Origin: Ruminococcus sp.
GTDB taxonomy: Bacteria; Bacillota; Clostridia; Oscillospirales; Ruminococcaceae
Assembly (NCBI GenBank): GCA_017462565.1
Contig: JAFTQW010000044.1
Location: 1-42,378 of the forward strand
DNA: 42,378 nucleotides
Direction: 5' to 3'
In this document: positions 1 to 42,378 of the stretch, piece by piece
Layout of the letters: every line of letters starts with the position of its first letter
Position numbering within the stretch: the first letter of the stretch is position 1
Made by a program: the position numbers and the translations under genes
Notes under the pieces: generated by a model
What the model was told of the DNA's origin: nothing
The model's input: the letters and a program-made list of their open reading frames with translations, nothing else
Database searches by the model: none

Positions 1-1026
1 ACGTGATTTAAATTGCTTAACGAGATTAACAGCAGCCTTTCTGAACATATTCAAGCTTTGCTGTACAGCCTTATTTTCAATTCTACACCAATCTTCCTCA
101 AAATGAACATCAAGAATCCAATGCATAGCTTCAACAGACCACTCCATTCTAGCATGATGAAGTAATTCTTCTGCTGTAAGGGAACGGCTTGAAATATAAT
201 AATGCCATTCGCTTGATGTGCCTTTTTTTGTGGTAAATTCGGTATGAATTGCTCCGATGCATTTGAGATTTTTCCATTCTTTACACTGTTGTAACCAATC
301 TATATCCGATGTAATGTAAGCCGTTCTTTTTTCAATTCTGCCATGACCTTGTTCGATTTTGAAAACAGAATGCATTGTATTTTGAAGCGATATATCCTGA
401 ACAAAATCTTCAATATCTTTTTTCAGATTGGGATGATTATCTTTCAAACAAAGCAAATAATCTGCTTTCTGATTCACAATTATTTCAGCAGTTTCCTTTT
501 GACAATTAATGGCGTCGGCAACAACAATATGACCTTTGATATTCAGTTCTTTCAGAAGCTCCTGCACAGCCGGTATTTCGTTGCTTTTGTCATCGGTACA
601 TCGCTGAGCGAGTGTTAAACCAAGTTCGCATACTTGTGCGCTGATGATATGCAGTGGACTTTCTATCTTCTCCATTTTTATAGTGGAGCATATCGTTTTT
701 CCGTCAAGAGAAATTGTCATATCCGTTGATTTTTCGGGCATAAATGAGTATACCCAATTTGCAAAACAGCGGTTTAGAGATTCGGGCTTTATCAGATCCA
801 GTAAGCATAATATCCAATAATAGCACGGCACGTGATTTATTCCAAAATTCTCCTTTAAAAATTCGCTTACTTTGTCACTTGCTGCCCATTGATGTATCTG
901 ACTGACGTTTTTCAATCCGCAGATACTGCCTATATTGCTATTGTTATGACATCTGCCACGCTGCAAAAATAGCCGTCATATTCTTCTGTTAATTCTACTT
1001 CTTCAAAGTATTCCGTTATTTTTCAT
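1..1026 (-). pseudogene. ISAs1-family transposase, frameshifted and cut by the window edge
   Basis: Read on the minus strand, this encodes a DDE transposase of the ISAs1 type (H-repeat-like). The segment from about 930 down to 1 is open and contains SLDGKTICS with the first catalytic Asp, then VVADAINCQKE with the second Asp, then LCLKDNHPNLKKDI, ISSRSLTAEELLHHAR and the C-terminal WSVEAMHWILDVHFEED block with the catalytic Glu. The N-terminal part (FEEVELTEEYDGYFCSVADV) is in a different frame. The frame breaks near 930-936, and again right after the probable ATG at 1024-1026, where a run of five A appears to hold one base too many. The 3' end lies outside the window. The catalytic core looks undamaged, but the gene cannot make a full protein without frameshifting. 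No terminal inverted repeat was identified upstream of the start. Confidence 0.8.
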
Positions 1027-1140
1027 AATTTTATTATACCATGCTTGTCAAGATTTTCAAAATTGATTTCCGTGGCAAGCATCTGTGATATTATCTCCGC
1101 TGAATGTTATTCATGCTCATTTTCCCCATTCTCCAGTTGG

Positions 1141-1356
1141 TGCCGGACTTGTTCGGCGTGTGTTTTGTGGGGGATTAGTATTAAAACAGCAGAGGAGATA
1201 GCGGATTTATGCAATATCTCAATTACATCCGCCAAAATTCGAGAGAAACGAATGCAGTAATTGTATGATCGAAACAAATTCTTAACCTCGCCACTTGAAC
1301 ATCAAGTTTTTGAACAGTTTTCAGACTTTATTAACAGTAAAAAACAGAACTTATAA
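1141..1356 (+). pseudogene. C-terminal remnant of an ImmA/IrrE-like metallopeptidase
   Basis: The frame reads CSACVLWGISIKTAEEIADL, then CNISITSAKIREKRMQ, a TAA at 1258-1260, and then LYDRNKFLTSPLEHQVFEQF to a final TAA at 1354-1356. This matches the C-terminal tail typical of ImmA/IrrE (DUF955) proteins in Clostridia. These are zinc peptidases that cleave repressors of mobile elements. The HExxH catalytic half is missing: upstream the sequence is unrelated and runs into the transposase remnant. The gene has therefore lost its 5' part, perhaps through the neighbouring insertion sequence, and also carries an internal stop. The family call is from pattern recognition of the tail alone. The fragment should be non-functional. 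Confidence 0.6.
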
Positions 1357-1377
1357 TATACAAAATGTATAAAAATA

Positions 1378-1431
1378 AGGGTAGGAACCAGTTCCTACCA
1401 TAGTTGTTTTTAATTCCCAGGTTCCCACCCT
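1378..1431. repeat. Two mutually exclusive hairpins from a repeated GGTTCCYACC motif
   Basis: A perfect 9-bp inverted repeat (1380-1388 with 1391-1399, arm GGTAGGAAC, 2-nt loop) is followed by a third related copy, GGTTCCCACCCT, at 1420-1431. This can pair with 1378-1389 with a single mismatch, giving a larger alternative hairpin. The function is unknown. It may be a remnant of a regulatory leader or of a mobile-element end. Confidence 0.4.
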
Positions 1432-1591
1432 ATTTTGACAATGATTTTCATTGATTCTTGCAAACAGTATTTAACAAATCTATTTGCTATTTAAATGCTT
1501 AAATTGCGATATATAGGCTTTTTGCAAAATTCTTTAAACAGTAGATAGTCTATTTAAACACTTATTAAACAGTATTTTATGAAAAATTAAG

Positions 1592-1639
1592 AATGCGCCG
1601 AAATTGTGGAAAGCTCCTCAAATCGGCGCATTTATTTTT
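1592..1639 (+). terminator. Terminator-like hairpin, 10-bp GC-rich stem
   Basis: AATGCGCCGA (1592-1601) pairs perfectly with TCGGCGCATT (1623-1632). The loop is 21 nt and a T-rich tract follows. The loop is long for an intrinsic terminator, but the stem and tail fit one. It lies downstream of the ImmA remnant. Confidence 0.55.
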
Positions 1640-1772
1640 GACACGTTATATTTATTAACTTTTATAAAACCAGATGAACAAAGGTTAAAATCAGACGGAA
1701 TATAGGCGAAAATCAGCTCATATCAGACAAAAAAAGGTCATACCGGAGAAATAAAGGTTTTTTGTATTCTGC

Positions 1773-2246
1773 TTGTCAAATCACATTAATCTTGAACAAA
1801 TGGCATATAGGTGTCCACGTTCAAAGGTTGTGGGAACATCGGAGATTAAGGACTACGAATTGGAGTTCAGAGGTGTTGCAACTATTGTGCCTTGCAAGGG
1901 TACAAGCGTTCCAGTTCTTATCTGGGAACTTGATGAAAGAGATTTGCCTGCATTAAATCGTTATGAAGGCTATCCAAGGCTTTACAGGCATGAAGAGATG
2001 ATCTTTGAACTGAATGGAAAAACTTATACAGGCATGGCATATTTAATGAATTATGGGAAACTATCTTCGCCAAATCAGCAGTACTACAGTACGATTTTGC
2101 AGGGTTGAGAGAACGGTCTGGATGAGAAATATCTTCAAACAGCTTTGGAGAATTCGCTGCAGCTTGAGTATTCCGTGAATAATGAATTCGATGAGGACTT
2201 TGATGAAGATTATGATCTGGACGACGATATTCAGATGAGGTTTTAG
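1773..2246 (+). pseudogene. Gamma-glutamylcyclotransferase-like protein, start lost and nonsense codon
   Basis: The reading frame SNHINLEQMAYRCPRSKVVG, followed by LDERDLPALNRYEGYPRLY and GKTYTGMAYLMN, belongs to the AIG2/gamma-glutamylcyclotransferase-like fold. Members act on gamma-glutamyl amines or peptides. The family normally begins with a YFAYGSN-type strand that binds the substrate carboxylate; here it is reduced to a degenerate SNHIN, with no good start codon or ribosome binding site upstream (TTG at 1773 is the only nearby option). A TGA at 2106-2108 interrupts the frame. The family-like tail ENGLDEKYLQTALENSLQ then continues in the same frame to an acidic C-terminus ending at 2246. 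Both defects point to a pseudogene. It was probably co-transcribed with the small gene 13 nt downstream. Confidence 0.7.
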
Positions 2247-2259
2247 GAGGTTCAGCGGT

Positions 2260-2519
2260 ATGAAATATAAAGGATTTTATGTAAAAATAACTCACGATAC
2301 AGATTTGCATCGGGAGGATAAGGACGGTAATGATGTTTGCTGTAACGGTTTCACTATTGAAGTTTTTGCGGATGAGTCTGAAAGGTTTCAGATTGATGTC
2401 TTTCTGCTGCGGTTAATTTTGAGCTGCTAAAAGACAGTCTTGAAGAAGCTGAGCAGTTTGCTAAAGATTATATCGACTGCGAGGAAAAAGAGTATTGCAG
2501 AATAATTGAAGGAGAATAG
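2260..2519 (+). pseudogene. Small unrecognised protein, one frameshift
   Basis: A start ATG at 2260 is preceded by TTTTAGGAGG. The frame reads MKYKGFYVKITHDTDLHRE and continues to about 2400. There a one-base shift is needed to join ELLKDSLEEAEQFAKDYIDC and its stop at 2517-2519. Read through, the product would be about 86 residues, acidic, without membrane segments. I do not recognise the family. The intact ribosome binding site and both coherent halves suggest a recently broken gene, co-transcribed with the gamma-glutamylcyclotransferase-like remnant upstream. Unframed, the first half stops at about 56 residues. Confidence 0.55.
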
Positions 2520-2530
2520 AGAAAACAGAA

Positions 2531-2557
2531 AGCGACTTTATATTTGAAGTCGTTTTT
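2531..2557 (+). terminator. Intrinsic terminator
   Basis: A short stem GCGACTT/AAGTCGT (one G-T pair) with a 7-8 nt loop is followed by a T-run. It closes the two-gene unit ending at 2519. Confidence 0.6.
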
Positions 2558-2803
2558 GTATGCTATTCATCGAAATATGTCGCAAAAATATACTGTGTTG
2601 TAAAAATATACAAATTCGGTTTTAGCGCATTGTACATTATATAGAAATTTAGACAAGCCTGTATAAATATCGCTAAATCTATTAAAAAATGTTATTCAAT
2701 TGTGTATAATTATTTTAATAGCTTAAGTCGACCGTGGATAATTGTATATTATCTTAGTGAACAAGATATCACCTATTATAATAATTAAGAAGGAGAGAAG
2801 CTT

Positions 2804-3412
2804 ATGAGAAAACGTGTTTATATTAGTGCAGATTATTCGGAGGGCAGTGGTGATCGTAATGTTGTTGACACACTGAACAAATGGGGAACTGATGATTTGC
2901 ATAAGGTAGATTTTATTGATATGGCAAAAGTAGTTTCAGGAAGTATTTCTAATGATTCTGATTGCCGTCCATGTGACTTGAAAAAGGAGTTTAACAATCA
3001 GATTAATGCATCTTGAGTAGTGATTATAGTTATAGGTGATAAAACTAAAGATCGTACAGCAGGAAGTAATTGTTCTCGAGTGAATAAAGCACAGAGTGAG
3101 TGTAGTTGTACTCCTTATAAGCAAAATTCAAACGGATCGAAGGTCTGTAAGGTTTATAATACTCCTGATACTGATGGTACGAATGTTGGAAATATCAATA
3201 CATATTCATATATTCGTCATGAATTTGAACAGGCCAAGAAACGCAATAAAGTAATTATTGTGGTATATAATTCGTTAAGGAAAGAAACAAATTGGCTCCC
3301 AGCTTATATGAAAGATTATGAATCAGTGGCACATCCTTTTTGGATTAAGAACAGCAATGGTGATAAGGTTGGCGATTATTCATATATCAAAGAGGCATTG
3401 GGCTGTGATTGA
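2804..3412 (+). pseudogene. thsB: Type II Thoeris TIR-domain protein ThsB, one in-frame TGA
   Basis: The product starts MRKRVYISADYSEGSGDRNV, preceded by the strong ribosome binding site AAGAAGGAGAG. It continues with KVDFIDMAKV, a DLKKEFNNQINAS segment, VVIIVIGDKTKDRTAGSNCS, a Cys-rich stretch, and YSYIRHEFEQAKKRNKVIIV. This is the TIR-like domain of Thoeris ThsB. In Thoeris, ThsB senses phage and makes an ADP-ribose-derived signal from NAD+; in type II systems the signal is a histidine adduct that binds the Macro domain of ThsA. The Glu residues of HEFEQA are candidates for the catalytic Glu. A single TGA at 3014-3016, codon 71, interrupts an otherwise perfect 201-codon frame; homologues usually have Ser there, so TCA to TGA is the simplest event. 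Restart at GTG 3020 would lack the first strands of the fold. The end overlaps thsA by 8 nt. A sequencing error is not excluded. Confidence 0.82.
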
Positions 3413-4190
3413 TTTTTTTGTAAAAAGCGGAACATGGTCTATAAGTATAACTACATTGATTTTCACCTTTGTACCTGAAACATACTTTGGAAAAAACATT
3501 ATTTTAAATCGAATATTAACGCTACTCTTTGTTTTTATTATTGTAATAATATTTTATTTGCTATTTTTGGTGTGCCGCAGGAGCGTTGCATTTAAAGGGC
3601 ATAATTACAAAATTAAAGTTGAGTATGGCGATATTTTGAAAATGAATAATTGTAAAAAGGTTATCAATTTTGATGAGTGTTATACTACCAGTGTAGGTAA
3701 TGCCCCGGGTGATATAAAACCTACGTCGGTTTGTGGTCAATATCTTAAAATATATCCATATTTGGATGTAGAGAAACTCATAAAGAAATCAAAACTGAAA
3801 GCAGAAAACGAGAGATCGCAATACATGGGCAAGAAAAAATATGAATCTGGTAAATTAATATCTAACGGCGATGACTTGTTGATGTCTTTTGCTAAACTTG
3901 ATGCAGACGGAATAGGAAAGTTTTTTTCTTATAAAGAATTTTTGGATTGTTTATTTTTGTTATGGAAAGAAATTGATAAATATTATGGTCAGAAAGATGT
4001 TTGTATTCCTATCTTAGGTTCAGGTCTAACACGCATTAATGAAACAACTTTAACACAGCAAGAACTTCTCGATATAATTATCAGTTCGTACAAGTTGAGT
4101 CCACACAAAATAAAATCTCCATATAAACTGCATATTGTATGCAAAAAAAATGATGATTTTTCATTGAATAAAATTGGTAAATTTATTTGA
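3405..4190 (+). CDS. thsA: Type II Thoeris effector ThsA: transmembrane helices plus Macro domain
   Basis: The protein has 261 residues. The N-terminal 55 contain one weaker hydrophobic segment (about residues 9-25) and one clear helix (about 32-53, LLFVFIIVIIFYLLFLV). The rest is the ThsA-type Macro domain (DUF6430-like), with VEYGDILKMNNCKKVINFDE, SNGDDLLMSFAKLDADGIGK, a DCLFLLWKEID helix and the ligand-loop signature VCIPILGSGLTRI. In type II Thoeris this Macro domain binds the signal made by ThsB and the membrane part kills the infected cell. I chose GTG at 3405: it gives VIDFFVKSG, sits 10 nt after AAAGAGG inside thsB, and overlaps its partner by 8 nt, a normal coupled arrangement. A longer reading from 3318 would only extend into thsB sequence. 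The frame is fully open, unlike its partner. Confidence 0.85.
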   Translation: MIDFFVKSGTWSISITTLIFTFVPETYFGKNIILNRILTLLFVFIIVIIFYLLFLVCRRSVAFKGHNYKIKVEYGDILKMNNCKKVINFDECYTTSVGNAPGDIKPTSVCGQYLKIYPYLDVEKLIKKSKLKAENERSQYMGKKKYESGKLISNGDDLLMSFAKLDADGIGKFFSYKEFLDCLFLLWKEIDKYYGQKDVCIPILGSGLTRINETTLTQQELLDIIISSYKLSPHKIKSPYKLHIVCKKNDDFSLNKIGKFI

Positions 4191-4604
4191 ATGAGATTTT
4201 GAATAATAAAGGTGGAATGAATTGATATGCTATGCATATAGAGTAGTCAACAACGCCCCAAAATCTGGTGGAATTAAAGCAATAAATCTAATCAACGAAA
4301 TTGAGCAATATTGAGTATTTTGTAAAAGGACATAGCCTCTAAAGCGATGTTTGAAAAGCTTCAGATGTTTAAATTATTAAGTATTGCGGAGCGACATTTA
4401 ATTATAAAAATGCCTGCAATACTCTTTTGAAAGCTCACTTGGAATTTAACCATTTTTATAATTAGTCTCATTTTGCGCAAATATTGCTTGTTTGTTTAGT
4501 TCAAATAATTCTATTCCAATAGAAATTCAATTATGGGACAATAAGAAGAAATAATTATAAAATTCTTAAAACAAAGCATATATATTAAATAGTGAGGTGG
4601 TAAG
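4191..4604. other. Gap after thsA with a possible short ORF and a hairpin
   Basis: The only coding hint is a 30-codon frame, TTG 4222 to TGA 4314 (ICYAYRVVNNAPKSGGIKAI and onward), preceded by AAAGGTGG. I do not recognise it, and it may be the start of a truncated gene. At 4380-4423 AGTATTGC pairs with GCAATACT around a partly paired interior, followed by CTTTTG, a weak terminator-like hairpin. Nothing else is supported. Confidence 0.35.
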
Positions 4605-5238
4605 ATGAAAATAGATAATAAAGCTTGGCTTACACTTTATGATCCTGATTATGCAGATAATCAATACCTATATCATTTTACAAGCATTGATTCTGCAATA
4701 AAAATTCTATATAATGGAACGTTGAAATTTTCAAAATTAAATCGCACAAATGACACTTTAGAATCCAAACCTAAAATAAATTTTAATGGTTTATCAAATA
4801 AAAATGATATAATTATTCTTAGAAAGCATATTACAGAGTTAAACAATAATATGTTGCAACTTTTGTGTTTTACCATGGACTAAATGGCAACTTCGGAACG
4901 GTTACTTGATAAGATTAGGAAACGTAATAGTTTACTTGAAAAAAAGTTTGTCTAGTTTAGATTTTTTGAAATCTAGTATTGAACTTGTTAAATATTGTTA
5001 CTTTTCAAAACTTGATGATTGGGAAGGAGAAAATGAATATAGATTTTTGGCTTTTGGGGATGATGATTATTTTATAAATAATATAGATACTGCGTTAAGT
5101 GGCGTTATAATTGGTGAAAAAATGTCAATGGAAAATCAAAAAATAATTTCATTTTTTTGCGAAGATATTTGTGAAGTTAAACAAATTACTTTCACATATA
5201 ATGGATGTAACTTAATTAATATTCATAATGAATATTAA
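4605..5238 (+). pseudogene. DUF2971-family protein, frameshifted
   Basis: The N-terminal half begins MKIDNKAWLTLYDPDYADNQ after GTGAGGTGG. It contains YLYHFTSIDSAIKILYNGTL, FSKLNRTNDTLESKP and MLQLLCFTMD, a recognisable DUF2971 pattern. It hits a stop at 4881-4883. A second frame, joinable from about 4885, gives KWQLRNGYLIRLGN and then YFSKLDDWEGENEYRFLAFG, the conserved DUF2971 C-terminal block, ending at 5238. Together they make only about 210 residues, short for this family, so there may be an internal deletion as well as the frame change. The biochemical role is unknown. Members occur among defence and accessory genes, which fits the Thoeris neighbour. It should not be functional as read. 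Confidence 0.65.
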
Positions 5239-5263
5239 TTGGCACAATAGGAGGTATGTAAAA

Positions 5264-6256
5264 TGAGCCGAAAGTTAAGAAATACTATTAGAGATGCTAA
5301 TATGAGGATTTTTCTTGTTATACTATAGAAAGATATCTGATAATAGATGACGATCGGAATAATGATGAGAAAGATCAATTTGTTAAAAAATCAACGAGAG
5401 ACTTTGGTGTTGCATTCAGGAAGTTAATGTTAGAGCCAAAGGTATTATTTTGTCATATGTTATTGTGAGGCGTGTCTATAAAATCGGAAATAATCAAATT
5501 AGAATTGTTATTAATAACTTAGAATCGAAAACGGCGTTTAACGAACTGACCGATAATGTGATTGATATAGACGAATTGTCTCATTTGATAAACTTTAAAA
5601 CAACATCACCTCAGCGTAAAATTATGGTTAGTGATGATGTAATTCCAGGAAATGCTAGAATGATAATTGACAAAGAAGATCAGTTATCAGCAGCAGTTGA
5701 TATTTTTTTAGATATTTCTATGTTTAATGCTTATTCTTTTTTTAGAAACTTAACACACAAGGAAAAAATTGAGTTTAGTAGCGTGAAATATGAATACTTT
5801 AAAAACCTCAGTGAAGAAAGTTATTACCTTTTTAGTGAATCTAATCCACCTTCCTATTATTCTTTCGCTTTTTCAGCTAGAATCGATGGAAAAAATTTAG
5901 ATTATTTTAAATATATAGACTTATGGAAAAACTTTATATTAAGCCAATACTCTTCATACACAAATGATATTATGTCTATTGTTGAACAACTTAACTTTTA
6001 TAAAGATATTGGAAATTTAGATAAAGAATATCTTGCACCTGAATATTGGAATGGCTATAAAGGCGATTACTTATTGTTGAGGATCAACAGAGAACCCAAC
6101 ACAAATGCTTAAAAAAGTAAAATAACAAATTATTTTGGATTAACTGAATTTAATGTAGGTGAAACTAAACCTGTACCAATAAATGAATATTTCAATCCAT
6201 ATATAAGAAAACTAATTAATGAACTAATTATCTCTGCATATAAAGTTGTCTTATAA
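5264..6256 (+). pseudogene. Unrecognised large protein broken by two frameshifts and one stop
   Basis: ATG at 5264 follows AATAGGAGGTATG and starts MSRKLRNTIRDANMRIF. A one-base loss in the T-run near 5309-5313 moves the frame to YTIERYLIIDDDRNNDEKDQ and VKKSTRDFGVAFRKLMLEP. A second one-base loss near 5439-5443 returns it to the first frame (IILSYVIVRRVYKIGNNQIR), which stays open to a TAA at 6110-6112. After that TAA the same frame continues with KSKITNYFGLTEFNVGETKP and VPINEYFNPYIRKLINELII to 6256. Repaired, it would encode about 330 residues, rich in Asn, Lys, Tyr and Ile, with no membrane segment. I do not recognise a family. Its position behind Thoeris and DUF2971 suggests an accessory or defence role, but that is inference only. 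Confidence 0.55.
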
Positions 6257-6375
6257 TATGTATCCAATCTGTAATTGATAAATATGATAATAATCGAATC
6301 TGAAAATAGATCAAACTGGCATATTTGTTTCTACTAAAAGTATTATCACCTATTTCATAGTTATAAAACAAATTT

Positions 6376-6425
6376 AAACTCGCTCAAGATCTGAATGTTT
6401 GTTCTGTTTTGAGCGAGTTTTTTAT
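6376..6425 (+). terminator. Strong intrinsic terminator
   Basis: AAACTCGCTCAA (6376-6387) pairs perfectly with TTGAGCGAGTTT (6409-6420), followed by further T. The 12-bp stem ends the accessory operon. It can probably act in both directions because the stem is flanked by A and T runs. Confidence 0.75.
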
Positions 6426-6440
6426 ATGACAATATTGTTT

Positions 6441-6464
6441 GCAAGCCTCTCATGAAAGGCTTGC
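6441..6464. promoter_or_regulatory. Inverted repeat overlapping the -35 box, possible operator
   Basis: GCAAGCCT (6441-6448) and AGGCTTGC (6457-6464) form a perfect 8-bp inverted repeat with an 8-nt spacer. The right arm supplies the first four bases of the TTGCAA -35 box of the next promoter. A repressor bound here would block that promoter. It could also be just a small hairpin. Confidence 0.4.
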
Positions 6465-6489
6465 AATAATTCAGGATTTGATGTATAAT
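6461..6489 (+). promoter_or_regulatory. Sigma-70-type promoter for the AAA-ATPase/nuclease gene
   Basis: TTGCAA (6461-6466), a 17-nt spacer and a perfect TATAAT (6484-6489) lie 32 nt upstream of the start at 6521, with GGGAGG between. Confidence 0.7.
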
Positions 6490-6520
6490 ATAAATAACGA
6501 AAGCGATGGGAGGTTAGGCT

Positions 6521-8086
6521 ATGGGAATTTATCTTAATCCTGATAATACAGAATTTCAAATGGCATTAAATTCTGAGATTTATGTTGATAAGAGCGAACT
6601 TATAAAGCGAATGAATAAAGTGATCAATACAGAACAACGATTTATCTGTGTAAGTCGACCAAGGCGTTTTGGCAAATCAATGACCGCAAATATGCTTGCT
6701 GCATATTACAGCAGAGGCTGTGATTCAAAAGAAATGTTCAGTAAATATAAGATTGCTGATGATCCATCGTTTGAAAAACATCTGAATAAATACAATGTGA
6801 TTCATATCAACATGGTGAATTTCATAAGTGAAGGTAAAACTGTGCAGGAAGGTTTGGATTATCTTTGTAGGCGTTTGATACATGAATTAAAGCAGCAGTT
6901 TGGCGATGTTGATTGTTTTGACTGGAATAATCTTATGTCAGTTTTGGAAGATATATTTGCAGCCAAGCGTATTCCATTTATATTTATAATAGACGAATGG
7001 GACTGCGTATTCCGTGAGCTTAAAGATGACAAAGAAGCTCAGAAAAAATATCTTGATTTTCTTAGAGATATTCTTAAAAATAAAAGTTATCTTGCGCTTA
7101 CGTATATGACAGGAATTTTGCCGATAAAAAAATACGGAAAACATTCAGCTTTGAATATGTTTACGGAAATTGCAATGACGAACGCAGCGCCTTTGGAAGA
7201 ATTTACAGGATTTACTGAAAATGAAGTAAAAGAACTCTGTAATGAATATGAAAAAGATTACAATGAGGTCAAACGTTGGTATGACGGTTACAATGTTGAC
7301 GGAGTTTCAATTTATAATCCAAAATCAGTTGTTGAAGCACTGACCAGAGGAAAATTTCGTAATTACTGGACATCGACCGAAAATTATGAAGCGCTGGAAG
7401 AATTTATATGCAGAAATGATGACGGACTCAGGGATACGATAGTAAAGTTGCTTGCAGGTGAAAAAAAAGTGATAGATTCCTCAACATTTACTAATGATAT
7501 GGTAACATTTAATTCACAGGACGATGTGTTGACACTTTTAGTTCATCTCGGATATTTGACATTTGATTCTGAAACAAATGAAGTATCGATCCCGAATTAT
7601 GAAGTATCTGAACAGTTTGCAAGTACGATAAAAATTACAGATTGGTCGGAAGTTTCAAAATCTCTGAAGGTTTCAGATGAACTGCTTAAGGCTACGCTCA
7701 GAGGTGATTCAGAATCAGTTGCTAAATTTATCTCAGACAGCCACAAGGAGAATGCCTCGATACTGAAATATAACGATGAAAATTCACTTGCCTGTGTACT
7801 GTCGATTGCTTATTATTCTGCACGAAAAGATTATATTATCCACCGTGAACTTGCAACAGGAAACGGATTCGCCGACTTAGTTTTCATTCCGAGAAACGGA
7901 CGAAGTCTTCCTGCGATGATAGTTGAACTAAAAAAAGGACATTCCGCAGACGAAGCAATTCAGCAAATAAAAGATAATGATTATCTTCATAAAGTTTCCG
8001 AATATTCAGGAGAGATACTTCTTGTCGGAATCAATTACGACGATCAGAAAGGTTATACTTGTAAGATAGAGAAAATTCAGAAATAA
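6521..8086 (+). CDS. AAA-ATPase-like / PD-(D/E)XK nuclease-like protein
   Basis: The protein has 521 residues. The N-terminus (MGIYLNPDNTEFQMALNSEI) and the P-loop variant RPRRFGKSMTANML at about residues 46-60 identify the AAA-ATPase-like family PF09820. IFIIDEWDCVF at about 156-165 is the Walker B-like strand, and RWYDGYNVDGVSIYNPKSVV is a family signature. The C-terminus carries the PD-(D/E)XK_9 (PF08011) core with GFADLVFIP (about 448) and MIVELKKGHS (about 467): the Asp and the E-x-K are both present, so the nuclease site looks intact. Such proteins are abundant, often multicopy and of unproven function; links to mobile elements or defence are suspected. It has its own promoter and GGGAGG ribosome binding site, and is one of the two open genes in the degraded island. 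Confidence 0.85.
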   Translation: MGIYLNPDNTEFQMALNSEIYVDKSELIKRMNKVINTEQRFICVSRPRRFGKSMTANMLAAYYSRGCDSKEMFSKYKIADDPSFEKHLNKYNVIHINMVNFISEGKTVQEGLDYLCRRLIHELKQQFGDVDCFDWNNLMSVLEDIFAAKRIPFIFIIDEWDCVFRELKDDKEAQKKYLDFLRDILKNKSYLALTYMTGILPIKKYGKHSALNMFTEIAMTNAAPLEEFTGFTENEVKELCNEYEKDYNEVKRWYDGYNVDGVSIYNPKSVVEALTRGKFRNYWTSTENYEALEEFICRNDDGLRDTIVKLLAGEKKVIDSSTFTNDMVTFNSQDDVLTLLVHLGYLTFDSETNEVSIPNYEVSEQFASTIKITDWSEVSKSLKVSDELLKATLRGDSESVAKFISDSHKENASILKYNDENSLACVLSIAYYSARKDYIIHRELATGNGFADLVFIPRNGRSLPAMIVELKKGHSADEAIQQIKDNDYLHKVSEYSGEILLVGINYDDQKGYTCKIEKIQK

Positions 8087-8116
8087 AAGTTTCTTAAATT
8101 AATTTTTGAAAAACTC

Positions 8117-8145
8117 TTGACAAATTATAACGAATATGCTAAAAT
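8117..8145 (+). promoter_or_regulatory. Near-consensus sigma-70-type promoter without a following gene
   Basis: TTGACA (8117-8122), exactly 17 nt, then TAAAAT (8140-8145). Transcription would start near 8152. No intact gene follows; downstream are two terminator-like hairpins. Confidence 0.7.
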
Positions 8146-8151
8146 AGTAAC

Positions 8152-8247
8152 AGTTATAGATGTCATCTATTTTGTTGCAACATGACATATTGGTGCAATG
8201 AAAAAAATGGATGCGCCCATCGAAAGGTCGTATTTACGGGCTTTTTT
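8152..8247 (+). ncRNA. Candidate short non-coding or leader transcript
   Basis: From the predicted start the sequence has ATGTCAT/ATGACAT and TTGCA/TGCAA pairings. It then has GCCC (8215-8218) pairing with GGGC (8238-8241) around an inner CGA-AAGG-TCG hairpin, directly followed by six T. Promoter plus hairpin plus T-tract would give an RNA of about 95 nt. It could instead be a leader of the lost mobile element. No known RNA family was recognised. Confidence 0.35.
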
Positions 8248-8350
8248 ATGCTCTGAGAGTGAAAATTTCAAGTGTAAAACTGTAGATGATTTTCACCGAT
8301 TTTAGCCGACCGGAAAGATTTGAATGCTACACAAAGAAATATTGTCAAAC

Positions 8351-8398
8351 AAATCGGCAGACTTTGAGCAGATTTTGCTCTTTGACTGCCGATTTTTT
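8351..8398 (+). terminator. Strong intrinsic terminator
   Basis: AAATCGGCAG (8351-8360) pairs with CTGCCGATTT (8386-8395); the loop has a further GAGCA/TGCTC pairing; T-run after the stem. The 8087-8449 stretch has no other supported feature besides the promoter and the candidate RNA. Confidence 0.75.
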
Positions 8399-8449
8399 AT
8401 GAAAAAACTTTCACAAAGTTTTTAATCCAACTTTGTTGAAATAACACTC

Positions 8450-9067
8450 GACATCAGCGTGGCGGACCTTGTGAGTTCTATCGCCACAATTTCAACTGTA
8501 ATTTGTATTTTATTTAAATACGGTAAACGGTATTGTGCAAGTCATTACATCAAGATGAAGGACATGGAACGTATCGTACTTGAAGATATTCGCAGTCTCG
8601 CAGAGGATTAGGAGAAAGCTAAGGCAAAGTTCCTTGTCCATAAAGCCAAGCAATATGAGGAACAGTATTCCGTAGATACAAAAAAATTCACAGATGGCAG
8701 ATACCGTTTGCAGGAGCTTGATACACTGATTCAGAATATCTATGAGGATAAAGTCATCGGCAAGGTATCTGAGGACGTAGCGATAAAGCTGATTTCGAAA
8801 TATGAAACCGAGCAGAAAGAGTTATCCGTCGAAGTCGCCGAGCTTGACAAAACGCTTTCAACGATAAGGCAGGACGAGGAAGATGTAGAACTGTTCATTA
8901 AGCGTCTGAAGAAGTACACCGATGTGCAGGAGCTTACCTGCGAGATGTGCTTGGAGCTTATCGAATATATCACGCTTGATACCTATGTTGAAGATCAGCC
9001 CCGTGATATCTACATCTACTACAAGTTGCTCGATGAACCTCTGAAAAACAAAAGAAGCCTGTTTTAA
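8450..9067 (+). pseudogene. C-terminal remnant of a large serine recombinase
   Basis: From about 8480 one frame reads YRHNFNCNLYFI, resembling the zinc-ribbon part of large serine recombinases. A frame change near 8516 then leads into YCASHYIKMKDMERIVLEDI, followed by TAG at 8609-8611. The same frame then runs open to 9067 with KFTDGRYRLQELDTLIQNIY, the Glu/Lys-rich coiled coil, and LTCEMCLELIEYITLDTYVE, the usual C-terminus of these enzymes. They integrate and excise conjugative and mobilisable elements. The catalytic N-terminal resolvase domain with the active Ser is missing entirely; unrelated sequence lies upstream. It is therefore a scar of a lost integrative element. The last 119 codons could be translated alone, but I see no ribosome binding site for that. 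Confidence 0.75.
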
Positions 9068-9120
9068 GGCGAATTTACGTTATTAATCACTTTTACGAAA
9101 GTGTGTTACCATTTGGTAAG

Positions 9121-9195
9121 GGGACTACGCTGAACTATTACGCCCATGCAACTTACAATTCCGCAAAGGCAGAAATGGAACGTTTGGCGGCATAG
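9121..9195 (+). pseudogene. C-terminal scrap of a tyrosine recombinase
   Basis: GTTLNYYAHATYNSAKAEME followed by RLAA and TAG matches the end of phage-type integrases, including the strand with the catalytic Tyr (TLNYYAH). The catalytic Arg and His boxes are not present upstream, because the serine recombinase tail ends 53 nt before. This leaves one small fragment of a second, unrelated integrase. The call rests on about 25 residues. Confidence 0.55.
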
Positions 9196-9461
9196 CCAAA
9201 TTGGTGTTTTTACTGCCGCCGTACTACTTTTGGATTCAAAATTATGCCGAGAAGCACAAAGATATGCCAAGTATCTTCCGATATGACAAATGGCGAAAAA
9301 GCCTTAAAATCCAAGACTTATCGCTATTTGCCGAGATATGAAAAGATAATCTGAAAATTTGCTTGAGGTTTGAAATAATTATGGCTATCGCCAAAGATTG
9401 AATACTCTTTGACAAAAGTTCAAGGTGCAAAATCTCTTAAGTTGTTGGCATTGGTTCCATT

Positions 9462-9548
9462 AAACCCCTGCCAAATGGGAGTACATTTCCTTTGAAATCC
9501 CGGTATTAATCATCCTTGATACCCTTTAAGGGTATCAAGGATGATTAT
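9462..9548. repeat. Variable-palindrome repeat, copy 1
   Basis: A conserved flank, AAACCCCTGCCAAATGG then CCTTTGAAATCCC, is followed by a near-perfect palindrome. Its 19-bp arms, 9508-9526 and 9528-9546, are separated by one T, and the outer pair 9507/9547 makes 20 bp. A second copy of the flank, with a palindrome of the same arm length but different sequence, ends the window (42289-42376). Confidence 0.7.
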
Positions 9549-9664
9549 GGCAGAATGCTCAGACAGAAGCAACCCCGTTCAGCAAGAAATTAAAGAAACA
9601 AAATCCGCTTGATAAACATAACTCCAAATAAATGCTGTTATCCTGTGTCAAGTTTTGAAAAAAC

Positions 9665-9693
9665 TTGACTTTTATCATTTAAAGCGTTATAAT
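9665..9693 (+). promoter_or_regulatory. Sigma-70-type promoter upstream of tyrA
   Basis: TTGACT (9665-9670), 17 nt, TATAAT (9688-9693). Transcripts would pass through the palindromic element at 9702-9860 before reaching the tyrA start at 9886. Confidence 0.75.
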
Positions 9694-9701
9694 CTATATA
9701 T

Positions 9702-9860
9702 AGTCAACTTCTAAAAAACTGTTTGATTAAGCAAAAATCAGATAGGTGCGGCAGTTGAAGGGAAGCGGTCGAAGGCGGGCTGTTGCCCTCTGAGAGTGTT
9801 TGACGCAGCAAATGCCGTGCATAGCTGATTTTTGTAAAAAGAGTTTTTTAGAGGTTGCCT
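9702..9860. repeat. MITE-like palindromic element in the tyrA leader
   Basis: The two ends are imperfect inverted repeats of about 36-40 bp: CAACTTCTAAAAAACT and GCAAAAATCAG on the left mirror CTGATTTTTG and AGTTTTTTAGAGGTTG on the right. The 80-nt interior contains GGGC-TGTT-GCCC and other short pairings. It has no coding capacity. Flanks are AT-rich (TATATAT and ATAAATATT), so no clear target duplication can be claimed. Confidence 0.6.
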
Positions 9861-9885
9861 ATAAATATTTAAATGAGGTGTTGTC

Positions 9886-10737
9886 ATGAATATACTTGTT
9901 GTCGGACTTGGACTTATCGGCGGTTCACTTTGTAAAGCTATGAAAAAATATACTTATCATAACGTGATCGGAAGCGATATTAATTCCGATATAGAATATG
10001 CTGCTCTGCGTGATGTGGCGATAGACGAGGTTTTTGACGGAGATTATAGCAAATGCGAACTTATTATTATTGCATTGTTTCCGGAAGCAGCAGAAAAATA
10101 TCTTCGTGAAAATGCTGAAAAAATCAGTCCAAATACGCTTATCACTGATGTTTGCGGAATCAAGGGCGAATTTTCGGAAAGAATGGAAAAAATAGCTGAG
10201 GAAAACGAACTCAGATATGTTGGAATTCATCCCATGACAGGAAAAGAATTCGGAGGATATTATAACAGCTCCGCCGACCTTTTCGTTAAGGCAAATTTTA
10301 TTGTTGCGCCTTTTGAGGACAGCAGTGAGGCGGATACGGTTCTTCTGAAAAAGCTTGCCGAGGAGATCGGAGCCGGAAAAATTGTTGTAACAACGCCCGA
10401 AAACCATGATAAAATGATCGCATATACTTCTCAGCTTGCGCATATTGTTTCAAGCGCATATGTTAAAAGTCCTGAACTTGGACTCGAATGCGGATTCAGC
10501 GGCGGAAGCTTTCAGGATATGACCAGAATCGCAACCATGAATGAAAAAATGTGGACCGATCTTTTCATGCAGAATCGTGAACATCTTCAATACGAACTTG
10601 ATCTGCTTATCGAAAATCTGAAAAAATACAGTGAAGCTCTGATGAATAGTGATGCGGAAACAATGAAAAATCTCATAGCAGAAGGCAGAGAACTTAAAGA
10701 AAAGAATCTTCGTCACAGAATCGGTCAGCCAAATTAA
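9886..10737 (+). CDS. tyrA: Prephenate dehydrogenase
   Basis: This NAD(P)-dependent dehydrogenase converts prephenate to 4-hydroxyphenylpyruvate in tyrosine biosynthesis and is cytosolic. The 283-residue protein begins with the Rossmann motif ILVVGLGLIGGSLCKAMKK (GxGxxGG at about residues 7-13). It has YVGIHPMTGKEFGGY around 110, with the His expected in the prephenate site, and the helical C-terminal dimer domain with TSQLAHIVSSAYVKS and FSGGSFQDMTRIA. No chorismate mutase or ACT domain is fused, so this is the short monofunctional type. The start ATG has the upstream sequence AAATGAGGTGTTGTC. The gene is transcribed alone from the promoter at 9665-9693, and is convergent with the pseudouridine synthase, with only 7 nt between stops. 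All motifs look intact. Confidence 0.92.
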   Translation: MNILVVGLGLIGGSLCKAMKKYTYHNVIGSDINSDIEYAALRDVAIDEVFDGDYSKCELIIIALFPEAAEKYLRENAEKISPNTLITDVCGIKGEFSERMEKIAEENELRYVGIHPMTGKEFGGYYNSSADLFVKANFIVAPFEDSSEADTVLLKKLAEEIGAGKIVVTTPENHDKMIAYTSQLAHIVSSAYVKSPELGLECGFSGGSFQDMTRIATMNEKMWTDLFMQNREHLQYELDLLIENLKKYSEALMNSDAETMKNLIAEGRELKEKNLRHRIGQPN

Positions 10738-10744
10738 AAATGGT

Positions 10745-11707
10745 TCAGAAAAATTTTTTTTCAAAATCAGGGATTCCGGAAGTTATTTTAAGTTTATTCA
10801 AATAGCTGAGCGGAGAAGCTTCCGATAAATTAAATTCAAGGGAATAAGCGCAAAGCTGCTGAAAGAAAGTATTGTAACGCTTGTTTGCCTGTATATCGCC
10901 GTATTTTCCGTCCCCGAGCAAAGGAGAGCCAATATGTGACATATGAGCTCTTATCTGATGAGTTCTTCCGGTAAACAATCTGATCTCTACGAGAGAAAGA
11001 CCATTTTTCTGTTGGATAATTTTATAGCCTGTTTTGATTTCCTTATAGCCGTCGGCAGGGAAATCTGAAATTTTAACAATGTTTGCAGTCTCATCTTTTT
11101 TATGGAATGCGACGATTATATCCGCTGCTTTTGGCGGTGGATTTGTGCATATACAGCGATAAATTTTACTTACAGCTCCGTCTTTTATGGCAGAATTGAT
11201 CTCACGAAGGGATGCCGCATTTTTGGCTGATATTACGAGACCGGAGGTGTTTCTGTCCAGACGGCTGCAAATTGCCGGAGCAAATGAGTTTTCTATTTCG
11301 GGATCATATTCTTTTTTATTGTATAGATAGAGTTTTATTCTGTTGATAAGAGTATCTTCGCCGGATGAATCGGAGAAATGTGAATCAAGACCAACAGGTT
11401 TGTCGGCGATAAGAATATTTTCATCCTCATAAACTATCTTTGGCTCTTCAGAAACGCTGAGAAAGCTCATGTCATGCTTTTTCGGAGCGGATAATTCATC
11501 TTTGACAAATACGGTCACAATATCTCCCTCACAGAGTCTGGTTGATATTTCACACCGCTTTCCGTTGATTTTTATATCTTTTTTTCTTATTAGTTTATAC
11601 AGCATACCTTTAGGCATATCCGGCATAGCCTTGAGTATGAATTTGTCGATTCTTTGACCGCAATCGTTATTGTTAATAGTAAATTTTTTCATATTATTAT
11701 TATCCAT
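10745..11707 (-). CDS. RluA/RluC/RluD-family RNA pseudouridine synthase
   Basis: The enzyme isomerises specific uridines in structured RNA, normally 23S rRNA, to pseudouridine. The 320-residue protein has an N-terminal S4 RNA-binding domain (about 10-70, CGQRIDKFILKAMPDMPKGM and ending GDIVTVFVKDE). The catalytic domain follows, with EDENILIADKPVGLDSH at about 94-110, the active-site motif CSRLDRNTSGLVISAKN with catalytic Asp151, and LFTGRTHQIRAHMSHIGSPL near 244-263. The family usually has HRLD; here the His is Ser, a common variant. The subfamily and target uridines cannot be told from this alone. MKKF six codons in is an alternative start. I see no clear ribosome binding site for either. 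Confidence 0.9.
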   Translation of the reverse strand: MDNNNMKKFTINNNDCGQRIDKFILKAMPDMPKGMLYKLIRKKDIKINGKRCEISTRLCEGDIVTVFVKDELSAPKKHDMSFLSVSEEPKIVYEDENILIADKPVGLDSHFSDSSGEDTLINRIKLYLYNKKEYDPEIENSFAPAICSRLDRNTSGLVISAKNAASLREINSAIKDGAVSKIYRCICTNPPPKAADIIVAFHKKDETANIVKISDFPADGYKEIKTGYKIIQQKNGLSLVEIRLFTGRTHQIRAHMSHIGSPLLGDGKYGDIQANKRYNTFFQQLCAYSLEFNLSEASPLSYLNKLKITSGIPDFEKKFF

Positions 11708-11803
11708 TCTGACTAATTTGTGGTTAAAATTACCAAAAAATCTCCTATGAAAATATATAATGTTACAAAGTTTAGCTGTTGGTTTGTTTTTTATTTAAAA
11801 CAG

Positions 11804-11832
11804 TTGCAATTTATTTGTGAACATGTTATAAT
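11804..11832 (+). promoter_or_regulatory. Sigma-70-type promoter for the GH25 gene
   Basis: TTGCAA (11804-11809), 17 nt, TATAAT (11827-11832), 73 nt before the start at 11906; the ribosome binding site AAGGAGGAG follows. Confidence 0.75.
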
Positions 11833-11905
11833 TACAAAAGAGTAACATTTTAAAAAAATCTGTAACTGAATTTTACTTAAAAATATTTTAAGGAGGAGAT
11901 ACATC

Positions 11906-13510
11906 ATGAAGAAAGAAAGCCTCATTTTTTCTTCAGTTGTTTCAATAGTTCTTGCCGGATTATCGGTTATTCCGGCGTTTCCCGCTGCGGAAGACAATGC
12001 GGATTCTTTCAGCAGTTCGCAAACGGATGATTCGCTCTCTCTATATGATACCACAAATGATGATAAAAGTAAAGACGAACCTGAAATAACAGATATTGAA
12101 AAAGATTCTTCAGATAAAACAACCGACAGTGAAACACCGTTTAATGTTTTTGATATTTATAATGCTTATGTCGCTTCGGTTGAACCTCCTGATATTCATT
12201 TGATGTCCAAGGGCATAGACGTTTCTCAGTGGCAGGGAAATATCGACTGGCAGGCTGTTAAAGACAGCGGAATTGATTTTGCTATTATAAGAGCCGGATA
12301 TGGCAAGCTTGTTTCGCAGAAAGATCCTACATTTGATTATAATGTTCAGAATGCTCAGCGAGTCGGTCTGAATTGCGGAACTTACTGGTATAGCTACGCA
12401 CTGACTGTTGAGGATGCACAGGCTGAAGCGGAAGCCTGCTATGAGATCATCAAAAATTATGATTTCAATTATCCGGTTTATTTCGATATTGAAGATCCTT
12501 CGCAGTCAGGCTTATCCGCAGCACAGGTTTCTGCTATTATCGAAACATTCTGCACAACTCTTCAGGAGAAAGGCTGTTATGTGGGACTATACAGCTACGC
12601 AAATTTCCTTACGACTCATGTTTTTGAAACTGTTCTGAAAAAATATGATGTGTGGGTCGCACATTTTGACGTAATGCAGCCGGACTTTAACGGGGAGTAT
12701 GGGATGTGGCAGTATTCGAGTACGGGTGCTGTAAATGGAATAAACGGTAATGTGGATATGGATTACTCGTATATAAACTATCCTTATCTGATTTCTCCGG
12801 AAACCTATACGCCGCCGACAGCAACGACCGCTCCCCAAAGCATTCTAACGACTACCACTGTTACAACTACCGCTTCTGTTGATAATGGGATTATTGCAAA
12901 GGGAATAAATGTCAGTGCATTTCAGGGTGATGTTGACTGGCAGGCGGTTAAAGACGGTGGAATTGATTATGCTATAATTCGTGCCGGATATGGAAAGTTC
13001 GCTTCTCAGAAGGATGAGAAGTTTGAGCAGAATATTCTTGGAGCAAAATCTGCCGGAATAGACTGCGGAGCGTACTGGTACAGTTATGCTGTTACCGTTG
13101 AAGAGGCTCTTCAGGAAGCCGAATTATTTTATGAGACTATAAAGGATTATCAGTTTGAATATCCGGTTTATTTCAATATTGAAGACCCGATTTTCTCAGA
13201 TTTGAGTAAAGAAGAAATAACTGCAATAACAGACGCTTTCTGCTCATTTATGGAAAGCAAAGGATATTATGTCGGAATAATGAGTTATGTAAATTTTCTG
13301 AATAACAAACTTGATGCGTCTATTTTTGACAAATATGATGTTTCAGCAGCTCATTATGGCGTTAAAGCTCCTGACTTTTCACGCTTTTTTGGCTTGTGGA
13401 ACTATACTAATACAGGTTCAGCAAACGGTGTGGAAGGAAATGTTTATTTAAGTAATTGTTACGAGGACTATCCTCTTATTATGACTTCAAAGCATCTTAA
13501 CGGATTTTGA
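11906..13510 (+). CDS. Secreted tandem GH25 muramidase, second domain probably inactive
   Basis: The 534-residue protein has a signal peptide (MKKESLIFSSVVSIVLAGLS, cleavage around AFPAAE), an acidic Ser/Asp/Thr-rich linker to about residue 98, GH25 domain 1 (about 100-295), a Thr/Pro-rich linker (301-325) and GH25 domain 2 (about 330-525). GH25 enzymes hydrolyse the MurNAc-GlcNAc bond of peptidoglycan. Domain 1 keeps the catalytic set: Asp105 in GIDVSQWQG, Asp194 and Glu196 in YFDIEDPS, and Asp284 in GNVDMDY. In domain 2 the equivalents are Asn335 (GINVSAFQG), Asn424 with Glu426 retained (YFNIEDP), and Tyr514 (GNVYLSN). Domain 2 therefore probably binds glycan without cutting. The domains arose by internal duplication. 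It has its own promoter, and likely works in wall turnover or attacks other bacteria. Confidence 0.92.
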   Translation: MKKESLIFSSVVSIVLAGLSVIPAFPAAEDNADSFSSSQTDDSLSLYDTTNDDKSKDEPEITDIEKDSSDKTTDSETPFNVFDIYNAYVASVEPPDIHLMSKGIDVSQWQGNIDWQAVKDSGIDFAIIRAGYGKLVSQKDPTFDYNVQNAQRVGLNCGTYWYSYALTVEDAQAEAEACYEIIKNYDFNYPVYFDIEDPSQSGLSAAQVSAIIETFCTTLQEKGCYVGLYSYANFLTTHVFETVLKKYDVWVAHFDVMQPDFNGEYGMWQYSSTGAVNGINGNVDMDYSYINYPYLISPETYTPPTATTAPQSILTTTTVTTTASVDNGIIAKGINVSAFQGDVDWQAVKDGGIDYAIIRAGYGKFASQKDEKFEQNILGAKSAGIDCGAYWYSYAVTVEEALQEAELFYETIKDYQFEYPVYFNIEDPIFSDLSKEEITAITDAFCSFMESKGYYVGIMSYVNFLNNKLDASIFDKYDVSAAHYGVKAPDFSRFFGLWNYTNTGSANGVEGNVYLSNCYEDYPLIMTSKHLNGF

Positions 13511-13521
13511 TTTTTGTATAT

Positions 13522-13546
13522 ATCGACATGGAATTTGTCGGTATTT
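13522..13546 (+). terminator. Weak terminator after the GH25 gene
   Basis: ATCGACA (13522-13528) pairs with TGTCGGT (13536-13542) around a 7-nt loop, followed by ATTTTA. The stem is short, with one G-T pair. Confidence 0.4.
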
Positions 13547-13549
13547 TAT

Positions 13550-13600
13550 GGCAGTCTCTAAAAACCGCTTTTGAGAAAAACAGGTTTTTCAGAGGCTGCC
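13550..13600. repeat. Hairpin related to the ends of the tyrA-leader element
   Basis: GGCAGTCTCTAAAAACC (13550-13566) pairs with GGTTTTTCAGAGGCTGCC (13583-13600), one base bulged. The arm resembles the GGCAACCTCTAAAAAACT end of the element at 9702-9860. It may be a collapsed relative, and may also serve as the terminator before addB. Confidence 0.5.
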
Positions 13601-13625
13601 GTATTTTATTGAATGGATGTGGCTT

Positions 13626-16600
13626 ATGGTTGAATTTATAATTGGTCAGGCAGGAAGCGGAAAAACCACTCTTATGTTTGAACGTATAAAAAATAATACT
13701 GATAAATCGTGTATAATAGTTCCGGAACAGTTTTCATATGAGTTTGACAAAACTTTATATTTTTATCTTGGCGCTGAAAAATTCAACGAGCAGACTTCGC
13801 TGAGCTTTACCGGACTTTCACGAGAACTTTTTCAGCTTTTCGGAGAACCTGACAGAAAAGGCGAATATGCCAACGAATATGCACGGATGATAATGATCTA
13901 TCAAGCGATAAATTCAGTGAGAAATCAGCCTGAATCGCTTAATTTCTTTCGCCGTCAAAGCTTGCAGAGCGGATTTGCTGAAGAGGTTCTCGATATCATA
14001 AACGATATGAAACGCTCCGGAATAGAGCCTCAGCAGCTTTTGAATAAGGCTGTTATGATGGATAAGCGGCTTATGGATAAAACGACGGATATTTCTATGA
14101 TCTATCTTGAATATGAGCAGCTTATGAAGAAATATGGTTTTAAAAATATTCTCGATAATATAAAAGAAGCTGCCGTTATTGCTGATAAAAACAACTATTT
14201 CGGCGGTAAGAGCGTGTTTATAGACGAATTTGAAAGTTTTACCGGAGATCAGATAAAAATGCTTCGTGTAATGATTTCATCAGCTAAAAACGTTACAATT
14301 AATCTGCGGACTGACGATGTGGATGCAGGGGAATTTACTCTTTTTGAAACGGTAAACGGCACATACCGTAAAATTGCCAATATATGCCGTGAATACAAAA
14401 AGGAGTATAAAATAACGAAGTGCGGCAGGAGCTATAGATTTAAGCATCCTGATCTTGAATATCTCAGCGGACATATTATGCGTAATTTCAGATATTCTCC
14501 TCAGGACGCTCCGAAAGTTGAAAATATCCGAATTTTTGAAGCTAAGGATATGTACAGTGAAGCTGAATATGTCTGCGCTTCAATAAAAAGGCTCGTTCAC
14601 AATGATAAATCGCTGAAATACCGTGATTTTGCAGTTGTATCAAATGATATTGCAAATTATTCCGACGTTTTGAAAGCCGCATTCAGCCGATATGAGATAC
14701 CGTATTTTCTCAGCATTGAAAGAGCTGTTACTCACACGGCAGTCATGGTATTTTTCACGTCTCTGCTTAATATTTTATCTGCGAAAAAATTCCGCTCAGA
14801 GCAAATTTTCAGAATTATGAAAAGCGGACTTCTGGATATTTCGCTGACGGATGTTTCCTTGCTTGAAAATTATTGCTATAAATGGGGTGTTGACGGAGAT
14901 ATCTGGAGAGAAGCTTTTACAGCGGAGGATAAAGAGCTTGAAAGAATCGAATCCATTCGATCTTCGTTTATTGAACCGATAATTGTTCTGAAAAAAAGGC
15001 TTAATAAAAAAGATGTAACGGCTGAAAAAATCTGCCGTATTTTGTATGATTATCTTGTAAACTGCGGCGCTGAACGTAATACCGGAAGATTAATGTCGGG
15101 ACTTATTAAAGAGAATCTTGATTTTGAAGCGTCGGAAGTCAAAAGAATGTGGGGATGTCTTATTGATATTCTCGACAGCGTTGCCGGAACTTTGAAAGAA
15201 AATATAATACCGTTTAATGAACTTGCAAAAATAATCAAGTCGATGATAGGCAAAATAAATTATTCTGTTCCGCCCCAGACTCTTGATTCGGTCATAGCTG
15301 CTTCTGCAAGAACTGCAAGACTTAATTCGCCTAAAGTCGTTTTTGCGATAGGTTCAACAGACGGCGATTTTCCGAATCAGATCAGTATGCATGGGCTGTT
15401 TTCCGAATCAGATAAAATGATTCTTGCTAAAAACGGAATTGAGATATCACGTCCGCTTGCCGATCTTATAGCGTCTGAACGTCTGGTTGTTTATAAAACG
15501 CTTTCATCAGCCTCTGATAAGCTTTATATCACATATCCTCTTTCAGATCTGTCCGGGCAGGCAAAATATCCCGCACCGGCTGTTGACCAGATCATGAAAA
15601 TGTTTGGCGATAAAAAAATGCTGATTACTCAGGATGATATTCCTCCCCATTATTATGCTGTTACGATCCACTCGGCTTATTATCATTATATGCAGAACAG
15701 AGGACTTAATAACAGCGAAATTGCTTCGATTAAGGAAGTTCTTCTGCAAAATCAGGAATACAGCAGAAGAATAGTTCAGGTTTTAAGCCGTTATGGATAT
15801 AAGCAGAATTACAAAATTGATGAAGATATAATGAAAAAGTTGAAAAGCTTTACTCCTTTGAAGCTTTCTGCAACTGCTCTTAATGAGTATAATCTGTGTC
15901 ATTTCAAGTATTTCTGCGAAAAATGTCTGAAGCTTCAGACCTGTGAAAAGGTTGAGCTTGATGCAAGAGCAAGCGGAGAATTTGCTCATCTTTGCTTCAG
16001 TGAGATACTGGCTTCACGCACAAAAGAAAAGTTTATCGGGCTTTCTTATAATGAGCTTCAAAACGAGATCTCTTCGTGTGCCGAAAAATACCGCAAAGAA
16101 AAAATGGCAGGAGATTTTGGAAAGAAGCCGAAATTTGAGCTTATTTATAATAAAACCGCCGAACGTCTGACTAATGTTTTTCTTCATACCCAGCAATCTC
16201 TCATGTGTTCTTCGTTTACTCCGCACGCCTTTGAGCTTGATATGCGTGATAAGAATGCGGTAGTTCTTGATTTCGGGAAAAAATACAAACTTACTTTTGG
16301 CGGAATTGTTGACAGAGTTGACATATGCGAGGTTGACGGAAAAAATTATATTTGTATCGTCGATTATAAGAGCAGTCAGAAGAAAATTACTCCCATCTCA
16401 CTTGGCAGCGGAATAGATCTGCAAATGCTTCTGTATCTTTTTGCAGTGACGGATAAGGGCGGAGTTTATGAAAATTACGAACCTGCTGGAGTGCTTTATT
16501 CTCCGATTCAGATTTCAGCAGTTGAATCTGACGACTATAAGATCAATAGCCTGAATAGTTCGGTTCTTAATTCCGAGCTGAAAACAAGCGGACTTGTTAT

Positions 16601-16964
16601 AAGCGATAAAACCGTTCTCAATGCAATGGAAAACGGTATCGGAGGAAAATATATTCCCGTAAAACTGCTGAAATCAGGGGAATTTGACAGGTATTCAACC
16701 TGTATATCAAGAGGAGGCATAAAAAAGCTCCGGGATTTTACATATTCAAAACTTATAGAAATGGCCGAATCTCTTTTAAGCGGCGATGCCGAAGCCGAAC
16801 CGCTTGTGAAAAAGAAAGAGAATCCCTGTGAATACTGCGGATATGTGAATATATGCGATAATTCCCGTCTGGAAAGATTTAAAACTCCTGATGCGGAAAG
16901 CGTTGCCGAGGCGGAAGAAATTCTCAGCCGAAAAATTGATGTTTCTGAAGAAGAGGAGGAATAA
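13626..16964 (+). CDS. addB: ATP-dependent helicase/nuclease subunit B
   Basis: AddB is the second subunit of AddAB, the Gram-positive counterpart of RecBCD. It processes double-strand breaks and degrades linear DNA until a Chi site. The 1112-residue protein starts MVEFIIGQAGSGKTTLMFER with an intact Walker A. The middle is the inactivated helicase fold. The C-terminal third holds the RecB-type nuclease with GGIVDRVDI and IVDYKSSQK (about residues 890-920). The four iron-sulfur Cys are visible: one in CHFKYFCEK (about 758), and C-x2-C-x5-C in PCEYCGYVNIC (about 1067-1075). The ATG at 13617 is an alternative, but 13626 has GGATGTGG upstream and matches the usual N-terminus. addA follows after 2 nt. 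Confidence 0.93.
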   Translation: MVEFIIGQAGSGKTTLMFERIKNNTDKSCIIVPEQFSYEFDKTLYFYLGAEKFNEQTSLSFTGLSRELFQLFGEPDRKGEYANEYARMIMIYQAINSVRNQPESLNFFRRQSLQSGFAEEVLDIINDMKRSGIEPQQLLNKAVMMDKRLMDKTTDISMIYLEYEQLMKKYGFKNILDNIKEAAVIADKNNYFGGKSVFIDEFESFTGDQIKMLRVMISSAKNVTINLRTDDVDAGEFTLFETVNGTYRKIANICREYKKEYKITKCGRSYRFKHPDLEYLSGHIMRNFRYSPQDAPKVENIRIFEAKDMYSEAEYVCASIKRLVHNDKSLKYRDFAVVSNDIANYSDVLKAAFSRYEIPYFLSIERAVTHTAVMVFFTSLLNILSAKKFRSEQIFRIMKSGLLDISLTDVSLLENYCYKWGVDGDIWREAFTAEDKELERIESIRSSFIEPIIVLKKRLNKKDVTAEKICRILYDYLVNCGAERNTGRLMSGLIKENLDFEASEVKRMWGCLIDILDSVAGTLKENIIPFNELAKIIKSMIGKINYSVPPQTLDSVIAASARTARLNSPKVVFAIGSTDGDFPNQISMHGLFSESDKMILAKNGIEISRPLADLIASERLVVYKTLSSASDKLYITYPLSDLSGQAKYPAPAVDQIMKMFGDKKMLITQDDIPPHYYAVTIHSAYYHYMQNRGLNNSEIASIKEVLLQNQEYSRRIVQVLSRYGYKQNYKIDEDIMKKLKSFTPLKLSATALNEYNLCHFKYFCEKCLKLQTCEKVELDARASGEFAHLCFSEILASRTKEKFIGLSYNELQNEISSCAEKYRKEKMAGDFGKKPKFELIYNKTAERLTNVFLHTQQSLMCSSFTPHAFELDMRDKNAVVLDFGKKYKLTFGGIVDRVDICEVDGKNYICIVDYKSSQKKITPISLGSGIDLQMLLYLFAVTDKGGVYENYEPAGVLYSPIQISAVESDDYKINSLNSSVLNSELKTSGLVISDKTVLNAMENGIGGKYIPVKLLKSGEFDRYSTCISRGGIKKLRDFTYSKLIEMAESLLSGDAEAEPLVKKKENPCEYCGYVNICDNSRLERFKTPDAESVAEAEEILSRKIDVSEEEEE

Positions 16965-16966
16965 AT

Positions 16967-19900
16967 ATGGCATGGACTCAGCAGCAGGAAAACGCTATAA
17001 ACGCAAGAGGTTCGTCCGTGATAGTATCTGCCGCTGCCGGAAGCGGAAAAACATCTGTTTTGACAGAACGTCTTGCGAAGCTGATTGCCGATCCGGAATC
17101 GGGAGTAAGAGCAGACAGAATGGTTGTTGTTACGTTTACTAACGACGCTGCATCGGAGATGAAAAAACGTCTTGATATGAATTTAAGAGCGATGATAAAT
17201 GAAGATCCTTTCAACAGACATCTTTTGAAGCAGCAGACTCTTCTTCAAAATGCGAAAATCTCGACCATAAATTCGTTTTGCTTTGAACTGATAAGAGATA
17301 ATATTACCGATCAGGGGATAACTTCCGGATTTGCAATTCTTGATGAATCTGAATCCAAGATACTGAAATCACAGGCTATGGAGGAGCTTTTCGATTATTA
17401 CAGTGAGAATGATTATGAAAAAATATCCTTTTTATACGATCGTTTCTGTATTAAAAACGAAAAGTCGCTTATTGAGGTTATACAGCTTGCAGACAATTTT
17501 CTTGCTTCAGTCGCTCTAAGAGAAAAATGGTTTGAAAAGGCTGAAAGCGAATATAATAAAAAATTAAGCGATTCCGTTTATTTTGATTTTCTTATGGGAT
17601 ATGTTGCGAAAAAGCTTGAAAAAGCCCTTTGTCTTGCGGATGAATGTCTCGGTATGATAAAAGATATATTCCCGGATATAGAAGGTTATCCTCAGGCGAA
17701 AAAGTCTTTTGCAGTTGCCGAGAACGATTGTGACAAAATTTCAGATCTGTTCGGAATTATTAAAAGCGGACGTTTTCCGTCAGAGGGTGAGTGCGCAGCG
17801 CTTCTTGGATTTTCCGATTTACCGAGAGTAACGGCGAAAACTCCATGCAATGCAAAGCTTCGTGAAGTTTATAAGGCAAAAAGAAATAAAATGAAGAAAA
17901 CGACTTGCGAATCGATATCGATACTAAAAAATGTTGAGGAGGATTTTGAAGAATCCAGAGAAGTAACAGCCGTTCTTATAGAGATTCTGAAAAAATATCA
18001 GGAAATTATCTGGAGCAGAAAATGTGAGAAAAACGCTATAAGCTTTGATGACGGCGAGCGCCTTGCGCTGGAGATTCTTGCTGAAACAGATGAAAGCGGA
18101 AAAATTATTCAATCTGAAACGGCGGTAAGGACTGCTGAATATTACGATATTATCATGATCGACGAATATCAGGATTCCAATAATAAACAGGATCTGATTT
18201 TCAAGCTTATTTCAAAAAATTATAAGCATGGTCCGGAAGGGGAGCCGATGTATGGCGATAATGCTTTTCTTGTAGGAGATGTAAAGCAGTCGATTTATCG
18301 TTTCCGGCTTGCAAATCCGAAAAATTTTATAGCAACGCTAAAAAGCTCCGAACCGTACAGTAAAGAAAGCTCCTGTCCGAATAAAGCGATTTTTCTTAAC
18401 AGAAACTTCCGAAGCTCGAAAATGGTAATCGATTCCGTAAATTTTATATTTAGTCAGATAATGACCGAGCAGTGCGGTGATATTGATTATAACGAAAATG
18501 AAATGCTCTACTTTGGAGCGAAGGATTATGAACCATACAACAATGAATGCCGCACTCATATTACTTTTATAAATACTGATTCGGATGAAGTTTCTGATGA
18601 TGATTCATCTGAAAATGAAAAGAAAACTTCAACGCAGAATATTTTTCAGAAGAAAAATCCGGAAGCCGTTTATACTGCCGGAAAAATTGCTGAAATGATA
18701 AAAAGCGGAGCGCCTGTTATAACTGTCGGAGGAAAAAAACGTCCCTGTCGGCCGTCTGATTTCTGTATTCTTGTCAGAGCGAACGATTATATAAACATTT
18801 ATGCCGAAGAGCTTAACAAGAGGGGGATTCCTGCGAAAGGAAGCGGAGAAAAGGGATATCTCAAATCACGTGAAATTGCGCTTTTGATAGATATGCTCAG
18901 AATAATAAACAATCCTTTGCTTGATATTTCTATGATGGCAGTTATGACCTCGCCGATGTATATGTTCAGCATTCAGGAAATGGCTTTCATAAAATCGCTG
19001 GATAATTCAAGACCGATATATTCTGTTCTTCTTGAAATTTCACATGGTGAATACAGTGAACTATGCGATATGTTTTTCATGGAACGATGTAGGGATTTCC
19101 TCAGTGCTGTGGATTCATTCCGTCTTGATTCCGTTACGATGACCATAGGAGAACTTATCAGTGCAATATACGATACAACGGACTTTATTTCAGTTATGCA
19201 GCTTTACAGTGACGGCGAGAAAAAAAGAGCAAATCTGCGTTTGCTTATACAATATGCTCAGAATTATGAAAATTCGGCTGCTGCCGAAGGTCTCGGCGGT
19301 CTTGGAGGATTTTTAAGGCATATTGACCGTGTAATGGAAAACGGTGATTTTTCTCAGGGAAAGACTTCGGCGGCATCGGGCGATTATGTTTCAATACAAA
19401 CTCATCATGGTTCAAAGGGATTGGAATATCCATTTGTGTTTCTTGCTGAAACTTCCCATGAGTTTATGTACGATTCAAAAACCGTAATGTGTTCGGATGA
19501 CGGAAGGATAGGCTATAGATTATACGATCCCAAGCTTTTGAGAAAATATAAAACCTTTCAGCAGATTATGCTCAGCGAAGAGGAAAAGAATAATACCAAA
19601 AGCGAAGAAATGCGGCTTATGTATGTCGCTATGACAAGAGCTAAGCAGAAACTTTTTATAAATCTTAAATATGGAGAAAAAAACCGAAAATCAATAAGAT
19701 CTAATCTGGAACAATGTATTTTATGTCATGGAGATATAAGCGATGCGGTTAAAGAAGCGGAATGCTTTGCGGACTGGATATGGCTTTCATTGATAAAAGC
19801 CGACGGCTTTGCTGAAGCTGCCGAGCGTCTTGAAATTTGCAGCCGTGAAGAAGCTTCTTCTGTTTCAGAGAATGCTGAACCGATTTTTGAGTTTGAATTT

Positions 19901-20653
19901 GATGAAGTCAAAGATGCCTGTATTGAGGAAAGTGAACTGATTGAGGCGGACGCTGAATCTGATCCGGAAATATGCATGGATATAAATGAAATGATTCATT
20001 CGGATTATGATTCTTCTCTTTCAGAGCTGCCTGCCAAGCTTAGTGTTACACAGATTACTAAAAAATTTGAAAAGGAAGAGGAATTTGATTTCAGACTGAA
20101 ACGTCCGAAATTTCTTACATCCGCTTCACGTCTTACCGGAGCAGAGCGTGGTACGGCTATACATACCTTTTTTCAGTACTGCGATTTTGAAAATGCAAAA
20201 AAAGCTCCTGAATCAGAGATCGTTCGTATGACGGAAATGGGTTATATAAATCAGGCTCAGGCAGATTCTATTAATATAGAGAACGTTGCAGCGTTTTTTG
20301 AAAGCGAATTATATTCAAGGATGATATCTGCCAAAAATGCCTGTCGTGAAAAAAAGTTTATGGTTGCTGTAGCTCAGCTCGAAATTGAAAATGAGCTTAT
20401 GGAACGTTTAAAGAAGTCGGACGGAATGATAAAAGGAATTGTTGATCTTATGTTTGAAGAGAATGACGGAATCGTTATTGTCGATTATAAATCAGATCAC
20501 GGTGTTTCTGCGGAAAAGCTTGCAGAAAGATACAACGTTCAGCTAAAACTTTATAAATCCGCTATTGAGCTTACTGCTAAAAAAAGAGTTAAAGAAGCAT
20601 TTCTTTATTCGTTTGAACTGAGAAAAGCTATACCGATCAAATTGACGCAATAA
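16967..20653 (+). CDS. addA: ATP-dependent helicase/nuclease subunit A
   Basis: AddA is the UvrD/Rep-type helicase with a C-terminal nuclease that partners AddB in recombinational repair. The 1228-residue protein begins MAWTQQQENAINARGSSVIV, with Walker A AAAGSGKTS at about residues 22-30 and VVVTFTNDAASEMKKR as motif Ia. IIMIDEYQDSNNKQ near 393-407 is the Walker B/DExx motif; then VGDVKQSIYRFR, HGSKGLEYPFVF and LMYVAMTRAKQKL. The nuclease has GIVDLMF and VIVDYKSDHG near residues 1160-1180. All expected motifs are present. It is translated from GAGGAGGAATAA upstream of ATG 16967, directly behind addB. The stop codon abuts the left inverted repeat of the element at 20654, with no spacer. Confidence 0.95.
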   Translation: MAWTQQQENAINARGSSVIVSAAAGSGKTSVLTERLAKLIADPESGVRADRMVVVTFTNDAASEMKKRLDMNLRAMINEDPFNRHLLKQQTLLQNAKISTINSFCFELIRDNITDQGITSGFAILDESESKILKSQAMEELFDYYSENDYEKISFLYDRFCIKNEKSLIEVIQLADNFLASVALREKWFEKAESEYNKKLSDSVYFDFLMGYVAKKLEKALCLADECLGMIKDIFPDIEGYPQAKKSFAVAENDCDKISDLFGIIKSGRFPSEGECAALLGFSDLPRVTAKTPCNAKLREVYKAKRNKMKKTTCESISILKNVEEDFEESREVTAVLIEILKKYQEIIWSRKCEKNAISFDDGERLALEILAETDESGKIIQSETAVRTAEYYDIIMIDEYQDSNNKQDLIFKLISKNYKHGPEGEPMYGDNAFLVGDVKQSIYRFRLANPKNFIATLKSSEPYSKESSCPNKAIFLNRNFRSSKMVIDSVNFIFSQIMTEQCGDIDYNENEMLYFGAKDYEPYNNECRTHITFINTDSDEVSDDDSSENEKKTSTQNIFQKKNPEAVYTAGKIAEMIKSGAPVITVGGKKRPCRPSDFCILVRANDYINIYAEELNKRGIPAKGSGEKGYLKSREIALLIDMLRIINNPLLDISMMAVMTSPMYMFSIQEMAFIKSLDNSRPIYSVLLEISHGEYSELCDMFFMERCRDFLSAVDSFRLDSVTMTIGELISAIYDTTDFISVMQLYSDGEKKRANLRLLIQYAQNYENSAAAEGLGGLGGFLRHIDRVMENGDFSQGKTSAASGDYVSIQTHHGSKGLEYPFVFLAETSHEFMYDSKTVMCSDDGRIGYRLYDPKLLRKYKTFQQIMLSEEEKNNTKSEEMRLMYVAMTRAKQKLFINLKYGEKNRKSIRSNLEQCILCHGDISDAVKEAECFADWIWLSLIKADGFAEAAERLEICSREEASSVSENAEPIFEFEFDEVKDACIEESELIEADAESDPEICMDINEMIHSDYDSSLSELPAKLSVTQITKKFEKEEEFDFRLKRPKFLTSASRLTGAERGTAIHTFFQYCDFENAKKAPESEIVRMTEMGYINQAQADSINIENVAAFFESELYSRMISAKNACREKKFMVAVAQLEIENELMERLKKSDGMIKGIVDLMFEENDGIVIVDYKSDHGVSAEKLAERYNVQLKLYKSAIELTAKKRVKEAFLYSFELRKAIPIKLTQ

Positions 20654-20875
20654 AGCCTGTGTTCATAGGATAAACCGTACATCTTTTTGGTAAATTTTGC
20701 TGATGACTGCGTTGAAAAAGTTCATCATACGACAGTATGCTTTCACTTTTTCGGGCCTCGATTGTCATCTCGGTCGGTGTTTCTGTTTCGCAGGGGTGTC
20801 CACAGGACACCCGCACCCTTGTTCTCAGCAAAATTATGCTCAAAAATTTGCACATCTTCCCTATGAACACAGGCT
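20654..20875. repeat. MITE-like element with 16-bp perfect terminal inverted repeats
   Basis: AGCCTGTGTTCATAGG (20654-20669) is exactly inverted at 20860-20875. Inside, AAATTTTGCTGA near the left mirrors TCAGCAAAATT near the right. The centre has GGTGTCC/GGACACC pairing and a CATACGACAGTATG palindrome. There is no meaningful coding capacity, although the palindromes open several short frames. It lies between convergent addA and the HtrA gene, in the 20654-20977 gap. No clear target-site duplication was found. Confidence 0.7.
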
Positions 20876-20884
20876 CCAATGCAA

Positions 20885-20921
20885 AAAAGGTCTGCTGCAC
20901 AGAAAATACAGCAGACCTTTT
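20885..20921. terminator. Bidirectional terminator between addA and the HtrA gene
   Basis: AAAAGGTCTGCTG (20885-20897) pairs perfectly with CAGCAGACCTTTT (20909-20921), 11-nt loop. A and T tracts on the two sides allow use from both convergent genes. Confidence 0.8.
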
Positions 20922-20977
20922 CATATCTGTTTATAGGTTAAAAAACAGATATGTTAAAAGGAGAATAGAAGATTTTT

Positions 20978-22405
20978 TTAATTATCATTGTCTTTATCCT
21001 TATCGGATACATTAGTTTTTTCGGCATTAGCCTCTTCAAGGGTCAAAGTGATCTTAACATCCATATCATTTCGATTGACCGTAAGAGTTATTGTATCTCC
21101 GGCTTTATACTGGCTTTTTATCTTATTAAGCTCATCTGCCGTTGTAACAGGTTCACCTTCAATATCAATAATAACATCGCCCTTTCTAAGTCCTGCCTCT
21201 TCGGCAGCGCTTCCGGGTTCAACAGTTACCACGTAAACGCCCATAGGAATATTCAGATAACTTGAATAGGCTTCTGTGATATCACGGGTAGTAATTCCCA
21301 TTTGCGGTCTGCCCTTAACGTAATTATAGTTGATGAGATCGTCTATAATGGCTTTAGCTTCAGTTATGGGGATGGCGAATCCAAGACCTTCAACGCTTGC
21401 GTTCCCGCTGGAATAATTAGATGAAATTTTAGCGGAATTTATTCCTATTACCTGACCGCAGCTGTTGAGAAGCGGTCCGCCGGAGTTACCGGAATTTATA
21501 GGAGCGTCAGTCTGGATAAGAGTCATGCTTTTTTCGTTTATATCAATTTTTCTGTTCAGTGCAGAAACAATACCATGTGTTACAGAACCGAAAAGATCAA
21601 GTCCAAGCGGATTTCCGACTGCAATAACAAGTTCGCCTACTCTGAGATCATCACTGTTTCCAAGAACGGCAGGTTTAAGACCTGTTTCGTCAACTTTCAG
21701 AACGGCAATATCTGTTTCTGTATCATAAGCAATTATTTTTGCATCATGCTGAGTTTCATCACTGAACATGATCGAAACGCTTACGGCTTCACCGGCATTA
21801 TACTCACTTTCATCATAGATTACATGGGCGTTCGTGACGATATAACCGTCATCAGAAATAATAAAACCGGTTCCCGTTCCGAGCATTTGTCTTTCCTGAG
21901 GACCGGAATCCCATCCGAAAAATCCATAAGACTGAGTAAACTCAAAATTGGAGGAAACTCCGACGACCGACGGCATAATATCGTCAACAATATCCGGAAG
22001 AGCCTTAGCGTCTGTTCTTGCAGCAAGCTTGATTATGCTTGGATAATCATCGTCGTCGTTTGTTTCATTGTTTGAAATTGAAATATCAGAATAATCGGAA
22101 TCGCTGTCTTTATCGGCATTAAATTCGTCAAGTTCCGACTTATCCTTGTTGTCCTTATAAATTTTATATCCCTGAACCGAGCCTACACCGACTATGGCAA
22201 GACAAAGAACGAAAGCGACTGCTTTAAGAAGCGGATGTTTTTTGGCTTTTTTGGTTTTTATTGAATCATTTGCTGTGTAAGCATATGAGTTTGAATCGGA
22301 AACAGGAGGAATATTTCTGTTTTCATTCTGATCTGAGGATTCTGTATAATGGTTCTCATAATATTGAGAATCAGAAGAGTTAAAATCATTAAGATTATCA
22401 GACAT
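20978..22405 (-). CDS. HtrA/DegP-like membrane-anchored serine protease
   Basis: This is a trypsin-fold quality-control protease acting outside the membrane on misfolded proteins. The 475-residue protein has a 58-residue cytoplasmic head rich in Ser, Asn and Asp, a single transmembrane helix (about 59-81, LLKAVAFVLCLAIVGVGSVQ), and an acidic linker to 120. In the protease domain the triad is visible as His194 (IVTNAHVIYDE), Asp232 (YDTETDIAVLKVD) and Ser308 (INSGNSGGPLLN). One PDZ domain follows (about 365-460, with VEPGSAAEEAGLRKGDVIID), then a charged tail. The size and one-PDZ layout match Firmicutes HtrA/YyxA. The ribosome binding site GAAAGGACG precedes ATG 22405. It is monocistronic, ending in the shared terminator at 20885-20921. 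Confidence 0.93.
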   Translation of the reverse strand: MSDNLNDFNSSDSQYYENHYTESSDQNENRNIPPVSDSNSYAYTANDSIKTKKAKKHPLLKAVAFVLCLAIVGVGSVQGYKIYKDNKDKSELDEFNADKDSDSDYSDISISNNETNDDDDYPSIIKLAARTDAKALPDIVDDIMPSVVGVSSNFEFTQSYGFFGWDSGPQERQMLGTGTGFIISDDGYIVTNAHVIYDESEYNAGEAVSVSIMFSDETQHDAKIIAYDTETDIAVLKVDETGLKPAVLGNSDDLRVGELVIAVGNPLGLDLFGSVTHGIVSALNRKIDINEKSMTLIQTDAPINSGNSGGPLLNSCGQVIGINSAKISSNYSSGNASVEGLGFAIPITEAKAIIDDLINYNYVKGRPQMGITTRDITEAYSSYLNIPMGVYVVTVEPGSAAEEAGLRKGDVIIDIEGEPVTTADELNKIKSQYKAGDTITLTVNRNDMDVKITLTLEEANAEKTNVSDKDKDNDN

Positions 22406-22503
22406 AGAAATCGTCCTTTCAATTTATTTCATACTTATTATTATAAGCCTTTTTGTGATAAAATTATGATAACATACAGAAAAAATACTGATTAATTTTT
22501 TAT

Positions 22504-22661
22504 AACCTGTCCACATAGAAATAATATGCGGATTTTCAAGAAAATTTTTCCGGGTGTAATATGAAAAAACGAAGATATACTGTCGTATGGCGAGTTTTTC
22601 CAACGCAGGAATCGGAAAAATTTGCCGAAAATAAGTGTGAAATCTTCTGCGTTGACAGGTT
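22504..22661. repeat. Shorter, diverged relative of the 20654-20875 element
   Basis: AACCTGTC (22504-22511) is inverted as GACAGGTT (22654-22661). The interior ATACTGTCGTATG, GTTTTTCCAACGCAG and AAAATTTGCC resembles the complement of 20700-20755 (ATACTGTCGTATG, CTTTTTCAACGCAG, AAAATTTACC). It lies in the 22406-22711 gap behind the HtrA start and has no gene. Confidence 0.55.
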
Positions 22662-22671
22662 CTTAGTCTGA

Positions 22672-22698
22672 AAAAGCTCCCGAATTTCGGGAGCTTTT
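22672..22698 (-). terminator. Intrinsic terminator of the thioesterase operon
   Basis: AAAAGCTCCCGAA (22672-22684) and TTCGGGAGCTTTT (22686-22698) form a perfect 13-bp palindrome just downstream of the minus-strand stop at 22712. Confidence 0.75.
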
Positions 22699-22711
22699 AT
22701 GTGAATAATAT

Positions 22712-23110
22712 TTATATATTATTTAATTTGGATTTAGTTTTCGCTGTGAATTTTTCTCCATAAACGAGAAAACGTTTATGAGTTCCCTTGCCGATAAGTC
22801 CTGCTTCATCGTAAGCTGCGACTTCAAAGGTGAATTCTCTTCCGTTGATTGAGGTGAGAACCGCTTCGGAATAAACTTTCATTCCTTCCGGGGTAGCAGA
22901 AACGTGCTGTATATTAAGTTCTGTTCCGACCGTTGTTTCGTCATTTTCCATATAGTCGGCAAGACAATTGCAGGCGGCTTTTTCCATCAGCATAGCCATA
23001 ACCGGAGTTGCAAACACCTCCAGGCTTCCGCTTCCTGCGTTAACGGCAAGATCGTTGGAAGAAACAGCAAGTTCAGCAATTCCTTTTGTGCCGATTTCGG
23101 GATTTTTCAT
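22712..23110 (-). CDS. FlK-like hot-dog thioesterase
   Basis: The 132-residue protein has the single hot-dog fold of the fluoroacetyl-CoA thioesterase-like (FlK) group. It shows SLEVFATPVMAMLMEKAACN, then TVGTELNIQHVSATPEGMKV, then VAAYDEAGLIGKGTHKRFLV. Such proteins hydrolyse small acyl-CoA esters; the natural substrate in Clostridia is unknown. The Thr/Ser, Glu and His residues expected for catalysis occur at FATP, LMEKAA and IQHVSAT, but the assignment is by analogy. It is the second gene of a two-gene unit, starting 2 nt after the LtaS-family stop, with GGAGAATAATT as ribosome binding site. Nothing links the two functions beyond co-transcription. Confidence 0.8.
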   Translation of the reverse strand: MKNPEIGTKGIAELAVSSNDLAVNAGSGSLEVFATPVMAMLMEKAACNCLADYMENDETTVGTELNIQHVSATPEGMKVYSEAVLTSINGREFTFEVAAYDEAGLIGKGTHKRFLVYGEKFTAKTKSKLNNI

Positions 23111-23112
23111 AA

Positions 23113-25056
23113 TTATTCTCCTTCATTATTCTCTGTAATCGGAGATTCGGAATATAGATCACCGACTACCCTGTCGTATGTTAAGACATCAAGTTCTTCA
23201 TTATTGGGTATTTCGCTGTTATACGCTGTAGAGTAAACAGGAATCTCCTTCATAAACTGCATCATTTTTTCGATGAACGAATCATGCGGAGCGTCGATTA
23301 TATCAAGAATGACATAAGGCGTATAGAAGAACGAGATCTTTTCATCGGGAACATCAGAAAAATCAGCATCATAATTGCTCCAGAGGAAATATTTCTGCTC
23401 ATAAAGAATACTGCAATTTTCACTGTTAATACCAAGTTCATTATAGACGCTTGTTTCGCCTCTGAGAGACGGGAAATGATCTCCTACGAAGAATACTAAA
23501 GTTGGTTCGTCAATAGTTTTAAGCGACTCAAGAAAAGCATTAAGACCTTCGTTTGAATGCTGAATCCACTGGAGATAGTTGCCGAACTCGTCATCGGGGT
23601 CTTCGCCGAGATTATAGGGTTGGTGGTTCTGCATCGTTGTTGTATGGATGTACATCGGCTTGTCAGTTTCGTTTAACAGCTTTATAATCTGATTGAAGAT
23701 AGTTTTATCATCAACATAAGTGCCGTACCGTTCTATTGGAACGGTGAAATCAGAGTTCTCAGCAGTATCTGTTTCCGGTTTAAGACTATCGTGGAAGATG
23801 AGCTGTTTAAAGCCTAATCTCGGATACTTGCTTTTTCGTCCATAGAATGTTGACTGGAAAGGATGAATATAGGCTGTTTCGTATCCCCATGTATCATAGT
23901 ACTGAGCCATAGCGGGAAGTTCACGCTCTGCAAGCTCTCTCTGCGGCATATTAGGATCATTGATTCCTTTTACAGGAAGCCCGAACATAAGCTCAAATTC
24001 CGAACGGACTGTCCAGCTTGCATATGTAGGAGTTATAACGGTACCGCTTTTGCCCTCTTCACAGGCCTTATCAAAATATTTGTAAACCTCGTCGTCAATA
24101 TCAAGTTGGTCGAATACACGGAAATCTGCGAACGATTCGCTCATAATCACGATAACGTTTGGCTTTTGTCCGTTATTGAAATTTCCGCCTCCGACGACAT
24201 TTATATCAAGGATATCGTCAACATGAATATCATCATATTCATCCGGTTCGACAATACGGTTCGCATAGCTTTCAGATGCTGTCTGAACAAGGAAAGTGAA
24301 GAAGCCGTTATTGTTGAATTTTTCTTTAAGGAGTATATCGTTGTTAGCGGCTGTTGTGTCTATGTGAAAGAAAGAGTATACGGGATTGTAAAAATCCGGG
24401 AGCATTACAAATCCTGGAACAAGAAGAAGACAAAAAACAGTCGTAACGATTCTTGGAACGGCTTTCATCTTGCTTTTAGGATTGAAATAAAACACTACAA
24501 CGAGAAAAGCAATAGCGATTATGTAAGAAATAACAAGTAATGGAGTAATTTTTATGTATGCGAATGATTGAAGACTTTTTACGCTTCTGAATAATTTCAT
24601 ATCGGAAAGAATAAGGTGATTTCCGTTTGTATTGAATTTGAACAGTTCCGTAGTACTAAGGGCAATATATAGAATGCTGTGTGCCAGCATAGCCAGCCAG
24701 CCATGCTTGAAAACAGCAAGCATAAGAGCGAAAACAATATAAGTTATAATAAGGGCAAATATCATTGCTCCCGGACTGTGAACCCAGAGACCGAAGAACT
24801 TTGAAAGTCCTTTTCCCTCGATACTTGCTGCTAACGTCAGAATAAAAACAGGGAAAATAATCATAAGGAAAGTATTCAGCTTACCATATTTTTCGGTATT
24901 TTCTCTGCGTTTATCATTGAATTTTTTCCATTTTGCAAAACGTACTTTTTTCGGAGCGTCTGATGAATCCTCCGATTTTTTGATGTTATTTGAAACATCG
25001 TCCATTTTTTCAGCTGTAAAAACAGCATTATTTTTTTTGATTGACTTTTCAGCCAT
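23113..25056 (-). CDS. LtaS-family phosphoglycerol transferase (sulfatase fold)
   Basis: This membrane enzyme probably transfers glycerol-phosphate units onto a lipid or glycan acceptor, as lipoteichoic acid synthase does. The 647-residue protein has a charged cytoplasmic N-terminus (about 1-58), about five transmembrane helices (about 60-220), and an extracellular sulfatase-type domain. The domain has NVIVIMSESFADFRV (metal ligand Glu), TPTYASWTVRSEFELMFGLP with the Thr expected to carry the glycerol-phosphate intermediate, ETAYIHPFQSTFYGR, YIHTTTMQNHQPY and LVFFVGDHFPSLRGE with the metal-binding Asp-His. All motifs are intact. It is the first gene of an operon with the thioesterase and has a clear promoter (25128-25156). 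Polymer type and acceptor are not decided by sequence. Confidence 0.88.
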   Translation of the reverse strand: MAEKSIKKNNAVFTAEKMDDVSNNIKKSEDSSDAPKKVRFAKWKKFNDKRRENTEKYGKLNTFLMIIFPVFILTLAASIEGKGLSKFFGLWVHSPGAMIFALIITYIVFALMLAVFKHGWLAMLAHSILYIALSTTELFKFNTNGNHLILSDMKLFRSVKSLQSFAYIKITPLLVISYIIAIAFLVVVFYFNPKSKMKAVPRIVTTVFCLLLVPGFVMLPDFYNPVYSFFHIDTTAANNDILLKEKFNNNGFFTFLVQTASESYANRIVEPDEYDDIHVDDILDINVVGGGNFNNGQKPNVIVIMSESFADFRVFDQLDIDDEVYKYFDKACEEGKSGTVITPTYASWTVRSEFELMFGLPVKGINDPNMPQRELAERELPAMAQYYDTWGYETAYIHPFQSTFYGRKSKYPRLGFKQLIFHDSLKPETDTAENSDFTVPIERYGTYVDDKTIFNQIIKLLNETDKPMYIHTTTMQNHQPYNLGEDPDDEFGNYLQWIQHSNEGLNAFLESLKTIDEPTLVFFVGDHFPSLRGETSVYNELGINSENCSILYEQKYFLWSNYDADFSDVPDEKISFFYTPYVILDIIDAPHDSFIEKMMQFMKEIPVYSTAYNSEIPNNEELDVLTYDRVVGDLYSESPITENNEGE

Positions 25057-25127
25057 TTATTATCATCCCTCTATTAAAATATAATTTTAAAATTGCAAGT
25101 AGTTATATCTTTTCTCCTACAATGACT

Positions 25128-25156
25128 AATATATCATATTTTGAAATAAAGTTCAA
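25128..25156 (-). promoter_or_regulatory. Sigma-70-type promoter for the LtaS-family operon
   Basis: On the minus strand TTGAAC (25156-25151), 17 nt, TATATT (25133-25128), about 70 nt before the start at 25056. Confidence 0.65.
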
Positions 25157-25250
25157 GCCATCTAAAAAAAAATCATTAATTTGTCACTATTTTTCGGCGT
25201 TTAGGTAATGTTGCACGTCAGAATGCTGTTTAATTTGTGCATTTTAACGA

Positions 25251-25844
25251 TTATTTTGTTCTAAGAAATCCTTTTGAAGCAGCATCATCTATAATGCTTT
25301 GTATTAATTCAGCAAGCTTATCAGAGGCGTCTGCCGAGGAAAGACAGCGTTTTTCAACCTGTTCCTTATAAACTCCGTGTTCTTTCCATGAAATACCGTT
25401 TTTGGTGTAGTTCAGGATAACAGGCTGCATTTTGTCAAGAACGGCAGCAAATTTTGAATCGTTTGTCTGATTATCCTCAAACTCACGCCATAAAGAATAG
25501 AATTCTTCTTTCTGATCGTCAGGGAGCAGCCCGAAGACTCTTTGAGCGGACTTTTCCTCACGTTCTGCCTTTGTTTTATTTCCGCCCTCATCGTAGCAGT
25601 ATGTATCTCCGGCATCAATTTCTACAACATCATGTACGAGAACCATTTTCATAACTTTTGTAACGTCTATGGGCACAGAGGCATATTCTGCAAGAAGAAA
25701 GGCAAGAATTGCAAGATGCCAGCTATGTTCGGCGTCATTTTCCTTTCTGTCTTCATGAAGAACATAGGTCTGACGGTAGATATTTTTCATTTTATCAAGT
25801 TCAAGCATAAAATTTATTTGTTTTTTCAATCTTTCGTTTATCAT
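25251..25844 (-). CDS. HD-domain phosphohydrolase, YfbR-like
   Basis: The 197-residue protein is of the HD_3 (PF13023) type, related to the 5'-deoxynucleotidase YfbR. It shows the metal-binding set: His in NDAEHSWHLAI (about residue 40), His-Asp in KMVLVHDVVEIDAGDT (about 70-72) and a later Asp in AAVLDKMQPVILNY (about 138). Members hydrolyse deoxynucleoside monophosphates or related phosphoesters; the exact substrate here is not known. The start ATG 25844 follows AAAGGACG. It lies 15 nt behind the SDR gene on the same strand and is probably co-transcribed with it. The 194-base gap to the LtaS-family start holds only that operon's promoter. Confidence 0.85.
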   Translation of the reverse strand: MINERLKKQINFMLELDKMKNIYRQTYVLHEDRKENDAEHSWHLAILAFLLAEYASVPIDVTKVMKMVLVHDVVEIDAGDTYCYDEGGNKTKAEREEKSAQRVFGLLPDDQKEEFYSLWREFEDNQTNDSKFAAVLDKMQPVILNYTKNGISWKEHGVYKEQVEKRCLSSADASDKLAELIQSIIDDAASKGFLRTK

Positions 25845-25859
25845 AGCAAAATCGTCCTT

Positions 25860-26564
25860 TCAGATAACCATTCCGCCGTTTACGGCGATAACCTGTCCTG
25901 TGATATATTCTGACTGTTCAGATGCGAGAAAAGCAACAGAATCGGCAACGTGTTCCGGTCTGCCGAATATTCCGAGAGGAATTTCCGAGCGTATTTCTTC
26001 AAGCTCCTCCTGAGAAAAGCGGCTGTTCATTTCCGTCATTATAAATCCGGGAGAAACGCAGTTAACTCGTATTCCCGACGGTGCAACTTCTTTTGCGAGA
26101 GCTTTTGTGAATCCGATGATTCCGGCTTTTGAAGCAGAATAATCAACCTCGCAGGAAGCTCCGCATTGTCCCCACATGGACGATATATTGATGATACAGC
26201 CCGATTTTCTGCTGATCATGGACGGAAGTACGGCTCTTGAACAGTTCATAGTTCCTATCAGATTTATACTCATGATACGGTTTGCTTTTTCCTGTGGAAT
26301 ATGTGTAAAAAGATCTATTTCCGAAATCCCTGCGTTATTAATAAGAAGGTCTATTTTTCCTGCATCCGAAACAGCTTTTGAGACAGAATCCATATCCGAA
26401 ACATCAAATTGTATGGCAGTTCCGTGAATTTCTTTGGCAAGCTGTTCAGCTTTTTCTTTTGAGTTAAGATAATTGATCAGAACGAAGCAGCCTTCATTTG
26501 CAAGTCTGCGGCAGACTGCTTCACCGATACCCCTGCTTCCTCCGGTAACAAGTGCGGTTTTCAA
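25860..26564 (-). CDS. Short-chain dehydrogenase, FabG/YmfI-like
   Basis: This is an NAD(P)H-dependent reductase of the classical SDR family, 234 residues. It has the TGGSRGIG cofactor loop (about residues 7-14), DVSDMDS, LLINNAGISE, catalytic Ser in INISSMWGQCG, and Tyr-x3-Lys in DYSASKAGIIG. The SPGFIMTEMN loop and a C-terminal ITGQVIAVNGGMVI follow. The WGQ/GASCEV context between Ser and Tyr resembles YmfI, the reductase proposed to modify elongation factor P in Firmicutes, as much as FabG of fatty acid synthesis. There are no other fatty acid genes nearby, so the YmfI-type role is somewhat more likely. The start is ATG 26564 after AAAGGAGAAATTATC. Confidence 0.88.
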   Translation of the reverse strand: MKTALVTGGSRGIGEAVCRRLANEGCFVLINYLNSKEKAEQLAKEIHGTAIQFDVSDMDSVSKAVSDAGKIDLLINNAGISEIDLFTHIPQEKANRIMSINLIGTMNCSRAVLPSMISRKSGCIINISSMWGQCGASCEVDYSASKAGIIGFTKALAKEVAPSGIRVNCVSPGFIMTEMNSRFSQEELEEIRSEIPLGIFGRPEHVADSVAFLASEQSEYITGQVIAVNGGMVI

Positions 26565-26596
26565 GATAATTTCTCCTTTCGTATAGCGTTTTCTTA

Positions 26597-26608
26597 ATTA
26601 TATCACAA
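26597..26608 (-). promoter_or_regulatory. Possible -10 region for the SDR-HD unit
   Basis: On the minus strand TATAAT occupies 26602-26597, with GTGA just upstream; no convincing -35 is seen. It faces away from the DUF896 promoter at 26635-26663. Confidence 0.4.
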
Positions 26609-26634
26609 TGAAATATAAAAATCTATAGTAATAC

Positions 26635-26663
26635 TTGAAAAAAATATAAAATTATGGTACAAT
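26635..26663 (+). promoter_or_regulatory. Sigma-70-type promoter for DUF896-cdd
   Basis: TTGAAA (26635-26640), 17 nt, TACAAT (26658-26663), 27 nt before the ATG at 26690. Confidence 0.7.
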
Positions 26664-26689
26664 TAGAAAAAACGGAAAGGTGAATTAAA

Positions 26690-26893
26690 ATGACTCAGGA
26701 AAAAATCGACAGAATCAACGAGCTTGCCAGAAAATCCAAGGCAGAAGGTCTTACCGATGAGGAAAAAGACGAGCAGACTGCTCTCCGAAACGAATACAGG
26801 CAGTCGGTAACAGGAAATCTTGCTGCACAGCTTAAAAATACTTATATTATGACTCCGGACGGAAAAAAACATAAAATTAGGAAAAATGGGTGA
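26690..26893 (+). CDS. DUF896/YnzC-family small protein
   Basis: This 67-residue cytosolic protein matches DUF896: MTQEKIDRINELARKSKAEG, LTDEEKDEQTALRNEYRQSV and the C-terminal TYIMTPDGKKHKI. The family folds as a helical hairpin. The Bacillus member YnzC is SOS-linked in its operon, but its function is unknown. Length is typical. The ribosome binding site is GGAAAGGTG. Its stop at 26893 overlaps the start of cdd by 8 nt, so the two are translationally coupled. I infer no shared pathway beyond co-expression. Confidence 0.9.
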   Translation: MTQEKIDRINELARKSKAEGLTDEEKDEQTALRNEYRQSVTGNLAAQLKNTYIMTPDGKKHKIRKNG

Positions 26894-27290
26894 CGATATG
26901 ACTAATGACGAGCTTTTTTCACTTGCCGTCCAAGCTGCGCAAAAATCTTACAGCAAATATTCCGGATTTCATGTCGGAGCAGCACTTCTGACGGCGGACG
27001 GAAAGGTTTTTACGGGATGCAATATTGAAAACGCTTCGTATTCGCTTACTGTTTGTGCAGAGAGAACGGCTGTATTCAAAGCTGTTTCTGAGGGCTGTAA
27101 TCAGTTCAGAGTGATCGCTGTTGCGGGAAGTTCAGACGATAATTTTATAAAACCGTGCGTTCCGTGCGGAGCGTGTTTGCAGGTAATTAGCGAATTTTGC
27201 GGCAACGATCTGAAAATTATTCTGTCTGACGGTGAATACAGTCTGTCGGATTTTCTTCCCATGCGCTTTGATGAAAAAAGTATGGAATGA
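26886..27290 (+). CDS. cdd: Cytidine deaminase
   Basis: This zinc enzyme deaminates cytidine and deoxycytidine to uridine forms in pyrimidine salvage. The 134-residue protein is the short homotetrameric type. It has KYSGFHVGAALLTADGKVFT, the zinc and proton-shuttle motif TVCAERTAVFKA (Cys57, Glu59), and PCGACLQVISEF (Cys94, Cys97). These give the three-Cys zinc site of the tetrameric class. The start may be ATG 26886 (MGDDMTNDELF) or ATG 26898 (MTNDELF), which sits 5-7 nt after GGGTGAC; the second has better ribosome-binding spacing. It overlaps the DUF896 gene in either reading of the operon. Confidence 0.92.
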   Translation: MGDDMTNDELFSLAVQAAQKSYSKYSGFHVGAALLTADGKVFTGCNIENASYSLTVCAERTAVFKAVSEGCNQFRVIAVAGSSDDNFIKPCVPCGACLQVISEFCGNDLKIILSDGEYSLSDFLPMRFDEKSME

Positions 27291-27314
27291 TAATAAATTT
27301 CTTTTGGAGGAAAT

Positions 27315-29156
27315 ATGTTAAAAGATAAAATTGAAAAACATCTTCTTGAAGTTCAGAAACCGTCACGCTATATTGGCGGAGAAGTCGGAAGCGTGATAAA
27401 AGATAAATCCGGAATCGACGTTCGTTTCGCTTTCTGCTTTCCGGATACATATGATATAGGGATGTCGCATCTTGGCATGAAAATTCTTTATTCGCTCATA
27501 AACGAGCGAAGTAATTACTGGTGCGAACGCTGTTTTGCTCCGGCGGAGGATTTTGAGACTATAATGCGTGAAAATGACATTTCGCTTTACGCCCTTGAAA
27601 GTCTTGATCCCATAAAGGATTTTGATTTCATCGGATTTACAATGCAGTATGAGCTTTCATACACTAATGTTCTTAATATGCTTGATCTTGCCGGAATACC
27701 GATATTTGCGGATGAAAGAGGGGAGGAGCTTACACAGCTCGTAGTTGCCGGAGGTCCGTGCGTCTGCAATCCCGAACCGCTTGCGGACTTTTTCGATCTC
27801 TTTATTCTTGGAGAGGGTGAAGAAGTTAATCTTGAACTCATGGATCTTTATTATGAAATGAAGAAACAGGGAGCAAACAGAAAAGAATTCCTGAAAAAAG
27901 CGGCGCATATAGAGGGAATTTATGTACCGTCGCTTTATCGTTTCAATTATAAGGAGGACGGTACGATAGACAGTGTTGAGGCTCTTGAAGATGCTCCTGA
28001 AACTGTAAAAAAGCGTATCATCAAGGATTTCGATAAGGTTTATTATCCTGAGAATTTCGTTGTTCCCTTTACCGAAATAGTTCACGACAGAGCTTCCGTC
28101 GAGGTTCTGAGAGGATGCATAAGAGGATGCAGATTCTGTCAGGCTGGCTTTATTTATCGTCCTTTCAGGGAAAAACACAGCGATACGATCTGCCGTGAAA
28201 CAAAATGTCTTTGTGAAAATACCGGATATGACGAGGTCTCGCTTGCTTCTCTGAGTACGAGCGACCACTCTGAAATCGACGAACTTCTTTCCGAACTTAT
28301 CGATTATACGGCAGCGGAAAGGATAAATCTTTCTTTGCCGTCATTGCGGGTAGATAACTTCTCGGAGTCGCTTCTTGAAAAAATCAAAAAGGTCAGAAAG
28401 AGCGGTCTTACATTTGCTGCCGAGGGCGGCACACAGCGGCTTCGTGACGTTATAAATAAAAATGTCAGCGAAGAGGAGATAATGAACACTTGCCGTATTG
28501 CTTTCGAGGGAGGATATTCCAGCGTCAAGCTTTACTTCATGATGGGACTGCCGACTGAAACGGACGAGGATATTGTCGGAATAGCCGAGCTTGCGCAGAG
28601 AATAGTCGATTTGTTCTACAGTATTGAAAACCGTCCGAAGGGAAAGAACGTTCAGATTTCGATAAGCGTTGCGACTTTCGTTCCGAAACCATTTACGCCG
28701 TTTCAGTTTGAACCGCAGGATACCCGTGAAATGATAGAGCATAAGCAGAAGCTTCTTCTGGATTCTGTAAAATCGAAGAAAATCAAGGTCAGCTATCATG
28801 ATCCTAATGTGAGTATGCTTGAAGTTATTCTTGCCAAAGGCGACAGAAGGCTTTGTAAGGTCGTTTACGAGGCTTGGAAGAAAGGATGTAAGTTCGATAG
28901 CTGGGACGAACATTACCGCTTTGATAAATGGATCGAGGCTTTCAGAGAATGCGGAATCGATATGTCGTTTTATGCGAACAGACGCTTTGAATATGATGAG
29001 ATTCTGCCATGGGATCATCTTGATTACTATGTTTCAAAGGATTTCTTCATAAGAGAAAACAAAACGGCTCATAACGCTGTAACAACGCCGAATTGCCGGC
29101 TGAAATGTTCTGCCTGCGGAGTAAGTAAAGAGATTGGGGGAAGATGTTTTGATTAG
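27315..29156 (+). CDS. TIGR03960-family B12-binding-type radical SAM protein
   Basis: The 613-residue protein starts MLKDKIEKHLLEVQKPSRYI after TTTTGGAGG. An N-terminal cobalamin-binding-like region (about 35-190) contains FCFPDTYDIGMSHLGMKILY and LFILGEGEEVN. The radical SAM core has the cluster motif CIRGCRFCQAG (Cys at about 268, 272 and 275), then SLSTSDHSEI, FAAEGGTQRLRDVINKN and VKLYFMMGLPTETDEDI. The C-terminal domain ends in a Cys-rich TPNCRLKCSACGV. The family always sits next to TIGR03936 in Firmicutes, often before rng and ribosomal protein genes. Its substrate is unknown; a role in modifying ribosomal or RNA targets is only suggested by that context. It overlaps the next start by 8 nt. 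Confidence 0.9.
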   Translation: MLKDKIEKHLLEVQKPSRYIGGEVGSVIKDKSGIDVRFAFCFPDTYDIGMSHLGMKILYSLINERSNYWCERCFAPAEDFETIMRENDISLYALESLDPIKDFDFIGFTMQYELSYTNVLNMLDLAGIPIFADERGEELTQLVVAGGPCVCNPEPLADFFDLFILGEGEEVNLELMDLYYEMKKQGANRKEFLKKAAHIEGIYVPSLYRFNYKEDGTIDSVEALEDAPETVKKRIIKDFDKVYYPENFVVPFTEIVHDRASVEVLRGCIRGCRFCQAGFIYRPFREKHSDTICRETKCLCENTGYDEVSLASLSTSDHSEIDELLSELIDYTAAERINLSLPSLRVDNFSESLLEKIKKVRKSGLTFAAEGGTQRLRDVINKNVSEEEIMNTCRIAFEGGYSSVKLYFMMGLPTETDEDIVGIAELAQRIVDLFYSIENRPKGKNVQISISVATFVPKPFTPFQFEPQDTREMIEHKQKLLLDSVKSKKIKVSYHDPNVSMLEVILAKGDRRLCKVVYEAWKKGCKFDSWDEHYRFDKWIEAFRECGIDMSFYANRRFEYDEILPWDHLDYYVSKDFFIRENKTAHNAVTTPNCRLKCSACGVSKEIGGRCFD

Positions 29157-29802
29157 AGTAAGAGCCGTTTTCGAGAAAAAAGGCCGTGCCAAATATATCT
29201 CACATCTTGATTTGAACAGATGTATGCTGAGAACTTTCCGCCGCTCAGGTCTTCCTATATGGTATACCGAGGGATTCAATCCACATCCCTACTATTCGTT
29301 CGCTCTCGCTCTTTCGCTCGGATACGAGAGCGGCTGCGAAATACTTGATTTTAATCTGAACGAGGATATCCCCTTGGACGTGATACGTGATAGGCTTAAT
29401 GCAGTTATGCCCGAGGGAATGCGTGTAGTCTCGGTTGCAGAGCAGAAAATGAAAATAACCCGCATTGCCAAAGCAGAATACAGCTTTTCACTTTTTTCAG
29501 AAAATACGTCTGAACTTCTGAAAGATATAAATGAACTTCTTGAATCAGATCAGATACTTGTTGATAAGAAGACTAAAAAAGGCATAAAAACTGTTGATAT
29601 CAAGCCTGAAACGGAAGTATGCAAGTGTGAAGCAACGGAAAAATCGGTTGACATGATCATGCGGCTTCCTGCCGGAACTAAGACAAATTACAACCCGAAT
29701 CTCTTTTTTGAGGCTCTTGTAAAGCATGGCTGCGTACCGTTTACGGCGGAAAAAATATGCCGTACAGGAATTTTTTGCGAAAATAATGAAATTTTTTCAT
29801 AA
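29149..29802 (+). CDS. TIGR03936-family radical SAM-associated protein (DUF2344)
   Basis: This is the partner of the preceding radical SAM protein, about 217 residues: IRVRAVFEKKGRAKYISHLD, then LRTFRRSGLPIWYTEGFNPH, then SFALALSLGYESGCEILDFN. The function is unknown; the two are sometimes fused in other bacteria, which argues for one complex. I chose TTG at 29149, which lies 7 nt after GGGGGAAG and overlaps the upstream stop by 8 nt. The more upstream TTG at 29134 would have no room for a ribosome binding site. The usual next gene, rng, is absent here: the following gene is rplS with its own promoter. Confidence 0.85.
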   Translation: MIRVRAVFEKKGRAKYISHLDLNRCMLRTFRRSGLPIWYTEGFNPHPYYSFALALSLGYESGCEILDFNLNEDIPLDVIRDRLNAVMPEGMRVVSVAEQKMKITRIAKAEYSFSLFSENTSELLKDINELLESDQILVDKKTKKGIKTVDIKPETEVCKCEATEKSVDMIMRLPAGTKTNYNPNLFFEALVKHGCVPFTAEKICRTGIFCENNEIFS

Positions 29803-29808
29803 AAACAC

Positions 29809-29837
29809 TTGCATTTTTTTTCAAAGTATGATATGAT
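29809..29837 (+). promoter_or_regulatory. Sigma-70-type promoter for rplS
   Basis: TTGCAT (29809-29814), 17 nt, TATGAT (29832-29837). A leader of about 215 nt follows before the rplS start. Confidence 0.7.
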
Positions 29838-29843
29838 ATAAAA

Positions 29844-30056
29844 GCATTTGAAATCCGTTCGTTATGATTTTGTCATGGCGAATGAGAATTAATGCCGAAA
29901 GACATTAAATCGAATAGTCCGCTGCCTGTATTGTCCGGTTATCCGGTTTTACGCTGCTTTAAGCGTGATTTTGTATTTTTTCCTGTATTTTCCGAATTCT
30001 GAACGGTTTTTATGGGACGGGTATGAATGTTCGGAAATTTTAGGAGGAAAATTAAA
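29844..30056 (+). promoter_or_regulatory. Structured 5' leader of rplS, possible L19 autoregulatory leader
   Basis: About 210 nt lie between promoter and rplS ATG. They contain CCGG-TTAT-CCGG, ACGC-TGCTTTA-GCGT and further pairings, then AGGAGGAAAATTAAA as ribosome binding site. Firmicutes rplS genes often carry an L19-binding leader RNA, so this is a good candidate. I could not match a consensus by eye. No terminator-like T-run is present, so any control would act on translation. Confidence 0.4.
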
Positions 30057-30401
30057 ATGGATGCACTCAAATTAATCAGCGAATCAAGCATGAAAGAAAA
30101 TGTTCCGCAGTTCAACGTAGGTGATACCGTTAAGGTTCACGTTCAGATCAAGGAAGGCGACAAGAGCCGTATCCAGATCTTTGAGGGAACTGTAATTGCT
30201 AAAAAGCACGGCGGAATCAGCGAAACATTTACTGTAAGACGTGTTGCTCACGGTTGCGGCATCGAAAGAGTATTCCCGCTTCACTCACCTGTTGTTGATA
30301 AGGTAGAGGTTGTAAGATACGGTAAGGTTCGCAGAGCTAAGCTTTATTACCTCAGAGACAGAGTTGGTAAGGCTGCTAAGGTTAAGGAACAGATCCGCTA
30401 A
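30057..30401 (+). CDS. rplS: Ribosomal protein L19 (bL19)
   Basis: bL19 sits at the interface of the 30S and 50S subunits. The 114-residue product starts [20 protein letters not shown]. It contains the SH3-like core with [40 protein letters not shown] and [20 protein letters not shown], and ends with [20 protein letters not shown]. Length and motifs are standard. The start at 30057 has TAGGAGGAA at good spacing; an upstream in-frame ATG at 30027 would add ten residues absent from the family. The usual rpsP-rimM-trmD partners are not upstream; the gene has its own promoter and leader. Codon use is biased, as in highly expressed genes. Confidence 0.96.
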
Positions 30402-30420
30402 AAGGCGGCAGATCGGGTTC

Positions 30421-30491
30421 AGCCGGTTTATGCCGGCTGACTCGTCTTCTTTCCTTGAGGTGACCTCAAAGGGACTTAAAGTCCCTTTTTT
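30421..30491 (+). terminator. Hairpin series ending in a terminator after rplS
   Basis: Three stems follow in order: CAGCCGG-TTTATG-CCGGCTG (30419-30439), TTGAGG/CCTCAA (30454-30469) and AAGGGACT-TAA-AGTCCCTT, the last ending in TTTTTT (30469-30491). The last is an intrinsic terminator; the signal peptidase genes downstream must rely on readthrough or an unseen promoter. Confidence 0.7.
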
Positions 30492-30603
30492 GCTATTAAG
30501 ACAATTTCAAATTAACATATTACAAGAATTTGCATTCATTTATGACAAGCTGCAATTACTTTTTTTGTGGATACAAATTCTGACTTTTAACAGGAGGCTT
30601 ACG

Positions 30604-31308
30604 ATGGACGAAAATACAGAGCTTGAAATCGGGAAAGTAGATGAAGAACAGGATAATAAATCCGAAAATGCTACGGAGGAAAAGAAGAATAATCACAAGA
30701 TCGTTGACGATATTCTGGAGATTGTTGAATCGACAGTTATTACTATGTTTGTGATCATGTTGATTTTTACATTTTTTCTGCATCCGGTCAATGTCGTCGG
30801 CGATTCGATGAATCCGACTCTTGTCAATGAGGACAGAATATTTATGTCAACCGTTTATACGGGTCTTGATTACGGCGATATTGTTATTATAAATAACGAT
30901 TATGCTTACGGTCTTGACAGTGACGGAAATGCCGTTCAGATGAATATCGACGGAAGTCAGCTTAAAGAATGCATCATCAAGAGAATTATTGCAGGCGAAG
31001 GACAGACGGTCGATATAAAGGACGGACAGCTCTTGGTTGACGGAAAAATTCTTGATGAACCATACATTGCTTCCGGCGCCAAGACCAATACACTTGATGC
31101 GTTCAGCGGAAGTTATCCTATAACAATTCCGGAGGGATATTATTTTGTTATGGGAGATAATCGTGAGCATTCGTCGGACAGCCGTGACAGCAGGGTCGGT
31201 CTTATCAAAAAGGATCAGATTTACGGTAAGGCAATAATCAGGTATGCTCCTTTCAGCGAGTTCAGATTCCTTGGAAATACGGTAAATGAATCTTCCGATG
31301 AAAGATAA
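30604..31308 (+). CDS. lepB: Type I signal peptidase, first of a tandem pair
   Basis: This membrane-bound Ser/Lys protease removes signal peptides from secreted proteins. The 234-residue protein has an acidic cytoplasmic head of about 40 residues, one transmembrane helix (about 43-59), the catalytic Ser68 in VVGDSMNPTL, and the general base Lys126 in CIIKRIIAGEGQTVDI. Box D/E (PEGYYFVMGDNREHSSDSRD) is near residue 190. The start ATG 30604 follows ACAGGAGGCTTACG; reading further upstream would only add non-family sequence. Its last 23 bases overlap the second signal peptidase gene. It is part of the rplS-lepB-rbgA-rnhB block conserved in Clostridia. Confidence 0.92.
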   Translation: MDENTELEIGKVDEEQDNKSENATEEKKNNHKIVDDILEIVESTVITMFVIMLIFTFFLHPVNVVGDSMNPTLVNEDRIFMSTVYTGLDYGDIVIINNDYAYGLDSDGNAVQMNIDGSQLKECIIKRIIAGEGQTVDIKDGQLLVDGKILDEPYIASGAKTNTLDAFSGSYPITIPEGYYFVMGDNREHSSDSRDSRVGLIKKDQIYGKAIIRYAPFSEFRFLGNTVNESSDER

Positions 31309-31894
31309 AAAAGGCTTGCCTAAGCCGGTAGAGGCTGTTTTTGGATTTATTGAGACGCTTTTTATAACGATGCTTATAGTCAGTCTGATTTTTACTTATG
31401 TTTTCAGGATCACATCCGTAACAGGAGAGTCGATGTCGAAAACGCTTGAATCGGGCGACAAAGTAGTTATAACAACTTTCTGCAAGAATCCGAAACAGGG
31501 GGATATAGTTGTGTTTTATGCCGCTGAATCGGTCACTTTTGACGATGAAAATAATTTGTTGATAAATCCGGGTTTAAGACGTAATCTTGTTAAAAGAATT
31601 ATTGCAACTGAAGGACAAACTGTCGATTTTGACTTCGAAAAAGGTATAGTTTATATCGACGGAGAAATTTTCAGTGAAGATTATATAAGCGGTCTTACGC
31701 ACAGCGATTCCGGCGCATTTACAGGAAAGTACCCCATAACAGTACCCGAAGGCTATGTTTTTGTTATGGGAGATAATAGAAGAAATTCCATCGACAGCCG
31801 CTCTTACGAAATTGGATTTGTGGCTGTTGATAACATAATAGGAAAAGTAATTTTTCGTCTGACTCCATTCAGCAGCATGGGCTTTCTGGAGTAG
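31286..31894 (+). CDS. lepB: Type I signal peptidase, second of a tandem pair
   Basis: This is a paralogue of the preceding gene, 202 residues, with a shorter cytoplasmic head. One transmembrane helix (about 21-40, FIETLFITMLIVSLIFTYVF) precedes Ser49 in VTGESMSKTL and Lys103 in NLVKRIIATEGQTVDF. PEGYVFVMGDNRRNSIDSRS is near residue 153. Both catalytic residues are present, so it should be active. The start ATG 31286 lies inside the end of the first gene with GGAAAT upstream; ATG 31298 (MKDKKG) is possible but lacks a ribosome binding site. The 23-nt overlap suggests translational coupling. Why two are kept is unknown; different substrate ranges are the usual explanation. Confidence 0.9.
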   Translation: MNLPMKDKKGLPKPVEAVFGFIETLFITMLIVSLIFTYVFRITSVTGESMSKTLESGDKVVITTFCKNPKQGDIVVFYAAESVTFDDENNLLINPGLRRNLVKRIIATEGQTVDFDFEKGIVYIDGEIFSEDYISGLTHSDSGAFTGKYPITVPEGYVFVMGDNRRNSIDSRSYEIGFVAVDNIIGKVIFRLTPFSSMGFLE

Positions 31895-31910
31895 CGGACA
31901 GGAGGTATTT

Positions 31911-32789
31911 GTGGAAAATACTGATATGAAACAAATCCAGTGGTTTCCCGGTCATATGGCGAAAACAAGACGGCTTATCAACGCAAATCTCAAGCTTGTG
32001 GACGCTGTTGTGGAAATCGTTGATTCGAGAGCTCCCCTCAGCAGCCGTAATCCGGAAATGGATTCAATGACTAAGGGTAAACCTCGTCTGGTTCTTCTCA
32101 ATAAAAGCGATCTTGCCGATGACAGAGCAACGCAGATGTGGATAAATTATTTCAGAAACAACGGCTGCGAGGCGATCACCGTAGACTGCAAGTCCGGAAA
32201 GGGACTTAAAAACGTCCTCACAACGATAAAGACTAAGGTTCTGAAAGAACTTATGGAAAAGCGTGAGAAAAACGGCATGACCGGAGCGGCTGTAAGGTTG
32301 ATGATAGTTGGAATACCAAACGTCGGAAAATCATCGCTGATAAATAAGCTTGCTGGCACAAAACGTGCCAAGGTAGAAGACAGACCGGGCGTTACAAGGA
32401 CAAAGCAATGGGTAAAGCTTGACGGCAGTACAGAGCTTCTCGATATGCCGGGAGTTCTCTGGCCTAAATTTGAGGATCAGGAAGCTGCTGTAAGACTTGC
32501 TTTTACCGGAGCAATCAGCGATGATGTGCTCGATATAGAAACTCTTGCAATGAAATTATTGTCGTTCATGGCTGAGAATTATCCGCAGTCGCTAAAAGAA
32601 CGTTATAAAATTGAATTTGATGATGAAAATTCCGGTCTTGAGCTTCTTGAAAAAGTCGGAAAAAAGCGTGGAATGATGATTTCCGGAGGCGAGATCAATA
32701 CTGAAAGAGCTGCGATAACGGTTCTTGACGAGTTCCGCAGCGGAAAGCTCGGACGAATTACTCTCGAACTTCCACAGAAAAGAGATTGA
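31911..32789 (+). CDS. rbgA: Ribosome biogenesis GTPase RbgA/YlqF
   Basis: RbgA is a circularly permuted GTPase needed for late 50S subunit assembly. The 292-residue protein begins with GTG 31911 after ACAGGAGGTATTT; the family core starts at KQIQWFPGHMAKTRRLI. The motifs occur in permuted order: G4 LVLLNKSDLAD (about 63-73), G1 IVGIPNVGKSSLI (about 133-145), and G3 LLDMPGVLWP (about 176-185). The C-terminal ANTAR-like helical domain follows. The neighbours rplS upstream and rnhB downstream are the classical context of ylqF in Firmicutes. It overlaps neither neighbour significantly: rnhB starts 2 nt beyond its stop. Confidence 0.93.
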   Translation: MENTDMKQIQWFPGHMAKTRRLINANLKLVDAVVEIVDSRAPLSSRNPEMDSMTKGKPRLVLLNKSDLADDRATQMWINYFRNNGCEAITVDCKSGKGLKNVLTTIKTKVLKELMEKREKNGMTGAAVRLMIVGIPNVGKSSLINKLAGTKRAKVEDRPGVTRTKQWVKLDGSTELLDMPGVLWPKFEDQEAAVRLAFTGAISDDVLDIETLAMKLLSFMAENYPQSLKERYKIEFDDENSGLELLEKVGKKRGMMISGGEINTERAAITVLDEFRSGKLGRITLELPQKRD

Positions 32790-32791
32790 CT

Positions 32792-33418
32792 ATGCCGAAA
32801 ATAATTCTTCATAAAGAGCTTTTTGATTTTGATTCCGAAATACGAAAGGATTATCCGATTATTTGCGGGGTAGACGAAGCGGGAAGAGGTCCTCTTGCCG
32901 GAGATGTTTATGCTGCCGCCGTTGTTTTCAGCGAGGGAGTTGAGATCGAATATCTGAACGACAGTAAGAAGATCTCTGAAAAACGCCGTGAACAGCTGTA
33001 TGACGTTATAGTCGAAAAGGCTGACGCCTATTGCGTAGCAGTTGCTTCGGTTGAGGAGATCGACTCGATGAATATTCTTCGGGCGGCTATGCTTGCCATG
33101 AAAAGAGCCGTTGAAGGACTGGGAATAACCCCGGATATTGCTCTCGTGGATGGAAATAAGCTTCCTGATTTAAGCTGCGAAGCAAGGTACGTCATAAAGG
33201 GCGATGCGACTTCGGCGTCGATTTCGGCAGCATCGATTCTTGCGAAGGTTTCCCGTGACCGCTATATGAAGCAGATTGCAGAGAAGTATCCTCAGTATGC
33301 ATTTGAAAAGCATAAGGGATACGGTACGAAGCTTCATTATGAAATGCTCGAAAAATACGGCGTTTCAGATGTTCACAGAAAAACTTTTTTGAGGAAATTC
33401 TATGATAACCAAAAGTGA
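32792..33418 (+). CDS. rnhB: Ribonuclease HII
   Basis: RNase HII cuts the RNA strand of RNA-DNA hybrids and starts removal of single misincorporated ribonucleotides. The product of 208 residues has the active-site motif CGVDEAGRGPLAGDV (Asp-Glu near residue 26), LNDSKKISEKRRE, IALVDGNKLPDL with the third Asp, and GDATSASISAASILAKVSRD with the fourth. EKHKGYGTKLHYE lies near the end. The start ATG 32792 is preferred to the TTG 6 nt upstream, which lies in the rbgA stop region. It overlaps yraN by 17 nt, and together with rbgA forms a tightly packed operon. Confidence 0.95.
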   Translation: MPKIILHKELFDFDSEIRKDYPIICGVDEAGRGPLAGDVYAAAVVFSEGVEIEYLNDSKKISEKRREQLYDVIVEKADAYCVAVASVEEIDSMNILRAAMLAMKRAVEGLGITPDIALVDGNKLPDLSCEARYVIKGDATSASISAASILAKVSRDRYMKQIAEKYPQYAFEKHKGYGTKLHYEMLEKYGVSDVHRKTFLRKFYDNQK

Positions 33419-33782
33419 AAAAGGAAAGCTTGGAGAAAGCAAGGTTTGTGAATATCTTGCGGAGCGTGGATATACGATTTTTGCAAGGAATTACCGAATT
33501 AAAGGCGGTGAAATTGATATAATTGCCGAAAACGGTGATTACATTGCTTTTGTAGAAGTGAAAACACGAAAGCCTGACAGCATGGTTTCCGGTTTTGAGG
33601 CTGTGGACAGGCGAAAAAGGGGTCTTATTATTAAAACTGCCGCTGATTATTGCTGTAAGCATCCGAATATTCTTCAACCCAGATTTGATGTCGCACAAGT
33701 CATCATGCAGGGAGATACGGTGCTCAGCATTGATTACATTATAAATGCCTTTGATACAACAGGCTATAAATTTATTTTCTGA
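33402..33782 (+). CDS. yraN: YraN/UPF0102-family endonuclease-like protein
   Basis: The 126-residue protein has the UPF0102 pattern: KGKLGESKVCEYLAERGYTI, then NYRIKGGEIDIIAENGDYIA, then FVEVKTRKPDSM. The GEIDII and VEVK residues form a PD-(D/E)XK-like site resembling Holliday junction resolvases. The function is not firmly established, but a DNA-processing role is likely. It sits directly behind rnhB, as in many Firmicutes, with a 17-nt overlap. The ribosome binding site TTGAGGAAATT lies within rnhB. Confidence 0.9.
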   Translation: MITKSEKGKLGESKVCEYLAERGYTIFARNYRIKGGEIDIIAENGDYIAFVEVKTRKPDSMVSGFEAVDRRKRGLIIKTAADYCCKHPNILQPRFDVAQVIMQGDTVLSIDYIINAFDTTGYKFIF

Positions 33783-33793
33783 AAGGTGATATT

Positions 33794-35287
33794 ATGTTTT
33801 ATAACAGCACAAGAAACAGCAATGTTAAGGTTAGCAGCGCTGAAGCTATTACTCAGGGAATTTCTGCTGACGGAGGACTTTTCGTTCCGGAAAGTATTCC
33901 TGAGCTGTCGCTTGATGAAATAAAAGCTGTCGGTGTGATGAAATATGCTGACAGGGCCGCATTCGTCTTTTCAAAATATCTCACTGATTTTACCGACGCT
34001 GAGATTCATTACTGTACAGATAATGCGTATTCGACTAAAAACTTTGAAACCGAAGGCATTGCCGAGCTTGCGCATCTTTTCGACAGAACTTATATGCTCG
34101 AACTCTGGCATGGTCCGACCTGTGCATTCAAGGATATGGCTCTCCAGATCCTGCCTTATTTCCTTACGACTTCTGCAAAGAAGATCAACCTTGATAAGAA
34201 AATCGTAATTCTTGTTGCCACATCAGGAGATACAGGAAAGGCTGCTCTTGAGGGATTCAGGGACGTTGAGGGAACTTCAATTCTCGTATTCTATCCGGAG
34301 GACGGCGTTAGTCCGATGCAGAAGCGTCAGATGAAAACTCAGGAGGGTGAAAACGTCGGAGTATGTGCTATTAAAGGTAACTTTGACGACTGTCAGAACG
34401 GAGTTAAGGCTATTTTCACCAACGAAGAGGTAAAGGCTCAGCTTGATGCAAACGGACTTATGTTTTCAAGCGCAAACTCGATAAACTGGGGACGTCTTGT
34501 TCCGCAGATCGTTTACTATATTTCTTCATATGCAGAACTTGTTAAGGACGGTGAGATCGCTCTTGGAGAGAAGATAAACATTGTCGTTCCGACCGGAAAC
34601 TTCGGAAATATTCTTGCAGCTTATTACGCAAAGCATATGGGAGTTCCGGTAAATAAGCTTATTTGCGCTTCAAATGTCAACAATGTGCTCACAGACTTCA
34701 TAAATACCGGAGTTTACGACAGAAACCGTCAGTTTTATTCAACAGTTTCTCCTTCAATGGATATCCTTATTTCAAGCAATCTTGAAAGACTGCTATATCT
34801 GATGACAGACAAGAACGATGCTGTTATAAGAGAATGGTTCGGCAAGCTTGCTTCCGAGGGCAAATATGAAGTAAGCGGCGATGTTAAGGCTAAGCTTCAG
34901 GAAGAATTCTGTGCCGGATTCTGCGACGATGAACAGACTAAGGAAGCTATTCACGCAGTTTATGAGAAGTATTCATACACCTGTGATACTCATACGGCAG
35001 TCGCTTTAAAGGTTTACAATGATTACAAGGCTGCAACAGGCGATACAACGAAAACCGTTATCGCCTCAACGGCAAGTCCTTATAAGTTCAGCGCTGCTGT
35101 TCTCGAAGCTCTTGAAGGAAAAGTCTCGGATATCGACGAATACGACAAGGTCGACCGAATTGCTGAGCTTTCAAAGATGCCTGTTCCGTCGGCTCTTGCT
35201 GATCTTAAAAATAAGCCGGAACGCTTTAACGATGTTATCGATAAGGCTGACCAGAAGAACTATGTTCTGAAAACATTGGGAATCTGA
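33794..35287 (+). CDS. thrC: Threonine synthase
   Basis: This pyridoxal-phosphate enzyme turns O-phosphohomoserine into threonine. The 497-residue protein belongs to the longer fungal/gamma-proteobacterial-like class, and has the N-terminal MFYNSTRNSNVKVSSAEAIT and ADGGLFVPESIPELSLDEI. The PLP lysine is in GPTCAFKDMALQILPYFL (about residue 112), followed by the phosphate-binding TSGDTGKAALEGF, then FSSANSINWGRLVPQIVYY and PTGNFGNILAAYYAKHMGVP. The ribosome binding site is GAAAGGTG. No homoserine kinase or dehydrogenase genes are nearby, so the pathway is dispersed. The metallophosphoesterase gene starts 3 nt after its stop and is probably co-transcribed. Confidence 0.94.
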   Translation: MFYNSTRNSNVKVSSAEAITQGISADGGLFVPESIPELSLDEIKAVGVMKYADRAAFVFSKYLTDFTDAEIHYCTDNAYSTKNFETEGIAELAHLFDRTYMLELWHGPTCAFKDMALQILPYFLTTSAKKINLDKKIVILVATSGDTGKAALEGFRDVEGTSILVFYPEDGVSPMQKRQMKTQEGENVGVCAIKGNFDDCQNGVKAIFTNEEVKAQLDANGLMFSSANSINWGRLVPQIVYYISSYAELVKDGEIALGEKINIVVPTGNFGNILAAYYAKHMGVPVNKLICASNVNNVLTDFINTGVYDRNRQFYSTVSPSMDILISSNLERLLYLMTDKNDAVIREWFGKLASEGKYEVSGDVKAKLQEEFCAGFCDDEQTKEAIHAVYEKYSYTCDTHTAVALKVYNDYKAATGDTTKTVIASTASPYKFSAAVLEALEGKVSDIDEYDKVDRIAELSKMPVPSALADLKNKPERFNDVIDKADQKNYVLKTLGI

Positions 35288-35290
35288 TTC

Positions 35291-35983
35291 ATGAGCCTTT
35301 ACGTTATCGGCGATCTGCACCTCTGTTTCAGTGTGCCTGATAAAACTATGAGCATTTTTGCAGGCTGGCAGGATTATCAGGAACGTATTGAACAGAACTG
35401 GCATGAAAAAATCACGGATGAGGATACAGTCGTGCTTGCGGGAGATATTTCTTGGGGAATGTCTTTGCAGCAGGCTGCTCCGGATTTCCATTTTATAAAC
35501 AGTCTTGCCGGAAAAAAAATTATCATAAAAGGAAACCACGATTACTGGTGGACTACCAAAAAGAAAATGGATGATTTTCTTTTGGCGGAGGGCTGTGATA
35601 CGATAAAAATTCTGCATAATAATCATTATGCTTATGAAAATTACGGAATCTGCGGAACTCGCGGGTGGGTGAATATGCCGGGAGAAACTCAGGATGAAAA
35701 GGTGCTCAGAAGAGAGGTTCAGCGGCTCGAAGCGTCAATTCAGTCGGCTCTTAAAGAAAATCTCGAACCTATAGTTTTTATGCATTATCCACCGATTTTC
35801 GCATCCAATTTTAATTACGACATTCTTGAAGTTCTTTATCGCTATAAAATCAAGGACTGCTATTACGGGCATATTCATGGACGTTCTGCTCATGAACTTT
35901 GCATTACAAATACATATGACGACATAAATTTTCATCTTATTGCCGGTGATTATTTACAATTTATTCCAGAAAAAGTTGCTTGA
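35291..35983 (+). CDS. Calcineurin-like metallophosphoesterase
   Basis: The 230-residue cytosolic protein has all five metallophosphoesterase motifs: IGDLHLCF at the start (Asp, His), LAGDISWGMSL (Asp), IIIKGNHDYWW (Asn-His-Asp), FMHYPPIF (His) and YYGHIHGRSAHE (His-x-His). It therefore binds two metals and cleaves a phosphomono- or diester. The YWWTTKKKMDDFL segment after GNHDY is characteristic of a Firmicutes subfamily of unknown substrate. It starts 3 nt behind thrC. A functional link to threonine synthesis is not evident. Confidence 0.9.
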   Translation: MSLYVIGDLHLCFSVPDKTMSIFAGWQDYQERIEQNWHEKITDEDTVVLAGDISWGMSLQQAAPDFHFINSLAGKKIIIKGNHDYWWTTKKKMDDFLLAEGCDTIKILHNNHYAYENYGICGTRGWVNMPGETQDEKVLRREVQRLEASIQSALKENLEPIVFMHYPPIFASNFNYDILEVLYRYKIKDCYYGHIHGRSAHELCITNTYDDINFHLIAGDYLQFIPEKVA

Positions 35984-36035
35984 TTTGTTGAAAATGCAGA
36001 AGTATTGATTTTTAGTAGAAAAATAAAATGAAATG

Positions 36036-36044
36036 TGGTATAAT
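36036..36044 (+). promoter_or_regulatory. Extended -10 promoter for tig
   Basis: TGGTATAAT (36036-36044) is an extended -10 element 46 nt before the tig start. No good -35 sequence is seen at 17 nt. Confidence 0.6.
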
Positions 36045-36090
36045 ATACCAAGTATGCTACATAAATAATCTGATGGAGGATATATAAATC

Positions 36091-37407
36091 ATGAGTTTAA
36101 AATCATCAACTAAAACAGACGTAAATACTACAGAGTTAGTTCTCACAATCGACGCTGAAACATTTGAGGCTGCTGTTGAACAGGAGTATCAGCGCCAGAA
36201 GAAAAACATTCAGATCAAGGGATTCAGAAAGGGAAAGGTTTCAAGAAAGCTTGCTGAAAAGGAATTCGGCGAAGGCGCTTTCTATGAGGGAGCTGTAAAC
36301 GCCCTTATCGGACCGGAGATCGACGCTGCTGTAAGAGAAACAGGTCTTGTTCTCGTTGACAGACCTAATGTCGAGGTTACAACTCTCGATAAGAATGAAG
36401 GCGTTGAATTCAAGGCTGTCTGCATCACAAAGCCTGAAATTGAGATCGCTGATTATAAGGGCATCAAGGCTGCCAAGAAGGTTCAGGAAATCACAGAAGA
36501 AGATATAGACAAGCAGATCGAAATGATCAGAAAGAAGAATGCTCGGATCGTTTCTGTTGACGACAGAGCAGCTCAGCTTGACGATGAAGTTATTATTGAT
36601 TTTGAAGGCTTCTTCGGCGACGAAGCTTTTGAAGGCGGCAAGGGTGAGGATCATCCGCTTCGTCTCGGTAGCGGTCAGTTTATCCCGGGATTTGAGGATC
36701 AGATCGTTGGTCATAATATCGGCGATGAATTTGATGTTGTTGTAACTTTCCCGGAAGATTATCAGATGACTGATTATGCCGGAAAGGAAGCTACTTTCAA
36801 GACAAAGCTCAAGGCTATCAGCTACGAAGAGCTTCCTGAGATTAACGATGATCTCATCAAGGACGCTACTGAATTTGATTCTGTTGAGGAATACAGAAAG
36901 GATATCAGAGAAAAGCTTGAAGAATCTGCTGTTAATCAGGCAGAGACATCTTTCGAGAATTCTATCATGAATGCTCTTATCGAAAAGGTTGATTCCCCTA
37001 TTCCGAATTGTATGTACGAGCAGAGAATAGACGCTCTTATGCGCAGCTTTGACCAGCAGCTCCGTCAGCAGGGTATGGACATGAATCTTTACTTCCAGTA
37101 TACTGGTATGGATGCTGATTCATTCAGAGATACTTACAGAGAAAGAGCCGAAAGCGAAGTTAAGCTCAGACTTGCTCTTGAAAAGATTGCAGAGCTTGAA
37201 AATATCGAGGTTTCTGAGGAAGAAATTAACGCAGGTCTTGCTGAAATCGCTGCTGCAAATAATATGGATGTTGAAATGGTTAAGAGATTTATTCCGGTTG
37301 GCGATTACACAACTGATCTCAAGGTTCAGAAGGCTGTTGAGCTTGTTAAGGAAAATGCTGTTGTTGACAATTCTGTTGCAGCAGAAGAGGCTTCAGACGC
37401 TGAATAA
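36091..37407 (+). CDS. tig: Trigger factor
   Basis: Trigger factor is the ribosome-bound chaperone and prolyl isomerase that receives nascent chains at the exit tunnel. The 438-residue protein has the N-terminal ribosome-binding domain with the signature IKGFRKGKVSRKLAEKEFG (the usual GFRxGKxP with Ser for Pro). The central FKBP domain (about 160-245) has DEVIIDFEGFFGDEAFEGG, PLRLGSGQFIPGFEDQIVG and VTFPEDYQ. A long helical C-terminal chaperone domain ends in an acidic Ala/Glu-rich tail. Ribosome binding site GATGGAGGATA. It heads the tig-clpP-clpX order common in bacteria. Codon use suggests high expression. Confidence 0.95.
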   Translation: MSLKSSTKTDVNTTELVLTIDAETFEAAVEQEYQRQKKNIQIKGFRKGKVSRKLAEKEFGEGAFYEGAVNALIGPEIDAAVRETGLVLVDRPNVEVTTLDKNEGVEFKAVCITKPEIEIADYKGIKAAKKVQEITEEDIDKQIEMIRKKNARIVSVDDRAAQLDDEVIIDFEGFFGDEAFEGGKGEDHPLRLGSGQFIPGFEDQIVGHNIGDEFDVVVTFPEDYQMTDYAGKEATFKTKLKAISYEELPEINDDLIKDATEFDSVEEYRKDIREKLEESAVNQAETSFENSIMNALIEKVDSPIPNCMYEQRIDALMRSFDQQLRQQGMDMNLYFQYTGMDADSFRDTYRERAESEVKLRLALEKIAELENIEVSEEEINAGLAEIAAANNMDVEMVKRFIPVGDYTTDLKVQKAVELVKENAVVDNSVAAEEASDAE

Positions 37408-37449
37408 TTAATTTTCGACATTATTGAACATAATATAATGTAATGTTAT

Positions 37450-37477
37450 TTGTCCCACAGCTTTATTTGTGGGACAA
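37450..37477 (+). terminator. Hairpin between tig and clpP
   Basis: TTGTCCCACA (37450-37459) pairs perfectly with TGTGGGACAA (37468-37477), 8-nt loop, followed by GTATTTT. It may be a weak terminator or attenuator, or an mRNA processing signal. The clpP ribosome binding site begins 13 nt later. Confidence 0.5.
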
Positions 37478-37503
37478 GTATTTTAAGAAAGGGCGATGAA
37501 TTT

Positions 37504-38094
37504 ATGAGCAGTTTTGTACCTTACGTCGTAGAGCAGACAAGCAGAGGAGAAAGATCGTATGATATTTTTTCCCGTCTTCTTAACGACAGAATCATTATGC
37601 TTTCAGATCAGGTAAACGATGCAACGGCAAGCCTTGTTGTTGCTCAGCTTCTTTATCTCGAAAGTCAGGACACGGAAAAGGATATTTCGCTTTATATCAA
37701 CAGTCCCGGCGGCTCTATAACTTCCGGTATGGCGATCTATGATACAATGCAGTATATAAAGTGTGATGTTTCGACAATTTGTATCGGTATGGCTGCTTCA
37801 ATGGGAGCATTTCTCCTTGCAGCCGGAACAAAGGGAAAGCGTATTGCTCTTCCGAACAGCGAAATTATGATTCATCAGCCGCTTATTTCAGGCGGACTTT
37901 CAGGGCAGTGTACCGATATAAAAATTCAGTCGGATCACCTTGTAAGAATTCGTCAGAAAATGAACGAAATGCTTGCCGCTAATACGGGAAAACCGCTTGA
38001 ACAGGTTCAGGCAGATACTGAGCGTGATAATTATATGACAGCTCAGGAGGCTCTTGAATACGGTCTTATTGATAAGGTTATCGAAAAAAGGTAG
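37504..38094 (+). CDS. clpP: ATP-dependent Clp protease proteolytic subunit
   Basis: ClpP forms the 14-subunit serine protease chamber fed by ClpX or ClpC. The 196-residue product begins [20 protein letters not shown], the usual mature-like N-terminus. It contains [20 protein letters not shown], the catalytic Ser in [20 protein letters not shown] (near residue 98), His in [12 protein letters not shown] (near 123) and the Asp in [18 protein letters not shown]. The start at 37504 follows AAGAAAGGGCGATGAATTT; an upstream in-frame ATG at 37450 would start within the hairpin. clpX follows after 9 nt, so one protease complex is encoded together. Confidence 0.96.
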
Positions 38095-38103
38095 GTTATG
38101 TAA

Positions 38104-39411
38104 ATGGCTGAAACATTTAAGTCATGCAGCTTTTGCGGCAAGGGTGAAAATAAGGTTCATAGTATGTTTTCCGCCGGAACGTCTAATATATGTGATGAAT
38201 GCGTGTGCTACTGCTACGAAATGCTTTTCGGTCCGGGCTATTCCAAGGCTCAGAAAAAAGCTGGAAAACGTCAGGAATTGCAGCCGCTTTCTTCAATGAA
38301 GCTTCTTAAACCGATGGAGATAAAAACCTTTCTCGATGAGTATGTCATAGGACAGGATGAAGCTAAAATTGCTCTTTCTGTTGCGGTTTACAATCATTAT
38401 AAGCGTATTCTCACTCAGGAAGAACAGGAAGCGAAGGAGAAGGAACAGGGTAAGAAAAATATTGACGATGTTGAGATTCAGAAAAGCAACGTGCTTCTTC
38501 TCGGACCGACAGGCGTTGGTAAAACATTTCTTGCTCAGACATTAGCTAAGCTGCTTAACGTTCCTTTTGCAATTGCGGATGCTACAACTATTACGGAAGC
38601 CGGATATGTCGGCGATGATGTTGAAAACGTTCTTCTCAGACTTATTCAGGCGGCAGATTACGATATAAAGGCTGCGGAACGTGGAATCATATATATTGAT
38701 GAGATCGACAAAATTGCAAGAAAGTCCGAAAATACATCTCTTACCCGTGATGTAAGCGGAGAGGGAGTTCAGCAGGCTCTGCTCAAAATTATTGAGGGAA
38801 CTGTTTCAAACGTTCCTCCCCAAGGCGGAAGAAAACATCCGAATCAGGAAGTTATTCAGATAAACACCAAAAATATTCTCTTTATTTGCGGCGGAGCTTT
38901 CGACGGTCTGGAAAGACAGATTCAGAGGCGTATCGGAAAAGCTCCTATCGGATTCGGCGGCGAGATAAAGTCGAAGCAGGAGGAAAGAGATAATATATTT
39001 AAAAAGGTTATCCCGAAGGATCTTGTTAAATTCGGCATGGTTCCGGAATTTGTCGGCAGACTTCCTGTTATAACCGTTCTTGAAGAGCTTGATGAAGATT
39101 CCCTTGTAAGAATTCTTACAGAGCCGAGAAACGCTCTGCTTAAACAGTATAGAAAACTGTTTGAGTATGATGATATCGAGCTTGAGATCGAGGATGCTGC
39201 TCTTACTGAAATAGCTCGCAAGGCTCTTGCCCAAAAAACAGGAGCAAGAGGTTTAAGAGGGATTCTTGAGGGAATCCTGATGAAAACTATGTATACCGTT
39301 CCGTCGGACGGAAGCATCGCCAAGGTTACTGTAACGGCTGAATCTGTAACGAGCGAACGCGAGCCTACTCTTACCAACAGAAGAAATAAGGTTGTATCTT
39401 TTTCTGAATAA
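38104..39411 (+). CDS. clpX: ATP-dependent Clp protease ATP-binding subunit ClpX
   Basis: ClpX is the AAA+ unfoldase that delivers tagged proteins to ClpP. The 435-residue protein has the N-terminal four-Cys zinc finger ([20 protein letters not shown] then ICDECV), Walker [15 protein letters not shown] (about 134-147), Walker [15 protein letters not shown] (about 199-212), the pore-loop GYVG motif in [13 protein letters not shown], and sensor regions [12 protein letters not shown] and [13 protein letters not shown]. The ClpP-contacting IGF loop is conserved ([10 protein letters not shown]). Ribosome binding site: AGGTTATGTAA. A strong terminator follows the gene. Confidence 0.96.
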
Positions 39412-39416
39412 AATAA

Positions 39417-39452
39417 GGACTCTGTACCCGAAGGTACAGAGTCCATTTTTTT
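39417..39452 (+). terminator. Strong intrinsic terminator after clpX
   Basis: GGACTCTGTACC (39417-39428), loop CGAA, GGTACAGAGTCC (39433-39444), then ATTTTTTT. It ends tig-clpP-clpX and may also serve the minus-strand small gene whose stop is at 39466. Confidence 0.85.
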
Positions 39453-39465
39453 GGCTTAGCTCAGA

Positions 39466-39615
39466 TTAGCATCCACAACCGTTGTTGTTGCAGCCGCAGC
39501 CACAGTCGTTATCATTGTTGCATCCGCATCCGCAGCCGGAGAAGAGGATAATGAAAAGAAGAACAACGAGAATGATGCACCAGCAGTTATTTCCACCAAA
39601 ATTTGAATTACACAT
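39466..39615 (-). CDS. 49-residue Cys/Gly/Asn-rich single-pass membrane peptide
   Basis: The product begins MCNSNFGGNNCWC. A hydrophobic helix IILVVLLFIILF (about residues 14-25) follows, then a low-complexity tail of CGCGCNN repeats containing most of its eleven or so Cys. The ribosome binding site AAGGAGTG, 7 nt before the ATG at 39615, supports this start over a longer one that would add a basic segment. I know no exact family. The layout, a glycine-rich stretch next to one hydrophobic helix, recalls YjcZ-type small proteins of spore formers, but the Cys-rich tail is different. It might bind metal or cross-link in a coat or envelope; both are guesses. Confidence 0.65.
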   Translation of the reverse strand: MCNSNFGGNNCWCIILVVLLFIILFSGCGCGCNNDNDCGCGCNNNGCGC

Positions 39616-39812
39616 AAAAGAACACTCCTTAAAAAAGATGTATTTGAAACGCTTTTGTCTGCGTTTCATATTACATAGTATGCTATAGCAAAAAAAGTGT
39701 TACAAAAATTTTTCGCCTTATTGTTTTCGACCGTTATCGCATGGATTTAGTGGCATAATATGTAAGGAACATTTTAAAGATAAACTCACCATAAATAACG
39801 GAGGAGAACAAA

Positions 39813-42155
39813 ATGATAAATACAGATAAGTTTACCAAAAAAGCGGTAAAGATAATTGACGGAGCTGTAACAGCAGCGTCAGAGCTGGGTCATACTTATA
39901 TAGGAAGCGAGCATATTCTGCTTTCCATGGCTTGTGAGGGTTCTTCAAAAGCCGCTGATATTCTTATTGAAAACGGTGCAGCATATGATGAACTCAGACT
40001 TGAAATAATCAATCTTGTGGGACAGGGCTCGCCCTCTATACTGAATCAGCGTTATTTTACAACAGCTGCAAGACGAATTCTTGAAATATCTTACTCAATT
40101 GCTTTGAGCGAAAGAAAGAAACAAGCTGCTCCGGAGCATATTCTTGCCGCAATGATAAAAGAGTCCTCATGCAGCGCCTGTACCATAATAAAAAAAGCAG
40201 GAGGAAACCTTGCCGGTATTTGCGATGGACTGAATATTATTGGTTCCTCTTCGCTTCAATCCGAGCTTTATGATTCAATAAAGCCTAAAGTCTCTCATCT
40301 TCCCAATTTGTTCCGATACGGAAAAAACATAACAGATATTGCAATAATTAAAAAGAATGATCCGCTTATCGGAAGAAACCGTGAGATTGAGCGTGTTATG
40401 CAGGTTCTTGCGAGAAGGACGAAAAATAATCCATGTCTTATAGGTGAAGCGGGAGTTGGAAAAACAGCGATAGTCGAGGGCGTTGCAGAGCTTTTTGTGC
40501 GCAATCTTGTTCCTGATTCACTGAAAAACAGATTTATTTTCGCTCTCGATTTTACAGCTCTCTTATCAGGAGCAAAATATAGGGGAGATTTTGAAGAACG
40601 TGTAAAATCATGTATTGAAGAGGCGGTAAATGCCGGAAATATCATACTTTTTATTGATGAGATACACACAATAGTCGGCGCAGGAGCTGCTGAGGGAGCG
40701 ATCGACGCTGCAAATATAATGAAACCACGTCTTGCAAGAGGTGAGCTTCAGATAATCGGCGCAACAACTTTTGACGAGTACAAAAAAACAATCGAAAAAG
40801 ACGCTGCTCTTGAACGCAGATTTCAGCCTGTTCAGATAAGCGAACCGGATAAAAAGAGCTGCATTCAGATAATCAAGGGACTTAAAAGCAATTACGAATC
40901 CTTTCACGATGTTGAAATAAGCAGCGAAATTGCCGAACTTGCTGTGGATATGTCCATGCGTTATATCTCCGACCGTTTTTTGCCGGATAAAGCGATAGAC
41001 ATTCTTGACGAGGCTTGCGCTTGTGCAAAAATACGTCATAATTCCGGAGTCTGCGTTAAAGATTCGGAATATATAAAATTAGACGGAAAAAATGTAAACC
41101 TGAATACGATCGGCAAGGTTATAAACGGAAAGGCAAGGGCAGAAGTTTCGGAGGATGATATAATTTCAGTTATATCGCTGAGAACTGGTATCCCTCTTAA
41201 TAAAATCACCGTCGAGGAGGCAAAACAGCTTAGTTTGCTTGAAAGCCGTCTTTCAGAGCGCATAATAGGTCATCAATATGCTGTAAGCAAGGTGGTAAAC
41301 GCTATATGTCGTGCAAAATCAGGTCTTAAAGATACGAGCAGACCAACGGCTTCTTTTATGTTTGCCGGACCTACAGGCGTTGGAAAAACAGAGCTTGCAA
41401 AAGCTCTTGCGGAATGTCTTTTCAATTCTGAAAGTAATCTTATCCGCATTGATATGTCGGAATATATGGAGAAGCATTCAGTCTCAAAGCTTATCGGAGC
41501 GCCTCCCGGATATACGGGTTATGATGACAGCGGAAGCAATCTTTGTGAAAGGGTAAGAAGAAACCCATATTCGCTTATTCTTTTTGATGAGATCGAGAAA
41601 GCCGATATTGAGGTTCTGAACATTCTCCTACAAATCCTTGACGATGGCATTTTAACTGATTCTTCGATGCGGAGGGTAAGCTTCAGGAACTGTATAATCA
41701 TAATGACAACTAATGTCGGCGCTGATTCTATCGCCAACAGAGCTTCGCTCGGATTTTCTGAAAGCGGTGATAAAGCTGTTGAGGAACGTGTTTTGTCGGT
41801 TGTCAGAAGACATTTTACTCCGGAGTTTATAAACAGAATAGATGAAATGGTTGTATTTCGTTCTCTGGAAAAGGATGATCTATTGCAGATCAGCAGAATT
41901 GCACTTGAAAATCTGAAAAAACGTGCTATGAGTCTTGGAATTGAACTCAGCTATTCGCCGAAAGTTATTGAAGCCGTTGCTAAAGTTAAGGAAACTGAAA
42001 AATATGGCGCACGTCCTATAAAAAGACGTGTTACAGAGCTTATTGAAAACAAGCTTGCACAGATGATAGTAAGTTCTGATATACGTAAGGGCGAAAAGGT
42101 TCGTGTTGATATGACAGATGATCAGATAAGTATTGTTAAGAGCGTTGTTGTCTGA
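39813..42155 (+). CDS. ClpC-like AAA+ unfoldase without the M-domain
   Basis: This is an Hsp100 unfoldase that should feed ClpP. The 780-residue protein has a double Clp_N domain (about 1-145); Glu33 and Glu108 match the phosphoarginine-binding Glu of Bacillus ClpC. AAA domain 1 has GEAGVGKTA, ILFIDEIHTIVGAG and KYRGDFEERV. AAA domain 2 has [40 protein letters not shown] and RVRRNP. The ClpP loop is SLGFSESG (LGF). Between DILDEACACAKIRH and SEDDIISVIS there are only about 45 residues, without the coiled-coil M-domain that ClpC uses for control by MecA or McsB, and there is no UVR motif. No ctsR or mcsAB genes are adjacent. The ribosome binding site is ACGGAGGAGAACAAA. It could also be called ClpA-like. 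Confidence 0.88.
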   Translation: MINTDKFTKKAVKIIDGAVTAASELGHTYIGSEHILLSMACEGSSKAADILIENGAAYDELRLEIINLVGQGSPSILNQRYFTTAARRILEISYSIALSERKKQAAPEHILAAMIKESSCSACTIIKKAGGNLAGICDGLNIIGSSSLQSELYDSIKPKVSHLPNLFRYGKNITDIAIIKKNDPLIGRNREIERVMQVLARRTKNNPCLIGEAGVGKTAIVEGVAELFVRNLVPDSLKNRFIFALDFTALLSGAKYRGDFEERVKSCIEEAVNAGNIILFIDEIHTIVGAGAAEGAIDAANIMKPRLARGELQIIGATTFDEYKKTIEKDAALERRFQPVQISEPDKKSCIQIIKGLKSNYESFHDVEISSEIAELAVDMSMRYISDRFLPDKAIDILDEACACAKIRHNSGVCVKDSEYIKLDGKNVNLNTIGKVINGKARAEVSEDDIISVISLRTGIPLNKITVEEAKQLSLLESRLSERIIGHQYAVSKVVNAICRAKSGLKDTSRPTASFMFAGPTGVGKTELAKALAECLFNSESNLIRIDMSEYMEKHSVSKLIGAPPGYTGYDDSGSNLCERVRRNPYSLILFDEIEKADIEVLNILLQILDDGILTDSSMRRVSFRNCIIIMTTNVGADSIANRASLGFSESGDKAVEERVLSVVRRHFTPEFINRIDEMVVFRSLEKDDLLQISRIALENLKKRAMSLGIELSYSPKVIEAVAKVKETEKYGARPIKRRVTELIENKLAQMIVSSDIRKGEKVRVDMTDDQISIVKSVVV

Positions 42156-42209
42156 AAACATTCAAATCATTTTCACGGCAACAGTATTTACTTTTTATGT
42201 TAATTATAA

Positions 42210-42378
42210 AGGGGACGCTGCTCCCAACGGTCGCCCCTACCCTCTGTCAGCAAGCTGACATCTCCCTACACTGTAGGGAGTCACCCTTAAACTCCTGCCA
42301 AATGGATATCATCCCTTTGGAAACCCACAATTAAATTATTACAAATACCCCATAAAGGGGTATTTGTAATAATTTAGG
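42210..42378. repeat. Palindrome array including variable-palindrome repeat, copy 2
   Basis: From left to right: AGGGGACG with CGCCCCT; TGTCAGC-AA-GCTGACA (42245-42260); CTCCCTACA-C-TGTAGGGAG (42262-42280); then the conserved flank AAACTCCTGCCAAATGG (42289-42305) with CCCTTTGGAAACCC. Last is a perfect hairpin with arms 42332-42351 and 42357-42376 (20 bp) and loop ATAAA. The flank repeats that at 9462-9501; the hairpin sequence does not. The left part resembles interspersed palindromic repeats seen in gut Clostridia. The element runs to the window edge and may be cut. Confidence 0.7.

Follow-up and report, generated by a model that had tools for sequence, protein, structure and literature searches.

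A TM-macro Thoeris cassette of a Ruminococcus genome with a nonsense codon in thsB: most likely a very recent loss of function

Can a Thoeris cassette whose thsB gene is interrupted by one stop codon, while everything else about it looks sound, still defend its host, and how did it come to be in this state? The question is raised by positions 2804 to 4190 of the window (the whole stretch of 42,378 nucleotides analysed here, which is one complete contig of a 2.63-Mb genome of Ruminococcus sp. in 66 contigs). The features of the locus are the following:

2804-3016, forward strand: 5' part of thsB, an open frame with an ATG start and a truncated TIR-like product of 70 residues ending at the premature TGA (PADLOC PDLC00432).
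3014-3016, forward strand: the premature TGA, codon 71 of thsB, at which close relatives have one single residue.
3017-3412, forward strand: 3' part of thsB, the open remainder of the frame, with its own stop TGA at 3410-3412 (PDLC00432).
3405-4190, forward strand: thsA, intact, 261 residues, with a GTG start, a hydrophobic N-terminal membrane segment and a C-terminal ThsA macro domain.
2791-2797, forward strand: ribosome-binding site of thsB, recognised by sequence (duplex -8.8 kcal/mol).
3391-3395, forward strand: ribosome-binding site of thsA, recognised by sequence and lying within thsB (duplex -5.8 kcal/mol).
2768-4194, forward strand: the cassette, delimited by its blastn match to the nearest relative, L045 (83% DNA identity), with unrelated flanks.

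The effector gene is the simpler of the two. From the GTG at 3405 to the TGA at 4188-4190, ThsA matches Pfam PF20016 (ThsA_Macro) with 142.8 bits for a cut-off of 25, and PADLOC PDLC00411 with 383.6 bits over residues 1-260 of 261. Among PDB sequences it finds four distinct ones named Thoeris ThsA, at E values from 9.9e-22 to 5.3e-17, the best of which covers residues 66-255. The 19-residue windows of hydropathy above 1.6 start at residues 28-46, which gives one clear hydrophobic stretch (this measure does not separate a second helix). Both the macro domain of the Thoeris family and the N-terminal transmembrane part which characterize ThsA in type II (TM-macro) Thoeris are present. The original prediction, made from the letters alone, had described an intact effector of a type II system and had made the placing of 3405-4190 in the ThsA Macro family by a profile search the point on which this assignment depended; the two profiles above place it there, and the assignment is confirmed at the level of the sequence.

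The frame of thsB opens at ATG 2804, encodes 70 residues, meets the TGA at 3014-3016 and is then open again in the same frame until the TGA at 3410-3412. Residues 1-70 correspond to positions 1-70 of the PADLOC ThsB profile PDLC00432 (131.1 bits), and the 3' piece corresponds to positions 73-201 of the 202 of the same profile (211.9 bits), in register with the 5' piece. The locus also matches Pfam PF08937 (ThsB_TIR) with 22.5 bits for a cut-off of 21.2, in a match which spans one TGA; searched separately, the two pieces gave no match to Pfam TIR. Next to thsA there is thus a TIR-type ThsB, as in other type II (TM-macro) systems. This ThsB does not seem able to be made whole, because its codon 71 is TGA and no sign of recoding accompanies it (see below), and for this reason we class the pair among the broken representatives of the system rather than the working ones. 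That this TGA would be the only visible defect of thsB had been predicted, and we found no other. Complete domain signatures had been announced for both genes as well; this is true of ThsA, and holds for ThsB only when its two pieces are taken together, the 70-residue product being devoid of the region of Glu140 and Glu142. These two glutamates belong to the second half of the TIR domain and are invariant in alignment A1, in which L045 is joined by 23 of the 30 loci that a search with the 3' part of ThsB had retrieved.

The 8-nt overlap of thsB and thsA is as described beforehand (3405-3412), and L045 has an overlap of 8 nt too. Good ribosome-binding sites had been attributed to the two genes. 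Both genes do have one, and the Shine-Dalgarno duplex of thsB lies between the 1st and the 5th percentile of random sites of the window; that of thsA, near the 10th percentile and of equal energy in L045, is moderate and not strong. Since thsA has a ribosome-binding site of its own, ThsA can still be translated, while the early stop upstream may lower this translation, the site being inside thsB. Rfam matched nothing in the window, and a promoter scan was uninformative (13 found for 13.4 expected).

The TM-macro systems that have been described suggest what such a truncation would entail. According to PMC11204291, ThsB makes an adenine dinucleotide by base exchange, and this ligand makes the macro domains of ThsA oligomerise, which is thought to cluster their membrane parts. 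In the published model ThsB would sense infection, and in response to its signal the membrane-anchored ThsA would cluster and bring the infected cell to a halt. Since the second half of the TIR domain, with its invariant glutamates, is absent from the 70-residue product, no signal is to be expected from it; as the signal step is probably missing, ThsA should be harmless and idle, even where it is translated. The E. coli system reported in PMC11204291 (EcThsA, EcThsB1 and EcThsB2) resembles ours in that its ThsA has an N-terminal membrane segment and a macro domain, and differs in that the ThsB of the window has no match among PDB sequences at E 1, contains a long stretch with invariant cysteines and bears a nonsense codon. 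BaThs, as PMC11204291 describes it, has a single ThsB with His-ADPR as its product; one ThsB with one TM-macro ThsA is also the arrangement of the window. The same paper assigns the ThsB proteins with an active-site tyrosine to subfamilies 7-9, this tyrosine standing beside the catalytic glutamate.

The cysteines just mentioned are Cys 54, 57, 90, 102 and 115 (numbered as in the L045 row of A1; the numbers are the same in the window thsB). All are invariant in 24 of the 24 aligned relatives, and three of the five lie in a long stretch (85-134) which separates the third strand from the glutamate helix in the predicted structure of L045 and has low confidence there. It may be that this stretch is an insert peculiar to this ThsB subfamily, one that binds a metal or carries disulfides.

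These consequences suppose that the TGA is read as a stop. Among the open frames of the window of at least 150 codons, 20 of 40 end in TGA, and the thsB frame and thsA end in the same way. No SelB exceeded the cut-off in the genome: the best match (175.3 bits for 242.25 needed) is in a frame of 408 codons and is most likely EF-Tu, judging from this length. Neither was a tRNA-Sec (RF01852) found in the genome above 47 bits; the best match has 43.3, all eight matches listed are below the gathering score, and at these places ARAGORN names only Ser, Leu, His, Arg, Gly and Ala tRNAs. The genome thus does not show the pair of SelB and tRNA-Sec by which we would have recognised a selenoprotein. Selenocysteine and an alternative code were rejected, as TGA ends other frames, SelB stays below its cut-off and the Sec candidates are ordinary tRNAs. 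As far as can be tested, TGA appears to act as a stop here.

One could still imagine that the two pieces of thsB are both made. An in-frame GTG at 3020, 3 nt beyond the stop, might restart translation, and the restarted piece might form a working TIR domain together with the 70-residue piece. This GTG is without a Shine-Dalgarno sequence (+0.4 kcal/mol), and codon 71 is free of stops and breaks in all 31 close relatives (breaks occur elsewhere, in L011, L033 and L035). We give such a split ThsB next to no credit.

We then come to the age of the stop. Codon 71, which it had been proposed to compare in related genomes, codes for one identical residue in 31 of 31 close relatives; a different residue stands there in the remote relative L004 (23% identity). 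Of the columns which are invariant in the 24 relatives of A1, the window thsB alters 0 of 24 before the stop and 0 of 39 after it. Neutral drift past the stop is bounded at about 0.03 substitutions per non-synonymous site (95%), to be compared with a synonymous divergence of thsB between the window and L045 of 0.55-0.96. (A1 omits L007, L011, L033 and L035, which are incomplete, and L013, L014 and L023, which are near copies; its row L019 begins with extra residues, hence the two changes which seem to be its own are an artefact.) Between the window and L045, dN/dS is 0.05-0.08 in thsB before the stop, 0.13-0.21 after it and 0.11-0.17 in thsA. With four outgroups in turn, the private changes past the stop number 7, 4, 4 and 3 in the window for 11, 11, 9 and 6 in L045, that is fewer in the window each time, while before the stop they number 2, 1, 3 and 2 for 3, 2, 1 and 2. 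The higher ratio past the stop is thus owed more to the branch of L045, and there is no sign of decay in the thsB of the window. The absence of altered invariant columns past the stop means that the stop is very young, or that the base is wrong, or that the stop is leaky.

An error of sequencing or assembly, in which case the system would be intact, is unlikely in our opinion, and yet it deserves to be weighed: a lack of decay behind the stop would be expected from a base-calling error, or from a leaky stop, just as much as from a young mutation, and this counts against our conclusion. Moreover, at codon 72, beside the stop, the window has a residue which is absent from L045 and from the 23 other relatives, L045 and 21 of these 23 sharing another one. 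Such a cluster of unusual changes at codons 71-72 might hint at a sequencing error or at a multi-base event. On the other hand, the genome is estimated to be 99.99% complete with 1.27% contamination, and eight large genes of core type in the window are full-length open frames named by domain, namely:

13617-16964
16967-20653
20978-22405
27315-29156
33794-35287
36091-37407
38104-39411
39813-42155

With these eight frames open, gross base errors are rare, which does not clear the very base of codon 71.

In the case of a leaky stop, UGA would be read through at a low rate and a small dose of ThsB would leave the system attenuated and not dead. That every column invariant in the relatives is kept past the stop, and that dN/dS is low on both sides of it, would agree with this. 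Recency explains this conservation equally well, SelB is below its cut-off and no tRNA of the Sec type was named at the candidates, so that we regard low-rate read-through as improbable. We judge it just as improbable that the stop is leaky or polymorphic in the population, the cassette being held at a low dose or "mostly off"; if this were true, the cost of a suicide system would be avoided and the system could yet act, or return, under phage attack. No allele of the same species was found in viral contigs (with the exact pattern around codon 71) or on plasmids (with 2600-4400 as the query); scanned with ThsA, the viral contigs contained 2 relatives at 52% identity. A very recent mutation remains our preferred reading of the undecayed 3' part.

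The original prediction had further supposed that the gene could be switched off and on by mutation. A second copy of thsB could serve as a repair donor, and searches of the genome with the 3' piece and with PF08937 revealed none. In 2500-4700 there are 4 families of direct repeats in two copies and 5 inverted pairs, all of 16-28 nt and imperfect. One inverted pair (2767-2785 and 3023-3041, 84%) brackets codon 71. At equal stringency, the stretch of the window has 2 such inverted pairs and at least 1 is found in 14 of 30 dinucleotide shuffles (mean 0.5), which puts the inverted repeat near the chance level. An inversion would also have turned the start of thsB round, and this start stands as in the relatives; we rejected it as a switch. 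The adaptive version of the claim is therefore unsupported, and what is left of it is the general possibility of point mutation. Ordinary point mutation would seem to be the sole remaining route back.

The nearest relative, L045 (contig 90 of genome G083, of the same genus), is one of 3 matches outside the own genome among 100 genomes of the genus, the two others being remote. Its thsB and thsA stand in the same order, with a protein identity of 82% for ThsB (165 of 202) and 79% for ThsA (206 of 261). It differs from the window in that thsB is whole, in that thsA is followed on its 3' side by a second ThsB-like TIR gene and then by a PDC-M50A gene, and in its surroundings, which have no match in the window. 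Indeed, when the window is compared by blastn with the 10.8-kb contig of L045, only 2768-4194 matches, and this shows that the cassette is a unit placed in unrelated surroundings. The second ThsB-like gene of L045 (1132-1902, reverse strand, PDLC00430 with 267.5 bits) directly follows thsA, and the PDC-M50A gene next to it is short. By tblastn at E 1e-3, nothing in the window or in the loci of the other genomes compared matches this second ThsB.

The first 10 kb of the window look like mobile DNA, the housekeeping genes starting about 9.9 kb in. An ISAs1-family transposase (1-966, reverse strand) runs off the start of the contig, and at 8708-9067 (forward strand) there is a remnant of the recombinase type with DUF4368, a domain which we take to be recombinase-associated. 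The contig of L045 opens with a frame which resembles, by eye, the end of a recombinase. Just downstream of the cassette, a frame of 110 residues (4906-5238, forward strand) has a PADLOC match to the candidate defence family PDC-S31 which is confined to the C-terminal third of that family's profile (35.3 bits, positions 163-245 of 259); the frame is possibly the remnant of another defence gene. Between the cassette and the recombinase-type remnant, a protein of 521 residues (6521-8086, forward strand) combines AAA-ATPase_like (PF09820) and a PD-(D/E)XK_9 nuclease domain, and has no match in PADLOC.

Is the sensor gene the one that is preferentially lost in this family? To lose the signal producer while keeping the killer had been presented as the direction expected when immunity becomes costly. 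We examined the 30 loci found by scanning genome contigs with the 3' part of ThsB (one genome per species; loci without that part could not be found in this way, so that the tally is biased against the loss of thsB). Both genes are whole at 23 of the 30 loci. At 3 (L010, L027 and L034) thsB is whole and thsA is frameshifted, cut or without a match; at 1 (L011) thsB is cut and thsA is whole; at 2 (L033 and L035) both genes are damaged or missing; L007, at a contig edge, is undecided. In our opinion L035 may reflect sequencing errors; L011, L012 and L014 are near copies of one another, and several of the loci come from metagenome bins. With thsA alone damaged or missing at 3 loci of 30 and thsB alone at 1, under the bias just stated, costly immunity does not find in this loss the evidence that had been claimed, and there is no hint that loss is visibly aimed at the sensor gene in this family.

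The L011 locus (Roseburia sp. 1XD42-69, 4959-5396, forward strand) is a second natural case of a broken thsB beside a whole thsA. Its damage is of another kind: the first 58 codons of thsB are missing and the sequence changes abruptly there. From the break onward, its DNA is 100% identical over 1961 bases to that of L012 and L014, which both have a whole thsB.

A ThsA deprived of its ThsB looks unusual, and such a state is probably short-lived. The ThsA of the window was matched in 4 of 100 genomes of the genus at E 0.001, the own genome included, and at E 1e-20 in 1 of 297 genomes of the family, which is the own genome. In the class, 391 genomes searched with PF20016 at E 1e-10 gave 10 with a match, and in the order 394 genomes gave 5; the own genome is in both counts. 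Around thsA, 11 of the 13 PF20016 loci of other genomes have at least one whole TIR-type gene; in 10 of these 11 one gene each was submitted to PADLOC and all matched ThsB models, though two did so weakly (53.7 and 40 bits), while for the eleventh, L067, the judgement relies only on its resemblance to L066. At L070 and L073, 285 and 83 bases are available before thsA, and no evident TIR gene comes after it.

Could another TIR enzyme of the same genome drive the orphan ThsA, as had also been suggested? The genome does have three TIR_2 genes (55, 49.8 and 46.7 bits, cut-off 28), and L045, with its second ThsB right after thsA, indicates that two TIR proteins for one ThsA do occur in the group. 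The search for further ThsB-like genes was fruitless: PF08937 at E 0.001 has one match in the genome, the thsB of the window, and the three TIR_2 proteins are not matched by it. They are zinc-ribbon and TIR_2 proteins of 522, 704 and 909 residues (G000:C39:52513-55280 and G000:C57:3117-5852; L049 and L050), encoded on other contigs than thsA with a different architecture and different neighbours; two of the genes are in tandem and the third is followed by a gene which is SPFH-like by eye. Kin of one of them is present in 9 of 29 other genomes searched; 8 of these 9 belong to the same genus, and the ThsA of the window has no match in those 8. (This zinc-ribbon and TIR_2 family is matched 11 times in G394, a genome of the order.) The second ThsB of L045 has, as said, no counterpart in the window. 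Hence the suggestion is right in that other TIR genes exist, and nothing ties them to ThsA; we hold it very improbable that one of them drives it.

Taking all this together, we think it likely that the locus is a TM-macro Thoeris cassette whose thsB was inactivated freshly and by chance, and which is most probably dead as a defence, with ThsA idle. The sequence itself establishes the family membership, where the codon lies and how conserved it is, and the absence of decay; lost function, an idle ThsA, recency and chance are what we deduce from it. The thsB gene would have acquired its nonsense codon very recently in this genome, and a null mutation arising by chance, in a cassette that is dispensable and was moved horizontally, would suffice to leave the isolate without this defence. 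To all appearances a known system has lost its function in an ordinary way and very recently, and we do not see a new kind of switch in it. In the literature listings searched, no title or abstract opening dealt with this locus or with a broken thsB beside a whole thsA. PMC12322248 mentions that defence systems with a pseudogene were left out of its counts, from which it appears that such cases are already familiar. A survey which counted a match to ThsA alone would call this genome defended, and this is probably not so. A single case tells little; this one records a step in the turnover of phage defences of the suicide type, at which an otherwise pristine module is silenced in its sensor gene.
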